Shown: positions 1-64,000 of the stretch, piece after piece
How positions within the stretch are numbered: position 1 is the stretch's first letter
Layout: every line of letters starts with the position of its first letter
Assembly: GCF_030409635.1 (NCBI RefSeq)
Contig: NZ_JAUFQF010000004.1
Location: forward strand, 2,018,241 to 2,082,240
Length of the DNA: 64,000 nucleotides
Source: Vibrio agarivorans
GTDB lineage: Bacteria > Pseudomonadota > Gammaproteobacteria > Enterobacterales > Vibrionaceae
Reading direction: 5' to 3'
The notes under the pieces: generated by a model
The model's input: the letters and a program-made list of their open reading frames with translations, nothing else
Databases searched by the model: none
Told to the model about the DNA's origin: nothing
Translations under genes and position numbers: made by a program

Positions 1-354
1 CTGACCATCATTTATGAGCGAAGTATTTCATCCAGTCAGTTGGTGGAGGCCACTTGGGACCAATGGCAGAAAATGGGGTTTAAATCGTCTCTCTTTGAAG
101 ATTGGTTGGCTCAACTCGAGACTATTTTCCCAAATGTTAATGACGGAGACTCGCTGATGTATATCAGTGATGGGGAAGCGGGTGTCTTTAAGTTCAAGCG
201 CAGCGGCAGTGAACGCTGGATTTCAGTGGGAAAAATTGACGATGAAAATTTCAGTGATGCGTTTCTTTCTATCTGGCTGTCATCAAAAACTCAATACCCA
301 AAACTAAGACGCCAACTGATTGGCATGAATATGAACACGAATAGGAATAACTAA
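1..354 (+). CDS. Chalcone isomerase-like protein, 3' part only
   Basis: The reading frame is open from the first base of the window, so this is the C-terminal 117 residues of a gene starting upstream. A TTG at 40 is not a credible start. The fragment has a helical stretch followed by a strand-rich part (LMYISDGEAGVFKF, SERWISVGKI) and ends in FSDAFLSIWLSS, which resembles the end of bacterial chalcone isomerase-like proteins (SDAFLSIWLG-type ending). Those proteins are usually periplasmic, of unclear function, and in Vibrio sit in a cluster with DUF3833 lipoproteins. The stop abuts the DUF3833 start, so the two are probably cotranscribed. The family name is from memory and moderately sure. 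Confidence 0.7.
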   Translation: MTIIYERSISSSQLVEATWDQWQKMGFKSSLFEDWLAQLETIFPNVNDGDSLMYISDGEAGVFKFKRSGSERWISVGKIDDENFSDAFLSIWLSSKTQYPKLRRQLIGMNMNTNRNN

Positions 355-876
355 ATGCTGAAACGCTGGTTTATTGCCTCTCTACTTGTACTGGTTGCTG
401 CCTGCAGCGCAGATTTGGAAGATTACGCTCAAACAACGCCACCTTTTGCACTGTTCGAATTTTTCGAGGGTGAGACTCAAGCTTGGGGTATGGTTCAGGA
501 TTACACCGGTAAGCAAACTCGACGTTTTGATGTGAAGATAGTGGGGTCGATTGATGGAGACACACTGACACTGGTGGAAGACTTTACGTTCGCTGACGGA
601 GAGATCTCTCAGCGTATTTGGACCATCAAAAATCAAGGTGGTGGGGCTTACATAGGCACAGCCGATGATGTGATTGGTGAAGCTCATGGTCACGAGGAAG
701 GCAATGCACTCTACTGGGAGTACGAAATGGCGTTGTCAGTTGATGGAGACGTTTATCATGTTACGTTTGAGGATTGGATGTATCGTCAAGATGAGCGCCA
801 TATGTTCAACGTCGCAGTGATAAAAAAATTCGGTATCGAAGTCGGGAAAGTGACCCTGTTTTTTGTTAAGCGCTAG
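355..876 (+). CDS. DUF3833 family lipoprotein
   Basis: A 173-residue protein of unknown function. The N-terminus is a lipoprotein signal: positive MLKR, a hydrophobic stretch, then VAAC with the lipid-modified Cys at residue 17. The remainder matches my memory of the DUF3833 family: FFEGETQAWGMVQDYTGKQ near the start, a central FDVKIVGSIDGDTLTLVEDF, and a conserved VYHVTFEDWMYRQDE near residues 130-144. The ATG follows the upstream stop directly (TAA-ATG), which indicates translational coupling. DUF3833 genes in Vibrio accompany chalcone isomerase-like, DUF2878 and cyclopropane-fatty-acid synthase-like genes, hinting at an envelope lipid role. That role is inference only. Confidence 0.88.
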   Translation: MLKRWFIASLLVLVAACSADLEDYAQTTPPFALFEFFEGETQAWGMVQDYTGKQTRRFDVKIVGSIDGDTLTLVEDFTFADGEISQRIWTIKNQGGGAYIGTADDVIGEAHGHEEGNALYWEYEMALSVDGDVYHVTFEDWMYRQDERHMFNVAVIKKFGIEVGKVTLFFVKR

Positions 877-892
877 ACAACAGTAAAACAAT

Positions 893-930
893 CGAGGGGG
901 GCATTGGCGAGAGCGCATGTCTCCCTTTTT
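893..930 (+). terminator. Possible terminator after the DUF3833 gene
   Basis: A G-rich arm (GGGGGGCAT) can pair imperfectly with ATGTCTCCC, followed by a run of six T. It lies 17 bases after the DUF3833 stop. The pairing has mismatches, so this is only a plausible intrinsic terminator. Confidence 0.45.
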
Positions 931-1016
931 TATTTGGTTTGATTAATGAACTGCGGCGGTCACTTTGCTCATTCACCATGAGTCACGTAATTATCATACA
1001 AATTGATCTGTATCAA

Positions 1017-1042
1017 AAAAGCTGTGGGATAGATCAGCTTTT
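1017..1042. repeat. Inverted repeat AAAAGCTG / CAGCTTTT
   Basis: Perfect 8-base arms separated by 10 bases, flanked by an A run on the left and a T run on the right. This is the shape of a bidirectional intrinsic terminator or a small hairpin RNA end. Confidence 0.55.
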
Positions 1043-1090
1043 ACTGCCGCTGTGTTAGCAATTAAGTGGTGGTTTTGTTAAATTTTTGCC

Positions 1091-1121
1091 GATAAAAGCA
1101 GCACAAGATGCTGCTTTTATC
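1091..1121. terminator. Perfect 13-bp stem-loop, probable bidirectional terminator
   Basis: Arms GATAAAAGCAGCA and TGCTGCTTTTATC pair perfectly around a 5-base loop (CAAGA). The GC core GCAGCA/TGCTGC is flanked by AAAA and TTTT, so it could stop transcription on either strand. It lies about 300 bases upstream of oppA, too far from the DUF3833 gene to be its main terminator. It may end an unannotated small RNA or act in the oppA leader. Confidence 0.6.
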
Positions 1122-1419
1122 GTTTCGTTCAGCGAAATTGGCACAGCAAACTAGTCTGACCAATAAAATTTGCGTAAATATTTTTGAGTTTGATTTCTCA
1201 GTAGCATTTTATGCTGAATTTTATACTAAAACGGAAAGTTATGGGGTGGTTGGTTACATTTTTGTGGCAAATTGCTTCGATGGTTGGTAATGTGTGCCGT
1301 AATCTTTGTGTGATTAAGGGATTTTTAGGTCTTTTTATACAGCCTAAGCCCATAGCTTTCCGTTCAAGCTTGCGCACAAAGTAGTCATGGATGCAAAAAT
1401 ATAACTTGGAGTTAAATGC

Positions 1420-3063
1420 ATGTATAAGAATAAAATCACTCGCGCTCTATTCTTGGGTGCGGGCCTGTCACTTGCGCTTGCTGGTTGTGGTGAAAAGCCA
1501 GAAGAAACACAAGCTGCTCAACCTAAAGCAACAGAATCTGAGGCGCCAGCCGTTCAAGAACTAGTCCGTGGTAACGGTACTGAAGTTGCTTCTCTAGACC
1601 CTCACAAAACGGAAGGTGTTCCAGAGTCTCACGTAATTCGTGATCTTCTGGAAGGTCTAGTAAACCAAGATGCTGACGGTAACACTATTCCTGGTGTTGC
1701 AGAAAGCTGGCAAACGACAGACAACAAAACTTTCACTTTCAATCTACGTAAAGACGCTAAGTGGTCTAACGGTGACCCAGTTACTGCTGAAGACTTCGTA
1801 TACAGCTTCAAGCGTGCTGTCGACCCTGCAACTGCCTCTCCTTATTCTTGGTATGTTGAATACACTCGTATGGACAACGCAAAAGCGATTATCGCAGGTG
1901 AAGCAGATAAAGAGACTCTAGGCGTGCGTGCTATCGACGCAAACACACTAGAAGTGACTCTTGAAAAGCCAGTTCCATACTTTGTTGCAATGATGGGCCA
2001 CACAACAATGAAGCCGGTTCACCGCGCGACAGTTGAAGCTCACGGTGACACTTGGACTAAGCCTGAAAACTTTGTTGGTAACGGCGCATTTAAGATCAGC
2101 AACTGGGTAGTGAATGAGCGCATCGAGCTTGTTCGTAACGATAACTACTGGGACAACGCTGATACCAAACTAGACAAAGTGACTTACCTACCGATTGAAA
2201 ACCAAGTTGCTGAGATGAACCGCTTCCTATCTGGCGAAATTCATATCACTAACGAACTGCCAATCGAGCACTTCAAACGTCTACAGACAGAGCACCCAGA
2301 ATCAGTTTCTGTAGTGGGTAACCTATGTACTTACTACTACGGCTTTAACAACGCAAAAGCACCATTTGATGATGCGCGCGTTCGTCAAGCTCTATCGTAC
2401 GCGATTGACCGTGATGTCATTACTAACATCATTCTAGGTCAAGGCCAGAAACCAGCTTACTTCCTAACTCCGGAAATCACTGCTGGCTTCAACCCTGAGC
2501 TACCTGCTTACGGTGAAATGACTCAAGAGCAACGTGTAGAAGAAGCGAAGAAGCTTCTTGCTGATGCGGGCTTCGATGCATCTAACCCACTGAAGTTCAA
2601 CCTTCTTTACAACACGTCTGAAAACCACCGTAAGATTGCTACTGCAATCCAGTCTATGTGGAAGAAAGACCTAGGTGTTGATATCACACTAGAAAACCAA
2701 GAGTGGAAAACTTACCTAGATACTCGTCGTCAAGGTAACTTTGATGTGACTCGCGCGGGTTGGTGTGGTGACTACAACGAAGCATCTTCGTTCCTATCGC
2801 TAATGCAATCAAGCAACAGCTCTAACGATCCTAAGTACCACAATGCTGAGTACGATCAGGTTATGGAGAAAGCGATGCTAGCGACTAACGAAGCGGATCG
2901 TCAAGCTGCTTACCTAGAAGCTGAAAAGCTACTTGCTCGTGATATGCCAATTGCGCCTATCTACCAGTACGTTAGCTCACGTCTCGTTTCTCCATCGGTT
3001 GGTGGTTTCCCATCAAACAACGCTGAGAACAAGATCTTCTCGAAAGATCTTTACATCAAGTAA
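1420..3063 (+). CDS. oppA: Oligopeptide ABC transporter substrate-binding protein OppA
   Basis: A 547-residue extracytoplasmic binding protein (SBP_bac_5 family) that captures oligopeptides for OppBCDF. The N-terminus has a signal ending in LAGC with Cys23, a lipobox, so this OppA is probably a lipoprotein, unlike the soluble E. coli protein. The family signature region is clear: VRGNGTEVASLDPHKTEG near 48-65, followed by DLLEGLVNQDADG and WSNGDPVTAEDFVYSFKR near 115-132. Codon use is strongly biased to preferred codons, as expected for a highly expressed gene. The ATG is preceded by TTGGAGTT. A stem-loop separates it from oppB, which likely keeps OppA in excess over the membrane subunits. 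Confidence 0.95.
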   Translation: MYKNKITRALFLGAGLSLALAGCGEKPEETQAAQPKATESEAPAVQELVRGNGTEVASLDPHKTEGVPESHVIRDLLEGLVNQDADGNTIPGVAESWQTTDNKTFTFNLRKDAKWSNGDPVTAEDFVYSFKRAVDPATASPYSWYVEYTRMDNAKAIIAGEADKETLGVRAIDANTLEVTLEKPVPYFVAMMGHTTMKPVHRATVEAHGDTWTKPENFVGNGAFKISNWVVNERIELVRNDNYWDNADTKLDKVTYLPIENQVAEMNRFLSGEIHITNELPIEHFKRLQTEHPESVSVVGNLCTYYYGFNNAKAPFDDARVRQALSYAIDRDVITNIILGQGQKPAYFLTPEITAGFNPELPAYGEMTQEQRVEEAKKLLADAGFDASNPLKFNLLYNTSENHRKIATAIQSMWKKDLGVDITLENQEWKTYLDTRRQGNFDVTRAGWCGDYNEASSFLSLMQSSNSSNDPKYHNAEYDQVMEKAMLATNEADRQAAYLEAEKLLARDMPIAPIYQYVSSRLVSPSVGGFPSNNAENKIFSKDLYIK

Positions 3064-3110
3064 TAGCGTTTAAGCGCTAGCAATACGTTAAATCGTAAAA
3101 CTATAAGAAT

Positions 3111-3140
3111 AAGAGCCTGTTACGGCAGGCTCTTGAGTTT
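3111..3140 (+). terminator. Intercistronic stem-loop between oppA and oppB
   Basis: Arms AAGAGCCTG and CAGGCTCTT pair perfectly around a 6-base loop, followed by GAGTTTTC. A partial terminator or 3'-stabilising hairpin here would explain unequal expression of oppA and oppBCDF, as is known in enterobacterial opp operons. Confidence 0.7.
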
Positions 3141-3206
3141 TCTATTGCCCGGATTTGGCAATGGAGCTTTTTAATTACACATGTCACAGACTGAAAGAGT
3201 GAGTTT

Positions 3207-4127
3207 ATGCTTAAATTCATAGCGAAAAGGATCTTTGAAGCAATTCCAACCATGTTGGTATTGATCACGGTCTCTTTCTTTCTTATGCGTTTCGCACCAG
3301 GTAACCCATTTTCGACTGAGCGCCCTTTGCCGCCAGAAGTTATGGCAAACATCAACGCAAAATATGGCTTAGATAAGCCTGTCTCGGAGCAATACTTTAC
3401 CTACTTAGGAAACATCCTACGCGGTGATTTTGGTCCCTCATTCAAATACAAAGATTTCTCAGTAAACGAGCTGATTTCAGGCGCATTGCCTGTGTCTGCA
3501 AAGGTTGGTTTTGCTGCCTTTATCTTTACCGTCATTATGGGGGTAGGGGTCGGCACCATTGCGGCGCTGCGGCAAAATACCTGGCTCGATTACAGTATTA
3601 TGGCGACCGCCATGCTCGGGGTGGTGATGCCATCCTTCGTGTTGGCACCTGTTCTGATTTATCTCTTCTCAATTAATCTTGGTTGGCTGCCTGCTGGTGG
3701 TTGGCATGACGGTGGCTTTAAGTATATGGCGTTGCCAGTACTTGGTATGTCACTGTTGTATGTGGCGACCTTTGCCCGTATTACACGTGGTTCGATGATT
3801 GAGACGTTAAACAGTAACTTTATCCGCACCGCTCGCGCGAAAGGTTTGAGCTACCGTTACATCATTTTCAAACATGCATTGCGCCCAGCGATGCTGCCAG
3901 TGGTTTCTTACATGGGCCCTGCGTTTGTCGGCATCATCACAGGCTCAGTGGTTATTGAAACCATCTTTGGTTTACCGGGTATCGGTAAGCTGTTCGTTAA
4001 TGCTGCCTTTAACCGTGATTACTCATTGGTTATGGGGGTCACTATCCTAATTGGCTTCTTGTTTATTCTGTTCAACGCCGTGGTTGATATTCTTCTGGCG
4101 TACATCGATCCGAAGATTCGCTACTAG
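3207..4127 (+). CDS. oppB: Oligopeptide ABC transporter permease OppB
   Basis: A 306-residue inner-membrane permease with an N-terminal membrane anchor (KRIFEAIPTMLVLITVSFFLMRFAPGNPF) typical of OppB/DppB, then a BPD_transp_1 domain with about five further membrane segments. The cytoplasmic coupling (EAA) loop is visible near residues 206-232 as IRTARAKGLSYRYIIFKHAL. The end, VDILLAYIDPKIRY, is the standard OppB ending. OppC follows 14 bases downstream. It forms the translocation pore together with OppC and is driven by OppD and OppF. Confidence 0.96.
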   Translation: MLKFIAKRIFEAIPTMLVLITVSFFLMRFAPGNPFSTERPLPPEVMANINAKYGLDKPVSEQYFTYLGNILRGDFGPSFKYKDFSVNELISGALPVSAKVGFAAFIFTVIMGVGVGTIAALRQNTWLDYSIMATAMLGVVMPSFVLAPVLIYLFSINLGWLPAGGWHDGGFKYMALPVLGMSLLYVATFARITRGSMIETLNSNFIRTARAKGLSYRYIIFKHALRPAMLPVVSYMGPAFVGIITGSVVIETIFGLPGIGKLFVNAAFNRDYSLVMGVTILIGFLFILFNAVVDILLAYIDPKIRY

Positions 4128-4141
4128 GTTGGAGAGCTAAC

Positions 4142-5044
4142 ATGTTAACGAAAAAAGAAAATTTAGATGCGATCGAGAAGTTCTCTGAGAACCTAGAGAT
4201 TGAAGGTCGCAGTTTATGGCAAGACGCACGCATTCGCTTTATGCGCAATAAAGCGGCGATGGCGAGCCTTGTTGTCCTTACGATTATGACATTGTCGGTG
4301 ATTTTTCTGCCAATGTTTGCGCAGTACAGCTTTGATGATACCGATTGGTACGCGATCCACTCTGCACCATCTTGGTCGCACTTCTTTGGCACAGACGCTC
4401 TTGGTCGAGACCTATATGTTCGTACTCTTGTTGGCGGCCGTATCTCGCTGATGGTGGGTGTCATGGGCGCACTTGTTGCGGTTTTGATTGGTACGCTCTA
4501 CGGTGCGGCTTCAGGCTTTATCGGTGGTAAAGTTGACCGCGTGATGATGCGTATTCTAGAGATCTTATACGCCGTACCATTTATGTTCTTGGTTATCGTT
4601 TTGGTGACGATCTTTGGTCGTAATATCGTGCTGATCTTTGTTGCTATCGGTGCGATTGCTTGGCTGGATATGGCGCGTATCGTGCGTGGTCAGACGCTGA
4701 GCTTACGTAGTAAAGAGTTCATTGAAGCAGCACACGTGTGTGGTGTGAGTAAGTGGAATATTATTACTCGTCATATTGTTCCAAACGTATTAGGTATCGT
4801 TGCGGTTTACTCTACGCTATTGATTCCAAGCATGATTTTGACTGAATCATTCCTTTCTTTCCTTGGTCTGGGTGTTCAAGAGCCGATGACAAGTTGGGGC
4901 GCATTGCTCCAAGAGGGCGCGAACACGATGGAAGTGGCTATCTGGCAGCTGGCGTTCCCAGCGGCATTTATGGTAGTGACACTTTTCTGCTTTAACTATG
5001 TCGGTGATGGTCTGCGTGACGCGCTAGATCCAAAAGACCGTTAA
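4142..5044 (+). CDS. oppC: Oligopeptide ABC transporter permease OppC
   Basis: A 300-residue inner-membrane permease, partner of OppB. It has a cytoplasmic N-terminus with the OppC-type segment SLWQDARIRFMRNKAAMAS, a first membrane helix near 40-60, and a periplasmic loop containing HFFGTDALGRDLYVR, a hallmark of OppC/DppC. The BPD_transp_1 domain follows. The EAA coupling loop is FIEAAHVCGVSKWNIITRH near residue 193, and the protein ends GDGLRDALDPKDR. ATG is preceded by GGAGAG. The gene sits between oppB and oppD with short gaps. Confidence 0.96.
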   Translation: MLTKKENLDAIEKFSENLEIEGRSLWQDARIRFMRNKAAMASLVVLTIMTLSVIFLPMFAQYSFDDTDWYAIHSAPSWSHFFGTDALGRDLYVRTLVGGRISLMVGVMGALVAVLIGTLYGAASGFIGGKVDRVMMRILEILYAVPFMFLVIVLVTIFGRNIVLIFVAIGAIAWLDMARIVRGQTLSLRSKEFIEAAHVCGVSKWNIITRHIVPNVLGIVAVYSTLLIPSMILTESFLSFLGLGVQEPMTSWGALLQEGANTMEVAIWQLAFPAAFMVVTLFCFNYVGDGLRDALDPKDR

Positions 5045-5064
5045 TCAAGATTGAGGAAGTAACA

Positions 5065-6036
5065 ATGAGCTTACTAGACGTAAAAGATCTGCGCGTTGAG
5101 TTTACGACTCAAGACGGTATTGTTACCGCAGTGAATGATCTAAATTTCTCACTTAATCAGGGTGAGACACTCGGTATCGTAGGTGAATCTGGTTCAGGTA
5201 AATCACAAACGGTATTTGCTATCATGGGGTTGCTGGCGAAAAACGGCATCATTTCAGGTAGTGCAAAATTTGAAGGTAACGAGATTCTAAACCTTCCAGA
5301 AAAAGCGTTAAATAAGGTTCGTGCGGAACAGATCGCAATGATCTTCCAAGACCCAATGACGTCTCTAAACCCATACATGAAAGTTAGCGATCAGCTGATG
5401 GAAGTGTTGATGCTACATAAAGGCATGGGTAAAGCAGAAGCGTTTGAAGAGTCTGTACGCATGCTCGAAGCGGTAAAAATTCCTGAGGCGCGTAAACGTA
5501 TCACTATGTATCCGCATGAGTTTTCTGGCGGTATGCGTCAGCGCGTCATGATCGCAATGGCGCTGCTTTGTCGTCCTAAGCTCCTGATTGCAGATGAACC
5601 GACCACGGCACTAGACGTGACGGTGCAAGCACAGATCATGGACCTATTGAACGAGCTGAAATCTGAATTCAATACGGCGATCATTATGATCACCCACGAT
5701 TTAGGTGTTGTTGCGGGATCGTGCGACAAGGTATTGGTGATGTACGCAGGTCGTACGATGGAGTATGGCACGGTTGACGATATCTTCTACAACCCAAGCC
5801 ACCCATATGCTGAAGGCCTATTAAAAGCTATCCCTCGCTTGGATACGGAAGGTGAAATTCTGCCTACTATCCCAGGCAATCCACCAAACTTACTTCGTTT
5901 GCCACCAGGCTGCCCTTATCAAGAGCGTTGTCACCGTGTGACAGACCGTTGTAAGCGTGAAGCACCGATTCTGACGCCGTTTGGCGACAACCGTCACCGT
6001 GCATGTTTTTCTGATTGGGAGGCTTGGGCAAAATGA
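5065..6036 (+). CDS. oppD: Oligopeptide ABC transporter ATPase OppD
   Basis: A 323-residue ATP-binding subunit. Walker A is GESGSGKS at residues 40-47, the signature FSGGMRQRV is near 154, Walker B is LLIADEP near 173, and the H-loop is in IMITHDLGVV. The C-terminal oligopeptide-transporter extension has spaced cysteines (CPYQERCHRVTDRC), which in homologues bind an iron-sulfur cluster. The stop overlaps the oppF start by four bases (ATGA), so the two ATPases are translationally coupled and act as a heterodimer on OppBC. Confidence 0.96.
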   Translation: MSLLDVKDLRVEFTTQDGIVTAVNDLNFSLNQGETLGIVGESGSGKSQTVFAIMGLLAKNGIISGSAKFEGNEILNLPEKALNKVRAEQIAMIFQDPMTSLNPYMKVSDQLMEVLMLHKGMGKAEAFEESVRMLEAVKIPEARKRITMYPHEFSGGMRQRVMIAMALLCRPKLLIADEPTTALDVTVQAQIMDLLNELKSEFNTAIIMITHDLGVVAGSCDKVLVMYAGRTMEYGTVDDIFYNPSHPYAEGLLKAIPRLDTEGEILPTIPGNPPNLLRLPPGCPYQERCHRVTDRCKREAPILTPFGDNRHRACFSDWEAWAK

Positions 6037-7025
6037 GCGTAGAAAAGAAATTACTGTTAGATGTAAAAGACCTTAAAGTTCACTTTAGCATTGCCTCTAA
6101 ATCGGCTTGGCCTTGGTCTAAGCCAGCGAACCTTAAAGCGGTAGATGGTGTTGATGTTCGCCTTTATGAAGGTGAGACATTAGGCGTTGTTGGAGAGTCT
6201 GGATGTGGTAAATCGACTTTCGCCCGCGCAATTATCGGCTTGGTCGAAGCGACTGAGGGCGAGGTTGTTTGGCTTGGCCAAGACGTGATAAAAATGAAAG
6301 AGGTGGAACGTCGTAATACTCGTAAAGAGATGCAGATGATCTTCCAAGACCCGTTGGCATCACTTAACCCGCGTATGACAGTTGGTGATATTATCGCTGA
6401 GCCACTGCGTACTTTCTTCCCGCAATTGTCGAAAGAAGAAGTAAAAGATCGCGTTAAAGAGATGATGATGAAAGTAGGTCTGCTACCTAACGTTATCAAC
6501 CGCTACCCACATGAGTTCTCCGGTGGTCAGTGCCAGCGTATCGGTATTGCGCGTGCTTTGATTCTTAACCCAAAGATGATTATTTGTGATGAGCCGGTTT
6601 CTGCACTGGATGTATCGATTCAGGCACAGGTGGTGAACCTGCTAAAAGAGCTACAAAAAGAGCTTGGCCTGTCGCTAGTCTTCATTGCTCATGACCTTTC
6701 TGTTGTAAAACACATCTCGGATCGTGTACTGGTTATGTACCTAGGTAATGCAGTGGAGCTTGGTGAAGCTGAAGCCCTATTTGCTGACCCTAAACACCCT
6801 TACACAAGGGCATTGATGTCTGCCGTGCCAATCCCAGATCCAAAGCTTGAGCGCGCGAAGAAGATAGAGATGCTGGAAGGCGACCTTCCTTCACCTATCA
6901 ACCCGCCTTCAGGTTGTGTTTTCCGTACGCGTTGCCCACAAGCAACCGACGAGTGCGCACAACGCAAACCGACCATTCAAGGTAACGACACCCACGCTGT
7001 GTCTTGCTTACACGTCGTAGTGTAA
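6033..7025 (+). CDS. oppF: Oligopeptide ABC transporter ATPase OppF
   Basis: A 330-residue ATPase, partner of OppD. I choose the ATG at 6033, which overlaps the oppD stop, rather than an earlier in-frame codon at 6015. This gives the expected MSVEKKLLLDVKDLKVHF start. Walker A is GESGCGKST at 54-62, the signature FSGGQCQRIGIARAL lies near 162, and Walker B is MIICDEP. The C-terminal cysteine motif CVFRTRCPQATDEC is present. It is the last gene of the opp operon and is followed by a strong terminator. Confidence 0.96.
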   Translation: MSVEKKLLLDVKDLKVHFSIASKSAWPWSKPANLKAVDGVDVRLYEGETLGVVGESGCGKSTFARAIIGLVEATEGEVVWLGQDVIKMKEVERRNTRKEMQMIFQDPLASLNPRMTVGDIIAEPLRTFFPQLSKEEVKDRVKEMMMKVGLLPNVINRYPHEFSGGQCQRIGIARALILNPKMIICDEPVSALDVSIQAQVVNLLKELQKELGLSLVFIAHDLSVVKHISDRVLVMYLGNAVELGEAEALFADPKHPYTRALMSAVPIPDPKLERAKKIEMLEGDLPSPINPPSGCVFRTRCPQATDECAQRKPTIQGNDTHAVSCLHVVV

Positions 7026-7054
7026 GCCTTACCCATTCAGCCTGTGACGGGCTT

Positions 7055-7088
7055 AAGCGCGGTCTTCTTCGGAAACCGCGCTTTTTTT
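7055..7088 (+). terminator. Intrinsic terminator of the opp operon
   Basis: Perfect arms AAGCGCGGT and ACCGCGCTT around an 11-base loop, followed by a run of seven T. It lies 30 bases after the oppF stop. Confidence 0.93.
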
Positions 7089-7113
7089 ATCCAAAAGCCA
7101 AACGTTTGCTTTT

Positions 7114-7329
7114 CCTTGTAAGGACAGGCGCGATAACTTGCTCGCATTAGATTGTGGACTGTTCTTTCAACAAGCGTTTGAGATTGTGAAGGAGACTGAG
7201 ATTTAGACTGTCCTTCCAAGCGAATGTCGATTTTATTCTTATAAGGACAGGCATGATTAGCTTATCCTGCCTGTCCTTTCAAGGTTTGAAGGAAAGTACG
7301 GGTCTTATCTTGTCTGTCCTTACAAGAGG
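7114..7329. repeat. Cluster of alternating inverted repeats (AAGGACAG motif)
   Basis: A motif resembling CTTGTAAGGACAGGC occurs alternately in forward and reverse orientation. Forward copies start near 7114, 7184 (diverged), 7239 and 7285 (diverged). Reverse copies start near 7158 (diverged), 7207, 7269 and 7311. Each forward-reverse pair can fold into a hairpin, giving four tandem hairpin units about 45-60 bases long. The cluster fills the space between the opp terminator and the promoter region of the next gene. I do not recognise the family. Confidence 0.75.
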
Positions 7330-7425
7330 TTCAAATAATTTGATGATGTTGAACAGGAAAAATGGGCTTTGTCTTTTTGTAGAGCTTATATACTGATTGA
7401 ACGATGACTCGATTTGGAGAGGGAT

Positions 7426-8376
7426 ATGGGTAAGTTGGTTGAGGGTGTTTGGCATGATGTCTGGTATGACACCAACAAAAGCGGTGGTAAATTTGTACGA
7501 GAGGATGCTGGTTTTCGTGACTGGGTGACGAATGATCAACAAGCGAAGTTCCAGCCGGAGTCAGGACGTTACCATCTCTATGTCTCACTTGCCTGTCCTT
7601 GGGCTCATCGCACATTGATATTGCGTCAGCTTAAAGGGTTATCTGAGCATATCGATGTGACGGTTGTCAGTCCGGACATGCTCTCTGAAGGGTGGGAGTT
7701 TATTGAGCCTGAGCCTCTGTTCGGTGCCACAAGGCTACATCAGGTCTATACCCGCGCCAAGTTGGATTATACTGGTCGAGTGACGGTTCCAGTGTTGTGG
7801 GATAAAAAGACACAGTCTATCGTGAGTAATGAATCTTCAGAAATCATCCGCATGTTTAATTCAGTATTTAATGATTTAACTGGTAATACAGACGATTACT
7901 ACCCAACTCACCTACAAAGCGATATTGATAAGTGGAATGAGTTTATCTACCCAAACATCAATAATGGCGTATATCGCTGTGGCTTTGCAACATCGCAATC
8001 AGCTTATGAAGAGGCTTTTAGTGCACTATTCAGCGCGTTAGAACAGCTGGAAGAGCACCTAACCACCTCTCGTTATTTAGTTGGAGAGGCACTGACTGAA
8101 GCGGATTGGCGTCTGTTTACTACTCTTATCCGATTTGATGCTGTCTATGTCGGGCATTTTAAGTGCAATCAAAAACGTATTGCCGATTATCCGGCGCTGA
8201 ATGCGTATATGAAAGAGCTGTATCAAATGGATGGCATTGCGCAGACGGTCGATTTTTATCATATCAAGCGTCATTACTACTTCAGTCATGTTGGTATCAA
8301 TCCTACACAGGTTGTTCCAATGGGGCCTGTTCTGGACTTAGCATCTCCGCATGGGCGTGAGCGTATCTCACTTTAA
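7426..8376 (+). CDS. Glutathionyl-hydroquinone reductase (YqjG/ECM4 type)
   Basis: A 316-residue xi-class glutathione transferase-like enzyme that reduces glutathionyl-hydroquinones using glutathione. The ATG at 7426 is chosen because GGAGAGGG sits just upstream; a TTG at 7414 is less likely. The diagnostic motif SLACPWAHRT places the catalytic Cys at residue 57. SNESSEIIRMFNS (binding of glutathione) and a C-terminal all-helical GST domain with ADWRLFTTLIRFDAVYVGHFKCN follow. Length and motifs match E. coli YqjG. The protein is cytoplasmic, and it stands alone with terminators on both sides. Confidence 0.94.
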   Translation: MGKLVEGVWHDVWYDTNKSGGKFVREDAGFRDWVTNDQQAKFQPESGRYHLYVSLACPWAHRTLILRQLKGLSEHIDVTVVSPDMLSEGWEFIEPEPLFGATRLHQVYTRAKLDYTGRVTVPVLWDKKTQSIVSNESSEIIRMFNSVFNDLTGNTDDYYPTHLQSDIDKWNEFIYPNINNGVYRCGFATSQSAYEEAFSALFSALEQLEEHLTTSRYLVGEALTEADWRLFTTLIRFDAVYVGHFKCNQKRIADYPALNAYMKELYQMDGIAQTVDFYHIKRHYYFSHVGINPTQVVPMGPVLDLASPHGRERISL

Positions 8377-8388
8377 CTCACAACGGCG

Positions 8389-8415
8389 AAGGGGTATACT
8401 GCGCCCCTTATTTTT
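8389..8415 (+). terminator. Terminator after the hydroquinone reductase gene
   Basis: AAGGGG pairs with CCCCTT around a 9-base loop, followed by ATTTTT. It lies between the reductase stop and the DUF2986 ribosome-binding site, so it may also partly limit read-through into that gene. Confidence 0.65.
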
Positions 8416-8426
8416 AGGGGGCAAGC

Positions 8427-8612
8427 ATGAACCGCAAAAAGAAAATCAATTCGATTTTAAAAGCTAAGCAAAAGAAAATGAACGCGAAGCTTCACAAGAG
8501 CAACAAGCCAAGATACATCTCAAAAGCGGAACGCGCCAAAATGGAAGCAGAAGCTGCTGCTCAAGAAAGTACAGAGCAGGTTGAGACTACAGAAGTAAAT
8601 GATCCTCAATAG
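8427..8612 (+). CDS. DUF2986 family small basic protein
   Basis: A 61-residue, lysine-rich protein (MNRKKKINSILKAKQKKMNAKLHKSNKPRY begins with a highly basic half) ending in an acidic tail (AAAQESTEQVETTEVNDPQ). This matches the short DUF2986 family found in vibrios and relatives; function unknown. GGGGGC precedes the ATG. The last 26 bases overlap the 3' end of the convergent NYN-domain gene, so the two mRNAs are complementary at their ends. Confidence 0.85.
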   Translation: MNRKKKINSILKAKQKKMNAKLHKSNKPRYISKAERAKMEAEAAAQESTEQVETTEVNDPQ

Positions 8613-9069
8613 CGACATACTGACTGGCTTGATCAATCAGGGATTGAGCCGTTAGTTGCTTAACGCTATACACGATAACCTTAACGCCAAAGCGTTGTTG
8701 AATGCGCTCTGCCAACACATCGAAATCTCCATCGCCGGATAGCAAAATCACTGTATCTACTTGGTTTGCGGTTTCGAATACGTCCAAAGCGATACCCACA
8801 TCCCAATCACCTTTGGTACTGCCATCTGAACGCTGAGTAAAAGGCTTGAGCTTCACTTGAAAGCCGATACCACGCAATATGTGGTGAAACTGGCGCTGCT
8901 TCTCTTGCTTGCTGGCAATCGCATACGCATAAGCGTGCTCGATTGAATATTCCTGCTCAACTTCACGCCAAAACACGTTGTAGTCAAAGTTGCGATTAAA
9001 CGCTTCGCGAGTCGTGTAATAGATGTTTTGTACGTCTACGAAGATTGCTGCATTGGGTTTGTTTAGCAT
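8587..9069 (-). CDS. NYN domain protein (LabA/DUF88-like putative nuclease)
   Basis: A 160-residue protein with the NYN (PIN-like) fold. AAIFVDVQNIYYTTR at the N-terminus carries the first conserved Asp and the Asn. GDWDVGIALDVFE and TVILLSGDGDFDVLAERI supply the remaining acidic residues of the metal site, and GVKVIVYSV is the next strand. Members are thought to act on RNA; the substrate here is unknown. I start at the internal ATG (9069) because the 17 residues upstream begin at a TTG and are not typical of the fold. The 3' end overlaps the DUF2986 gene on the other strand by 26 bases. Confidence 0.86.
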   Translation of the reverse strand: MLNKPNAAIFVDVQNIYYTTREAFNRNFDYNVFWREVEQEYSIEHAYAYAIASKQEKQRQFHHILRGIGFQVKLKPFTQRSDGSTKGDWDVGIALDVFETANQVDTVILLSGDGDFDVLAERIQQRFGVKVIVYSVKQLTAQSLIDQASQYVAIEDHLLL

Positions 9070-9127
9070 AAGTAAGGGCAGGTAGGTTTGAAAACGATAG
9101 GGTAACGGATTGTGCAGCAAGTGGAAA

Positions 9128-9148
9128 GTGGGTGTATATCACACCCAC
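9128..9148 (-). terminator. Stem-loop after the outer-membrane barrel gene
   Basis: Perfect arms GTGGGTGT and ACACCCAC around a 5-base loop. On the minus strand it is followed by TTTCCAC, a weak T tract. It lies 16 bases beyond the stop of the barrel gene. Confidence 0.6.
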
Positions 9149-9163
9149 AGATTGTTCGGCAGC

Positions 9164-9781
9164 TTAAAACTTAAAAGTGACACCAAGGTTGGCCGAAAAT
9201 TGGTTCATCCAGTCAGTCTTGAAGCGAATAACACAGTTTCCGTCTTGGCCACTAGGTAGATTGCATATCGCGGTAGTGTCGTTATCAACCACAGTGCCAA
9301 GCCAGCGTATTTGGCCAGTCAGGTAAAGGTTATCTTGTAGCTCGTGCTCGACGCCACCATAGATGCTTGCAGCGAAGCCCAAGTTGTCTTTTACCCAATC
9401 TGCCTCGGTATAAGCGCCACCAAGGCCAATACCCAGATGAGTGGTCAGTTTGTCATGGACGTCATAGTGTACAGCACTTTGAAATAACAGATAGTGACTA
9501 TCTACTTTCGCGTTAATATCGTCGACCTCAGTACCTTGATAATGATAGAAAAGGCCAATGCGTCCCTGTTGTATAGGCATTTCTATTTGCAGCGCAAAAT
9601 TTTCAGAAGGCTTGAAGTCGAACTCTTTTCCATCTTCGTTAACCACTTTGCCACCACCAGTGATGCCTACCCAGGGAGTTACGTATATATCACTGGCTAA
9701 GACAGGAATTGAGCATACCGAAGCGATAACGCCGAATATAACAGGCTTAACCGACATAGAACGGTAGAGTTGCTTTTGCAT
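9164..9781 (-). CDS. Outer-membrane beta-barrel protein, OmpW/OmpA-like fold, function unknown
   Basis: A 205-residue secreted protein. It has a long signal peptide with cleavage probably after PVLA near residue 29, leaving SDIYVTPWVGITGGG. The body alternates polar and aromatic residues in about eight amphipathic strands (LLFQSAVHYDVHDKL, LTTHLGIGLGGAY, LYLTGQIRWLGTV). It ends in FSANLGVTFKF with a terminal Phe, the usual signal for the outer-membrane assembly machinery. Two cysteines near the end (CNLPSGQDGNC) could form a loop disulfide. I cannot name a substrate. It has its own promoter region, divergent from the YnhF-like gene. Confidence 0.85.
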   Translation of the reverse strand: MQKQLYRSMSVKPVIFGVIASVCSIPVLASDIYVTPWVGITGGGKVVNEDGKEFDFKPSENFALQIEMPIQQGRIGLFYHYQGTEVDDINAKVDSHYLLFQSAVHYDVHDKLTTHLGIGLGGAYTEADWVKDNLGFAASIYGGVEHELQDNLYLTGQIRWLGTVVDNDTTAICNLPSGQDGNCVIRFKTDWMNQFSANLGVTFKF

Positions 9782-9961
9782 AGACTTTTCCCTTTGCTGT
9801 GAATTTCGCTATATCTTCTAATTGTGAACATAACGTCATAATTGTGAAGAACTTATTTGCTTTTATTGAAGTCACTTCACACCACTGTATATAGTTAATG
9901 TAATCAATAAAAAAGAAACTATGATTTCTTTATACCTACGCCAATAACAAGGAATAAAATT

Positions 9962-10051
9962 ATGGATCAAAATTTACGCTTTGCACTGGTTATCGTTGCC
10001 GTTATCTTCACGGTATTGATTGGGTATGGTTTGGTCGCTATCGCCAACTAG
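9962..10051 (+). CDS. YnhF-like single-span small membrane protein
   Basis: A 29-residue ORF beginning MDQNLRFALVIV and ending LVAIAN, with one hydrophobic span covering about residues 7-28. An AAGGAAT ribosome-binding site sits 7 bases before the ATG. Length and the start pattern (short polar N-terminus, LRFAL versus LKFSL) match E. coli YnhF, a 29-residue inner-membrane protein of unknown role. It lies 8 bases upstream of the patatin gene, suggesting cotranscription. Confidence 0.8.
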   Translation: MDQNLRFALVIVAVIFTVLIGYGLVAIAN

Positions 10052-10059
10052 AGCCTTAA

Positions 10060-11202
10060 ATGTCGAAAAATTTTGGCAGTGTCTCCAACATAAGCAGCGA
10101 TCTCAATCTTGATCGTTTAAGTCGATATTGCCAAGGAAAAACGACTCTCGTGACCCAAGGGGGCGGTCAAAGAGGTATCTTTACTGCAGGTGTATTAGAT
10201 GCCTTTATAATGAGTGACTTTGACCCTTTCGATGAGTTTTACGGTACATCGGCTGGCGCACTCAACTTGTGCGCCTACCTATGCAGGCAGCATACCTTAG
10301 GTCGACATTTCCTACTTGATGTCACCACCAGTGATGATTTTTTTAGTCTGTTTGGTTTTCTCAAACGCCATCGTTATCTGAATCTAGAGTGGGGGTTTGA
10401 ACAACTTAAGCAGTATCCTTTGAAGCTCGATCTTGACCTCGGACGCCAGGTTTTAGGTGATCGCAAAGCGTATGCTGCTGTCACTTGCGCTGATACTTTA
10501 AAAGATCGATATCTTCCAATGCTTCAAGATGACTGGTTTTCGGTATTGGTTGCCACCTGCGCTATTCCCTATCTCTATCGTGATAGCGTGGCGGTGGGTA
10601 GTCATCGCTACTATGACGGTGGTATTTCTGCCGCTATTCCCATTCAGCAAGCCTGGAGAAATAATGCCCGCACTATCATAACTATTCGTACTGAAGATGA
10701 AATGTCGCCACTAGAAGAGTCTCTATCGACTCAGATTGAGTTTGAGAGAGAGCATCAAAGTGATGGTGGTTGGGAGAATCAGGTTGAAAAGTGGAAGGCA
10801 AGCTGGAGTGGTTTTGTTGAACAAAAGATAGGCCAAGCCAATCGGGAAAGGGAAGAAAAACACGCTCATCTACCTTTGTTAAATGGCGGTAGATGGTTGT
10901 TTGGCGCTCAAGATATTTATCGTCTCAGTCATGTATTTGGCGATAATTTCGACTCTGGATTAGCGGATATGCTGCTTATTCACTATCAGACCTATTCTCT
11001 GACGCAAGACTTTCTCAACAACCCGCCGGATGATTGTTTTATCGTTCAAATTAAGCCACAAGAAACGCTTCGTTCGAGCGCTCTAATGAGTACCAAAGAA
11101 GATCTTACTCACGATTATCAACTTGGCTTGGACGCAGGTTATCGGTTTATCAAAGACTTTATATGCGCCGAGAAATTAGCGCAAGAACGAGTGAGCCCTT
11201 GA
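10060..11202 (+). CDS. Patatin-like phospholipase
   Basis: A 380-residue cytoplasmic serine lipase of the patatin family (similar to E. coli YjjU). The oxyanion loop GGGQRG is at 34-39, the nucleophile elbow GTSAG at 62-66 (Ser64), and the catalytic Asp is in YYDGGISAAIPI (Asp186). The C-terminal half is a charged extension (EREHQSDGGWENQVEKWK) and DAGYRFIKDFI near the end. It probably hydrolyses acyl chains of phospholipids, but the substrate is unknown. It directly follows the YnhF-like gene with an 8-base gap and no strong ribosome-binding site, so coupling is likely. Confidence 0.9.
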   Translation: MSKNFGSVSNISSDLNLDRLSRYCQGKTTLVTQGGGQRGIFTAGVLDAFIMSDFDPFDEFYGTSAGALNLCAYLCRQHTLGRHFLLDVTTSDDFFSLFGFLKRHRYLNLEWGFEQLKQYPLKLDLDLGRQVLGDRKAYAAVTCADTLKDRYLPMLQDDWFSVLVATCAIPYLYRDSVAVGSHRYYDGGISAAIPIQQAWRNNARTIITIRTEDEMSPLEESLSTQIEFEREHQSDGGWENQVEKWKASWSGFVEQKIGQANREREEKHAHLPLLNGGRWLFGAQDIYRLSHVFGDNFDSGLADMLLIHYQTYSLTQDFLNNPPDDCFIVQIKPQETLRSSALMSTKEDLTHDYQLGLDAGYRFIKDFICAEKLAQERVSP

Positions 11203-11307
11203 GCCTTCTCTTTGGCCAGAGCCACGGTTTGCTCCTCTTGGTTTGTGTGTTATTTGCACAAATAGTCAGGTGAACTTTGATAACACGCCCAAACATTACA
11301 AGGACTT

Positions 11308-11323
11308 TGTGATATGGGTCACG
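11308..11323. promoter_or_regulatory. Candidate CRP site upstream of mlc
   Basis: TGTGATATGGGTCACG matches the CRP consensus TGTGA-N6-TCACA at 9 of 10 defined bases. It lies 75 bases before mlc, whose E. coli homologue is known to be CRP-controlled. Confidence 0.65.
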
Positions 11324-11347
11324 CATGGCTATTAAACTACTTCACAA

Positions 11348-11363
11348 TTACTTCGCAAAGTAA
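11348..11363. promoter_or_regulatory. Candidate Mlc/NagC-type operator (autoregulation)
   Basis: TTACTTCGCAAAGTAA is a near-perfect dyad resembling the Mlc operator core (TTATTTCG...CGAAATAA). It lies 35 bases before the mlc start, a position suited to autorepression as in E. coli. Confidence 0.5.
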
Positions 11364-11397
11364 AAAAATTGCTAGGTTATTGATTTAGGAGTTCACT

Positions 11398-12615
11398 ATG
11401 TACACGGCTCATCCTGGGCACATCGATCATATTAAACAGATTAACGCTGGCCGTGTGTATAAACTGATCGATCAAAAAGGTCCTATCTCACGCATTGATT
11501 TATCGAAAGAGAGTGAGCTTGCACCAGCGAGTATCACAAAGATTACTCGTGAACTTATTGCTGCTCACTTAATTCATGAGACTACGGTTCAAGAAGCAAC
11601 GAGTCGCGGTCGTCCCGCGGTTGGATTGCAGGTGAACAATGAAGGTTGGCAATTCCTATCCATCCGTTTAGGGCGAGGTTATTTGACCATCGCTTTGCAT
11701 GAGCTCGGTGGTGAAGTTCTTATCGATACCAAGATAGAGATTCACGAGTTGGATCAAGATGACCTGCTTGAGCGTCTTTTGCATGAGATCGATGAATTCT
11801 TCCAATCTTATTCCGAGCAGCTGGACAGAGTAACCAGTATTGCCATCACCTTGCCTGGTCTGGTGAATTCTGATGAAGGTATCGTTTTGCAGATGCCCCA
11901 TTACAATGTAAAGAACCTTGCCCTAGGTCCTGAAATCTACAAAGCGACGGGTCTTCCCGTGTTTATTGCCAACGATACGCGCGCTTGGGCGCTGGCAGAG
12001 AAGCTTTATGGCCACTCGCAAGATAACGATAACTCTGTGCTTATCTCTATCCACCATGGCTTAGGGGCGGGTATTATCCTTGATGGACGCGTTCTTCAAG
12101 GCCGTCACGGTAACATTGGTGAGCTCGGGCACATTCAGATAGACCCTAACGGTAAAGCTTGTCATTGTGGCAATCGAGGTTGTCTTGAGACTGTTGCGAG
12201 TTCACAAGCGATTCGAGACCAAGTAACTGAGCGGATCGCCGCGGGTGAATCTTCTATTCTAGAGGGTGAGTTTGAGGTCTCAGTTGAGAGCATCTGTGCT
12301 GCAGCGGCTCAGGGGGATAAGCTTGCCGTTGATGTGGTCGAAAAGCTTGGCCGCCACCTAGGTTCAGCGATTGCAATAGTGATTAATTTGTTTAACCCAG
12401 AAAAGATTTTAATTGGTGGTGCGATCAATCAGGCTAAAGAAATTCTCTATCCTGCCGTTCAAGAGTGTATCGAGACGCAAACTTTACCTGTGTATCACCA
12501 AGATCTTGAGTTAGTAGAATCACGCTTTTATAAACAAGCGACAATGCCAGGCGCTGCACTGATCAAACAAGCCCTTTATGATGGCTTGCTTTTGATGACT
12601 GTGGTTGAAGGATAA
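11398..12615 (+). CDS. mlc: ROK-family transcriptional repressor Mlc
   Basis: A 405-residue repressor of sugar-uptake genes, in E. coli sequestered by the glucose transporter PtsG when transport is active. The N-terminal winged helix is diagnostic: GHIDHIKQINAGRVYKLID followed by GPISRIDLSKESELAPASITK and SRGRPAVGL. The ROK domain has the zinc-binding cluster ACHCGNRGC with Cys255, Cys257 and Cys262, and GGAINQAKEILYPAV near the end. Close similarity to remembered E. coli Mlc, including PGHIDQIKQ near the start, favours Mlc over NagC. CRP-like and Mlc-like sites lie upstream. It appears monocistronic. Confidence 0.92.
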   Translation: MYTAHPGHIDHIKQINAGRVYKLIDQKGPISRIDLSKESELAPASITKITRELIAAHLIHETTVQEATSRGRPAVGLQVNNEGWQFLSIRLGRGYLTIALHELGGEVLIDTKIEIHELDQDDLLERLLHEIDEFFQSYSEQLDRVTSIAITLPGLVNSDEGIVLQMPHYNVKNLALGPEIYKATGLPVFIANDTRAWALAEKLYGHSQDNDNSVLISIHHGLGAGIILDGRVLQGRHGNIGELGHIQIDPNGKACHCGNRGCLETVASSQAIRDQVTERIAAGESSILEGEFEVSVESICAAAAQGDKLAVDVVEKLGRHLGSAIAIVINLFNPEKILIGGAINQAKEILYPAVQECIETQTLPVYHQDLELVESRFYKQATMPGAALIKQALYDGLLLMTVVEG

Positions 12616-12673
12616 CTTTTCTTACTTATTTCATAATCTTAGCGGTTATTTATCCTACACAATTTGCGGTAGC

Positions 12674-12695
12674 GCACTCGTTTGCAAATGAGTGC
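12674..12695. repeat. 22-bp near-perfect palindrome between mlc and cheV
   Basis: GCACTC and GAGTGC enclose TTTGCAAA, with a single mismatched pair. It could be a factor-independent stop for mlc (no clear T run follows) or an operator for cheV, which starts 77 bases downstream. Confidence 0.5.
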
Positions 12696-12771
12696 TTAAC
12701 ACATCATTGCCGCACATGTAAAATTAGCGTCTATAAATGGAAGTAATCTAACAATTTGATGAGAGTGACTT

Positions 12772-13728
12772 ATGTCCGGAGTTCTCAACGCTGTTGACCA
12801 ACGAACCAATCTCGTAGGTGAAAACCGTCTCGAACTGTTGCTGTTTAGTCTAAACAGCCGACAAATCTTTGCCATTAACGTATTTAAAGTCAAAGAGGTA
12901 CTTAAAGTACCGCCTTTAACCAAGCTGCCGGGTTCGCATCACAATATTAAAGGTGTCGCTTCACTACGAGGCGAGTCAGTACCTGTTATTGATTTACGTG
13001 CTGCAATTGGTTTTCCAAGCACGCTTCAAGGGAACGACGAAGAGCAGAACTTGATCATTACCGAGTATAACCGCTCTGTGCAGGGATTCTTGGTCGGGCA
13101 AGTACGTAATATTGTTAACACTGCTTGGACAGAAATTCAGCCACCACCTATTACGACCGGTCGTAACAACTACCTCACTGCCATTACTCAAATTAAAGAA
13201 GGTGAGAGCAATCATATCGTCGAAATTATTGATGTGGAAAAGGTGTTGGCCGAAATCATCGATTACGATGTCAGTATTTCAGAGGGAGTGCTAGATTCTG
13301 ACCTTCTTCACCATATGAATGGGCAGAAGATTTTGGTTGTCGATGACTCGTCAACGGCACGCTCTCAAGTGCGAGGTACACTGTCGCAACTCGGTATCGA
13401 GATTATTGAGTGTCGCGACGGCGCTGAAGCGCTGAGTCTTTTGAAGCGCTGGGCTGATGAAGGTAAAGACGTTTGCCAAGAGCTGCTTATGATGATAACT
13501 GATGCCGAAATGCCAGAGATGGATGGTTATAAGCTGACTCATGAAGTGCGCACTGATCCGCGAATGAAAAACCTCTACGTTGCATTGAACACTTCATTAA
13601 GTGGTAGCTTCAACGAAGCCATGGTGCAAAAAGTTGGCTGTGATCGCCTGATTTCCAAGTTCCAACCAGATTTGCTTGTAGATGTTGCGCAGCAACGCCT
13701 GCGCCAGAAGTTGATGAATCGCGGGTAG
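12772..13728 (+). CDS. cheV: Chemotaxis coupling protein CheV (CheW-REC)
   Basis: A 318-residue cytoplasmic protein linking chemoreceptors to CheA. The CheW-like domain occupies about residues 18-165 (LLLFSLNSRQIFAINVFKVKEV, GVASLRGESVPVIDLRAAIG). A receiver domain follows from about residue 180: KILVVDDSSTARSQ, acceptor Asp244 in MITDAEMPEMDGYKL, and the conserved Lys in LISKFQPD. This order is unique to CheV. Vibrios carry several CheV paralogues, so which one cannot be said. It is preceded by GAGAGTGACTT. Confidence 0.93.
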   Translation: MSGVLNAVDQRTNLVGENRLELLLFSLNSRQIFAINVFKVKEVLKVPPLTKLPGSHHNIKGVASLRGESVPVIDLRAAIGFPSTLQGNDEEQNLIITEYNRSVQGFLVGQVRNIVNTAWTEIQPPPITTGRNNYLTAITQIKEGESNHIVEIIDVEKVLAEIIDYDVSISEGVLDSDLLHHMNGQKILVVDDSSTARSQVRGTLSQLGIEIIECRDGAEALSLLKRWADEGKDVCQELLMMITDAEMPEMDGYKLTHEVRTDPRMKNLYVALNTSLSGSFNEAMVQKVGCDRLISKFQPDLLVDVAQQRLRQKLMNRG

Positions 13729-13770
13729 CTCGCATTTTTCGTCTTTGTCACTCTGTGGAACGTTAAATAC

Positions 13771-13780
13771 TTGCTATAAT
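13771..13780 (+). promoter_or_regulatory. Possible extended -10 promoter
   Basis: TTGCTATAAT contains a perfect TATAAT with an upstream TGC, an extended -10 pattern. No good -35 at the right spacing. It would drive the 27-codon ORF at 13846, after about 60 bases of leader. Confidence 0.45.
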
Positions 13781-13845
13781 TAACAAAGCTATGTAGCTAA
13801 CTACTGCGCTCTTTTTAATTTTACATTTTAAGGTAGTTCCACAAT

Positions 13846-13929
13846 ATGATCATGCTTGTCACTTCACTGTGTATGCTGTTATTGACGGAATGGAAGAAAA
13901 GACGCAAGGAAGCCGAAGTTGAGCTGTAA
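13846..13929 (+). CDS. Possible 27-residue membrane peptide
   Basis: The ORF encodes a short hydrophobic N-terminus (MIMLVTSLCMLLL) followed by a highly charged tail (TEWKKRRKEAEVEL). It lies between a TATAAT promoter-like site and a perfect terminator 29 bases after its stop, so a discrete small transcript covering exactly this ORF is likely. The ribosome-binding site (AAGGTAG, 12-15 bases upstream) is weak and distant. The peptide resembles known single-span small proteins in design only. The transcript could instead be a noncoding RNA. Confidence 0.45.
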   Translation: MIMLVTSLCMLLLTEWKKRRKEAEVEL

Positions 13930-13957
13930 ATCAGCCCCACTCGACCATAATGAAAAC

Positions 13958-13987
13958 AGGAGACCGACAAGGTCTCCTATTTTTTTA
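13958..13987 (+). terminator. Strong intrinsic terminator
   Basis: Perfect arms AGGAGACC and GGTCTCCT around a 5-base loop, followed by ATTTTTTT. It ends the transcript carrying the 27-codon ORF and possibly cheV read-through. Confidence 0.92.
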
Positions 13988-14032
13988 CCTATTTTCAGCT
14001 TCAAACTCTTCAGCTAGAAAAACTTCAGTTAC

Positions 14033-14058
14033 AAAAAAGCCCAGCGATGTGCTGGGCT
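14033..14058 (-). terminator. Intrinsic terminator of purB operon
   Basis: Perfect arms AGCCCAGC and GCTGGGCT around a 5-base loop. On the minus strand six T follow. It lies 22 bases after the purB stop. Confidence 0.92.
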
Positions 14059-14079
14059 AGAACTATAGCTTGTTAGTGC

Positions 14080-15504
<1,425 letters not shown>

Positions 15505-16122
15505 TTACATGCGAGCAAGCAAGATTTGCGCTTGTTCGACCATTTTCTTACGACTAAAGATAAGGTGTCGACGTTTACCGCCTACCTGACGCCAAAGCAC
15601 GGCACTGCGAATACCAGAAAGAAGCAGAGCACGCACGCGTTGCTGTGTGCCTGTCTGCTGCAACACTGCTGGTGTGCCTGTCACTTGGATGCGGGGGCCT
15701 ATAGGGCTGATCACATCAAGGTAGACACTGGCGAGATTGCTGAGCATCTGCTCGTCTAGCAGTTCGTAGTGGTCGAGCTGGCGCTCTAGCATACTCAAGC
15801 GGTCACCGAGTTGCGACATCGCATCACGGCGGCTGTTTAGCTTACGCTCAAGTGCCATCAAACTAATGATATAACGGGTGATTTCGCTACCCGCAGGCGA
15901 GTTATCGATACCTTTAACAATACATTCCAAACCGATACGTAAATCAGCCTCGCGGCCATAAACATTAAGAGTGCTGTTTGGATTGGTATTGAGGATCGCT
16001 TTTAGAGAAGTTTCAAACGCGTCAGAATCACAGGTCCCATTCTTAGCCACATCTTGGACTAGGGACACCGCTTGGCAAATACCCGCAAAGGCAATTGTGC
16101 GGTCGTAGAGGTCGTGTGCCAC
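15505..16122 (-). CDS. hflD: HflD, high-frequency-lysogenization protein homologue
   Basis: A 205-residue mostly helical, peripheral inner-membrane protein. In E. coli HflD modulates the lambda CII activator and has no well-defined host role. Visible family features are the start [23 protein letters not shown], the central [23 protein letters not shown], and the C-terminal [23 protein letters not shown]. The last segment is the most conserved. It lies between mnmA and purB, the standard gammaproteobacterial order, with 84 bases separating it from mnmA. Confidence 0.94.
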
Positions 16123-16172
16123 GTTTTACTTCTCCTTAAAAACTAAATAGCTAACAGTTTATTGTCTCAAAT

Positions 16173-16199
16173 TGACTATCACTCAACGAGCGATAGTCA
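16173..16199 (-). repeat. Stem-loop between mnmA and hflD
   Basis: TGACTATC and GATAGTCA pair, with a further inner CTC/GAG pairing after one mismatch. It lies just beyond the mnmA stop and before hflD. No T run follows, so it is more likely an mRNA-processing or stabilising hairpin than a terminator. Confidence 0.5.
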
Positions 16200-16206
16200 T
16201 TAGTCA

Positions 16207-17328
16207 TCAGATGCGATCTTCGATGATACCGCCACCAAGACAGACTTCGCCTTGGTAGAATACTGCCGATTGACCAGGAGTCACGGCAACTTGAGGCTCA
16301 TCAAACAGAACTTTAATCGTCTTCTCATCTACAGGGACAACCGTACATGGGATGTCTGTTTGGCGGTAGCGTGTTTTCACTGAGCACTTAAACGGTTCAG
16401 TGATTGTTTCACGATCTACCCAATGCAGTTGAGAAGCCACTAGACCTTGTGATTTTAGCAGAGGGTGTTCCGCGCCTTGAACTGCAATCAGAACATTACG
16501 CTTAAGATCTTTTTCTGCTACGTACCATGGGTCTTCGTTACCACCACCGCCTTTCTGACCACCGATATGCAGGCCTTTACGTTGACCTAGCGTGTGGTAC
16601 ATCAAGCCTTGGTGTTCACCGATGACTTTACCTTCAGGTGTTTCAATTTTACCTGGTTGCGCTGGCAAATAGCGAGACAAGAAGTCTGTAAATTTGCGCT
16701 CACCGATAAAACAGATACCTGTTGAGTCTTTCTTTTTAGCTGTGATAAGACCTTGCTCTTCAGCAATTCGGCGTACTTCAGGCTTTTCAAGCTCACCAAC
16801 AGGGAATAGGCTGCGCGCCACTTGATCACTGCTTAGTGTATATAGGAAGTAACTTTGGTCTTTGTTGCCGTCTATGCCACGAAGCATTTGTGGCTTTTCG
16901 CCATTTTCTGGGAATGAACGGCGTACATAGTGACCCATCGCAATGTAGTCAGCTTCAAGTACGTCGTCTGCAAAATCCAAGAAGGCTTTGAATTTGATCT
17001 CTTTGTTGCAAAGAATATCTGGATTAGGGGTACGACCTGCTTTGTATTCCGCAAGGAAATACTCAAAAACGTTGTCCCAATATTCAGCCGCAAAGTTAAT
17101 GGTATGAAGGTGAATACCAAGCTTGTCACAGACCGCCTGAGCATCAGCAAGATCTTCTGCAGCTGTACAGTATTCTTCATTATCGTCCTCTTCCCAGTTC
17201 TTCATGAACAGGCCTTCCACTTGGTAGCCTTGTTGCTTTAGAAGATAGGCAGAAACGGACGAGTCCACACCGCCGGACATACCGACAATAACTTTTTTAT
17301 CGCTGTTAGCAGAACGGTTATCTGACAT
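16207..17328 (-). CDS. mnmA: tRNA-specific 2-thiouridylase MnmA
   Basis: A 373-residue cytoplasmic enzyme that puts sulfur on U34 of tRNA-Lys, -Glu and -Gln, receiving it from the Tus relay. The PP-loop ATP-binding motif GMSGGVDSS is at residues 16-24. The two catalytic cysteines are Cys107 in [12 protein letters not shown] and Cys206 in [24 protein letters not shown] and the C-terminal beta-barrel ending ([19 protein letters not shown]) complete the family pattern. It is the first gene of the mnmA-hflD-purB group. Confidence 0.97.
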
Positions 17329-17529
17329 TACTTAACACCACTCAATTTAACTGGACGGTGATTCTAACAGAAACTATTTCACGGTGACAGTTCCGAGATC
17401 GAAATCACAATTCTAGCGTTCCTTGGCTGGCATCGGTGTCTCGATCCATACGAAATCATTTTTGGAAAATGACCACTAATGCGCGCCTTTTTGCTCAGGC
17501 ATGCGGATTGTAACTGAGTAAAATAATAA

Positions 17530-17545
17530 AGCAAACGTTTGCGTT
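17530..17545. promoter_or_regulatory. PurR-like operator upstream of gsk
   Basis: AGCAAACGTTTGCGTT matches the PurR box ACGCAAACGTTTGCGT closely, including the perfect GCAAACGTTTGC dyad. It lies 72 bases before gsk, so purine repression of this salvage kinase is likely. Confidence 0.8.
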
Positions 17546-17616
17546 TGTTTGATTAATTGATGTACGTCACACAGAGGGGTAAACTGCCTTTTTTCCTTTT
17601 CCAAAGCAGATCCGAA

Positions 17617-18921
17617 ATGAAATTTCCAGGCCAGCGTAAATCGAAACACTATTTTCCTGTCCACGCACGTGACCCACTTGTGAGCCAAGCTCAAGATGAC
17701 AAAACCATGTCGCGTACTCACATCATCGGTATTGACCAAACATTGGTAGATATCGAAGCGAATGTCACCACGGAACTGATCGAAAAGTACGGTTTGAGTA
17801 AAGGTCACTCACTTGTGATTGACGATGAGACCGCTGAGGCGCTTTATAACGAGCTTAAGCAGTCTGAGTTGATCACCAATGAGTATGCGGGTGGTACGAT
17901 TGGTAACACGCTGCACAACTATTCGGTGCTTGCCGATGACCGCTCAACGTTACTTGGTGTCATGAGCCAAGAGATCAAAATTGGTAGTTATGGCTATCGT
18001 TACCTGTGTAACACATCAAGCCGTATGGATCTGAACTACCTACAAGGTGTTGAAGGGGCGATTGGTCGCTGTTTTGCGTTGATCACTGAAGATGGCGAGC
18101 GTACTTTCGCGATTAGTGAAGGCCAAATGAACCAGCTTCGTCCAGAGAGCATTCCTGAGGCGATTTTTGAAAGTGCGTCTGCATTAGTGCTAACGGCTTA
18201 TCTAGTGCGTTGTAAAGATGGCGACCCAATGCCAGCTGCTACAATGAAGGCCATTGAATATGCGAAGAAGTATGACGTACCGGTTGTACTGACGCTCGGC
18301 ACTAAGTTCGTGATTCAAGACGATCCTGAATACTGGCAGCAATTCTTGAAAGACAACATCACTGTTGTTGCAATGAATGAAGATGAAGCCGAAGCCCTCA
18401 CTGGTGAAGCTGACCCGCTTGCAGCATCGGATAAGACATTGGATTGGGTTGATTTGGTGTTGTGTACTGCAGGGCCTGTTGGCTTGTTCATGGCAGGTTA
18501 CACCGAAGAAGAATCGAAGCGAGAAACTTCTCTACCACTATTACCTGGCTCGATTGCAGAATTTAACCGTTACGAGTTTAGCCGCCCGGTATCTAAGTCA
18601 CTGTGTGACAATGCGATTAAAGTTTACTCTCATATTGCGCCTTATATGGGCGGTCCTGAGAAGATCAAAAACACCAATGGTGCAGGTGATGCGGCATTGT
18701 CTGCTTTATTGCATGATATGGCTGCGAACAAATACCATCGTGAGAATGTACCAAACTCAAGCAAGCACGCTCACGCTTTCTTGACTTACTCGTCTTTCTC
18801 GCAAGTTTGTAAATACTCAAACCGCGCAAGTTATGAAGTCTTGGCGCAGCACTCTCCACGTCTATCTAAAGGCCTACCTGAGCGTGAAGATAGCCTTGAA
18901 GAGGCATACTGGGAACGTTAA
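17617..18921 (+). CDS. gsk: Inosine-guanosine kinase Gsk
   Basis: A 434-residue PfkB-family kinase that phosphorylates guanosine and inosine to GMP and IMP in purine salvage. I start at the ATG at 17617, giving MKFPGQRKSKHYFPVHARDPL, which matches the E. coli Gsk start and length (434). A longer in-frame start at 17557 would add 20 unconserved residues. The anion-hole/catalytic motif NTNGAGDAALSALLHDM places the catalytic Asp at residue 358. A PurR-like box lies upstream and a perfect terminator downstream, so it is a single-gene unit. Confidence 0.95.
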   Translation: MKFPGQRKSKHYFPVHARDPLVSQAQDDKTMSRTHIIGIDQTLVDIEANVTTELIEKYGLSKGHSLVIDDETAEALYNELKQSELITNEYAGGTIGNTLHNYSVLADDRSTLLGVMSQEIKIGSYGYRYLCNTSSRMDLNYLQGVEGAIGRCFALITEDGERTFAISEGQMNQLRPESIPEAIFESASALVLTAYLVRCKDGDPMPAATMKAIEYAKKYDVPVVLTLGTKFVIQDDPEYWQQFLKDNITVVAMNEDEAEALTGEADPLAASDKTLDWVDLVLCTAGPVGLFMAGYTEEESKRETSLPLLPGSIAEFNRYEFSRPVSKSLCDNAIKVYSHIAPYMGGPEKIKNTNGAGDAALSALLHDMAANKYHRENVPNSSKHAHAFLTYSSFSQVCKYSNRASYEVLAQHSPRLSKGLPEREDSLEEAYWER

Positions 18922-18957
18922 TCACATTTTTATCCCAGGCGATAAACGATAAATTGC

Positions 18958-18988
18958 AAAGGCACACCGGTTGATGGTGTGCCTTTTT
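18958..18988 (+). terminator. Intrinsic terminator of gsk
   Basis: Perfect arms AGGCACACC and GGTGTGCCT around a 7-base loop, followed by TTTTT. An A run on the left could let it also serve the convergent aqpZ gene. Confidence 0.92.
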
Positions 18989-19026
18989 CTTTAAGATAAG
19001 ATAACATTTCTTTTCAGTAGAAGGAG

Positions 19027-19563
19027 TTACTCTTCTTTTGTTGCAATTACTCGGTAGATAATCGCACCAAGCACCGCACCAATAATCGGTGCTACCCAGA
19101 AAAGCCATAGCTGCGAGACAGCCCAATCACCGACATACATCGCAACACCTGTACTTCGTGCTGGGTTTACTGAGGTGTTGGTGACAGGGATACTGATAAG
19201 GTGGATCAGAGTCAGCCCAAATCCAATGGCTAAAGGTGCAAAGCCTGCCTGGCCAGACGCAATGACATAGAGAACGCCACCCGCTAACAAACCACCAATC
19301 ACTTGTGCGATGACATAAGGAACAACGTCTTTAGTCGAGAAGCGACCTCCGCTCCAAAGGCCAATTGTGACTGCTGGGTTTAAATGGCACCCTGATATAT
19401 GACCAATCGCGTATGCCATCGTCACCACGGTCAAACCGAAGGCTAATGACACACCGAGTAGACCAATTCCGACATCAGGAAAGGCAGCGGCCAATACAGC
19501 ACTGCCACACCCGCCAAGCACTAACCAAAAGGTACCAATCAATTCTGCTAAGTATTTATTCAT
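19027..19563 (-). pseudogene. aqpZ: Aquaporin Z with a large internal in-frame deletion
   Basis: A 178-residue product of the aquaporin Z family, about 53 residues shorter than the usual 231. The N-terminal half is intact ([17 protein letters not shown], first NPA at 62-64). So is the C-terminal part (second NPA at 133-135, followed by Arg136, ending [11 protein letters not shown]). The missing piece lies between IASGQAGF (residue 108) and [11 protein letters not shown]. In normal AqpZ this interval holds loop C, the GGYSM segment and the fourth membrane helix. The flanking residues AGF occur at both ends of the missing segment in homologues, which points to deletion between short direct repeats. 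Losing one helix would put the second half in the wrong orientation, so water-channel function is doubtful. Confidence 0.85.
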
Positions 19564-19715
19564 TCTCTCTTTCCCTGTTAATGAACATGCCTTAGTTCAG
19601 AAACTAGTAAAGAAAATCAGAGATATGGCGACGAAAAGAAAATTGAGGAAGAAAAAGCCGAATATTTACCGCATTACTCTCAGCAATGAGACGTGATAAG
19701 AGAGGGTGTGATGAA

Positions 19716-19946
19716 TTAGGTGATTTTTTCTAAGTAAATCAAGTTCGCTAACGCCTTCTCGTTGCTATCGGCACAGATGTCTTTATCGGCTTTAAAATCA
19801 TGACAGACACGCGGTCTTTGTGGCTGGCCAAAGATCTTGCACAGATTGTTGTCATCGAGATGCTCACAGCGAACATTAGCAGGTTTGCCAAGAGAGCTAA
19901 TTGAAGGGGCGATACAGCAAGCTCCACAACCGAGACGACATTCCAT
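19716..19946 (-). CDS. YeiW-like small cysteine-cluster protein
   Basis: A 76-residue protein of the YkgJ/YeiW cysteine-cluster type, thought to bind zinc or an iron-sulfur cluster. MECRLGCGACC supplies Cys-X3-Cys-X2-CC. Further cysteines follow in VRCEHLDDNNLCKIFG and PRVCHDF, the classic spacing of the family. GKPANVRCEHL and CIAPSISS match remembered E. coli YeiW. I start at the second Met (19946), which gives the family start; an extra four residues are possible. Function unknown. It is divergent from the ycgN gene. Confidence 0.85.
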   Translation of the reverse strand: MECRLGCGACCIAPSISSLGKPANVRCEHLDDNNLCKIFGQPQRPRVCHDFKADKDICADSNEKALANLIYLEKIT

Positions 19947-20109
19947 AATAAAGACCATAGTGAAAAAGGGGACGGCAATTATCGTTATTTTTGCTCAAGA
20001 TGAAAGCACTTTTTTATGTGACGAAATTTGAACGATTCTTGCACTTTTGAGCGTAAAGGTTTATACATGCTGCCCCTGATTCCACATTGCAACGAGATAG
20101 GTACACAAC

Positions 20110-20556
20110 ATGGCAAATTTTTGGGAGCAAAAGTCCCTAGCAGAAATGACGACTGAAGAGTGGGAGTCGCTGTGTGATGGCTGTGGTAAGTGCTGCCTAC
20201 ATAAGTTAATGGATGAAGATTCAGATGAGGTTTATTACACCAACGTGGCGTGTAGTTGGCTCAATAGCAAAACATGTTCATGTAAGGATTACCCAAACCG
20301 CTTTAACTCGGGTGAAGAGTGTTTAAAGCTGACACGCGAAAAGATCCACGAGTTTCATTGGTTACCTGATACATGTGCGTACCGCCTGCTTGCGGAAGAT
20401 AATCCGCTACCAGAGTGGCACCCGCTGATCACGGGCTCTAAATCTGCAATGCATGCTGCTGGTGAAAGTGTGCGTAATAAAGTGGTGTATGAGATTGATG
20501 TGGTGGATTGGGAGGACCACATTCAAAACTTGCCCGAATGGGCTAAAAAGAGTTAA
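20110..20556 (+). CDS. ycgN: YcgN family cysteine-cluster protein (UPF0260)
   Basis: A 148-residue cytoplasmic protein. [26 protein letters not shown] is the family start, with clustered cysteines. They continue in [20 protein letters not shown] and the conserved [13 protein letters not shown]. The middle and end ([28 protein letters not shown]) are also typical of YcgN. The family is conserved in gammaproteobacteria without a proven function; metal binding is inferred from the cysteines. The ATG is preceded by GATAGGTAC. Confidence 0.92.
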
Positions 20557-20705
20557 TTAACTTTAAGGTTGAGAATGCTCGATGCCCTGAAGGTATTTAC
20601 AGCATGAGATATAGTGTTGACGCCGGCGTTGGTAAACACGCCTTTGGCCCAAGACGTTTCAGGAGCCATGGTAAACCCCATCGGATTGACTAATGACCAA
20701 CCCTC

Positions 20706-20731
20706 AGTAGTTGCAGAATTCTGCAACTACT
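20706..20731. repeat. Perfect 26-bp palindrome
   Basis: The half-site AGTAGTTGCAGAA is followed at once by its exact reverse complement, so there is no loop. Candidates are a protein-binding operator, two abutted insertion-sequence ends, or part of a folded RNA. Confidence 0.85.
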
Positions 20732-20868
20732 CCTTCAATGCCCTAACTGTCCAGCCTACTGGACAAACCCTAGTATCCAATTATACAAAAGGGTCTTGCA
20801 CAAAGGTGGAATCTTACAACTACTCCCTACTAGTTAAGGCATATATGCTTAGGGCAGAAATAAGACTA

Positions 20869-20884
20869 GGCGGGAAGCCCCGCC
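20869..20884 (-). terminator. GC-rich hairpin after the 48-codon minus-strand gene
   Basis: GGCGGG and CCCGCC pair around a 4-base loop, starting 7 bases beyond the small gene's stop. Its minus-strand tail TAGTCTTATTTC is only a weak T tract. Confidence 0.6.
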
Positions 20885-20890
20885 AATGGG

Positions 20891-21037
20891 CTAATCCCAG
20901 TTGAACTTGTCTATGATGTCGCGAATTTCTGCGATACAGAGCAGTAACCCGTTATAGCAGCGGAATGGATTTTTTAGGATGGCGTGAATAAGCGCTTGCA
21001 GTAAGGCTTGACGCACATGGGAGGTCTTATTCTTCAT
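20891..21037 (-). CDS. Small 48-residue protein of unknown function (toxin-like layout)
   Basis: Starting at the ATG at 21037 (preceded by AAGGTG, 5 bases spacing) the product has a basic N-terminus (MKNKTSHVRQ), a hydrophobic middle (ALLQALIHAILK, YNGLLLCIAEI) and a charged end (RDIIDKFNWD). The leader contains AACACCTT about 33 bases upstream of AAGGTGTT, so the ribosome-binding site can be locked in a perfect 8-bp stem. An inner GGTT/AACC pairing extends it. A GC hairpin follows the stop. I do not recognise the family. A structured leader with a short hydrophobic product resembles type I toxins, but that is inference. Confidence 0.6.
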   Translation of the reverse strand: MKNKTSHVRQALLQALIHAILKNPFRCYNGLLLCIAEIRDIIDKFNWD

Positions 21038-21068
21038 AAAAACACCTTCATTCTGGTTCAATTTTGAG

Positions 21069-21097
21069 TTGCTAACCAAGGTGTTCCTGTCTACTAT
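21069..21097 (+). promoter_or_regulatory. Candidate sigma-70 promoter for a divergent small RNA
   Basis: TTGCTA and TACTAT are separated by exactly 17 bases, each matching 4 of 6 consensus positions. The predicted start is near 21104. The opposite strand of the same -10 reads GATAGT, so overlapping divergent promoters are possible. Confidence 0.4.
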
Positions 21098-21103
21098 CGT
21101 GTT

Positions 21104-21203
21104 TGTGATACGAAATAGAAGTTACTGAACACGGTTAATGCTTTGGTTAGCTTCGTTGCAAAGCCCCGGAAGTTGTTGGCGCAACTTTTCGGGGTTTTGT
21201 TGT
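21104..21203 (+). ncRNA. Putative small RNA of about 100 nt
   Basis: The region runs from the predicted promoter to a strong terminator. It has no plausible ORF and is divergent from the 48-codon gene. The segment 21134-21152 repeats, in inverted orientation, sequence found in the small gene's leader (GAACAC and TTGGTTAGC elements). The two divergent transcripts would therefore share the same sequence elements rather than be complementary there. Prediction from sequence features only. Confidence 0.45.
21161..21203 (+). terminator. Strong hairpin terminator
   Basis: CCCCGGAAGTTG pairs with CAACTTTTCGGGG (one bulge/mismatch) around a short loop, followed by TTTTGTTG. No protein gene ends just before it, which supports a small RNA gene upstream. 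Confidence 0.8.
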
Positions 21204-21426
21204 TTCTGGAGCATAGAAGCACAATATGTAGAGTGTATTTCTTACTCCGGGTCTAAGTTAGTTTCATCGCACGTGTTTGGCAAGTACTCAACTACAAGTC
21301 CGCCCAAAGAAAACTCAAAATAAAAATATATTAGTTAGTAGCTAGTTGCCTATACAGAAAGAGCTATTTTTATGGTGAAGGGCAGAGTTAAGATAACTGA
21401 TTATTTCCTAATCGCGAGAAAAAATT

Positions 21427-21513
21427 ATGCTTGATCTTTTTTTATCTGCATATTTAATACTTTCAGTCAGTGTTTTAGGGGTAGCTGGTCAGATAATTTC
21501 TCTGACTCAATAG
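21427..21513 (+). CDS. Possible 28-residue hydrophobic peptide
   Basis: The ORF reads MLDLFLSAYLILSVSVLGVA then a short polar end (GQIISLTQ). The design is that of a single-span small membrane protein. The ribosome-binding site is weak (GCGAGAAAA). It lies between the putative sRNA and the insertion sequence. Such ORFs occur by chance in AT-rich DNA, so this is speculative. Confidence 0.25.
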   Translation: MLDLFLSAYLILSVSVLGVAGQIISLTQ

Positions 21514-21594
21514 TGAAAGGTGGTCTTGAATAATTGCTAAACAGGTTTTTCGTAAATCACTTTTTCCCCAAGGATAACGGAGCTGTTGTTCGCC

Positions 21595-22789
21595 CAGGGC
21601 GGGATCGCACTTTGTTAAGATATATGATCTAATAGGCTCAAATTCATAAACTGATACCAACCTTGAGTCTTATAGAACACCTTTCTGTTGTCGAAGATAC
21701 TCGCTCAGATATCAATCAACGACATGATTTAATTGATATTATTTTCCTTGTAATTAGCGCCATCTCTGCTGGCAGTGAGGGCTGGCAAGACATCGAAACA
21801 TATGGTGAACACAAGCTTGAATGGCTGAGAAAGTATCGACCATTCACTCATGGCATCCCTCGTAGGCACACTATCGCTAGAATATTGCGCTCAGTTGTAG
21901 CGGAATCTTTACTTGAAGCGCTCTCATTGTGGATAAATGAGCAAAGAGAAAGCCAGGGCAAGTCAGTAATCGCTTTTGATGGTAAGGCACTTCGCGGCTC
22001 TTATCGCTCCGACCCAAAAACCGCACTCCAATTAGTGACTGCCTATGATGCAGAGCGCGGTCTAGTACTTAGTCAAAAACTGACAGAAACGAAAAATGGC
22101 GAAATCAATGTTGTACGGCAGATGCTTGATATTATTAACGTTAAGGGCAGCGTCATAACGGTTGATGCCTTGCACTGTCAACGAAAGACATTGGAAAAGA
22201 TAGCCGAGAAAAAAGCCCATGTGGTTGTTCAGGTTAAGAAGAACCAACCTAAACTACGGGAAGCAGTTATCTCTCCGTTCCAAGCCGTTTTTGACGCCAA
22301 AAAAGAAAAAGTGGTGACGCAAGTAACGCAGACTCGTCATAGCAGAAAAGAAGAGCGTATAGTGTTCCAACTGAAAGCAACACTGCCAGAGGAACTTACA
22401 GAGAAATGGCCTACGATACGCAGCATTATTGCAGTAGAGCGACATCGTACGGTCAATGGAAAAGGCACTGTAGATACATCGTATTATGTCAGCTCACTTT
22501 CACCGAATCACAAATTGCTTGGTCATTATATTCGCCAGCACTGGCGAATTGAGAATAGCCAACATTATGTTTTAGATGTAGTTTTCAAAGAAGATAGTTC
22601 AAGAATCTGTCTAGATGGTGCAGTTGAGAATATAGCGTTGTTTAGGCGCTTCGTCATGAATATATTGAAGCAATGTGAATGTGGCGCTGCGAGTCAAAGA
22701 CAAAAGCTTAAAAAAGCTGGTTGGTGTGACGATTATAGAGCGCAAGTATTCTTTGGCTTATAAAATGAGCAAAGTATGCTCGCGCCCTG
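21595..22789 (+). mobile_element. ISAs1-family insertion sequence
   Basis: The element is bounded by inverted ends of the ISAs1 type. The left end begins CAGGGCGGGATCGCACTTTG and the right end (read inward) CAGGGCGCGAGCATACTTTG, matching at about 16 of 20 positions. One transposase ORF fills the interior. The 10 bases outside the two ends (GTTGTTCGCC and CCTCTGTAAC) do not match, so no target duplication is visible. That suggests an old or rearranged insertion. Confidence 0.88.
21663..22763 (+). CDS. ISAs1-family transposase
   Basis: A 366-residue DDE transposase, full length for the family. The N-terminal domain is recognisable (IEHLSVVEDTRSDINQRHDL, then EGWQDIETYGEHKLEWLRKY). The catalytic acidic residues are in VIAFDGKALRGS, SVITVDALHCQR, and the E in RQHWRIENSQHYVLDVVFKED. 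The end matches family members (RRFVMNILKQ, KKAGWCDDYRAQVFF). The start codon is TTG in the context CCTTGAGTCTTATAG. An ATG at this position would be usual, so the start may have mutated and expression may be low. Confidence 0.9.
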   Translation: MSLIEHLSVVEDTRSDINQRHDLIDIIFLVISAISAGSEGWQDIETYGEHKLEWLRKYRPFTHGIPRRHTIARILRSVVAESLLEALSLWINEQRESQGKSVIAFDGKALRGSYRSDPKTALQLVTAYDAERGLVLSQKLTETKNGEINVVRQMLDIINVKGSVITVDALHCQRKTLEKIAEKKAHVVVQVKKNQPKLREAVISPFQAVFDAKKEKVVTQVTQTRHSRKEERIVFQLKATLPEELTEKWPTIRSIIAVERHRTVNGKGTVDTSYYVSSLSPNHKLLGHYIRQHWRIENSQHYVLDVVFKEDSSRICLDGAVENIALFRRFVMNILKQCECGAASQRQKLKKAGWCDDYRAQVFFGL

Positions 22790-23101
22790 CCTCTGTAACG
22801 AAGGCTACAATTACTTTTCCTTACTTTTACTTATGTCTCGTGCGTCTGCTTTAACAGATATTTACCACATTGTGACAACTGAATTGTGATAAATGATGGT
22901 AAATTACCTGATTATCGTCAACGAAGGGTTCATTAGGTAAACAAGCTTAAAGTGAGTCCTGGCGTTGTTTTTTCGTTGCTGTTATGTATATGTTTAATAA
23001 ATGATTTTTTACATATTTAAACTACTAACCATCTGATTACACGTTATTATTTTGCCTTTCAATGGAGCAATAGCTCCCTAGTGATACTTTTGAGGCAGTT
23101 T
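22790..23101. other. Intergenic DNA between the insertion sequence and the Asp-box gene
   Basis: AT-rich and without a credible ORF. TTGTGACAACTGAATTGTGATAA near 22871 has two direct TGTGA copies but not the inverted CRP arrangement. The promoter of the Asp-box lipoprotein should be here. Nothing else is evident. Confidence 0.5.
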
Positions 23102-24100
23102 GTGACAAAAAGTTATTTAGCAATAACGACAGCGGCAGTAATGATGTTAGTCGGGTGCACTGAAGATGATGCTAACGCATACCATAGATATAAGGACTGG
23201 AATACAGTTCGAGGAGTTAGCTTAGATAATGCATCGGAATTCAAGTTCACTTACGATGTAGTTAATGATTACATGTATGTAATCTCACGAACACCTAGCA
23301 CCATTGGTAGCCATCTCTACAGAGAAGAAACTTACCACACACCGGAAGGAGCAATTAGTTTTACTTCAGATACAGTGAACCAAGATTGCGACTCGTCTGA
23401 AGGTAGTTGTGATGGTAGACAACGATTTGAATTAGCAAACACAAGTGGCGATATAATTATTGCTTACCATAGCGCTAGTGTAGATGGGGGTCAAAGCTGG
23501 TTTAGAGATCCACTTCACACGAACGCATTCGGTGATGAGCAATATGTTGTTGCAGGAACAGCCTATGAGAGTCGTGACTTCGGTCGAACCTGGCTAACAA
23601 TGCCTATGGCTTTGGATGCTGAATACCGATTTTTTAATGGAGAAGATGTTTATGCTGGAACTGTAACAAACCAGGACTCTACCTCTTTTTGGATCACTAG
23701 TGATAAAGGCAATAACTGGGAAGAGCACACTGAGGTATCAGGCATACCAACGATGCATCCTCTAGGCGACCTTATTGCACTGTTTGACAAGGACGAATCT
23801 GTTATCTATTACAGCCAAGATCTTGCCACAACTTGGCACGTCATAGATATTGAGGGTATTGAGCTAAAGTCCCTGTGGACAGACGGTAATAAACTATATT
23901 TCCTTGGTGAAAATAATGTTCGATATGCGTCAATTTTAGATGATGGCATGCTTAGTGATTTAGTTCAGCTTGGAAGTACGTTTGACCATTTTGACGGAAT
24001 TAATGATGAACCGGTAGTGACCAAATCAATGGAATTCATGAAAGAGATGACTTTCGTCACATTTGCCAATACAAGAGTTGGGATTGCTAACCCAAAATAG
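23102..24100 (+). CDS. Lipoprotein with Asp-box (BNR-like) repeats
   Basis: A 332-residue secreted lipoprotein. I choose the GTG at 23102, with GAGG 7-8 bases upstream, over a GTG at 23081. The signal ends LVGC (Cys19), and Asp-rich EDDANA follows. At least four Asp-box-like motifs are visible: SVDGGQSWF, SRDFGRTW, TSDKGNNW and SQDLATTWH. Such motifs mark beta-propeller proteins such as sialidases and sortilin-like proteins, but no catalytic sialidase residues are apparent. It likely sits on the cell surface or in the periplasm as a binding protein. It lies between an insertion sequence and a type I secretion operon, in accessory DNA. Confidence 0.75.
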   Translation: MTKSYLAITTAAVMMLVGCTEDDANAYHRYKDWNTVRGVSLDNASEFKFTYDVVNDYMYVISRTPSTIGSHLYREETYHTPEGAISFTSDTVNQDCDSSEGSCDGRQRFELANTSGDIIIAYHSASVDGGQSWFRDPLHTNAFGDEQYVVAGTAYESRDFGRTWLTMPMALDAEYRFFNGEDVYAGTVTNQDSTSFWITSDKGNNWEEHTEVSGIPTMHPLGDLIALFDKDESVIYYSQDLATTWHVIDIEGIELKSLWTDGNKLYFLGENNVRYASILDDGMLSDLVQLGSTFDHFDGINDEPVVTKSMEFMKEMTFVTFANTRVGIANPK

Positions 24101-24426
24101 AGAGCCTCAGCACTTCGTAACTCAAAAGTGCCCCAATATCATTTAGTATAAAAGCTCATTCATAATCCGTTAATATGAATCACACATACATTTACTAATC
24201 TAAAAGAAGCTCTAATATTGAAAATCTTGATTTGAACAGAACTAGCTAAAGTTAGATGTTTCTCGTTATAACTTAATTAGTGATAACGTGTGATTTTGGC
24301 TGTAAGATTTTCTCGAAATAACAAAATTCTAGCAATATCTTAAAATTAAATTAAATCAGCCCCTTACCTTGCATAACATAGTAGCCTGTACCAATCTTAT
24401 TTCATAAGCATGGATAAGGATTGTGT
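24101..24426. other. Promoter region of the type I secretion operon
   Basis: AT-rich, no ORF. GCACTT and AAGTGC (24110-24131) form a weak stem after the lipoprotein gene. The start of the operon is marked by AAGGA at 24416-24420. No clear operator was recognised. Confidence 0.5.
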
Positions 24427-26073
24427 ATGCCCGTAAGTTCAATGAAAAACAAAGGGGTGGTGGGGAAAGTCCTACTGCCTTCTTTGCTCATAAATCTTCT
24501 TTCTCTCGCCGTTCCGCTAACGGTTTTACAAATTTACGATCGTATCTTACCTAACCAGAGTTATGGGACTGCCACTCTGTTATTAGCGGGGGCGACGTTG
24601 GCTGTCGCTATGGAAGCGCTAATCCGATTTGTGCGAACTTGGCTTTTGTCTGCTGCGGCCAGTAATACCGAGAAAGCGACCTATCAAACCTTGATCGAGA
24701 GAGTTACAACGGCTTCGTCTCACCATCTTCGCCATATTGGTGTTGGTGGTATAGAAGAAGGGCTTAGCTCTGTATCCAAAGTTAAAGATTGGTACTCTGG
24801 TGGGGTAATGGCAGGCTTTATTGATTTGCCTTTCGCCTTGATCTTCTTGGGCTTAGTGGCTTACATCGGCGGTGAGCTAGTGGCGATACCTTTGGCAGTT
24901 TGGCTGATTACTCTTGGAATTGTTTGGTTATCTTCTATTCGCGTTAAAAGCCTAAGTGAAGAAGCTTCCCAAGATGAGCAGGAGCGAAAAGCGTTTTTAA
25001 TTTTGCTAAGCCAAACCATTCAAGGAATCAAACGTCAGGCTGTTGAGTCTCGAATCTTCAATCAGTTTAAATCCCTCAATCACGTTCGGTCACAATCTAA
25101 AGCGAGAGAAGAAGAACAGAATGTCTTTGCCCAAGAATGTATTCAGCTTGCCGCCTTAGCGACGTCAGTTTTACTCGTGATTACTGGCAGCTTGTGGGTG
25201 TTAGATGGCCAGTTAACTACAGGTGGGTTGGCAGCATGCTCTATCTTATCGGGTAGAGCGGTTGCGCCGTTAAGCGCTTTGGTTGGGATTCGAATCAAGC
25301 TTAATTCAATACACAGCGCTAATCAGGCAATAGAAACATTGAGTGAGTTGTCGATAGGTGAGTCTTCAGATTCTGAGCGTTCTGATTGCGACTCATCTGA
25401 CTTTGAGACGTTGGAAATCAAGCAAGCGACCGTTGAAAGATACGGTGAATTCGCTCATGTGGATGTCAGATTGAATAAAGGTGAGTTGGTATTGTTAGTG
25501 AGTGAGGAGCGCCATACCAACAGTCATTTATTGTCGTCGATTGCAGGTATTGATGATCTGAAAGCGGGTGAGTGCTTCATTAACGGAGCTGCTGTTTCCA
25601 TTGCATCCGTAACCAACATTACTGCCTACTGTGGCGTTAAAGGGCAACTGGTGTCGGGGACCATTCTTGACAACTTATGTGGCTTCGACCCCGAAAGAAC
25701 TCAACGTGCCGGCGACTACGCGAAGCGCTTGGGGTTAACCAAGGAAATCACTCGTTTACCCGATGGACTAGAGACACAAATTGGCCATACGACTGCGTTT
25801 TCATTGAGTATGGGAAATGTGAAAATGCTCAACATCGCAACTCAACTGGCAAGTGATAAACCAATTATCATATTAGAAAGGCCAGATTCTTCACTTGATT
25901 TAGATACCCTTGGAAATCTGGCTAAGGTTCTGGAAGAAGAGGTGACGGCAGGACGAACGATACTGATGGTGAGCTACCATTCTAAACTTCGCGAATTAGC
26001 TAATCGAATCATTACAGTGGAAAGCCGAACTATGGCCGAAGAAAGTGGGAACAATCAGGAGGCTATCGTATGA
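24427..26073 (+). CDS. Type I secretion ABC protein with degenerate ATPase domain
   Basis: A 548-residue ABC exporter half. I choose the ATG at 24427 with AAGGA 6 bases upstream. The membrane domain (about residues 10-300) has six helices and the T1SS-type start LLPSLLINLLSLAVPLTVLQIYDRILP. The nucleotide-binding domain (about 330-545) is badly eroded. The Walker A position reads SEERHTNSHLL with no Gly-Lys-Ser, the signature position FSLSMGNVKML lacks LSGGQ, and Walker B is PIIILERPDSS with Glu and Arg where Asp-Glu is expected. It probably cannot hydrolyse ATP and may pair with the next gene's product, which it overlaps by four bases (ATGA). Confidence 0.85.
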   Translation: MPVSSMKNKGVVGKVLLPSLLINLLSLAVPLTVLQIYDRILPNQSYGTATLLLAGATLAVAMEALIRFVRTWLLSAAASNTEKATYQTLIERVTTASSHHLRHIGVGGIEEGLSSVSKVKDWYSGGVMAGFIDLPFALIFLGLVAYIGGELVAIPLAVWLITLGIVWLSSIRVKSLSEEASQDEQERKAFLILLSQTIQGIKRQAVESRIFNQFKSLNHVRSQSKAREEEQNVFAQECIQLAALATSVLLVITGSLWVLDGQLTTGGLAACSILSGRAVAPLSALVGIRIKLNSIHSANQAIETLSELSIGESSDSERSDCDSSDFETLEIKQATVERYGEFAHVDVRLNKGELVLLVSEERHTNSHLLSSIAGIDDLKAGECFINGAAVSIASVTNITAYCGVKGQLVSGTILDNLCGFDPERTQRAGDYAKRLGLTKEITRLPDGLETQIGHTTAFSLSMGNVKMLNIATQLASDKPIIILERPDSSLDLDTLGNLAKVLEEEVTAGRTILMVSYHSKLRELANRIITVESRTMAEESGNNQEAIV

Positions 26074-28256
26074 ATCGTTTAGATACTGGTAACCGTGCAG
26101 ATACGAATGGTCGACAAGAGGTGATGAATCATTTAGAAACGGAAAGCCTTTCCGTTCTTAAGCATTTGGAAGTTAACGCGAATATCCAGTTGTTTGCACA
26201 CCAATGGGTTGATGAGAATGGTATTGAGTCAATGGACGATATGTTTGCCCTGTTCGATAGGCTTGCATTACCTTATCGCTTGGTTGCCAACCTAGGTGAA
26301 GTTGGTGAGCATAAATTGGTTTTACTGGTGCTTGGTGAAAGTGGGCTGGTTTCTGGCTATATAGAATCCAAACAATTTGTTTCGTTTAGTGCCAATGACG
26401 ACATCACCGATGTCCCGCAGTTTTGCATCGTTATCGAAGGTCCGCCATTAGAGAAAGCCTCTCCTGATTGGGTTGGCGAAAGGTTACATGCGTTTCGTCC
26501 CATCATTCCTAAATTGTTGTTGGTCAGTTTTATTACCAACTTGTTTGCACTTGCTGTCCCCTTCATCACTATGTCGATTTATGACCATGTGATTGGTGGT
26601 GACGCAGGACATGAGCTGCAAGGTATCGCCATTGGCGCGGCGTTGTTGTTTGTGATGATGGGTTGGTTAAGAACACTACGTAGCCAGGTGTTTGCTTCAG
26701 TTTCAAACCGAGTGAGTCGTGAGATATCTCAAGCTCTCGTGCAGCGTCTACTTCGAAATAGCTATGCTCAAAATCAGCAAACATCCTCTTCTAGTCAACA
26801 AAATCAAGTGATGTTGTCGGAGCGAATTTCTGGGGTGTTATCGGGGCCATTAGGAAATGCGCTGTTTGATCTGCCATTCATTCTCATTTTTGTACTTGCA
26901 ATAGGAGTGTTAGGTGGGTGGTTGGTACTGGTTCCTATCGTTTCTTTGGTTCTGTATTACCTATTAGCTAAGCGTTCGATGCGCTCAAGCAGCAAGCGCT
27001 CAATGCAATCGACGGTAGCGGGTACGAACCGTCAAAACATGACCAATGAGCTATCATCCAAACTCGCTTTTATTCGCAGTGCCGGATTCTCGGAGCACTG
27101 GATTCAACGCTTCAAAAAGGCCAACTTTCTTGCTTCTAAAGTTACATTTAAGCAATCTGTTCTCCAGAGTCGCTATACCTCGCTTTACTATTTCATTGGT
27201 GTTGGTTCGACATTAGCTGTGATGGGACTGGGGATAGGGCTTATTTTTGAACAAGTGATGACCCCTGGTGGTTTGATTGCTTCAATGATGTTGATATCCA
27301 AGGTGACGGGGCCAGCTCAGGTGTTGGCAAACAGCGCGATGCGTTTTAATAGCTTTAATCAATCCAAGTTGCAAGTGAACCGTATCTTGTCTCAGCCGTC
27401 TGAGCGTGAATTCAGTTACCAGCATCACCCGCTATCTGTGGTAGCGCCTAACTTGAAATTAGAACAAGTGACCCTGCGTTATCCTAAACAGAGTCGCCCC
27501 GCCTTGAATGGTGTGAGCTTTGATATTGAAGCGGGTGAAATTGTTGCGATTACTGGCCCTTCTGGGAGCGGTAAATCAACATTGATCGAAGTACTGTCTG
27601 GTTTACAGCCTATCCAAAACGGCATGGTCGAGCTTGAAGGCGTTAACCTCGTTCAATACGACCCGCAGCTCTATCGTCACTGGTGTTTTATACGAGCCGC
27701 GTATCCTGATTTGCTCACGCTGAGTATTCGAGAGTGGCTAAACGACGGTCATAAAGTCGAAGACCAGAAGATGATCTCTGCGATTGAAATGGTCGGCGGA
27801 AAGCGTTGGTTCGAGACATTGTCTGGTGGGCTCGATACTTCCATCAGCAGTATTCAGCCGGACAGCCTTTTTGATATGTTGTCTGGTAGCGTCGCGCAGA
27901 TCCTCATTGACGCGAAAGCGCTGGTTTATGACTACCCAATGTTTTTAATGGATAACCCTGTGCCTGATGCTCATCCAAATGCTAAGCGTATATTTGGTGA
28001 ATTTGTGCAATCGAAAAAAGGAAAAGCAACGGTGATCTACACGTCCCACGATCCGGATTTAATCAAGCTTGCCGATAAAGTCGTGGTGTTAAGTGAAGGT
28101 GCTGTGGTTTATGCCGGTCCTTTAGAGGCGGATCAGCCTTTGGAGCAGGAACAGCATTCAGAGCCTCAAGCTTCCCAAGAACAAGAGCCGTCTGCTCAGC
28201 AAGATGCAGCTCAACAAGAACAATCAGAGTCTAAGCAAGGAGTCGCTAATGGCTAA
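26070..28256 (+). CDS. Type I secretion ABC protein with C39-like N-terminal domain
   Basis: A 728-residue protein. Residues 1-150 look like a peptidase C39-like domain without a catalytic Cys. The membrane domain begins LLLVSFITNLFALAVPFITMSIYDHVI. The nucleotide-binding domain (about 460-700) keeps a good Walker A (GPSGSGKSTL, near 496) and an H-loop His (TSHDPDL). The signature is altered (MLSGSVAQIL), the catalytic Glu after Walker B is Asn (MFLMDNPVPD), and no Q-loop Gln is evident. The C-terminus is a Gln/Glu-rich tail. It probably forms a heterodimer with the preceding protein to export the adjacent VCBS adhesin. The last 8 bases overlap the adaptor gene. Confidence 0.86.
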   Translation: MNRLDTGNRADTNGRQEVMNHLETESLSVLKHLEVNANIQLFAHQWVDENGIESMDDMFALFDRLALPYRLVANLGEVGEHKLVLLVLGESGLVSGYIESKQFVSFSANDDITDVPQFCIVIEGPPLEKASPDWVGERLHAFRPIIPKLLLVSFITNLFALAVPFITMSIYDHVIGGDAGHELQGIAIGAALLFVMMGWLRTLRSQVFASVSNRVSREISQALVQRLLRNSYAQNQQTSSSSQQNQVMLSERISGVLSGPLGNALFDLPFILIFVLAIGVLGGWLVLVPIVSLVLYYLLAKRSMRSSSKRSMQSTVAGTNRQNMTNELSSKLAFIRSAGFSEHWIQRFKKANFLASKVTFKQSVLQSRYTSLYYFIGVGSTLAVMGLGIGLIFEQVMTPGGLIASMMLISKVTGPAQVLANSAMRFNSFNQSKLQVNRILSQPSEREFSYQHHPLSVVAPNLKLEQVTLRYPKQSRPALNGVSFDIEAGEIVAITGPSGSGKSTLIEVLSGLQPIQNGMVELEGVNLVQYDPQLYRHWCFIRAAYPDLLTLSIREWLNDGHKVEDQKMISAIEMVGGKRWFETLSGGLDTSISSIQPDSLFDMLSGSVAQILIDAKALVYDYPMFLMDNPVPDAHPNAKRIFGEFVQSKKGKATVIYTSHDPDLIKLADKVVVLSEGAVVYAGPLEADQPLEQEQHSEPQASQEQEPSAQQDAAQQEQSESKQGVANG

Positions 28257-29562
28257 ACAATCTATCGAGAAGGGCAAGCGTTACGGTGAACTTGTTGAAT
28301 CACAAAATACGGCTCGTACATTGGCATTGGCGACGTGGTCAGTTGCTTTGTGTGTTATCGCTTTTGCCACTTGGTCTGTCGTCACCCAAGTTGATGAAAT
28401 TGCCAAAGCCAAAGGCGCAGTTATTCCAGAAGGCGAGAAGCAAGTACTTCAAAGCGCGATTGGCGGTAAATTAAAGCAAATTCTCGTTAAAGAAGGTCAG
28501 TTGGTCGAGAAAGGTCAGCCACTTGTTGAGTTTGATGCGACCTTCCAACGTACCGCTCTTGAAGAATTGAAATCTCAACAAGTGACGCTTCTAGCCAGTA
28601 TTGAGCGTATGAATGCTCTGTTAGAAGAGCGTGAACCGAATCTTGCTGAGTTCGAAGTGGATTATCCAGAGATTGTTAGCCAACAAAAAGCGCAGTTGAA
28701 TGCACAGAAAGCACTCTATTTTCAAAAGCGGGTAGTACTTGAAAAAGAGAGCGAACAGATTTCTGAGCAGCTTCGAAGTGTTGAAAAGTCTTTGCCTAGC
28801 TACGAGAAAGAGTTGGATGCGACCAAGCAAGAGCTGGACATACTGGAGAAGGGGTATGAAGCGGGTAATATTTCACGTTTACGTGTGCTTGAAATGCGAC
28901 AAAAACTGGCCAGTATCGAACAGAAAATCGAAGAAGCTCGTGGTAAGAAAGCTCTGTTAATCAAGCAAGCAGACAGCACAGAGCAAAAAATTGAACAGCT
29001 TTTAGCAGAGGCGAAAGCGAAGGTGAGCGACGATCGTTCTAAAGCCGTATCTGACTTATCAGCATTGAATGCTAGAGTTCGTTCAAGCCAAGCTAAATTG
29101 ACCAACACCATGTTGGTGTCGCCACTACAAGGCTTGGTGCAAAGCCTGCCTAGTACGCAAAACGGTGGTGTTATTCAGCCAGGTGGCACTGTGGTTGAAA
29201 TTGTGCCTGTTGGTGGGAAAGCGGACTTTAAAGCTCGTTTATCGCCAAGAGATATTGGTTTTGTGAGTGTAGGTCAGCCGACTCGTATCAAGATTGATGC
29301 GTTTGATTACAGCCGCTTTGGTGCGCTACAAGGAACGGTTGAGAGTATTTCACCGACCACTAGTCAAAGCGAGCGTGGCGAGATCTATTATGAAGTCGTC
29401 GTCTCGGTTGATACCCCATACTTCCGAGATAACCCTGAAAGCTTTTCTATTTTGCCAGGTATGACGGGAGAGGTAGACATCACTACTGGTGAGAAATCTG
29501 TATTCCAGTACCTATGGAAGCCAATTTACACCAATGTCAGTGTCGCATTTGGTGAAAGGTAG
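28249..29562 (+). CDS. HlyD-family type I secretion membrane-fusion adaptor
   Basis: A 437-residue periplasmic adaptor that would link the ABC pair to an outer-membrane TolC-type channel. The ATG at 28249 is chosen for its AAGGAG, 6 bases upstream, and it overlaps the preceding stop. One membrane helix is at about 24-45. The first lipoyl half AKGAVIPEGEKQVLQSAIGG follows, then a long coiled coil (about 110-285, with EKESEQISEQL and QELDILEKGYEAG). The second lipoyl half is TMLVSPLQGLVQSL, and the beta-barrel contains the HlyD motif YFRDNPESFSILPGM. No TolC-like gene is in the window. Confidence 0.93.
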   Translation: MAKQSIEKGKRYGELVESQNTARTLALATWSVALCVIAFATWSVVTQVDEIAKAKGAVIPEGEKQVLQSAIGGKLKQILVKEGQLVEKGQPLVEFDATFQRTALEELKSQQVTLLASIERMNALLEEREPNLAEFEVDYPEIVSQQKAQLNAQKALYFQKRVVLEKESEQISEQLRSVEKSLPSYEKELDATKQELDILEKGYEAGNISRLRVLEMRQKLASIEQKIEEARGKKALLIKQADSTEQKIEQLLAEAKAKVSDDRSKAVSDLSALNARVRSSQAKLTNTMLVSPLQGLVQSLPSTQNGGVIQPGGTVVEIVPVGGKADFKARLSPRDIGFVSVGQPTRIKIDAFDYSRFGALQGTVESISPTTSQSERGEIYYEVVVSVDTPYFRDNPESFSILPGMTGEVDITTGEKSVFQYLWKPIYTNVSVAFGER

Positions 29563-29610
29563 TCACTTTAAGTAGTCGATGAGAGTAAACGAATAACAAC
29601 TGCAAATAAT

Positions 29611-29645
29611 AAAAAGGGAGCACATTATGTGCTCCCTTCTGTTTT
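29611..29645. terminator. Bidirectional terminator between T1SS operon and adhesin gene
   Basis: Perfect 11-base arms AAGGGAGCACA and TGTGCTCCCTT around a 3-base loop. Five A precede the stem and CTGTTTTG follows. It can stop both the secretion operon and the convergent adhesin gene. Confidence 0.92.
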
Positions 29646-29658
29646 GTCTCGTTATCGG

Positions 29659-32600
29659 TTAACTATTTGGATCAATGTCCGGCAGTCCGTCTACGTCGTT
29701 GTGATGATGGTGCTCCTCGTCTTGGTTATGGTTATTGGCCGCATCATGGTGTTCGAGCGCGTCTGACATATCCAAGTGCACTTGGTCATGTGTTGCTGCA
29801 TCTGGTTGGTCGACTTGTGAAAGTACGATATCCATATCCGCAGGTTGATCGTGAACCGTTGTCGATGTCGCATCGGGTTTAATGCCCAATGCATCCAGAT
29901 AGGCGGCTGCACCATGGTGGCTGGTTTTCTGATCGGGTTCTTGATGAGCGTGCTGGGTTAAATCTAGATAAGTGTCATCGCTTTGCATGACAGTAAAACC
30001 TGCTTGTAAAGCTATGTCTGGATCATCATTCGGCTCAGGAGGCGGTGGTGGTGGAGCGGGGTGGGATGTGTGAACGACAGGAGTGATCGTCATATCAACC
30101 ACCTCGGTTCCAACTGTCAGCTTACCACTATGTCCAGGCCCATGACTGAGTATCTGGATATTCACATGGGCGACCACTTCATCCTGATTTGTCCCTTGCA
30201 ATGCTACTTCAAATTTATCTTCATGCTGGCCGACACCCGAAGCGCTACCATGAGGGCCCGTATGAACCTGGGCTTGCTCTTGATAATGTAAATGACCAGT
30301 CTGAGGATCAATAGTTAATGTTCCGTATTGCCCATGATGACTAGTGACGTACTGTCCGTTAGGTAAATGGATTCGCCAACCGCTTTGTGTGGATGGTACG
30401 GGAGTTAACGATGGTAATAGTGGCGGAACCCCAAGCGTGCCAGACACTTGGTGACTTCCCGATGGCGGTTTAACAACGATCGGTTCAGGTATCGCACTGG
30501 CAGCAAAACCTTGGCTACCTGCGCTATTACCGTGTTCGTCAGTCATTGTTGCTTGTATATTGGAACCGGGATGAACTTCAATTTGTATTCCATGCTGAAG
30601 AGTATGAGCATCTAATACATGATCCTGACCGTTAACGACAAGATGCTCACCGATTTTGGCATCACCAGGAGGCGTAACGGTTGCTGTGATCGTATTTGCA
30701 TGGCCTCGGGCAATTTCAGCTTTGCTGTATAAGTTGTCAGCCCCTGCGTTTTCAAAAGTAATCGTAGGAAGGCTAACCTGAGTATCTTTGGTAATCGAGT
30801 CAGTCGTCGTTGCGGTTGTACCGTCGTGACTTGTCGCATGCGCCGTCACAGTCAGCGTTCCGTCTTTTAAGGAGGAAAGATCCGCGGTTGTTTGATAGGT
30901 GCCGTCTGTAGCAACAGTGATATTGGCCTTGTCGACGGTGACCGTCGTTGTGCCATCGGTGATCTCAATGCGGTCAAGTGTTGAGGCTACGCTAGGGTCA
31001 AGCGACCCTGAGATAGCGGCCGCACCAGATTCGCTGGCATTTAAGGTATTATCAGAAGTATCCGTAATGTCGACACTCAAGACAGGCGTATCGGCCACGG
31101 CGGCTAAGGCCATGGATGCTGAGGTAGCAACCGTCGCACCCTGAGGATCTTGCACATCGTAGGTAAAGTGGACCGTCCCGTTATAATTAGCATCTGGCTT
31201 GAAGGTGTAGGTGCCGTCTTTATTGTCTGTGACTGTACCGTGATCTGCGCTTAGGTTATGCACGCTCAGCTGCGCGGTTTCACCATCATCATAGTCACCG
31301 GCTTGTGCGAGCAAGTCGGAGGCATGCAGTGTAACAGTGGTATCTTCAGTACCAGGCGAGAGAGTAACGTCTCCGTGCACAAAAGGTGCATCATTAGTAC
31401 CTTCGATGACGAATTCAACCTGATGTGGCGTTCCATCGACACTGTGAATAGTAAAAGTTTCCCTAGCTTCCTGTCCCTTCGCTAGATGATTAACCGCGCT
31501 ATTCTCAATATGGTAAAAGTAGTTGCCATTACCATAGAGTTGCAATGTTCCACCAAGACTTCCTGTGTGGTGATGCAAACCGTCCGGAAATTTTGACTGG
31601 CTTGGCCCATCAGGATCAACGACATGAAATTGGCCGTTTGTTTTAATCGTATAGCCGTAATAGAGATTATCTTCCTCAAGCAGATGCCCGCCCGTCCCTG
31701 TGATGACAGCCGCATCATTAACAGCGGCAAGGGTTGTGTTTGCCCCTGTATGAGCAATGCCACCGTGTCTGTCGGCAACATCGTAAGTAAAGTGGACCGT
31801 TCCGTTGTAATTCGGGTCGGGGTTAAAGGTAAAACTGCCATCTGAATTTGATACCAAGCTGCCGTGGTCTGCAGTCAAGTTTTCAATGTGTAACCAACCT
31901 CTATCATTAGTATCAACATCTGTCGCATTAGCGATTAATTCAGCTTGTGTAATATGTATTGAAGTATCTTCCTTACCTGAAGGTAAAGTGACCTCGCCAC
32001 TAACTGTTGGTACATCATTATCGCCATGCACAACAACGGAGACACTTTTCGAGACATGGCTACCATCAGTAGACACTGCCTCAACCGTAAAGTGCTCCCA
32101 ATATTCGTCGCCGTCTCCTAGTTTTGTCGCTTTGCTCTGATCAACGTCATAATGCCATTGTCCGTCTGCACTTAGGTGGAACGTGCCATACTGACCGCTA
32201 ATGCCACCTGTTGGTGTTTGTGTCCAGCTCACCGTATCGTGGAGATCAACATCGTGTGCGACTACATTGCCGGAAACTGAAGCACCTGTTTGGGCATTTT
32301 CGACGACATGACCCAGTTCTGATTTGGAATCGATGACGACCCCATCCTCTGTGCCGTTAACCTTAACCGTAATAGGAAACTCAGTACCATCGGTTGCTAT
32401 TAGTCTTATAGATTCAGTGAATGATTCACCATGCTTTAATTCTTGAACGTGAACATTATTATTGTCGCCAATATAACTCCACGAATGCTCACCTTGATGA
32501 GGTCCACTTGCGATAGTGTGGAACTGGAATCTGCCATAAGGAGTCGTAACATTTAGGTCACTGCCTATATTCCATGTGTATTGTTTGCCTTCAAATTCGA

Positions 32601-35600
32601 CCGTGACTTGAGTGTTAGGGCTGTCTATATCCGTAATTTGTAGCGCTTGCCAATCAACAGCGTCCATAATATGGGGATTCGTATAAACAACAGTGGCTAC
32701 ATCTTCAGTCGCTACACCATGGTCAACGCCAGAAATAATGGTTTTGTCATCGACTGCGGCAAGTGTTGTACTTGCTCCGGTGTGGGTTACTCCGCCGTGT
32801 GCGTCTTTGACGTCATAGGTGAAGTGTACATCGCCGTTGTAGTCTTTTTCTGGTGTGAAGGTGTAGGTGCCGTCTTTGTTGTCAACGACAGAGCCATGAT
32901 CCACTTGCAGGTTATCGACAGTCAGTTGTCCTGCATCGTTACCATCAATATCAGTCGCATTGGCTAATAATTCATGAGCCGTGAAGGTTAAAGCTGTATC
33001 TTCTGTTCCTGAATTTAAGGTGACTTCACGGCTTACCACGGGTTGGTCGTTTGTGCCATTAATGGTGATGGTAATGACTTGAGGAGTTCCATCTTTAGAG
33101 TGGACAGTCACAGTGTCAGTTAGGGTTTCACCTGCCCCTAAATGTTGGATTTCAGGTTTACGGTTATCAATATAGTAGTTCCAGTTACCGACCCTATCTA
33201 TTCCTAGCAACCCGCCAAGAGAAGAGGTATAGGGTGCATACTCTGGATGTAAAGATACGGTGGCTATTGTTTTAAAGTCAAAGCCACTTTCTCCGCTATC
33301 TGGATCTATTGCATCAAGAGTACCTCTACTCTCCAGTTTGTAGGCGAAGTTGCCACCTTCAACTGCGGCATGGGCGTTTAAGTCTTCAGTTACCGAGCCT
33401 GTAATTGCTCCTTTAAATACTGCTGTATCATTGACTGCAGCAAGTATCGTATTCGCCCCTGTATGCGTAACCCCGCCATGGGCATCTTGCACATCATAAG
33501 TGAAATGAACCTGACCGTTATAGTCTTTGGTTGGCGTGAAAGTGAAGGTACCGTCTTGATTATCTAGAATAGATCCATGATCGGCATGAAGATTCGTAAT
33601 CGTCAGTTTGCCTATGTCGTTCGTATCTACATCTACGGTGTTTGCCAATAGCTCAGATGCAGTGATGGTTTGAGCAAGATCTTCTTTACCGCTGTTAAGT
33701 TGCACCTCACCAGAACAATACGGACGGTCGTTATCGCCATGAATGGTAACAACAATATCGTGTGTGGTGCCATCTGCAGATTTAACGGTGACAGTATCGA
33801 CTAGTGATTCCCCTGTACCCAGATGATCAATAGCTCTGCCGGTTGCACCTTGGCCGATGGAAGCATAGTAGGTCCAGTCCCCGTTAGTTTGAAGTATGAC
33901 ACGACCATGAGTGCCATAATAAGTGCCTGTTTGGGCATAGCTTTCACCTGCATCAGCATCCACTATCGATAGGTGGCCATCGGTATGGATTTCATCGTTC
34001 CACAATTTCCCTATGTTTCCGTGCTGATGATCAGGTGAACGGTCATCAACATAGCCGCCAGTCATACTGCCGTCTGGTGCGGTAAAAGTGTGTCCTTCAT
34101 GAACATCACCTGTATCGACACCTGAGATGGTAGCTGCATCTCCAGCAGCAGCAAGAGTAGACGATGCAGTGGCTTGTACTGAGCCGCCATGAGCGTCTTT
34201 GATATCATAGGTGAATTTAACCTGACCGTTATAATCTTGGTCTGGATGGAACGTAAATGAACCATCGGCATTATGCGTAACTGTGCCGTGATCGGCGGTT
34301 ACTGCGTCAACGTGCAAAGTGCCGGAATCGTTTTTATCAATATCCGTCGCACCTGCTAGCAATTGAGTCTGAGTGATGCGAAGAGTTTGATCCTCGGTAC
34401 CAGCAGGTAATACACGACTGCCTGTAACCGTTGGTGCATCATTGGTACCCGTAATGGTGATTTGTAATTCTTGCGTTGTGCCATCTGCTGTATGCACTGT
34501 GACCTTATCGATATAGGACTGACCTTGGCCTAAAGACTGAACCTGCTGAATATTATTATCCAGTTGGTAATGCCAATCGCCATCGGGTGCTACAACAACC
34601 GAAGCTCCTAGTGTGGAGGTGTAGCCAATGCCTGCATTATTTTGGGCATGTAGCACAGGGTCGAAGTGAGCCTCCCCTGCGTCGGTATCAGTGACATGCA
34701 TGTGGCTATTTACAACTAACCATTGCATGCCATAAATACGATCTTCGGTGACCGCTCCGGTTGTTGTTCCGGTTATTTGAGCTGCATCGTTTGCACCATT
34801 TACTGTAATAGCCACTTGATGGGGGGTGCCATCGGTAGAGTGAACGGTAATGATGTCTTTGGCGTGCTGGCCTTTAGCTAGTGCTTGAACTGCAGGATTT
34901 GAGTTGTCGAGATCATACGTCCAAGCACCACTGTCAGTCAGGTGTAAAGTACCTAATGAGCCTTTTATGTCGGTGTTGGAGAAATGTGCTTCGCCGGTAT
35001 CAACATCGGTTACAGTAAGGGTGCCAGAGGTTTGAAGTTGAGACTCTTCGGTTACTGCACCTGAGTTTGTCCCACCGATTACAGCGGAGTCATTAGTACC
35101 GTTTACGGTAATCGTCACTTGGTGTGGTATACCGTCAGCGGAGTGGACAGTAATAGTATCAGTGGCTGTTTTATTCACGCCTAACGCTTGAACGATAGGA
35201 TTTGTGTTATCGAGGTCGTAAGTCCAAGCACCTGAGTCGGTCAGATGTAGAGTCCCCAAGTTGCCTACGATATCTGTGTTGGAGAAATGTGCCTCGCCAG
35301 TATCGATATCAGTGACAGTCAACGTACCGGATGTTTGTAATTGAGATTCTTCAGTCACCGCACCTGAGTTTGTCCCACCGATTAAAGCAGCATCATTGGT
35401 GCCATTCACGGTGATCGTCACTTGATGCGGCGTGCCGTCAGCGGAGTGGACAGTAATAGTATCGGTAGCTGTTTTATTCACGCCTAACGCTTGAACGATA
35501 GGATTTGTGTTATCGAGGTCGTAAGTCCAAGCACCTGAGTCGGTCAGATGTAGAGTCCCCAAGTTGCCTACGATATCTGTGTTGGAGAAATGTGCCTCGC

Positions 35601-38600
35601 CAGTATCGATATCAGTGACAGTCAACGTACCGGATGTTTGTAATTGAGATTCTTCAGTCACCGCACCTGAGTTTGTCCCACCGATTAAAGCAGCATCATT
35701 GGTGCCATTCACGGTGATCGTCACTTGGTGTGGCGTGCCGTCAGCGGAGTGGACAGTAATAGTATCGGTAGCTGTTTTATGCGCACCTAACGCTTGAACG
35801 GTTGGGTTAGTGTTATCTAAGTCGTACGTCCAAGCCCCAGATTCGGTCAGATGTAGAGTCCCCAAGTTGCCTACGATATCTGTGTTGGAGAAATGTGCTT
35901 CGCCAGTATCTACGTCAGTGACAGTAAACGTACCAGAGGTTTGCAATTGAGATTCTTCGGTTACCGCACCTGAGTTGGTGCCACCAATCACAGCAGTATC
36001 ATTGGTGCCATTTACCGTAATCGTAACTTGATGCGGCGTGCCGTCAGCAGAATGTACAGTAATAGTATCAGTGGCTGTTTTATTCACGCCTAACGCTTGA
36101 ACGATAGGATTTGTGTTATCGAGGTCGTAAGTCCAAGCCCCAGATTGGGTCAGATGTAGAGTCCCCAAGTTGCCTACGATATCTGTGTTGGAGAAATGTG
36201 CCTCGCCAGTATCGATATCAGTGACAGTCAACGTACCGGATGTTTGTAATTGAGATTCTTCAGTCACCGCACCTGAGTTTGTCCCACCGATTAAAGCAGC
36301 ATCATTGGTGCCATTCACGGTGATCGTCACTTGGTGTGGCGTGCCGTCAGCGGAGTGGACAGTAATAGTATCGGTAGCTGTTTTATGCGCACCTAACGCT
36401 TGAACGGTTGGGTTAGTGTTATCTAAGTCGTACGTCCAAGCCCCAGATTCGGTCAGATGTAGAGTACCTAAGTTGCCTACGATATCTGTGTTGGAGAAAT
36501 GTGCCTCGCCAGTATCGATATCAGTGACAGTCAACGTACCAGAGGTTTGTAATTGAGATTCTTCAGTCACCGCACCTGAGTTTGTCCCACCGATTAAAGC
36601 AGCATCATTGGTGCCATTCACGGTGATCGTCACTTGGTGTGGCGTGCCGTCAGCGGAGTGGACAGTAATAGTATCGGTAGCTGTTTTATGCGCACCTAAC
36701 GCTTGAACGGTTGGGTTAGTGTTATCTAAGTCGTACGTCCAAGCCCCAGATTCGGTCAGATGTAGAGTCCCCAAGTTGCCTACGATATCTGTGTTGGAGA
36801 AATGTGCTTCGCCAGTATCAACATCGGTTACAGTAAGGGTGCCAGAGGTTTGAAGTTGAGACTCTTCGGTTACTGCACCTGAGTTTGTCTCACCGATTAA
36901 AGCAGCATCATTGGTGCCATTCACGGTGATCGTCACTTGGTGTGGCGTGCCGTCAGCGGAGTGGACAGTAATAGTATCGGTAGCTGTTTTATGCGCACCT
37001 AACGCTTGAACGGTTGGGTTAGTGTTATCTAAGTCGTACGTCCAAGCCCCAGATTCGGTCAGATGTAGAGTCCCCAAGTTGCCTACGATATCTGTGTTGG
37101 AGAAATGTGCTTCGCCAGTATCAACATCGGTTACAGTAAGGGTGCCAGAGGTTTGAAGTTGAGACTCTTCGGTTACTGCACCTGAGTTTGTCCCACCGAT
37201 TAAAGCAGCATCATTGGTGCCATTCACGGTGATCGTCACTTGGTGTGGCGTGCCGTCAGCGGAGTGGACAGTAATAGTATCGGTAGCTGTTTTATGCGCA
37301 CCTAACGCTTGAACGGTTGGGTTAGTGTTATCTAAGTCGTACGTCCAAGCCCCAGATTCGGTCAGATGTATAGTACCTAAGTTGCCTACGATATCTGTGT
37401 TGGAGAAATGTGCTTCGCCAGTATCAACGTCAGTGACAGTAAACGTACCAGAGGTTTGCAATTGAGATTCTTCGGTTACCGCACCTGAGTTGGTGCCACC
37501 AATCACAGCAGTATCATTGGTGCCATTTACCGTAATCGTAACTTGATGCGGCGTGCCGTCAGCAGAATGTACAGTAATAGTATCAGTGGCTGTTTTATTC
37601 ACGCCTAACGCTTGAACGATAGGATTTGTGTTATCGAGGTCGTAAGTCCAAGCACCTGAGTCGGTCAGATGTAGAGTCCCCAAGTTGCCTACGATATCTG
37701 TGTTGGAGAAATGTGCTTCGCCAGTATCAACATCGGTTACAGTAAGGGTGCCAGAGGTTTGAAGTTGAGACTCTTCGGTTACTGCACCTGAGTTTGTCCC
37801 ACCGATTAAAGCAGCATCATTGGTGCCATTCACGGTGATCGTCACTTGGTGTGGCGTGCCGTCAGCGGAGTGGACAGTAATAGTATCGGTAGCTGTTTTA
37901 TGCGCACCTAACGCTTGAACGGTTGGGTTAGTGTTATCTAAGTCGTACGTCCAAGCCCCAGATTCGGTCAGATGTAGAGTACCTAAGTTGCCTACGATAT
38001 CTGTGTTGGAGAAATGTGCTTCGCCAGTATCAACGTCAGTGACAGTAAACGTACCAGAGGTTTGCAATTGAGATTCTTCGGTTACCGCACCTGAGTTGGT
38101 GCCACCAATCACAGCAGTATCATTGGTGCCATTTACCGTAATCGTAACTTGATGCGGCGTGCCGTCAGCAGAATGTACAGTAATAGTATCAGTGGCTGTT
38201 TTATTCACGCCTAACGCTTGAACGATAGGATTTGTGTTATCGAGGTCGTAAGTCCAAGCACCTGAGTCGGTCAGATGTAGAGTCCCCAAGTTGTCTACGA
38301 TATCTGTGTTGGAGAAATGTGCCTCGCCAGTATCGATATCAGTGACAGTCAACGTACCGGATGTTTGCAATTGAGACTCTTCGGTGACAGTTCCTGAGTC
38401 TGTTCCACCAATAACTGCTTTGTCGTTAGTCCCATTGATCGTAACCATAACTTGATGCGCTGTGCCGTCGGCTGAGTAAACAGTGACTATGTCTGTCGCA
38501 GTCGAACCTTGGCCAAGTCCTTGAACTACAAGGTTATTGCTGTCTAAATTGTATATCCACGCACCGTCTTTGGTGATGCTGAGCGTGCCGAAATTGCTAG

Positions 38601-39768
38601 TTACTTGTGAGGCTTGAAAGTGGTCTTCTCCAAGATCAGAGTCCGTTACCGAAAGCTGTCCTTGGACTTGCGTTGTTAAATCTTCAGTTACCGTGCCAGC
38701 ATCCACGCCTGTAATCACGGCATTGTCGTCGTTCCCGCCGATCGTCATATCGATCGTTTGCGGTGTGCCATCTTTGGTGTGAATTGTGAAACTTTCATGC
38801 AGTGAAGTCGCCCCGGTTAGCGCTTGAACGTTAGAAAGAGAGTTATCAACTTGATACTGCCAGTGTCCATCAGAATCGATAGTTAATGAACCATACTTCC
38901 CAGAGATAACTTCCGGCGCAACCGAACTTTCATTTTGATCAGGGTCTATGACATCAATTTTACCGTTCGCATGTAACAAGCCTTGTGAATCAATATTGTG
39001 ATCTTCTGTGACGACACCTGTTAAGTCTCCAGAAATACTTGGCGTGTCTTGCTTACCCGTGACCGGAACTTGAACAATGACGCTCGAGCCGTTAGATAGA
39101 TGCAACAAGAAATGATCAGTACCTTGTTGGTGCTGATTCAACAGTATGTATTGAGGCGATTTTGGGTTTAATACAAACGTGTATTGACCATTTGCATCAA
39201 CATGAAGCTCTCCGTAGGTACCTTTTATGACTTCTGGCATGAAGGTGACGGGTAAAGCGGTCGTTGTAGGCGCATTCGAATGAGTCGGCTGACCGTTACT
39301 TCCTGATGAGATAGTCGGCATCGATACCGAAGGAATGTAATGGACTTGCGGGTGAGAAAGCGTCGATAAATGATGAGAAGGAACCAAGTGAGAGCTCGAG
39401 CCATGGGGAGCGTGGCTTGCACTTAAGGTAGAGTTTACGTCGCTGTCGCTCGTTTGAGCCTCTTGATGAGTAACCGCTGATGAGTCCATTTTTCCATGGT
39501 GGTCGCTGGAATCTTTTGCTGTCACGTTATTTGCGGCTACTTGATCTGCGTTATCACCGGAATTGTCTACATCCTCGGCAGCTGTGTGTTTAGCCAATGA
39601 TGGCAGTATCATCATGAGTGATTGAAAAAGCGGGATATTAACTTTTAGGTGTGAATGCAGTCTGAGCTTCTTTTTTTTGGTTGGCTTCTTTTGTTCTAGC
39701 TCGTTACTTTTCTTATTTTTGATTTCTGTATTTTTCTTGTTTGCTTCGACGTTTTTTTTGTTAGCCAT
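29659..39768 (-). CDS. Giant VCBS-repeat surface adhesin, type I secretion substrate
   Basis: A protein of about 3369 residues. I prefer the ATG at 39768 (GGATGAG upstream) over one nine bases earlier. A Lys-rich N-terminus and a short hydrophobic segment (PLFQSLMMILPSLAKH) precede a Ser/His-rich linker. VCBS domains follow from about residue 170. Eleven near-identical 101-residue copies span about 455-1560, each containing TVTDxDTGEAHFSNTDI and SGAWTYDLDN. Then diverged VCBS domains alternate with cadherin-like modules (DYNGxVxFTYDVxDxHGG), and an Ig-like module (TPVLSVDITDTSDNTL) comes near 2940. The C-terminal 350 residues include YLDLTQHAHQ, HLDMSDALEHH and a His-rich tail, a plausible T1SS signal. 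No RTX nonapeptides were seen. Likely role: attachment and biofilm. Convergent with its probable exporter. Confidence 0.9.
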   Translation of the reverse strand: MANKKNVEANKKNTEIKNKKSNELEQKKPTKKKKLRLHSHLKVNIPLFQSLMMILPSLAKHTAAEDVDNSGDNADQVAANNVTAKDSSDHHGKMDSSAVTHQEAQTSDSDVNSTLSASHAPHGSSSHLVPSHHLSTLSHPQVHYIPSVSMPTISSGSNGQPTHSNAPTTTALPVTFMPEVIKGTYGELHVDANGQYTFVLNPKSPQYILLNQHQQGTDHFLLHLSNGSSVIVQVPVTGKQDTPSISGDLTGVVTEDHNIDSQGLLHANGKIDVIDPDQNESSVAPEVISGKYGSLTIDSDGHWQYQVDNSLSNVQALTGATSLHESFTIHTKDGTPQTIDMTIGGNDDNAVITGVDAGTVTEDLTTQVQGQLSVTDSDLGEDHFQASQVTSNFGTLSITKDGAWIYNLDSNNLVVQGLGQGSTATDIVTVYSADGTAHQVMVTINGTNDKAVIGGTDSGTVTEESQLQTSGTLTVTDIDTGEAHFSNTDIVDNLGTLHLTDSGAWTYDLDNTNPIVQALGVNKTATDTITVHSADGTPHQVTITVNGTNDTAVIGGTNSGAVTEESQLQTSGTFTVTDVDTGEAHFSNTDIVGNLGTLHLTESGAWTYDLDNTNPTVQALGAHKTATDTITVHSADGTPHQVTITVNGTNDAALIGGTNSGAVTEESQLQTSGTLTVTDVDTGEAHFSNTDIVGNLGTLHLTDSGAWTYDLDNTNPIVQALGVNKTATDTITVHSADGTPHQVTITVNGTNDTAVIGGTNSGAVTEESQLQTSGTFTVTDVDTGEAHFSNTDIVGNLGTIHLTESGAWTYDLDNTNPTVQALGAHKTATDTITVHSADGTPHQVTITVNGTNDAALIGGTNSGAVTEESQLQTSGTLTVTDVDTGEAHFSNTDIVGNLGTLHLTESGAWTYDLDNTNPTVQALGAHKTATDTITVHSADGTPHQVTITVNGTNDAALIGETNSGAVTEESQLQTSGTLTVTDVDTGEAHFSNTDIVGNLGTLHLTESGAWTYDLDNTNPTVQALGAHKTATDTITVHSADGTPHQVTITVNGTNDAALIGGTNSGAVTEESQLQTSGTLTVTDIDTGEAHFSNTDIVGNLGTLHLTESGAWTYDLDNTNPTVQALGAHKTATDTITVHSADGTPHQVTITVNGTNDAALIGGTNSGAVTEESQLQTSGTLTVTDIDTGEAHFSNTDIVGNLGTLHLTQSGAWTYDLDNTNPIVQALGVNKTATDTITVHSADGTPHQVTITVNGTNDTAVIGGTNSGAVTEESQLQTSGTFTVTDVDTGEAHFSNTDIVGNLGTLHLTESGAWTYDLDNTNPTVQALGAHKTATDTITVHSADGTPHQVTITVNGTNDAALIGGTNSGAVTEESQLQTSGTLTVTDIDTGEAHFSNTDIVGNLGTLHLTDSGAWTYDLDNTNPIVQALGVNKTATDTITVHSADGTPHQVTITVNGTNDAALIGGTNSGAVTEESQLQTSGTLTVTDIDTGEAHFSNTDIVGNLGTLHLTDSGAWTYDLDNTNPIVQALGVNKTATDTITVHSADGIPHQVTITVNGTNDSAVIGGTNSGAVTEESQLQTSGTLTVTDVDTGEAHFSNTDIKGSLGTLHLTDSGAWTYDLDNSNPAVQALAKGQHAKDIITVHSTDGTPHQVAITVNGANDAAQITGTTTGAVTEDRIYGMQWLVVNSHMHVTDTDAGEAHFDPVLHAQNNAGIGYTSTLGASVVVAPDGDWHYQLDNNIQQVQSLGQGQSYIDKVTVHTADGTTQELQITITGTNDAPTVTGSRVLPAGTEDQTLRITQTQLLAGATDIDKNDSGTLHVDAVTADHGTVTHNADGSFTFHPDQDYNGQVKFTYDIKDAHGGSVQATASSTLAAAGDAATISGVDTGDVHEGHTFTAPDGSMTGGYVDDRSPDHQHGNIGKLWNDEIHTDGHLSIVDADAGESYAQTGTYYGTHGRVILQTNGDWTYYASIGQGATGRAIDHLGTGESLVDTVTVKSADGTTHDIVVTIHGDNDRPYCSGEVQLNSGKEDLAQTITASELLANTVDVDTNDIGKLTITNLHADHGSILDNQDGTFTFTPTKDYNGQVHFTYDVQDAHGGVTHTGANTILAAVNDTAVFKGAITGSVTEDLNAHAAVEGGNFAYKLESRGTLDAIDPDSGESGFDFKTIATVSLHPEYAPYTSSLGGLLGIDRVGNWNYYIDNRKPEIQHLGAGETLTDTVTVHSKDGTPQVITITINGTNDQPVVSREVTLNSGTEDTALTFTAHELLANATDIDGNDAGQLTVDNLQVDHGSVVDNKDGTYTFTPEKDYNGDVHFTYDVKDAHGGVTHTGASTTLAAVDDKTIISGVDHGVATEDVATVVYTNPHIMDAVDWQALQITDIDSPNTQVTVEFEGKQYTWNIGSDLNVTTPYGRFQFHTIASGPHQGEHSWSYIGDNNNVHVQELKHGESFTESIRLIATDGTEFPITVKVNGTEDGVVIDSKSELGHVVENAQTGASVSGNVVAHDVDLHDTVSWTQTPTGGISGQYGTFHLSADGQWHYDVDQSKATKLGDGDEYWEHFTVEAVSTDGSHVSKSVSVVVHGDNDVPTVSGEVTLPSGKEDTSIHITQAELIANATDVDTNDRGWLHIENLTADHGSLVSNSDGSFTFNPDPNYNGTVHFTYDVADRHGGIAHTGANTTLAAVNDAAVITGTGGHLLEEDNLYYGYTIKTNGQFHVVDPDGPSQSKFPDGLHHHTGSLGGTLQLYGNGNYFYHIENSAVNHLAKGQEARETFTIHSVDGTPHQVEFVIEGTNDAPFVHGDVTLSPGTEDTTVTLHASDLLAQAGDYDDGETAQLSVHNLSADHGTVTDNKDGTYTFKPDANYNGTVHFTYDVQDPQGATVATSASMALAAVADTPVLSVDITDTSDNTLNASESGAAAISGSLDPSVASTLDRIEITDGTTTVTVDKANITVATDGTYQTTADLSSLKDGTLTVTAHATSHDGTTATTTDSITKDTQVSLPTITFENAGADNLYSKAEIARGHANTITATVTPPGDAKIGEHLVVNGQDHVLDAHTLQHGIQIEVHPGSNIQATMTDEHGNSAGSQGFAASAIPEPIVVKPPSGSHQVSGTLGVPPLLPSLTPVPSTQSGWRIHLPNGQYVTSHHGQYGTLTIDPQTGHLHYQEQAQVHTGPHGSASGVGQHEDKFEVALQGTNQDEVVAHVNIQILSHGPGHSGKLTVGTEVVDMTITPVVHTSHPAPPPPPPEPNDDPDIALQAGFTVMQSDDTYLDLTQHAHQEPDQKTSHHGAAAYLDALGIKPDATSTTVHDQPADMDIVLSQVDQPDAATHDQVHLDMSDALEHHDAANNHNQDEEHHHHNDVDGLPDIDPNS
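34975..38400 (-). repeat. Tandem array of 303-bp near-identical repeats within the adhesin gene
   Basis: The landmark GGTGCCATT or its close variant recurs every 303 bases at 35095, 35398, 35701, 36004, 36307, 36610, 36913, 37216, 37519, 37822, 38125 and 38428. Each interval is 101 codons. Two unit types are visible: A (NPIVQALGVNK) and B (NPTVQALGAHK). In protein order they run A B A B B B B A B A A. Diverged units flank the array on both sides. Confidence 0.93.
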
Positions 39769-40028
39769 TTTTCTCATCCGTGAATCGTGGTTGCACTATT
39801 TTAAGTAAAATACACAGATAGATGTTTCGCTAACTAATTGGATAATTTTTAAAGAAAAAAACCAGAAATTGAGACGGTTCTACGTTTTAGGTATCAATGG
39901 ATGCAAGCAACTATGTATTTGAATACTCTGATCAGCGTTTAACCGACCAGCTTGTTTACATATATATTGGATTCAATGAGTGGGCAGCAGTTGTTACTTT
40001 CAAGATGTAGTAACAGAGTGAAAGGGGT

Positions 40029-40042
40029 CTCCTGATCAGGAG
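40029..40042. repeat. 14-bp perfect palindrome, possible operator
   Basis: CTCCTGATCAGGAG is its own reverse complement. It lies about 260 bases upstream of the adhesin start. The binding protein is unknown. Confidence 0.4.
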
Positions 40043-40123
40043 TTTAGTATTACAAAAAGTAATCTATATAATACTAATTTAGTAAAGTCACTAAATCACT
40101 TTTGTCCAAAAGCTTCTTACGCG

Positions 40124-40157
40124 GAGTTATGGTTGTCTGTGAGTTATGGTTGTCTGA
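40124..40157. repeat. 17-bp direct tandem duplication
   Basis: GAGTTATGGTTGTCTGT is followed immediately by the same sequence with one changed final base. It probably arose by slippage. Confidence 0.85.
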
Positions 40158-40491
40158 GAGACTGTATGATGCAAAGGAGGACTGTTTGCTTGTATCGCAG
40201 AACGCTGGACAGCAAAAAAATGTTGAGAATTGCTTTGTGCGACTTGATGGTATAGTTGATAATTTCGGGTGACTTTTTTAGGTTTTGCTTATAGAAAGGG
40301 GCTTTTGTTGAGAAATCCATGAACCCATTGGTATTGCTGGCCTCTCTCATGATTCATAAATATAAAAATTAATTCTTGGATACGCAAAATCATCCGCTTT
40401 CCGCTCCATTCAGATAAAGAATTAGACTTCTCTGGCATTATGAAGTGCTATCATATCGGCATGATTTAGTCTCACTACAGGCAGTTTCTCT

Positions 40492-42333
40492 TTGATCCGC
40501 GCAACCCTCAATCGCAGCCGACATATCCTATATTTCATGTGGCACCGAATTCGCACCACTGGCTTGCAGATGTTTGCGAGTTTCCTCTTGGTGCGAGCGA
40601 CGCTGTTGACACTGTTTGTTCCCCTTGACCTATGGCTCAGTTCTAAGCTGATGCAACTGCATGGTGTCAATGCGATTGCCAATCAAGAAATGCTTTCTTT
40701 TTTATTGTCACCGACCGGATTTTTGTTGAGCTTGTGGGTAGTGACCAACATGAGCTTTGCGTTTTTTGTCGAGCACTCAACCATTAGCATTTTGCTTGCG
40801 CAGCAGGATGTTGGTAAACGTTCGATTGTCGATACGTTTGGGTTGCTCATCCAACGAAGCTTTCGTGTAGTGAAAGTGCTTATTGCTCAGTCGTTGGGTA
40901 TTAGCTTGTTGTTTGCGACCGTGCTTTGGTTTGGACGCTGGATTTATGGCTTGATGCTCAGTGATTGGGACATTAATTATTATCTTAGCAATCAGGCGAG
41001 CTCATTATGGTTTGCGGTTGGGATCGTCGTTTTAGCGATGCTCCCATTGGTATTGTTAGTGCTGCGTTATTGGGCGAGCTGGTGGCTTGCATTACCATTG
41101 AGCCTGTTTCAAAACTGTTCGCAATGGCAGCTGTTCAAGCAAGCACAAAGGCTCAGTCGCGAGATTTATCCGCATATTTTAGGTGGCCATATACTGTGGT
41201 TATTGGCTAGAGCATCGATTGCAGCGATGTTTGCTGCGGCCTTCCTGTTTATATTGGATCCCATTTTGAATTGGGCAACGACAGACCCAGAGCGTTACCC
41301 TTGGCTTATTCTTGCGACCGCTCTATTGTTGGGTGTCGCCTTAGTTTTGAGTTTTATCGACCGGTTTATTTATGCTAGCTGTCAGTACTATGTATTGCGA
41401 CTGCAGACAAAGCGTCTAAAGCTGGTTAACGAACAAGCGCGCTTTGTTGGCCTAATGCAGGATACAAAACGGCGCACGCTAATGATTACTGTTATGGTGT
41501 CATTTATTGCCTTGGCTGGCCTCAATGGGTATTACGATATCAAGCAATTTGCGCAGCATGTGCAAACTGATACCACAGGGTATGTGACCGCGCACCGAGC
41601 GGGTGGTTTTGGGCGCTCTGAAAACAGCGAGGCGGGTATCCAATATTCGGTTGAACTGGGTATTCAAAGCACAGAGATTGATGTTCAGTTGACCAAAGAT
41701 GGTCAAATAGTGGTTTTTCATGACCGTGATTTAGGACGTATGTTAGGTGTGTCGCTGGTGGTTGAAGAGGCAACTTATGCGGAAATCAGCGCGGCCTATG
41801 AAGATAAAAATCTAACACCGCCACCGTTACTTGATCATTTGTTGGATCATTATGCTGATGATATAGAGTTCAATATTGAGCTCAAACGGTATAACCGAAG
41901 TGTCGATTTAGCCATGGCGATGGCGAAGCTACTGCCGAATTACTCCCAACCAATGATTGTTTCAAGTTTAGATGGCGAGTTACTGTCTCAGCTGATGTTC
42001 GAGCTTGCTGACAGTCGCCCTGATAACCTGAGATACGCTCTTATCTATGCTGCTGGTGTTGGTGAATCGCAACTCGAGCGTGAAGTTGATATGTTGATGG
42101 TAAGCGGGCAGTGGCTAACAGCTTGGCGTATTATAGAGATCCAACAGCGTGAACAAGAAGTGTTGGTGTGGACGATCAACGAAGCCGAGGCGATGCAGCG
42201 TATGTTCTTACTCGGTGTTGATGGCATCATCACCGATGAGCCTCAGCTAGCGCTCACCACCAAAGCCAAGATTAAGCAGATGGATTTCTCTGAGCGAGCC
42301 CTGATGACATTGCGTTATTGGTTGTCGCTGTAA
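40492..42333 (+). CDS. Membrane-anchored glycerophosphodiester phosphodiesterase
   Basis: A 613-residue protein. The N-terminal 330 residues carry about seven membrane segments (glycerophosphoryl diester phosphodiesterase membrane domain). A final helix near 335-350 leads to a GDPD catalytic domain. Catalytic features are YVTAHRAGGFGRSENSEAG (His368), STEIDVQLTKDGQIVVFHDRDLGR, and EFNIELKRYNR. The usual HRG-PENT reads HRA-SENS here, a modest deviation. It should hydrolyse glycerophosphodiesters to glycerol 3-phosphate and an alcohol, probably outside the inner membrane. The TTG start has an AGG 10 bases upstream; an ATG at 40537 is an alternative without a ribosome-binding site. Confidence 0.9.
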   Translation: MIRATLNRSRHILYFMWHRIRTTGLQMFASFLLVRATLLTLFVPLDLWLSSKLMQLHGVNAIANQEMLSFLLSPTGFLLSLWVVTNMSFAFFVEHSTISILLAQQDVGKRSIVDTFGLLIQRSFRVVKVLIAQSLGISLLFATVLWFGRWIYGLMLSDWDINYYLSNQASSLWFAVGIVVLAMLPLVLLVLRYWASWWLALPLSLFQNCSQWQLFKQAQRLSREIYPHILGGHILWLLARASIAAMFAAAFLFILDPILNWATTDPERYPWLILATALLLGVALVLSFIDRFIYASCQYYVLRLQTKRLKLVNEQARFVGLMQDTKRRTLMITVMVSFIALAGLNGYYDIKQFAQHVQTDTTGYVTAHRAGGFGRSENSEAGIQYSVELGIQSTEIDVQLTKDGQIVVFHDRDLGRMLGVSLVVEEATYAEISAAYEDKNLTPPPLLDHLLDHYADDIEFNIELKRYNRSVDLAMAMAKLLPNYSQPMIVSSLDGELLSQLMFELADSRPDNLRYALIYAAGVGESQLEREVDMLMVSGQWLTAWRIIEIQQREQEVLVWTINEAEAMQRMFLLGVDGIITDEPQLALTTKAKIKQMDFSERALMTLRYWLSL

Positions 42334-42461
42334 GCTATGAGTATCATCGAGAGCGATAGAAGGAAAGTGGCTGTAGATGAATGACTTTGAGAGCCATCTA
42401 ACTGTCGCACTCTCGGGCTTTGTTATACTGCTAGCAAGACCCAATACAAGGTGTGATGGTT

Positions 42462-42722
42462 ATGTCGAAAGTATCGAAGATACCTAATGAAGATAAACTG
42501 GTAAAAAAGGCGATAGAAGTCGGCTTTAAGATGGCTAAGATGCAAGGGATTGAACTGCCAAGCTCATCGCAGCCAATAAAGATCAAGGCAGTGTATCTTT
42601 TTTTGGTGGAGGTGAATCAGATCACCCCACTGCCAGCAGATAAACAAGATGGAGCCAACATTAAAAAGCGCTTGGCTATTTGGCTACATAGTGCTTTACC
42701 TGATAATGACCCACTCAAATAG
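42462..42722 (+). CDS. DUF5062 family protein
   Basis: An 86-residue soluble protein of unknown function, from memory the vibrio-typical DUF5062 family. MSKVSKIPNEDKLVKKAIEVG and the ending RLAIWLHSALPDNDPLK fit. I start at the third possible codon (ATG 42462), 8 bases after AAGGTG, rather than the GTG or ATG just upstream. A TATACT hexamer at 42424-42429 could be its -10. The gene converges with dnaE2, whose stop lies 4 bases beyond. Confidence 0.8.
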   Translation: MSKVSKIPNEDKLVKKAIEVGFKMAKMQGIELPSSSQPIKIKAVYLFLVEVNQITPLPADKQDGANIKKRLAIWLHSALPDNDPLK

Positions 42723-42749
42723 CCACTAGTGAAACTCTCTAGAGTGGCT
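42721..42749. terminator. Stem-loop between DUF5062 and dnaE2 3' ends
   Basis: AGCCACT pairs with AGTGGCT across the two convergent stops, so the hairpin overlaps the last codons of dnaE2. A short T tract follows on the plus strand (TCTAATTTTC). It may serve both genes. Confidence 0.55.
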
Positions 42750-45700
42750 GTCTAATTTTCCTAATTTGTCACTGACATCGATTAAGCGTCCAGCGATGAT
42801 GTGAGTGACTTCTCCTTCTCGTTCTAATATTCCCTTTACCATTAATACCTTTGCGGTGAGATACGCCTGTTTTTGTGCTCTTGCAGTGGCTTTCCATACC
42901 ACCACATTGATGTTGCCCGTATCATCTTCAAGAGTGAAAAAAGTGACGCCACCAGCGGTGCCTGGTGATTGCTTGCCCGTGACAACACCAACTACGGTGA
43001 CGAGTGATTTATGTGGGCGTGTGATCAATTGGTTCATTCTGACAAAGCGCGGTAAAGCACGAGCTTTGTCGAGCAGTGTTATGGGGTGCTCACCGAGAGA
43101 GAGGCCAGTCACGGTGTAATCTTCTAATAAGTTTTCGACCTCAGAAGGGGCGCAAGGTTGCATGGTGTCGTTTTCGTTTAGTTCTGCAAATAAGGGAAGA
43201 TCAGAGAGGTTGTCCATCATTTGCCAGCGTGTTGCAAAACGATTGTGGGCGAAAGACTGCATTGCGTTGGCGGATGCCAGCGCATTAAGATCTTTCTGAT
43301 TGATTCCGATATGTTTGAGCTGGCCCGTATGTTGATAACCGACAGAGGGACGCTGCTTTATAACTTCAAGAGCGCCTTCATGGCTTAAGCCTTTAATGAT
43401 CCTCAAGCCAAGTCGAATCGAACCTCTAGGAGAGGAGTCGTCGAGATGATGATCGTAAGTGGATTGATTAACACAAGCGGGAAGCACGTTGATATTGTGG
43501 CGCTGTGCATCTTGGATAAGCTGTGAAGGGCTATAAAAACCCATCGGCAGACTGTTGAGCAGCGCGGTATAAAAGGCACTTGGGTAGTGATATTTCAACC
43601 AAGCAGAGCAATAAGCCAAAACAGCAAAGGACGCGGAATGACTTTCAGGAAAGCCATATTCACCAAAACCGCAAATTTGCTGGAAAAGTTGCTGAGCAAA
43701 GCTCTCTTCATAGCCACGGCCTTTCATGCCATCGATCAGCTTTTTCTCAAACTTGGCTAAATCCCCATTCTTTTTCCATGCAGCCATCGCACGGCGTAAT
43801 TTATCGGCTTCACCACCGCTAAAGCCCGCTGCGACCATGGCCAATTTTATTACCTGCTCTTGGAAAATTGGAACACCCATTGTGCGTGATAACACTTCTT
43901 TGACTTCTTCTGAAGGGTAAGTCACAGGCTCAAGACCATTACGCCTTTTTAGAAATGGATGCACCATGTCGCCTTGAATCGGTCCAGGCCTGACGATCGC
44001 AATCTGAATAACTAGGTCATAATAGGTTCGTGGTTTTAAGCGCGGCAACATACTCATTTGCGCGCGAGACTCTATTTGAAATACACCGACAGTATCAGCC
44101 CGTTGAATCATCTGATAAACATCAGAGTCATCTTTTCTACGGGTAATATCTGCAATAGAGAGGCGATGCCCGTAATGCTTTTCAATCAGTGAGAAGCATT
44201 TACGTATCGCTGTGAGCATGCCTAAGGCTAAAACATCGACTTTCAGCAATCCCAGGCTTTCTAAATCGTCTTTATCCCACTGAATCACGGTTCGCTCTTG
44301 CATTGCTGCGTTTTCGACGGGAACCAACTCATAAAGAGGGCCTGATGAAATGACAAAGCCGCCAACATGCTGCGAGAGGTGGCGAGGAAACCCAAGGATC
44401 TCATTGACCAACGCAATAAACTGCTCGCCTTTGAGTGTGCTTGGGTCTAACCCTAGCTGGACAATCTGGCTTTCCCACCCGGTTTGACGATCTCGTCGAT
44501 CAACATTTTTGATGAAATAGTCGAGTTGAGTTTCATTGATACCTAAGGCTTTGCCGACATCTCTTACTGCGCTTTTAAAGCGATAAGAGATCACGGTAGC
44601 GGCAAGGGCAGCACGTTCTCTGCCATATTTTTGATAGAGATATTGGATCACCTCTTCGCGGCGTTCATGCTCGAAATCAACATCAATATCAGGCGGCTCA
44701 TTACGCTCTTTACTGATAAAACGTTCAAACAGCACCGAGATTTGCCGAGGGTCAACAGAGGTAATTTCTAGGCAATAACAAACAACAGAGTTCGCCGCCG
44801 AGCCGCGCCCTTGATAGAGAATGCCTTGTTGCTTGGCAAACATCACCACATCATGAATAGTGAGAAAAAAGAAGGGGTAATGCAGCTCTTCAATCAGGTC
44901 GAGCTCTTTGTCTATCGTCGCTCGAATGCTCTCTGGAACGCCTTCAGGAAAGCGAATATGCTCGCCTTTATTGACTAAAACGCGTAGATGCTCCATCGCG
45001 GTATAGCCATCGGGTACAAGTTCACTCGGGTATTCATATTGCAAGTCACCGAGTTGAAACTCACATAAGTCGGCTATGTATTTTGTCTCAGCGAGCCATT
45101 CGGCTTTGAAAAGGCGCTGTAATTTTTCCTGGCTGCGCAGTGCTTGTTCACAGTTTGGCAATAGGTGATGGCCTAAAGATTCAATGCTAGTACTGTGTTT
45201 AATGGCCGTTAGGGTATGTTGTAGCGGTAAGCGATTAGCTGAGTGATAGAGTACTCCACCACAAGCGGTAATTGGAATTTGCCACTCTCGGCCTAACTGT
45301 TCGCAATAGTCGATATAGCACCCTTCGTCGCTTTTTAAGTGACGTTGTATCCCGAGCCATAAGCGCGTTGAGTGATGCTGATAAAGCCACTTAACCCAGT
45401 GGTTATCGCAACTTTTATTCTGTGGTAGCCATAAAATCAAGCAGTGACGGGCCGACATTAAGTCCCACTCTGAAAGCTCATAATGCCCTTTATCGGCGCG
45501 GCGGCGCGCATTGGTAATGATACGACATAGCTCGGCATAGGCTTGACGGTTAGGGCAGAGTAAGACGACTTGGCACTCATTATTGAGCCAAAAGAGACTC
45601 CCCACGATCTGTTTTACGTTCAGATTGTGCTGCTTAATCGCAGTGTGAGCGCGTACCACGCCGGCCACTGAGCACTCATCAGTAATGGCAATCGCATGAT

Positions 45701-45797
45701 AGCGCAGAAAATCAGCCTGAATAACGAGCTCTTCTGGGTGTGAAGCGCCGGTTAGAAAGGAGAAATTGCTTTGACAAAAAAGCTCAGAATAAGACAT
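42726..45797 (-). CDS. dnaE2: Error-prone DNA polymerase DnaE2
   Basis: A 1023-residue C-family polymerase for translesion synthesis after DNA damage. The N-terminal PHP domain starts YSELFCQSNFSFLTGASHPEELV, typical of DnaE2 rather than replicative DnaE1, and the protein is shorter by about 140 residues. The polymerase core has YQGRGSAANSVVCYCL, NEPPDIDVDFEHERREEV and the acidic residues of the palm. An OB-fold follows near the end (VTVVGVVTGKQSPGTAGGVTFFTLEDDTGN). It works with ImuA and ImuB, encoded just upstream in the same operon behind a LexA box. The gap to imuB is 15 bases. Confidence 0.96.
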   Translation of the reverse strand: MSYSELFCQSNFSFLTGASHPEELVIQADFLRYHAIAITDECSVAGVVRAHTAIKQHNLNVKQIVGSLFWLNNECQVVLLCPNRQAYAELCRIITNARRRADKGHYELSEWDLMSARHCLILWLPQNKSCDNHWVKWLYQHHSTRLWLGIQRHLKSDEGCYIDYCEQLGREWQIPITACGGVLYHSANRLPLQHTLTAIKHSTSIESLGHHLLPNCEQALRSQEKLQRLFKAEWLAETKYIADLCEFQLGDLQYEYPSELVPDGYTAMEHLRVLVNKGEHIRFPEGVPESIRATIDKELDLIEELHYPFFFLTIHDVVMFAKQQGILYQGRGSAANSVVCYCLEITSVDPRQISVLFERFISKERNEPPDIDVDFEHERREEVIQYLYQKYGRERAALAATVISYRFKSAVRDVGKALGINETQLDYFIKNVDRRDRQTGWESQIVQLGLDPSTLKGEQFIALVNEILGFPRHLSQHVGGFVISSGPLYELVPVENAAMQERTVIQWDKDDLESLGLLKVDVLALGMLTAIRKCFSLIEKHYGHRLSIADITRRKDDSDVYQMIQRADTVGVFQIESRAQMSMLPRLKPRTYYDLVIQIAIVRPGPIQGDMVHPFLKRRNGLEPVTYPSEEVKEVLSRTMGVPIFQEQVIKLAMVAAGFSGGEADKLRRAMAAWKKNGDLAKFEKKLIDGMKGRGYEESFAQQLFQQICGFGEYGFPESHSASFAVLAYCSAWLKYHYPSAFYTALLNSLPMGFYSPSQLIQDAQRHNINVLPACVNQSTYDHHLDDSSPRGSIRLGLRIIKGLSHEGALEVIKQRPSVGYQHTGQLKHIGINQKDLNALASANAMQSFAHNRFATRWQMMDNLSDLPLFAELNENDTMQPCAPSEVENLLEDYTVTGLSLGEHPITLLDKARALPRFVRMNQLITRPHKSLVTVVGVVTGKQSPGTAGGVTFFTLEDDTGNINVVVWKATARAQKQAYLTAKVLMVKGILEREGEVTHIIAGRLIDVSDKLGKLDSHSREFH

Positions 45798-45812
45798 AGA
45801 TCGACTCTGTGG

Positions 45813-47252
45813 CTAACTAAAGTAGCCATGTAAAAACCACAACTTTTGTTCAGTGCGAAATACCCATAGCCAAAGACCTTGTGGCGTTTGAGCGATGAAA
45901 TAATCACGCGTCACACTATCGCCATCCCACCATCCAGTCACAATGCGCTCCGGGCCGTGGATTAACTCAACGTGTTCGGTCAAGCGCTGTGGTGGTTGAA
46001 CAAGGCGAGTAGGACGTAAGCGCTGTATCTCGGAGGTGGGCAATGCTGCAATATCGCGGTCAGCATTAATATAGCGGGTCGATTTCTCGGGTCGATGGTC
46101 TGCGCTAGGGAGTGGGCGAGTGACGTTATGATTTCCCAGTTTTGCTTGTAGTAGCGCAATTAAATCGGCTTGATTTTGCCCACCTTTATCCCCTTCAAAA
46201 ATATCAATGTAGTTTTGATTGATTTGACTAACGCGAACCGCTTTTAAAGTGAGGTGATAGACCGCCGCATCAAGTTTGATCGACTCTAATGTAAGTGCGC
46301 AGAGTTTTAGCCACTTTTCATAGCGGTAGTCGCCACCGCCAGATGTAAAGGTGACGTTCTGCGGCGGGTTATCCCTTTGGTGTAGCGTTAAGATTAACTC
46401 ATACGCGACAAGATTACGCAGAGTTAAAAATGAATCTAATTGTTTGAGCAGCCGCGTTAGCGGTCGTTGCAGCCACTGAATATTTTCAACGTCATAGAGT
46501 AGCTCTAGGCTGCGCTCAAATTGCTCTTTAGGGTGAAAAAAACGCACGGGGTGAGAGAGCTGCCCTAGCAGACGCCCAACATAATTGACCAAATCAATAT
46601 TGAAACGACGTGCCACCTCTTTCAATGGCAACGCAAGTAGGCCTGCGAAGTCTTTAATTCCTACACGGTTTAACTGCTCAACGTGTTTAGTTTCGAGCTC
46701 ACTATAGTGCAGAGGTAAAGGAGAGAGCGTCGAAACAATAGTATCGCGACATTCACTCAATAGATTCGCCCCTTGCTTGGCGAGCAACATGGCAGAATAG
46801 GGAGAAAACCCGCAAGCAAATTGATAAGAGATCGCAAGGCTATCGAGATGCTTTTTTACTGCTTGCCAATAGCTTTCCAGCCCCTCATATAGGGTGAGCA
46901 TATTGGTGGCTTTGAGCAACAAACCATTGGGTGGATAGAGCACAATATCGGAAGTGATGAGGTATAACCATTGCGCGACTTCCTGTAATTTAACCTCTTC
47001 AGATAGAAGATCAAAAGGGTGCACGTTCAATTTCGGGCACAGCGCAGAGGCACTGCCTAGCCCCATTCCTACCTTCACACCATCGGCTAAAGCGGCATCG
47101 TTGGCTTGCACAATATTGTGATGACGAGTTTCAACCACAACTGTAGGATGTTCTTTTTCTTCACCTTGAACCTGCGCTTCATTCGCTTGATGGGTAAATA
47201 AGGCATCAAGTTGCAGACGAGGAAAATGCAAATAAATCCAAAGTACCATCAT
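45813..47252 (-). CDS. imuB: ImuB, Y-family polymerase-like mutasome protein
   Basis: A 479-residue member of the Y-family polymerase superfamily. The N-terminus, LWIYLHFPRLQLDAL, is the ImuB version of the first palm motif. The catalytic Asp of active Y-family enzymes is not seen there, which agrees with ImuB being an inactive adaptor. ALPLKEVARRFNIDLVNYVGRLLG matches the helix-hairpin region. TRPLPSADHRPEKS and the C-terminal GPERIVTGWWDGDSVTRDYFIAQ and GLWLWVFR are conserved ImuB segments. It tethers DnaE2 to the sliding clamp. The start follows the imuA stop directly. Confidence 0.94.
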   Translation of the reverse strand: MMVLWIYLHFPRLQLDALFTHQANEAQVQGEEKEHPTVVVETRHHNIVQANDAALADGVKVGMGLGSASALCPKLNVHPFDLLSEEVKLQEVAQWLYLITSDIVLYPPNGLLLKATNMLTLYEGLESYWQAVKKHLDSLAISYQFACGFSPYSAMLLAKQGANLLSECRDTIVSTLSPLPLHYSELETKHVEQLNRVGIKDFAGLLALPLKEVARRFNIDLVNYVGRLLGQLSHPVRFFHPKEQFERSLELLYDVENIQWLQRPLTRLLKQLDSFLTLRNLVAYELILTLHQRDNPPQNVTFTSGGGDYRYEKWLKLCALTLESIKLDAAVYHLTLKAVRVSQINQNYIDIFEGDKGGQNQADLIALLQAKLGNHNVTRPLPSADHRPEKSTRYINADRDIAALPTSEIQRLRPTRLVQPPQRLTEHVELIHGPERIVTGWWDGDSVTRDYFIAQTPQGLWLWVFRTEQKLWFLHGYFS

Positions 47253-47930
47253 TCACCCTTGCTTTTGGAGTGGGAAAGGGATGACCGTAGCAGCATGTTG
47301 TTTCGGTGCGAGTTGAGGCCAGTATTGGCGCAAGTCGAGGTCGAAAGACTGGCTAGGCCAACCGCCTTTTTGTTTGGTGATCGTGATGGTTAATCCATGA
47401 GCTTGTGCAGCCAAATTCATGCTTAAGTTAACGGGTAGTGAGAAGCTGCGTTGCTCTCGCTGAGTAAATAAAAATTGAATCGCATCACCTTGCTCAGCAG
47501 CAACCTGTAGGCGACGAGCATGATGAACTTCGAGTGACTCTTGCCACAGAAGAACATGGCTACAGGCACCGCTTTTTAAGCACTGCTCTGCTGCCCAAAG
47601 TTGAGATTTATCTTCAGGAGCATTTACCAGTAACAGTTGAGAGTGTGCGATCCCCATAGCAGTGAAAGACTCTAAACAGAATTGATCCGGCAAACCAATC
47701 AGAGCAATTAACCGACTGTCTTCGGAAAGGGCAAGATGAGGCTGTAATAAGCGCAACTCACCAATACCAAGAGGGCTTGAAAGCTCAATAACCCCATTTT
47801 TCGGGTAGCCGCCACCGAGCTGTTGATCAAGGTGATCAAAGCCCGTGCTGAGGCGATCAATTTTGCTCGGCTGCTGGCTGCCTTGCCATAGCCATTGCTT
47901 ATTTTTTAGATGAGAGATGAGTTCATGCAT
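47253..47930 (-). CDS. imuA: ImuA, RecA/SulA-like mutasome protein
   Basis: A 225-residue protein, first gene of the SOS mutasome operon. IDRLSTGFDHLDQQLGGGYPKNGVIEL is the RecA-like start. The Walker A region is reduced (SPLGIGELRLL), so ATP binding is uncertain. LLWQESLEVHHARRLQVAAEQGD matches ImuA/SulA-like proteins. The C-terminus carries GLTITITKQKGGWPSQSFDLDL. It cooperates with ImuB and DnaE2 in damage-induced mutagenesis. A perfect CTG-N10-CAG LexA box lies 10 bases upstream of the ATG. Confidence 0.92.
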   Translation of the reverse strand: MHELISHLKNKQWLWQGSQQPSKIDRLSTGFDHLDQQLGGGYPKNGVIELSSPLGIGELRLLQPHLALSEDSRLIALIGLPDQFCLESFTAMGIAHSQLLLVNAPEDKSQLWAAEQCLKSGACSHVLLWQESLEVHHARRLQVAAEQGDAIQFLFTQREQRSFSLPVNLSMNLAAQAHGLTITITKQKGGWPSQSFDLDLRQYWPQLAPKQHAATVIPFPLQKQG

Positions 47931-47940
47931 AATAAAATAC

Positions 47941-47956
47941 CTGTATATTTGTACAG
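47941..47956. promoter_or_regulatory. LexA (SOS) box upstream of imuA
   Basis: CTGTATATTTGTACAG has the CTG-N10-CAG LexA pattern with an AT-rich centre. It is positioned to block the imuA-imuB-dnaE2 promoter. Confidence 0.93.
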
Positions 47957-47995
47957 TATATTCAGTAATGCACAGACTGCAAGCGAACTCTATAG

Positions 47996-48022
47996 CGTTT
48001 TAGAGTAACCGCTTCTAAAACG
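47996..48022. repeat. Inverted repeat in the imuA upstream region
   Basis: CGTTTTAGA and TCTAAAACG pair perfectly across 9 bases. No T run follows. It lies about 40 bases behind the LexA box; function unclear. Confidence 0.45.
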
Positions 48023-48103
48023 TTCTATTAGAAAAGAAAATTATCGCTGTGAATATTAGCCAGACCTGAGGGTATTTATGAGGCAACCGTGATACAGGAC
48101 GTG

Positions 48104-49216
48104 CTAGTGAGTCTCAGCGGCATTTGCCTCTTTGTCAGAGGGCGCCGCCTCCTGGCTATTTGAAAGATGGTTGATGATATGATGCTCTTTTTCCGTTAGT
48201 TTTAAGTTTAGGTTAGCTTGGGTTTGTGGAATCGGTACAGAGCGACGAAACCAGTTATTCAATGCTCTAGTAATACTGTGTTTGACGGTCGAGCCGTCTT
48301 TTATGTTGATGAGTAAAGGCTTTGCAAGACCCTGTAGGTTAATGATGTTGTCAACCCCAAGAGTTTGTGCAATCTCATCTCGCAGTGGTAGCGTATCCTG
48401 CTCACCCATCTCACTGGCGATATAGAGCCAAATGTAGGCGACAGAGTTTTTTCTTCCCATCCATAATTTACCAGCGTAAAGCATCGCTTTCGTGCTGCCT
48501 TTTTCTGAGGCGCGCTCGAACCAGTATGCCGCGCGGAGAGTATCGGTTTCAGTACCTAAGCCTTCTAAATAATGAAAACCGACACGAATCATTCCTGTAG
48601 GGGAATTTAATCTCGCTGCAATCCTATTCCAGTGGATGGCTTTATCAATATCATATTGAGAGCTATCGCCCGATTGATACCAATGACCCAGAAAGAGTAT
48701 AGAGTCAATATGTTCTTGGGTTGCAGCGTGCTCAAGCCACTCTATCGCTTTATCAGGGTGGCTCATCATACTGTCTTCTCCGAGTAACATGACAGATGCG
48801 TTATAGAACGCATCTAAATCGCCACTGATCCCTTTGCTAACTTGGCTCCAAAAGCGAAGCTTATCTTTAAGGACAAGGTTATCGGGGTGTAATTGACAGA
48901 TGCTGATAATGGCCTTGATAGCGGATGTGCTATTGAGAAAGCCTGCTTTTTCATACCATTTAAGAGCATCGACATAGTTGTTTCTTTTTTCAGCCTCTTT
49001 GGCTGCATAAAAGATACTCGGAATATGCCCAAACTCGGCTTTTGCTAAGCGCTCTTGCTTCTCTTGCTCTAACGATTTAGCAAGCACTTGTTTATAAAGC
49101 CTATCTTTGTCTCTTTTTTCTCTCTCAAGACGAGCTTTGCGAAGGGATAAAGAATAAACCCAAACAAACATGGAGATCAGTGTTAGGGCGAGTAACCCGA
49201 TGGTAGTTTCAATCAT
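48104..49216 (-). CDS. Membrane-anchored Sel1-like repeat protein
   Basis: A 370-residue protein with one N-terminal membrane helix (about residues 4-24: TTIGLLALTLISMFVWVYSL), a charged coiled segment (25-65), and helical Sel1/TPR-like repeats from about 70 to 290. Examples are NNYVDALKWYEKAGFLNS, PDKAIEWLEHAATQEH, IDKAIHWNRIAARLNSPTG, and TLRAAYWFERASEKGSTKA. The C-terminal 80 residues are polar. Sel1-repeat proteins usually scaffold signalling or envelope complexes; no partner can be named. It is the last of the minus-strand genes following the regulator cluster. Confidence 0.82.
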   Translation of the reverse strand: MIETTIGLLALTLISMFVWVYSLSLRKARLEREKRDKDRLYKQVLAKSLEQEKQERLAKAEFGHIPSIFYAAKEAEKRNNYVDALKWYEKAGFLNSTSAIKAIISICQLHPDNLVLKDKLRFWSQVSKGISGDLDAFYNASVMLLGEDSMMSHPDKAIEWLEHAATQEHIDSILFLGHWYQSGDSSQYDIDKAIHWNRIAARLNSPTGMIRVGFHYLEGLGTETDTLRAAYWFERASEKGSTKAMLYAGKLWMGRKNSVAYIWLYIASEMGEQDTLPLRDEIAQTLGVDNIINLQGLAKPLLINIKDGSTVKHSITRALNNWFRRSVPIPQTQANLNLKLTEKEHHIINHLSNSQEAAPSDKEANAAETH

Positions 49217-49244
49217 TAACGGTGTCTATAGTCTGCTGTGTTCT

Positions 49245-49275
49245 GAAAAGCGAGAGGGGTAGAACGCTCCCCTCA
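49245..49275 (-). terminator. Terminator-like hairpin after the 85-residue unknown gene
   Basis: GAGGGG and CCCCTC pair around a 9-base loop, followed on the minus strand by TCGCTTTTC. It lies between the 85-codon gene and the Sel1-repeat gene, close to the start of the latter. Confidence 0.6.
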
Positions 49276-49279
49276 AACA

Positions 49280-49537
49280 TTATTGGAATGTTGGCTGAAT
49301 TAGATTTTCTTTGTTTATCCGTGAATTAAGTTTGGCTTTACATTCATCAAGCAACCAATAGTCCACAGCCTTGCGCATAGCGAGTACATCACCACTGTGA
49401 AGGGACGTTTCTCCACGTTCAAATGAGTTCAGTATTTGCTTCATATAAAAAATGAGTGCTTTAACAGCAAATGGCGTCCCATGCTTTTGCTCATAAGCGA
49501 GCTCTTGTAGCAGAGCTTGTACAGATTCTTGGTCCAT
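49280..49537 (-). CDS. Conserved-looking 85-residue protein, unknown
   Basis: A small soluble, mostly helical protein (MDQESVQALLQELAYEQKHG, then ALIFYMKQILNSFERGE and MRKAVDYWLLDECKAKLNSR). AAAGGC precedes the ATG. It is flanked by the Crp/Fnr-type regulator gene upstream (182-base gap) and a hairpin downstream. I do not recognise the family and see no motif that suggests a function. Coding is supported by the ribosome-binding site and balanced composition. Confidence 0.65.
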   Translation of the reverse strand: MDQESVQALLQELAYEQKHGTPFAVKALIFYMKQILNSFERGETSLHSGDVLAMRKAVDYWLLDECKAKLNSRINKENLIQPTFQ

Positions 49538-49719
49538 TGCCTTTACCGAGCTGTGAAAATTCGAACAATATTAACGATCGCGTTTCTCTAGCTCTGTTCT
49601 TTTAGGAACACTTTTGTCAATCTGGTCAGGCTCTCCAACGCACCCAACTATAAACAATAGAAGGGCTTTGATTTGTGAGATGGTTGGAGTGTCTTGAGTG
49701 TCGTAAACGTCGGCCGTGT

Positions 49720-50430
49720 TTATATACTATTCTCTCTGCCTAGAGAAATACGAGGTGGTAAATAAGCCGCAAGCTGAGTCGTGTCTTCAATATAAATTCG
49801 CCCCCGAGCCTGGCTTATCAAACCATCATGTTTGAATTTTTTAAGGACCTCATTCACTCTAGGTCTGGATAGGCCAGTCATAATTGCTAGTTGATCCTGA
49901 GAGAGTAACAAAAGAGGCTTAGCGCCGAGGACTGTCGAGGTTTGTAGTGCTAGTTCATGCAATAAATACGCGACACGAACATCTCTCACATGTTGTGAAA
50001 TATGTTGGGCTTGCAACCATTGTTGGTTCATTGGTCTTTTATAATGGTGTAAAAGCTTATAACACTCGTGGTGTTGTTCGCAGATTGTCAGCAACTGCTC
50101 TTCACGAAACCAAAGGTATTTCAAAGGCTCTACTTCTTCGATAAAGCCGCCCATCTGCAGTGCTGCGATGAGCATTTCACTATCAATCCATACCCCTTTG
50201 CTTAATATGACGGAGTTTTGTGTTTGAACTCGATCACTATCGAAACAAATTGAGATAACGCCTTCACTAATATATGCGATGCCTCGTTGATTATTATCAT
50301 ACGTTTTTGCTATGACATTCGTGGCAAACTGCGTCAGCGTGGCGGCGTTTTTTAGTGGCGTTGATATTGCTAACAGCTTTTGCTGCAAGGTGTGTGATAA
50401 TTCACATGGCCAAGAGATTGCATAACTCAT
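49720..50430 (-). CDS. Crp/Fnr-family transcriptional regulator
   Basis: A 236-residue protein. Residues about 30-140 form a cyclic-nucleotide-binding-like sensor domain (RGIAYISEGVISICFD), without the conserved cAMP-binding Arg-Ser pair or Fnr cysteine cluster that I can see. The C-terminal winged helix is clear: LLSQDQLAIMTGLSRPRVNEV followed by LKKFKHDGLISQARGRIYIED. The ligand is therefore unknown. The gene starts 9 bases after the REC-EAL gene, so it is in the same operon and probably part of the same signalling output. Confidence 0.88.
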   Translation of the reverse strand: MSYAISWPCELSHTLQQKLLAISTPLKNAATLTQFATNVIAKTYDNNQRGIAYISEGVISICFDSDRVQTQNSVILSKGVWIDSEMLIAALQMGGFIEEVEPLKYLWFREEQLLTICEQHHECYKLLHHYKRPMNQQWLQAQHISQHVRDVRVAYLLHELALQTSTVLGAKPLLLLSQDQLAIMTGLSRPRVNEVLKKFKHDGLISQARGRIYIEDTTQLAAYLPPRISLGRENSI

Positions 50431-50439
50431 GACTCTACC

Positions 50440-51639
50440 TCAAAGGTGGGGAGCAAAGTTTTTTGTAAGCAGAGCTTCTAGCTGCTCACCAGGAATAGGC
50501 TTAGAAAAAAGAAACCCTTGTAGGACATCGCATCCCATTTGCTGTAAAGCTAAAGCTTGCTGTTTACTTTCAACCCCCTCTGCAACAACGGTCAATCCCA
50601 GTTTTTTAGCTAATGACACGATAAACTCAATCGTGGCCATGTGGCTGTTGCTAGTCAGCATTTCATTAATAAAGAAGCGATCAATTTTTAGTTCATTAAA
50701 AGGACTTGATAGCAACTGAGCAAGTGATGAGTAACCAATACCAAAGTCATCAATAGAGATGTTAACACCACTCAATCGAAGGCGTGAGGTGTGCTCAATT
50801 AAAAGGTTTAGATTTGAGGCAACTTCGGTTTCTGTTACTTCCAAGGTGATAAAGTGTCCGGGCAGGCTGAACTCTTCGAGTAAGCCAACGACACGGTCTG
50901 CAAAGTTAGCTTGCATCAAATCACTCGGAGCAGCATTGACAGACATGGCAACAGAAAAGCCCTTGTTGTGCCACTGTTTTAACTGGCTGAATGATTGCCT
51001 GAGCATTGTGCTACAGAGTAAATAATTGAGACCGAACTCAGAAATCGCGGGTAGAAAGCGATCAGGGGTTAGGATCCCTTCGGTCGGGTGATGCCAGCGA
51101 GCAAGCGCTTCAATACCGACAATGCCACCAGATTTTGCATCGAACTGAGGTTGATAAAAAGGGCTGATCTCTTTGTTAATGAGTGCAAGTTGGAGTTCAT
51201 CTTCTTCTAGTATCAGAGCCGTCGGAATATCTTTATTGTGAGAAACGACATTGACTTGCTCAAGCTGCTGTAAAACTCGAACAATATCTTGTTTCGAAAT
51301 GGGTTTATTAAGCTTAGTGCAGTGTTTTAAGCCTTGATTAGACGCCATATGGACAACGGCATTGAGAATGTCACTATCAGTACTACTAATGAAAACAAGT
51401 TTGGTATCAATGGATAGATTGACAAGCTGCTGCGCAAATTGAACGCCATCCATATTGGGCATTTTAAGATCGCAGAAAATTAAATCAGGGTTGAATTGAG
51501 TGGCAAGCTCTAATCCTTCAAGACCATTTTCAGCAATGTGAATCTTAGCGTCAGTGAGTGACTCTAGCGCACGTTGTAACAAACGACGCTGTAGTCTTTC
51601 ATCTTCGATAATGAGGATATTCTGATAAACACTGTTCAT
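50440..51639 (-). CDS. REC-EAL response regulator, c-di-GMP phosphodiesterase (VieA-like)
   Basis: A 399-residue protein. The receiver domain (1-125) has LIIEDERLQRR and acceptor Asp57 in DLIFCDLKMPNMDG. The EAL domain (about 150-395) carries the catalytic motif EAL at 177-179 (VGIEALARW), plus ITLEVTETEV, SIDDFGIGYSSL, LKIDRFF, VVAEGVESKQQ and GCDVLQGFLFSKPI. It appears catalytically complete and should degrade c-di-GMP. V. cholerae VieA has REC-EAL-HTH, whereas here the HTH is absent and a separate DNA-binding gene follows. It is 2 bases downstream of the REC-TPR gene. Confidence 0.93.
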   Translation of the reverse strand: MNSVYQNILIIEDERLQRRLLQRALESLTDAKIHIAENGLEGLELATQFNPDLIFCDLKMPNMDGVQFAQQLVNLSIDTKLVFISSTDSDILNAVVHMASNQGLKHCTKLNKPISKQDIVRVLQQLEQVNVVSHNKDIPTALILEEDELQLALINKEISPFYQPQFDAKSGGIVGIEALARWHHPTEGILTPDRFLPAISEFGLNYLLCSTMLRQSFSQLKQWHNKGFSVAMSVNAAPSDLMQANFADRVVGLLEEFSLPGHFITLEVTETEVASNLNLLIEHTSRLRLSGVNISIDDFGIGYSSLAQLLSSPFNELKIDRFFINEMLTSNSHMATIEFIVSLAKKLGLTVVAEGVESKQQALALQQMGCDVLQGFLFSKPIPGEQLEALLTKNFAPHL

Positions 51640-51641
51640 GG

Positions 51642-53318
51642 TTATAAAGCCCTTGCGAAATCGGGAACAAGAAGGTTTTTTTCTAGCTGTTTACAGACGG
51701 ACTTAAACTCTGCCGTCTGTATATATGGCGTCGCATTGACACGTCGGATACTCCGGTAAACCAAACTAATGCAATCGGTGCGAGACATTTTAGGCGGCAT
51801 CGTACGAGTGAGAGCAAATAGTAGTAGGCGAGGTGTCATAGTATCGACTTTATTGAGATCTAACGATTGCATAAGCAATTCAATAGCACGCTCATTTTTT
51901 CCGGCTTTAAGGAGTGTGTCAGCATCTTTACGTAGTGACTCTGCTTGCGTATAGCTGTGCTGGGTTTTGTTACGCCATTGAGCGAGATAAGATTGAATCA
52001 GCTTTGATTCCACAGGATCGTGATCTTTTAGCAGCGTTCTAATCTGTTCTTGCATACGGTTAACCTGACGATCGTTTTGCGTAAGTGCAGCTATCTTCAA
52101 TAGCTCAATACAATTGAAAAGACCCAAGGTGTCTAAAGAGGAGTCTTTCATCTTGTTTTGCGCGAGGTTAAATGCGTTAACAAACAGTTTTCGGTTTCCA
52201 TAAAGCAGTTGATAGCGAGCGATTAGCAATGACTCAGTGACATTGTAGTCACTGTGTTTGCCCCGTTTTTTCATTGCATCCACATAGAAGCGTAGTTGGG
52301 TCTGTTCTTTATTTCTAATCTCAATTTGAGAAAATTGACACTGATCCAGTAGCATTTGAGCACCAAGGTTATACGTGTCGACATGGTCAAAACGAGTTAA
52401 CTTACAATGGTTTGTCATATACTCAAAAGTTTCTTGTGCATCTGAAAATTCACATAGCGCCATTTCAATCAAGCCTAGAATCCAATAACGCTCTAAGCGC
52501 ATAGCAGAGAGCTTAATTGAACGTTTTTGACTGACCAACGCCATTTCTAGACGACTCTGCATGATTTGCACGGTTGTTTGTCTATCTAGTACTAAAGGGG
52601 CGGAGACCGAGTTTTTTGGCATGTGATCGAGAATAAACTGCGCTTGCTTGTATTGGCGTTGCTTTAGCGCGATATCAAACTGCATAAAGTAGCTAATAGG
52701 CAGATGAGTTACCTGCTGAAGGCTAACGAGGGTGTTACGCGCATCATGCAAAAGGTTGAGTTCAATTTGAGCACGGGCCTTGAGAGCTTGAGCTGCGATC
52801 AAGGTGTTCTCGTCCTCTTGAATGGTCTCTTCTGTTACCTCAAGCACTCGTTCAAAACGCCCTTGATCAAGTGCGGTATAAGCCTCACTGAGATTGGCTT
52901 TGGTTTTCACTATTGCTGGCAGTTTGTGTTTAAGAATATCATGACTGATAGGCTTAAGAAGGTAGCCATCTGGAGAGAGTTCCATAAAGCTACGAACCAC
53001 ATTGAGCGTGCCCTCGGCGCTGACCACGATATTAGTACAGTCACTAGCAATGATTTTTTCACTAACAAGCTCTTCCATTAGGTGATAACCGCTTAGGCCT
53101 GCCCCCAAGTTGTAATCGTAAAAGATGATTGCATAGTTGTGTTCGATACATAGCGCTTTCGCTTCTCTTCCGTTTTGGGCTTGGTGGACATTGCGCGCCT
53201 CAAAACCTAACTTTTGTAGAATCCCTTTCGCTGCCGAACGGTAAACAGAGCTATCATCAATAATGAGAATAGGACGTTCATGATTAAACAGATAAGGCTG
53301 AAGAAATTCTTTGACCAT
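51642..53318 (-). CDS. Receiver-TPR response regulator (VieB-like)
   Basis: A 558-residue protein. The receiver domain (about 14-135) contains ILIIDDSSVYRSAAKGIL and acceptor Asp68 in AIIFYDYNLG. The rest is helical with TPR-like repeats (TALDQGRFERVLEVTEETI, ALKQRQYKQAQFIL, KAGKNERAIELLMQSLDLN). No DNA-binding or enzymatic domain is visible, so it likely acts by protein binding. Order and architecture recall VieB of the V. cholerae VieSAB system, which modulates VieS-VieA signalling. It is first in its operon and divergent from the sensor kinase, with 140 bases between. Confidence 0.88.
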   Translation of the reverse strand: MVKEFLQPYLFNHERPILIIDDSSVYRSAAKGILQKLGFEARNVHQAQNGREAKALCIEHNYAIIFYDYNLGAGLSGYHLMEELVSEKIIASDCTNIVVSAEGTLNVVRSFMELSPDGYLLKPISHDILKHKLPAIVKTKANLSEAYTALDQGRFERVLEVTEETIQEDENTLIAAQALKARAQIELNLLHDARNTLVSLQQVTHLPISYFMQFDIALKQRQYKQAQFILDHMPKNSVSAPLVLDRQTTVQIMQSRLEMALVSQKRSIKLSAMRLERYWILGLIEMALCEFSDAQETFEYMTNHCKLTRFDHVDTYNLGAQMLLDQCQFSQIEIRNKEQTQLRFYVDAMKKRGKHSDYNVTESLLIARYQLLYGNRKLFVNAFNLAQNKMKDSSLDTLGLFNCIELLKIAALTQNDRQVNRMQEQIRTLLKDHDPVESKLIQSYLAQWRNKTQHSYTQAESLRKDADTLLKAGKNERAIELLMQSLDLNKVDTMTPRLLLFALTRTMPPKMSRTDCISLVYRSIRRVNATPYIQTAEFKSVCKQLEKNLLVPDFARAL

Positions 53319-53458
53319 AGGACGGATTACTGCATATCTTGCGTGTTAGGGCATGATTTTAGACTGGTTGGGTCTTTAACAACTGTTACTTAGATAACAG
53401 AGATGCCGAAACACTTTTCCTATAATTTTGTAACAATCAGAAGTGCTGAGGTATTTTG

Positions 53459-56400
53459 ATGGTTCAAGTTGTTCTACAAAGGTGGTTACAAGTACAAACG
53501 TTCCTGTTGTTATTGCTATGGGGAGTGTTTACGCACGCTAGTTCAGTTCAACCTGAAGCGTCAGTTCAACAGGTGACTCTCGGCTTACCAACCGACATTT
53601 TGAATCTTGATATGCAAGGGTTGCCGCTGCCTAATGATTTAGCTCTCAATAAGCAAGCGGTCACTGTTCAGGCCAAATATATTGAACTATTTTGGCAAGA
53701 GTGGGCGAGGCTGAATGACTTTGAACTAGAGATTATTTGGCAGCCCCACAGTAAGTTACTTGAGATGCTTTACAAGGATGAGATCCATATACTTGGTGTA
53801 GGCGACCAAGTAGAAGGTGTCGAGAGACTGTATCGTTCAGTGCCTTATATAGAATATAGAGCAAAGCTCTATGAGCGGGTTACACTGAAATCGAAGAGTA
53901 ATGAAGCAGCAGCATTCCACCTAGGTATTCAAAGTACGCCACCGAATACTAATGACTCATACTCGATACTCCTTCGTACAGTTGATGCTGACCACATAGC
54001 GTCGTATGTTGACAATCTTAGTTATATTTATTCAATTCGCTCACAGAAGTTAGACGAGGCATTAAAGAGAGTAGGCAAGTTTCATCATTTTAAATCTAAA
54101 TTAGACAGTACAGCTCCCCTATATGCTCGTGCGTTTGCCAAACCAAAAGATATAAGCCTCATTGTTAATTTAAACCGCTTTGTGCGCAGCGAAGAGGCGG
54201 TGGGCTTGAGACAAATATGGCTTGATCAATATGCGGCGAACCTTCCCTCAATTAAGTTATTGATTGGCAGCTATTCGCCTCGTGTGACCCAAGAACAAGA
54301 GCGATATTTAGCAAAAAACGCCGAAATACCTTATGCCTATATCGTGTCGGGTGAATCGCCTTTTTTTGAAGGAGAGGATTTGTTTCTGGATGGCTACTAT
54401 CAAGACATCATTGATGTGATTGGTAGTCATATTGGCTTTACGCCTAAACCGATTACTTTTGCATCAAGAGCAGATGCAATTGCAGCGCTTAATCGTGGCG
54501 AGGTGAAATTTATTCCTGGCATTTACTTTGAAAAGCCAGAGCTTTTAGCTGGGCTGGTCGCAACACAATCGATTGATGAAGTGGAGTTATCGTTAGTCTC
54601 TAGAGGGGTTTATCGAGGGTTGGATGAACTTAATGGAAAAGTGATTGCTGCGGTGTCTAGCTCAAATATTAACGACTTAGTATCAGAGCGATTGCCATCG
54701 AGTCCGATATTGTACTTTGATACAACGACAGATGCCCTAAGTGCAGTAGCGGATGGACGTGCTAAGGGTTTTATAGGGAATCAATTGAGTACAACTTATA
54801 TCCTCGCTAGGAATCGTTTTCACAATCTCAATAATATTTCTGTCGCAAGAGAGTTTCCTACAGGAAAAATTAGTTTAGAAGTTGATGCCAATGAAATGGA
54901 GTTGGTTGAACTATTAAACACCGCCATACAAGAGTTGGATCGAACAGTGATCGATACAGTGACAGCAAAGTGGAGATTAAGCGTTAAGCAAGTTGATATT
55001 TTCGACCATGAAGAGTTTGAGTACTACCTCTGGATATTGATCCTGATTTTTGCAGGTATGACGAGCTTTATGTTTTATCACCGAGTGCAAGTCAGGAAAA
55101 TGACTTTGGTACAAAGTCAACTAAAGCAAGCACTGAACGAAACAGAGAAAGCCCATCAACAAGCCAAGCAGTTAGCAAAAGCCAAGACAGAATTTTTAGC
55201 CAAAATGAGTCATGAGATACGCACCCCTATGAATGGTGTATTAGGTATGGCTGAAGCACTTACATTTAGTCAGTTATCAGGAGAGCAGAAAGACCAGCTC
55301 GAAGTGCTGTCGGGCTCAGCCTACAACCTCATGTCTTTGCTCAATGATGTTTTGGACTTTTCTAAAATGGAAGCGGGAAAGATGACGTTGTCTCCTGTTC
55401 CTACTGAGTTATATCGCCTTCTAAATCAGGCGGCCGCGAATTTTGAGTTCAGTGCCAGAGAGAAGGGGGTAAACCTCAATATTAAAGTTCCCAGCAACAT
55501 GGAATCACGTACTTATAATATTGACCCCGTTCGTTGGCTGCAGGTCATTAACAATTTGCTTTCCAATGCGACCAAATTTACTCAGGAAGGATTTGTTGAA
55601 GTTAGTGTTGAGACTATAGAGTCCTCGTTAAATGAAGATGGCACCTTTGCCGATAAGTTGAGATTACAGGTTAGGGATAGTGGGATTGGTTTGTCTAAAA
55701 CACAATTAGAGAAACTTTTTAGGCCGTTTGTCCAAGCTGATGATCATATCAGCCGACGCTTTGGAGGAAGTGGATTAGGCTTAAGTATCTGCCAAGAAAT
55801 CGTGGATGCTATGGATGGGAAAATAGAGGTATCTTCGATCGAAACTGTTGGCACTGTATTTAGTATTATCATTGTTGCTCAACGATTGACGGATGATTTA
55901 CCCACACGAGATAGAAGCCAATTAATCTACAGTAATTTAGCAGAGTTAGGCCTTTCGATTTTGCTGGTTGAAGATAATTTAGTGAACCAAAAGGTATTAA
56001 TTGGTCAGCTTGCTAAATTAGGTCTTGAGTGCACAATAGCAAATAATGGCGCAGAAGGTTTTGAATATTATCAACAACAGCATTTTGATATTGTCCTCTC
56101 AGATTGCCACATGCCAGTGATGGATGGTATTGAACTAGCAAAGAAATTGAACCTTCTACCAAAGAGAGTACAGTCATATTTAGTCGTAATTACTGCGGAC
56201 GTATTCAGTGACCTAGAGTTTGATCTTGATGAGGTTGGTTTTGATGGTTTTATATCAAAACCTTGTACAATTAATGATTTATCTGAGGTTGTGCTGAAAG
56301 CTAATGAGCATTTGCATGGTCAAAAGTGCTACCCGATACCTGAGTCAAGCGACGACGTTCCAAGTTTTGTAGGGGTAAATGAAAACTGGTTAGATGACCT

Positions 56401-56809
56401 CGGGATTACTTCCCAACTAGTTGATATTGATGATGTGCCACCTAATCCTATAGTGCTATCTGAGCGTTTTAACGCCTCTAAAATATTAGAACTTAATGGC
56501 GATGATATGGAAATCACCCTAGATGTACTAAATGATTTTCTTAACTCTTACCAAGAAGATATGGATACATTAAAGAACGCAATTAAAGTGAATAACCCTA
56601 TATTAATTAAAGAGGCAGCACATAAGTTGAAGGGTGTATTTATGTATCTAGGTTGTGGGCCTGCATATCAATTAGCTAAACAAATTGAAAAACAATCAGA
56701 CCGTTCAAACGGTCAAATAATGGAAGAAAATTATCACACTCTTGAACAGGAAGTTGAAAAAGCAATAGTGGAAGTGAGTGAGTTTATAACAAGTAAAAGT
56801 AAAGGTTAA
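53459..56809 (+). CDS. Hybrid sensor kinase with two periplasmic SBP domains (VieS-like)
   Basis: A 1116-residue inner-membrane kinase. I start at ATG 53459, with GAGG 8 bases upstream. A signal/anchor (about 8-28) is followed by two solute-binding-like periplasmic domains (about 35-265 and 268-510) and a membrane helix near 522-542. HisKA has His585 in KMSHEIRTPMNG. The ATPase domain has NNLLSNATKF, DSGIGL and GGSGLGLSI. The receiver has Asp882 in VLSDCHMPVMDG. The HPt domain has His1055 in AAHKLKGVF. The layout is that of VieS/BvgS-type phosphorelays and suits the divergent REC-EAL and REC-TPR regulators. Confidence 0.93.
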   Translation: MVQVVLQRWLQVQTFLLLLLWGVFTHASSVQPEASVQQVTLGLPTDILNLDMQGLPLPNDLALNKQAVTVQAKYIELFWQEWARLNDFELEIIWQPHSKLLEMLYKDEIHILGVGDQVEGVERLYRSVPYIEYRAKLYERVTLKSKSNEAAAFHLGIQSTPPNTNDSYSILLRTVDADHIASYVDNLSYIYSIRSQKLDEALKRVGKFHHFKSKLDSTAPLYARAFAKPKDISLIVNLNRFVRSEEAVGLRQIWLDQYAANLPSIKLLIGSYSPRVTQEQERYLAKNAEIPYAYIVSGESPFFEGEDLFLDGYYQDIIDVIGSHIGFTPKPITFASRADAIAALNRGEVKFIPGIYFEKPELLAGLVATQSIDEVELSLVSRGVYRGLDELNGKVIAAVSSSNINDLVSERLPSSPILYFDTTTDALSAVADGRAKGFIGNQLSTTYILARNRFHNLNNISVAREFPTGKISLEVDANEMELVELLNTAIQELDRTVIDTVTAKWRLSVKQVDIFDHEEFEYYLWILILIFAGMTSFMFYHRVQVRKMTLVQSQLKQALNETEKAHQQAKQLAKAKTEFLAKMSHEIRTPMNGVLGMAEALTFSQLSGEQKDQLEVLSGSAYNLMSLLNDVLDFSKMEAGKMTLSPVPTELYRLLNQAAANFEFSAREKGVNLNIKVPSNMESRTYNIDPVRWLQVINNLLSNATKFTQEGFVEVSVETIESSLNEDGTFADKLRLQVRDSGIGLSKTQLEKLFRPFVQADDHISRRFGGSGLGLSICQEIVDAMDGKIEVSSIETVGTVFSIIIVAQRLTDDLPTRDRSQLIYSNLAELGLSILLVEDNLVNQKVLIGQLAKLGLECTIANNGAEGFEYYQQQHFDIVLSDCHMPVMDGIELAKKLNLLPKRVQSYLVVITADVFSDLEFDLDEVGFDGFISKPCTINDLSEVVLKANEHLHGQKCYPIPESSDDVPSFVGVNENWLDDLGITSQLVDIDDVPPNPIVLSERFNASKILELNGDDMEITLDVLNDFLNSYQEDMDTLKNAIKVNNPILIKEAAHKLKGVFMYLGCGPAYQLAKQIEKQSDRSNGQIMEENYHTLEQEVEKAIVEVSEFITSKSKG

Positions 56810-56814
56810 CCTCC

Positions 56815-58197
56815 GTGGAAAAAGAAGAAAAATCCTATTCGCTGGTTAGAAATATAAAGTTAGTTTACGTTCTTGCCTTCTCTGTTGTGTCAATGTTCTA
56901 TGTGCTTTCGGTAATAACAATCAGTTATTACGAGAGAAAGGCGGGAGTCGAGCACCAGGTGGAAGATCTAACGTCGTTTATTTTAGGGTATTACACGAAC
57001 TCAGGATCAATTTATCATCAGGACTTTAAAGTCGGGTTATCAACCTCTTTTGTCAAGGATATTTTAGAGAGAGAGGACTACGAGCAACTTGAGAGTATGA
57101 TTCGTGAACGTCGGCTAGCAAGAAGCTCGGACTTTGTCGTTTTACTCGATGATGGACAACCCGATTTTATAGTTAATCGTTACAACTACAATATGTATCG
57201 CCAACTGCTCAGTAAGTTATCTGATCCTGAAGTATTAAGTAAGATTTTAACGAAAACGGAAGTACTCATCGTGTTCAACGGTCGCGTGATCAGTGCTGCT
57301 AACCTGCCTTTAAAGGGGAGTACAGAGCGTTATATATTAGCCTTCTCTGAGGTGACGAGTAATGTACTAAATCGCTATACCTCCTTCATGAGCCAGCGTT
57401 TCTATATCGAAAACATTACCGCAAACTCTCAAGTCGTTAATATTATTGACCTATCAAAGCAGGTTGACGTGAGGCTAGAGACCCTTAAATTCGAATCAAA
57501 TCAATACGTGTCAAGGTCCGGGCTTTATCAAGCTGATCAACATTATTTTGATTTGATTATGTATGAAGATTATTCGATCGCTAATGTAAATACGGCAACC
57601 TGGGTAGCGATTATCTCCTTACCATTGGGTGCAATATTGATCACTGGCATTTGGCTTCTCTTCAGCCGACGCAATCTTGAGCCTGTGACAAACATGGTTC
57701 AGAGCCTGCGACGAAGCTCATCGATTGATATAGACAGCGGTCCAGATGAGTTACTCGTATTCAGTCGTAACTACAAAAGCTTGGCGAAAGAGCTAGAGTC
57801 AAAAAATCACTTCAATGAATTATTAATCGGTAGCATCACTGATATGATCTTTACCGTTGATGATAAGGGGCAGGTTAACTTTGCAAATGATGCTGCGCTT
57901 GATTGGCTTGGTTTAGATATGGTGTCTATTGAAGGCCGGCAGGCGAGCTTACTTTTCTCAAATATGGATAGGGATTCATCAGATGTGGCGACATGGATAC
58001 ATCGTGTCAGTGAACGCAACGAAACCGTGAAAGCTCAAGGTGACTTAGTTCCAATTACTGGTAGAGAATGGATCTATCAATGTGAGATTACTTGCCAGCC
58101 ACTAGATAGAAACGCTCGGCGCTCTTCGGCTATGGTGATTATAAAAGTGCTAGAGCGCATCGAGATAGAGAGCTATATGCGAGTACAAAAAGTGTAA
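56815..58197 (+). CDS. Membrane PAS-domain sensor without an output domain
   Basis: A 460-residue protein with a GTG start 5 bases after the kinase stop, so likely cotranscribed. Membrane helices at about 14-38 and 260-284 enclose a periplasmic sensor domain (about 40-258). A HAMP-like linker (RRNLEPVTNMVQSLRRSS) follows. A PAS domain comes next at about 335-445 (ITDMIFTVDDKGQVNFANDAAL, EITCQPLDRNARRSS). The protein stops after the PAS domain: no kinase, GGDEF or EAL motif is present. It may modulate the neighbouring kinase, or be a truncated receptor. Confidence 0.82.
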   Translation: MEKEEKSYSLVRNIKLVYVLAFSVVSMFYVLSVITISYYERKAGVEHQVEDLTSFILGYYTNSGSIYHQDFKVGLSTSFVKDILEREDYEQLESMIRERRLARSSDFVVLLDDGQPDFIVNRYNYNMYRQLLSKLSDPEVLSKILTKTEVLIVFNGRVISAANLPLKGSTERYILAFSEVTSNVLNRYTSFMSQRFYIENITANSQVVNIIDLSKQVDVRLETLKFESNQYVSRSGLYQADQHYFDLIMYEDYSIANVNTATWVAIISLPLGAILITGIWLLFSRRNLEPVTNMVQSLRRSSSIDIDSGPDELLVFSRNYKSLAKELESKNHFNELLIGSITDMIFTVDDKGQVNFANDAALDWLGLDMVSIEGRQASLLFSNMDRDSSDVATWIHRVSERNETVKAQGDLVPITGREWIYQCEITCQPLDRNARRSSAMVIIKVLERIEIESYMRVQKV

Positions 58198-58293
58198 CTT
58201 AAAAAGTTGCAAAAAAACGAATCAAAAGTGTTGAAAATTCATTTCACCTTAGTTAGTGTGTTGAACATAGTGTTAAGGAAAGAAACTTTAGTT

Positions 58294-58341
58294 ATGCGTA
58301 CATTTGGAATGAACATTCATCATCACCATCACCCAATTTAG
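58294..58341 (+). CDS. hisL: his operon leader peptide HisL
   Basis: A 15-residue ORF, MRTFGMNIHHHHHPI, with five consecutive His codons. TTAAGGAAAG lies upstream. Ribosome stalling at these codons when charged tRNA-His is scarce prevents the downstream terminator from forming, so the his genes are transcribed. Confidence 0.95.
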   Translation: MRTFGMNIHHHHHPI

Positions 58342-58415
58342 TCTTTCGGGCGATGTACGCGTACCCGGGAGACAGGTTACTCCCGGTGGTTTGAATCTCA
58401 TACTAACAAGATACC

Positions 58416-58452
58416 AACCCTCGGGAGACTCAATCTCTCGAGGGTTTTTTGC
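58416..58452 (+). terminator. his attenuator terminator
   Basis: AACCCTCGGGAGA pairs with TCTCTCGAGGGTT (one G-U) around a 5-base loop, followed by six T. It lies between hisL and hisG. The segment ACCCGGGAGACAGGT and TACTCCCGGTGG just upstream supplies the competing pairings. Confidence 0.93.
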
Positions 58453-58500
58453 TTTTATCAGGTTTGAAAAATTATACAAAATAGGAACAGGGATTTCGTC

Positions 58501-59397
58501 ATGACAACACAGCGTTTAAGAATTGCGATTCAAAAGAAAGGCCGCCTAAGTAAAGAGTGCCAAGATCTACTTAAGAAGTGCGGTGTAAAATTCAACATCA
58601 TGGGTGAGCGTCTTGTCGTTCACTCTCTGAACATGCCGATTGACCTTCTGTTGGTTCGTGATGATGACATTCCTGGTCTTATCATGGATGGTGTCGTTGA
58701 CCTTGGTTTTATTGGTGAGAATGAGCTGGAAGAAGTTCGTCTTGACCGTAAAGCACTCGGTGAGCCGTGTGAATTTGTTCCTCTACGTCGCCTTGATTTT
58801 GGCGGCTGCCGTCTCTCTATTGCTATTAACAAAGATCAAGAATACAACGGCCCTCAAGATCTTGCAGGCAAGCGTATCGCCACGACTTACCCTCAGCTTC
58901 TTAAAGCCTACATGGATGAGCAGGGGGTTCCGTTCTCAACTTGTATGCTAACTGGCTCTGTTGAAGTTGCTCCACGTGCAGGTCTTGCCGATGCAATTGC
59001 AGACTTGGTGTCTACGGGGGCAACGCTAGAAGCTAATGGTCTTAAAGAAGCCGAAATCATCTTCCAGTCTAAAGCAACGCTCATTAAACGTACTGGCGAA
59101 TTTGAGCTTGAACGTGAAGCATTGATTGAGAAGCTATTGACGCGTATGCAAGGCGTTCAGCAAGCTAAAGAGTCGAAATACATCATGCTGCATGCACCAG
59201 TGGATAAGCTAGAGCAAGTGAAAGCGCTACTACCGGGTGCAGAAGATCCAACCGTGCTTCCTCTCTCTTCTGACAAAGAAAAAGTGGCTATTCACCTTGT
59301 CAGTACAGAAAACCTATTCTGGGAAACAATGGAGCAGCTTAAAGAGTTAGGTGCAAGCTCGATCCTTGTTCTTCCGATTGAAAAAATGATGGGGTAA
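58501..59397 (+). CDS. hisG: ATP phosphoribosyltransferase HisG
   Basis: A 298-residue enzyme catalysing the first step of histidine synthesis, joining ATP and PRPP. This is the long, feedback-regulated form. Visible features are [20 protein letters not shown], the conserved [27 protein letters not shown], and the PRPP-binding region [22 protein letters not shown]. The C-terminal regulatory domain (about 225-298) contains [14 protein letters not shown] and ends [13 protein letters not shown]. It is first in the attenuator-controlled operon; hisD begins 4 bases later. Confidence 0.97.
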
Positions 59398-59401
59398 GGC
59401 G

Positions 59402-61740
<2,339 letters not shown>

Positions 61741-61827
61741 ATAGAAAACCGGCAAATAAAGAACACCAATAGGCTGGTGGCCATGAGCATGCTAGCCTGT
61801 TAAAAAAATTGAAATAAGGAAGTTCGC

Positions 61828-62901
61828 GTGAGCAAGCAACAAAAAATTCTATTTATTGACCGAGACGGCACCTTAATTGTTGAGCCGCCAGTTGATTTCC
61901 AAGTTGATCGTCTAGACAAGCTAAAACTTGAGCCGTTGGTTATCCCGAGCTTGTTAGCGTTGCAAGATGCAGGCTATCGTTTAGTGATGGTGACTAACCA
62001 AGATGGTTTAGGCACAGACAGCTATCCACAAGCTGATTTCGACGCACCACATAATATGATGATGGAGATTTTTGAATCTCAAGGTGTAAAGTTTGATGAT
62101 GTTCTAATTTGTCCTCACTTTGAAGAAGATAACTGCTCTTGCCGCAAGCCAAAATTGGGTATGGTGAAAGAGTATCTTCAGGGTGGCAAAGTGGATTTTC
62201 AACACTCAGTGGTGATTGGCGATCGTCAAACGGATCTACAGCTGGCTGAGAATATGGCCATTCGCGGTATTCAGTACAACCCGGAAACAATGGGTTGGCC
62301 ACAAATCCTTAAAGACCTGACGGTGAAAGCGCGCACAGCAGAAGTGGTGCGTACAACCAAAGAGACGGACATTAAAGTGTTTGTGAACCTTGATGAGCAG
62401 GGCGGTAACGAAATTTCGACTGGTCTAGGTTTCTTTGATCACATGCTTGATCAAATCGCGACTCACGGTGGCTTCCAAATGAAGTGCCAAGTCGAGGGTG
62501 ATTTGCACATTGATGATCACCACACAATTGAAGACACTGCATTAGCGTTAGGCCAAGCTCTGAAGGATGCATTGGGTGATAAGCGTGGTATTGGCCGCTT
62601 TGGCTTTAGCTTACCGATGGATGAGTGTCTTGCTCAATGTGGCCTAGATCTTTCTGGTCGTCCATATCTTAAATTTGAAGCAGAGTTCAGTCGTGAACAG
62701 GTGGGTGACTTGTCGACAGAGATGGTGGTTCACTTTTTCCGTTCACTGACCGACACACTGGCGTGTACGCTGCACCTCTCTTCAAACGGTGATAATGATC
62801 ACCACATCATTGAGAGCCTCTTCAAAGCCTTTGGTCGTACACTTCGTCAAGCGGTAAAAGTTGAAGGCAATGAGCTACCAAGCAGTAAAGGCGTATTGTA
62901 A
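61828..62901 (+). CDS. hisB: Bifunctional histidinol phosphatase / IGP dehydratase HisB
   Basis: A 357-residue fusion. The N-terminal HAD phosphatase (about 1-165) has [13 protein letters not shown] with Asp11 and Asp13, the zinc cluster [15 protein letters not shown], and [13 protein letters not shown]. The C-terminal dehydratase (about 168-357) has metal-binding His clusters in [29 protein letters not shown] and [16 protein letters not shown]. It performs the sixth and eighth steps of histidine synthesis. GTG start with AAGGA 7 bases upstream. This fusion is standard in gammaproteobacteria. Confidence 0.97.
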
Positions 62902-62911
62902 GGAAGATACA

Positions 62912-63526
62912 ATGACAGAACAAAAAGTCGTCATTATTGACACAGGATGTGCCAACGTTTCATCCGTAAAATTTGCCATCGAACGTCTCGGCTACGATGT
63001 ATCAATCTCCAAAGACCCTGAAGTGGTGCTAGCCGCTGACAAGCTGTTTTTACCAGGTGTTGGTACGGCAAGCGAGGCGATGAAAAACCTTGAAGAGCGT
63101 GACCTAATTGGTTTGGTTAAGCGTGTTGAAAAACCACTGCTTGGCATCTGCCTTGGCATGCAACTACTCGGTAAGCTTTCACAAGAGAAAGGACAAAAAG
63201 CCGACGAGCTGGTGGAGTGTTTAGGTCTTTGTGATGGTGAAGTTCGCCTGTTAGAAACTGGCGATCTACCGCTTCCACATATGGGCTGGAATACTGTCAC
63301 CTCAACACCAGAGCACCCGTTGTTTAAAGGTATCGAAGAGGGCGAGTATTTCTATTTTGTACACAGTTTTGCGATGCCTGTCGGCGACTACACGATTGCG
63401 AGTTGTGATTATGGCAAGCCATTCACGGCAGCGGTACAAAGTGGTAATTACTACGGGGTACAGTTTCACCCGGAGCGCTCTTCAAAAGCGGGCTCGACAT
63501 TGATCAAGAACTTCTTAGAGCTTTAA
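62912..63526 (+). CDS. hisH: Imidazole glycerol phosphate synthase glutaminase subunit HisH
   Basis: A 204-residue class I glutamine amidotransferase that feeds ammonia to HisF. The ATG at 62912 follows AGGAAG; an earlier in-frame codon inside hisB is rejected. The catalytic triad is Cys80 in [12 protein letters not shown], with His186 and Glu188 in [22 protein letters not shown] and PHMGWNTV are typical HisH segments. It lies 10 bases after hisB and 18 bases before hisA. Confidence 0.97.
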
Positions 63527-63544
63527 GAATAAGGATATTAACCA

Positions 63545-64000
63545 GTGATTATTCCAGCATTAGACCTGATTGAAGGTCAGGTTGTCAGGCTATACCAAGG
63601 CGATTACGGCCAAGTAACAGAATATAAAGTAGACCCTTCAGAGCAGTTCAACCTTTATCACCAAGCCGGTGCAAACTGGTTACACCTAGTGGATCTTACT
63701 GGAGCAAAAGATACGACAGCACGTCAACTCGACTTGATTGCAAAGTTACTTGATAGCACCCCAGCGAGTATTCAAATTGGTGGTGGCGTTCGTACTGAGC
63801 AAGATGTCGTAGACCTGCTTGAAGCAGGTGCACAGCGCGTTGTCGTCGGCTCAACGGCAGTAAAGCAGCCAGAGCTCGTTAAAGGCTGGATGGAGAAATA
63901 CGGTGCCGAAAAGATTGTGTTGGCATTGGATATCAACATCGATGAATCAGGCACTCGTAAAGTGGCGATTTCTGGATGGCAAGAAGATTCTGGCGTAACC
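63545..64000 (+). CDS. hisA: HisA (ProFAR isomerase), 5' part only
   Basis: The first 152 codons are present; the gene runs off the window end. It isomerises the ProFAR intermediate in histidine synthesis. The GTG start is preceded by [31 protein letters not shown] carries the catalytic Asp in [30 protein letters not shown] and [13 protein letters not shown] are the phosphate-binding and barrel motifs of the family. Order hisH-hisA matches the usual hisGDCBHAFI operon. Confidence 0.96.

What the first reader, a model, noticed from the sequence alone, without database searches (positions are those of the whole stretch)
24427..28256. Type I exporter pair in which both ATPase domains look degenerate
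In the first protein the Walker A, signature and Walker B residues are all lost (SEERHTNSHLL, FSLSMGNVKML, IIILERPDSS). In the second, Walker A is good (GPSGSGKSTL) but the catalytic Glu is Asn (LMDNP), the signature is LSGSVAQIL, and no Q-loop Gln is evident. Heterodimeric exporters normally keep at least one consensus site. Here neither composite site has both a signature and a catalytic Glu. The frames are open, overlapping and operonic, so this does not look like random decay. It may be an exporter with unusual energetics or one needing another ATPase.
Basis: partly seen in the sequence, partly recalled or inferred. Interest (0 to 1): 0.72.

Follow-up and report, generated by a model that had tools for sequence, protein, structure and literature searches.

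The report
Adhesin exporter lacking its ATP-cutting residue
Many marine vibrios carry a two-part membrane pump, encoded beside a giant surface adhesin, that seems able to hold ATP but has lost, and stably kept lost, the residue that normally splits it, which offers a natural test of what drives this kind of protein secretion.

Summary
P1 (24421-26073) and P2 (26070-28256) are ABC half-exporters followed by an HlyD adaptor and face a 3372-aa cadherin/VCBS adhesin. This is not local decay. In 63 P2 rows (54 distinct, 45-94% identical to the window's) the catalytic glutamate is Asn in 63/63; Walker A Lys and Walker B Asp are 63/63, switch His 60/63, Q-loop Gln 0/63. P1 has lost Walker A, and R/K/Q/L replaces its Glu (62/62), but it keeps signature Ser (62/62), Gly (59/62) and D-loop Asp (62/62). 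One composite site thus looks made to bind ATP but not to hydrolyse it well. Glu to Asn needs one change on the tree, inside a family whose other P2s keep Glu. Both NBDs are under purifying selection. The adhesin is convergent in 35/35 loci with enough flank; it has net charge -330 and one cationic block, at its N-terminus, the end that C-first export reaches last. I infer a dedicated one-shot exporter in which ATP gates rather than powers transport. Slow His-dependent hydrolysis or a partner ATPase are not excluded. New variant of a known kind.

The parts
24421..26073 (+). P1: ABC half-exporter without N-terminal C39-like domain, degenerate NBD (550 aa from TTG; 548 aa from ATG 24427)
25501..25533 (+). 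P1 Walker A position (SEERHTNSHLL), P-loop Gly and Lys lost
   Evidence: the Lys position is Lys in 0 of 62 rows
25804..25818 (+). P1 signature LSMGN: Ser and fourth-position Gly kept
   Evidence: Ser 62/62, Gly 59/62
25879..25881 (+). P1 catalytic position, Arg in place of Glu
   Evidence: R 48, K 11, Q 2, L 1 of 62
26070..28256 (+). P2: ABC half-exporter with N-terminal C39-like domain (728 aa)
26124..26453 (+). P2 C39-peptidase-like domain (HlyB CLD fold)
27555..27581 (+). P2 Walker A GPSGSGKST, intact
   Evidence: G, G, K each 63/63
27699..27701 (+). P2 Q-loop position, Ala in place of Gln
   Evidence: A 59, D 4 of 63
27879..27893 (+). P2 signature LSGSV, degenerate
27951..27956 (+). P2 Walker B Asp628 and Asn629 in place of the catalytic Glu
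   Evidence: D 63/63, N 63/63
28047..28049 (+). P2 switch His660
   Evidence: H 60, Q 3 of 63
28249..29562 (+). HlyD-type membrane fusion protein (ORF opens at 28204; likely start 28249)
   Evidence: TIGR01843 372 bits, cut-off 209
29659..39777 (-). convergent giant cadherin/VCBS adhesin, inferred substrate (3372 aa)
   Evidence: large convergent neighbour in 35 of 35 loci with enough flank
39598..39777 (-). adhesin N-terminal 60 residues: Lys-rich block then NIPLFQSLMMILPS, inferred stop/retention element
29662..29841 (-). adhesin C-terminal 60 residues: acidic, His-rich, few K/R, no RTX repeats; inferred export signal region

Best explanation
P1 and P2 form the dedicated type I exporter, with the HlyD adaptor and an unlinked TolC-type channel, of the giant adhesin encoded convergently. 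Of the two composite ATP sites, the one using P1's Walker A is abolished. The other (Walker A, Walker B Asp and switch His of P2; signature and D-loop of P1) binds ATP but hydrolyses it slowly or not at all, because Asn629 replaces the catalytic Glu and the Q-loop Gln is gone. ATP therefore works mainly as a gate or clamp that opens or holds the channel. The unfolded, very acidic adhesin moves out C-terminus first, pulled or pushed by membrane potential and by folding outside, until the Lys-rich N-terminal block jams and anchors it. One exporter serves about one adhesin, so rapid ATP turnover is not needed. Shown by sequence: gene set, residue pattern, its conservation and single change on the tree, selection, charge layout. 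Inferred: pairing as a heterodimer, substrate identity, ATP binding without effective hydrolysis, energy source, anchoring.
For: Catalytic Glu is Asn in 63/63 P2 rows and R/K/Q/L in 62/62 P1 rows, while the ATP-binding residues of one composite site are kept: K502 63/63, D628 63/63, A-loop aromatic 63/63 (Y 52, F 11), P1 signature Ser 62/62, P1 D-loop Asp 62/62. One Glu-to-Asn change on the P2 tree, SH-aLRT 100, 0 of 500 shuffles as low. Both Asn codons are used, AAC 29 and AAT 15 in the 44 copies that the pattern caught. Purifying selection: omega median 0.082 for P1 NBD and 0.035 for P2 NBD. Complete P1-P2-HlyD in 23 of 24 loci and 35 of 37 clade loci from the family search. Large convergent gene with an acidic, His-rich tail in 35 of 35 loci. 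P2 has an HlyB-like substrate-docking domain fold. Adhesin net charge -330; 20-residue windows over +2 are 37 of the first 80 and 0 of the other 3273. Cationic stretches block export through the TliDEF ABC exporter (PMC9223453, abstract and passages). ATP as a gate ('similar to ATP-gated channels') is one of two models given for HlyA (PMC5018854, passages).
Against: In the HlyA system a HlyB mutant that binds but does not hydrolyse ATP (H662A) fails at an early export step, and calcium did not change the rate; the same paper's gate model has hydrolysis, not binding, open the channel (PMC5018854, passages). No biochemistry exists for this pair that I found. AlphaFold models were poor (mean pLDDT 47.6 and 55.6) and no heterodimer was modelled. 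Related pairs that keep Glu have cationic adhesin N-termini too (11 of 12 read), so one-shot anchoring alone does not explain the loss. One genome (G515, locus L070) has no P1 and a shortened P2 in the fetched 19 kb but still has the adhesin frame, which sits badly with strict dedication. A TIGR03375 T1SS ABC protein above cut-off is present in 43 of 43 carriers, so hydrolysis could be supplied in trans.
Confidence: 0.43

Rival explanations
1. The pair is an ordinary, slow ATP-driven exporter: the single composite site still hydrolyses ATP through the switch His and substrate-assisted catalysis, with Asn629 only positioning water.
For: Switch His kept in 60 of 63 rows and Walker B Asp in 63 of 63. 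In HlyB the switch His is called the linchpin, H662A leaves under 0.1% activity, and computation gives the His a chemical role (PMC6222333, passages); the review says biochemical data suggest substrate-assisted rather than general-base catalysis (PMC8277102, passages).
Against: His is Gln in 3 rows of one subclade (L047-L049). The Q-loop Gln is gone too. In other exporters loss of the Glu is described as the hallmark of a site too slow to sustain transport (PMC7544095, abstract).
Confidence: 0.3
2. The pair needs another ATPase in trans, such as a LapB/LssB-type exporter, in a mixed assembly.
For: A TIGR03375 protein above cut-off is in 43 of 43 carriers against 119 of the 154 other genomes of the family sample. 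A Pseudoalteromonas adhesin cluster has tandem ABC genes plus a LolD-like ATPase (PMC12153261, passages).
Against: TIGR03375 proteins are common in the family with or without the pair, and the comparison was not corrected for kinship. No stand-alone ABC ATPase recurs in the fetched flanks by a simple motif scan.
Confidence: 0.16
3. The pair is not an exporter but a nucleotide-sensing regulator or a static anchor for an adhesin that another exporter secretes.
For: Both sites look non-catalytic; one genome keeps the adhesin frame without P1 in the fetched stretch.
Against: Exporter architecture with a CLD-like domain, TMDs with the lowest omega of the domains measured (0.022-0.030) and an HlyD next in line in 58 of 61 clade loci with the complete set.
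Confidence: 0.08
4. Decaying pseudogenes or sequencing artefact.
For: Motifs are lost; three clade loci have broken or incomplete cassettes (L035, L067, L070).
Against: Open frames, one change on the tree, Asn in all rows read over deep divergence, omega far below 1.
Confidence: 0.02

Closest known systems
HlyB-type T1SS ABC transporter (HlyB/LssB/PrtD families; NCBIfam TIGR01846, TIGR03375, TIGR01842)
   Same: TMD-NBD half-exporter with HlyD adaptor; P2 has the C39-like domain fold; best NCBIfam hit TIGR03375 (269 and 313 bits).
   Different: Far below that family's cut-off (693 bits); encoded as two different subunits; no catalytic Glu in either.
Heterodimeric ABC exporters with one degenerate site (TAP, TM287/288, TmrAB, BmrCD; partly recalled; PMC7756269 and PMC8277102 passages)
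   Same: Two unlike subunits with the defects concentrated at one composite site.
   Different: Those keep one consensus site; here the better site also lacks Glu and Q-loop Gln.
Related tandem pairs in other gammaproteobacteria and three Vibrio loci (L143-L158, L064, L065, L066; P2 31-37% identical)
   Same: Same gene order, P1 Walker A lost where readable, P2 Walker A and His intact, cationic adhesin N-terminus in 11 of 12 read.
   Different: P2 keeps the catalytic Glu in 18 of 19 rows (Asp in L158); the large gene next to HlyD lies on the exporter's strand where it could be read.
LapA/LapBCE giant-adhesin system
   Same: T1SS giant adhesin, N-terminus inferred to anchor it.
   Different: No LapG-like [TAP]AAG motif in residues 1-250 of 18 N-termini; the N-terminus is Lys-rich with a LILPS-type motif.
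SiiE/SiiCDF with SiiAB of Salmonella (PMC6272769, passages)
   Same: T1SS giant adhesin held at the surface; a proton-channel pair (SiiAB) is proposed to use the proton-motive force, a precedent for energy other than ATP at this stage.
   Different: SiiF is described as the ATPase subunit there; SiiAB-like genes were not searched for here.
BapP cluster of Pseudoalteromonas tunicata (PMC12153261, passages)
   Same: Cadherin-like adhesin with tandem ABC genes and an adaptor.
   Different: Has a LolD-like ATPase gene; homology of its ABC genes to P1/P2 was not tested.

Membership tests
ABC exporter (type IV fold) superfamily | ABC_membrane TMD | tested here: met
   47.7 and 69.9 bits, cut-off 28
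ABC exporter (type IV fold) superfamily | ABC ATPase domain fold | tested here: met
TIGR03375 type I secretion permease/ATPase (LssB) | score over curated cut-off 693.1 | tested here: not met
   269.1 and 312.6 bits
HlyB-like T1SS transporter | N-terminal C39-like domain | tested here: met
HlyB-like T1SS transporter | catalytic Glu in Walker B | tested here: not met
   Asn 63/63 in P2, R/K/Q/L 62/62 in P1
Heterodimeric exporter with one degenerate site | two unlike half-transporters encoded together | tested here: met
   complete P1-P2-HlyD in 23 of 24 and 35 of 37 clade loci
Heterodimeric exporter with one degenerate site | one fully consensus composite site | tested here: not met
Heterodimeric exporter with one degenerate site | physical heterodimer | not testable with these tools
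   no complex prediction or experiment available
LapA-type adhesin system | LapG-type cleavage motif near the N-terminus | tested here: not met
   0 of 18 N-termini, residues 1-250, has [TAP]AAG; a simple motif test with the motif recalled
RTX-type T1SS substrate | RTX nonapeptide repeats near the C-terminus | tested here: not met
   GGxGxD in the last 400 residues: none in 32 and one in 3 of 35 proteins; no RTX Pfam hit in the window protein

The most novel reading that the evidence does not exclude
A natural type I secretion system in which ATP is a ligand, not a fuel: a single-use, ATP-gated protein channel whose polyanionic giant substrate is driven out by membrane potential and outside folding and stopped by its own cationic N-terminal plug.
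Probability: 0.27. Interest if true: 0.92.

Novelty: new variant of a known kind. Interest (0 to 1): 0.75.

Why it matters
What drives polypeptides through T1SS is open: the HlyA rate study leaves two models standing, continuous ATP consumption and ATP hydrolysis as an effector that opens a channel (PMC5018854, passages). A conserved exporter clade that evolution has stripped of its catalytic Glu while keeping ATP-binding residues, next to sister pairs that keep the Glu, is a natural experiment on that question. It would also be an ABC exporter without any consensus catalytic site, against the picture of asymmetric exporters with one degenerate and one working site (PMC7756269, abstract and passages). 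The cassette is found in records named V. splendidus, V. crassostreae and V. coralliilyticus among others and on plasmids, and its adhesin has a simple N-terminal charge feature that predicts anchoring.

Tried and rejected
Recent decay: rejected by orthologues and dN/dS. Motifs displaced elsewhere: the LSGGL of P2 is a variable loop. A stand-alone ABC ATPase in the cassette: a simple Walker A plus signature scan of the fetched loci found only P2 itself, one 530-aa protein in L035 and a P1 of the class-level set in L088; the window has two Opp-like ATPase genes (judged by eye) at 5065-7025, about 17 kb away. T1SS partner by co-occurrence: uninformative. Full-length structure prediction: too poor to inspect the ATP site; only P1's NBD and P2's N-terminal domain gave usable fold matches. 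LapA-type retention and RTX substrate: not met on simple motif tests. V. vulnificus CabB as a precedent for a degenerate NBD: a CabABC-like operon (likeness recalled) lies elsewhere in this genome, but its ABC protein matches only 3 of 99 genus genomes at E 1e-90, this one included, so the link to CabB is untested. Paper searches listed no description of this pair that I recognised from titles and abstract starts; that is absence from those searches of an open-licence library only.

Rows dropped: L035 (broken frames) from the alignments and the dN/dS; L065 (P1 fragment) and L089's partial P1 from the trees; L039 as a copy of the window; L047 and L067 from the 35-locus adhesin count.
Full report
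What is there. The window lies in a 4.9-Mb, four-contig genome; its P1 has its nearest named relatives in vibrios. P1 (24421-26073; likely start ATG 24427) and P2 (26070-28256) overlap by four bases, and an HlyD-family adaptor follows (TIGR01843 372 bits against a cut-off of 209). A 3372-aa protein on the other strand converges on them (29659-39777), with 20 Cadherin_4, 5 Cadherin_5 and 5 Big_9 stretches and 21 VCBS stretches. The same genome has 15 matches to the ABC exporter membrane domain, 14 of them over the cut-off.

The observation. P1 and P2 align over TMD and NBD to T1SS exporters (best PDB chain 5l22 for both; HlyB 8dck/7sgr also listed). At the five NBD motifs P1 has no P-loop Gly/Lys, no Q-loop Gln, Arg for the catalytic Glu and Tyr for the switch His. 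P2 has an intact Walker A, Ala for the Gln, Asn for the catalytic Glu, an intact His and a degenerate signature. P1's signature is only half lost (Ser and Gly kept), and its D-loop is intact.

Conservation. One scan of named genomes gave 24 loci with P1 relatives of 68-93% identity, in Vibrio or Vibrionales records and one Ferrimonas record. Searching 197 genomes of the family with P2 gave matches in 43 (E <= 1e-60). One of these, G502, has only the Glu-bearing kind, which leaves 42 of the clade in question. I read motifs for 37 fetched genomes plus the window, 38 of those 42; G506, G523, G527 and G530 were not fetched. Searching 394 genomes of the order gave 33 (E <= 1e-70), and 369 of the class gave 7 including this one (E <= 1e-60). 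Over 63 P2 rows (window; L015-L038; L047-L063; L067-L086; L159; 54 distinct, some being the same genome from two collections) and 62 P1 rows (53 distinct), the counts are. P2: Lys 63/63, Walker B Asp 63/63, catalytic position Asn 63/63, His 60/63 (Gln 3), Q-loop Ala 59 and Asp 4. P1: Lys position Lys in 0/62, catalytic position R 48, K 11, Q 2, L 1, signature Ser 62/62, fourth-position Gly 59/62, D-loop Asp 62/62. The most divergent pair of P2 NBDs in the clade is 42% identical, and of its NBD positions 35 are invariant, N629 among them. Asn is written AAC 29 and AAT 15 times in the 44 copies that a pattern caught (the pattern missed the rest).

Cassette. A complete, co-directional P1-P2-HlyD is present in 23 of the 24 named loci and 35 of 37 clade loci from the family search. 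The exceptions are L035 (short frames in all three), L067 = G437 (broken into pieces) and L070 = G515 (no P1 and a P2 without its start in the fetched 19 kb, while the adhesin frame is still there).

Origin. Two wider sets of pairs lie outside this clade. Set B (16 order-level loci plus three Vibrio loci, P2 31-37% identical) has lost P1's Walker A where readable but keeps Glu in P2 in 18 of 19 (Asp in L158). Set A (7 class-level loci from 6 genomes, 27-30%) keeps Walker A, Gln and Glu in all 7 P2 and the switch His too; its P1s keep Walker A and Gln where readable (one is partial), with Glu in 5 and Asp in 2, and have Leu for the His in 2. Signatures are odd in both subunits. On a P2 tree of 48 rows built without the motif columns, the Asn clade is one side of a branch with SH-aLRT 100, one change, reached by 0 of 500 shuffles. 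On the P1 tree of 47 rows loss of the Walker A Lys is also one change, and sets A, B and C each form one side of a branch, at 88, 84 and 100. These are quick trees with some long branches, and the tool warns about the deep joins. The simplest reading is that an asymmetric exporter first lost one site and then, once, the catalytic Glu of the other, and did not regain it in the rows read.

Selection. Nei-Gojobori estimates on 24 close orthologues (276 pairs; pairs with dS over 1.5, saturated, or nearly identical at silent sites dropped) give median omega 0.030 for P1 TMD (164 pairs), 0.082 for P1 NBD (170), 0.022 for P2 TMD (183), 0.035 for P2 NBD (120), 0.082 for the C39-like domain (107) and 0.430 for P2's C-terminal tail (199). 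Pairs are not independent, but no NBD value exceeds 0.18. The degenerate NBDs are under strong constraint.

Substrate. In 35 of 35 clade loci with enough downstream sequence (L048-L063, L068-L086) the large neighbouring gene is convergent and ends in an acidic, His-rich tail: D+E 13-21, H 5-11 and K+R 0-2 of the last 60 residues. Each was not scanned for domains. In L067 the next large gene is on the same strand and is not this protein. In set B the large gene beside HlyD lies on the exporter's own strand where it could be read. Of 20 genomes fetched for the adhesin N-terminus, 17 gave it. All 18, with the window, have an ILPS-type motif, which was the selection criterion, and 17 of 18 have 7-14 Lys/Arg in the 45 residues before it; L161's called start lies too late to judge. 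In the window protein, net charge is -330, and windows of 20 residues above +2 are 37 of the first 80 and 0 of the other 3273. In other species a few weaker peaks occur elsewhere (at most +3.2). Set B adhesins have cationic N-termini in 11 of 12 read; the called frame of L147 is a repeat artefact. Cationic regions of over +2 block export through TliDEF, and negative charge helped export by three other ABC exporters (PMC9223453, abstract and passages). T1SS substrates leave C-terminus first (HlyA in PMC5018854 passages, SiiE in PMC6272769 passages), so the cationic block would come last and could jam.

Mechanism. The composite site formed by P2's Walker A, Walker B Asp, His and A-loop aromatic with P1's signature Ser and D-loop is conserved as a binding site, but its hydrolytic Glu and Gln are gone; the other site is dismantled. 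I infer ATP binding with slow or no hydrolysis. The energetic consequence is inference: ATP as gate or clamp, with potential and folding as drive. Against it, HlyB H662A, which binds but does not hydrolyse, blocks HlyA export early, and calcium did not change the HlyA rate (PMC5018854, passages). The same paper names channel opening by ATP hydrolysis as one of two models and mentions the proton-motive force. The rival of slow His-based hydrolysis rests on the His being kept in 60 of 63 and on HlyB work (PMC6222333 and PMC8277102, passages). The partner-ATPase rival cannot be excluded: a TIGR03375 protein above cut-off sits in 43 of 43 carriers and in 162 of the 197 genomes of the family sample.

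Known or new. The degenerate-site review describes exporters with one degenerate site (PMC7756269, abstract and passages). I found no description of an exporter pair lacking the Glu at both sites in the searches listed under Tried and rejected. Six Vibrio plasmid records with 86-95% identical P2 call it 'ABC transporter transmembrane domain-containing protein'. I rate it a new variant of a known kind.

Noticed in passing
L009 (own genome C1:396000-408000), 3327-7096: A second tandem ABC pair (544 and 712 aa) near a TolC-like protein, a hybrid histidine kinase and HlyD; Walker A intact in both, signatures odd (PFSRQ, LPNSI), switch His position Asn in both, catalytic Glu only in the larger one.
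   Followed up: partly
L010 (own genome C2:188000-198000), 3038-6923: RTX-like 261-aa protein, single 554-aa ABC half-exporter and HlyD, a CabABC-like layout (recalled); the exporter has a natural Glu-to-Gln (DQP) Walker B and no LSGGQ. Matches in 3 of 99 genus genomes, this one included.
   Followed up: partly
L067 (G437): Exporter cassette broken into several frames, and the adhesin is not the next gene.
   Followed up: no
L070 (G515): No P1 and a P2 without its start in the fetched 19 kb, while HlyD and a convergent adhesin frame remain.
   Followed up: no
plasmid records H1-H6: The P2 gene also lies on Vibrio plasmids (V. europaeus, V. tubiashii, V. fortis, V. navarrensis), so the cassette may be mobile; one Ferrimonas record carries an 86-87% identical pair.
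   Followed up: no
window 23081-24100: Lipoprotein-like protein with weak hits to sortilin and a glycosylhydrolase family, below both cut-offs, just upstream of P1.
   Followed up: no
window 21663-22763: A transposase-like gene (judged by eye, not searched) about 1.7 kb upstream of P1.
   Followed up: no
adhesin N-termini of set B loci (e.g. L146, L151): A different N-terminal pattern, RLxAKELRD followed by NQDLVADKS, in place of the LILPS motif (judged by eye).
   Followed up: no
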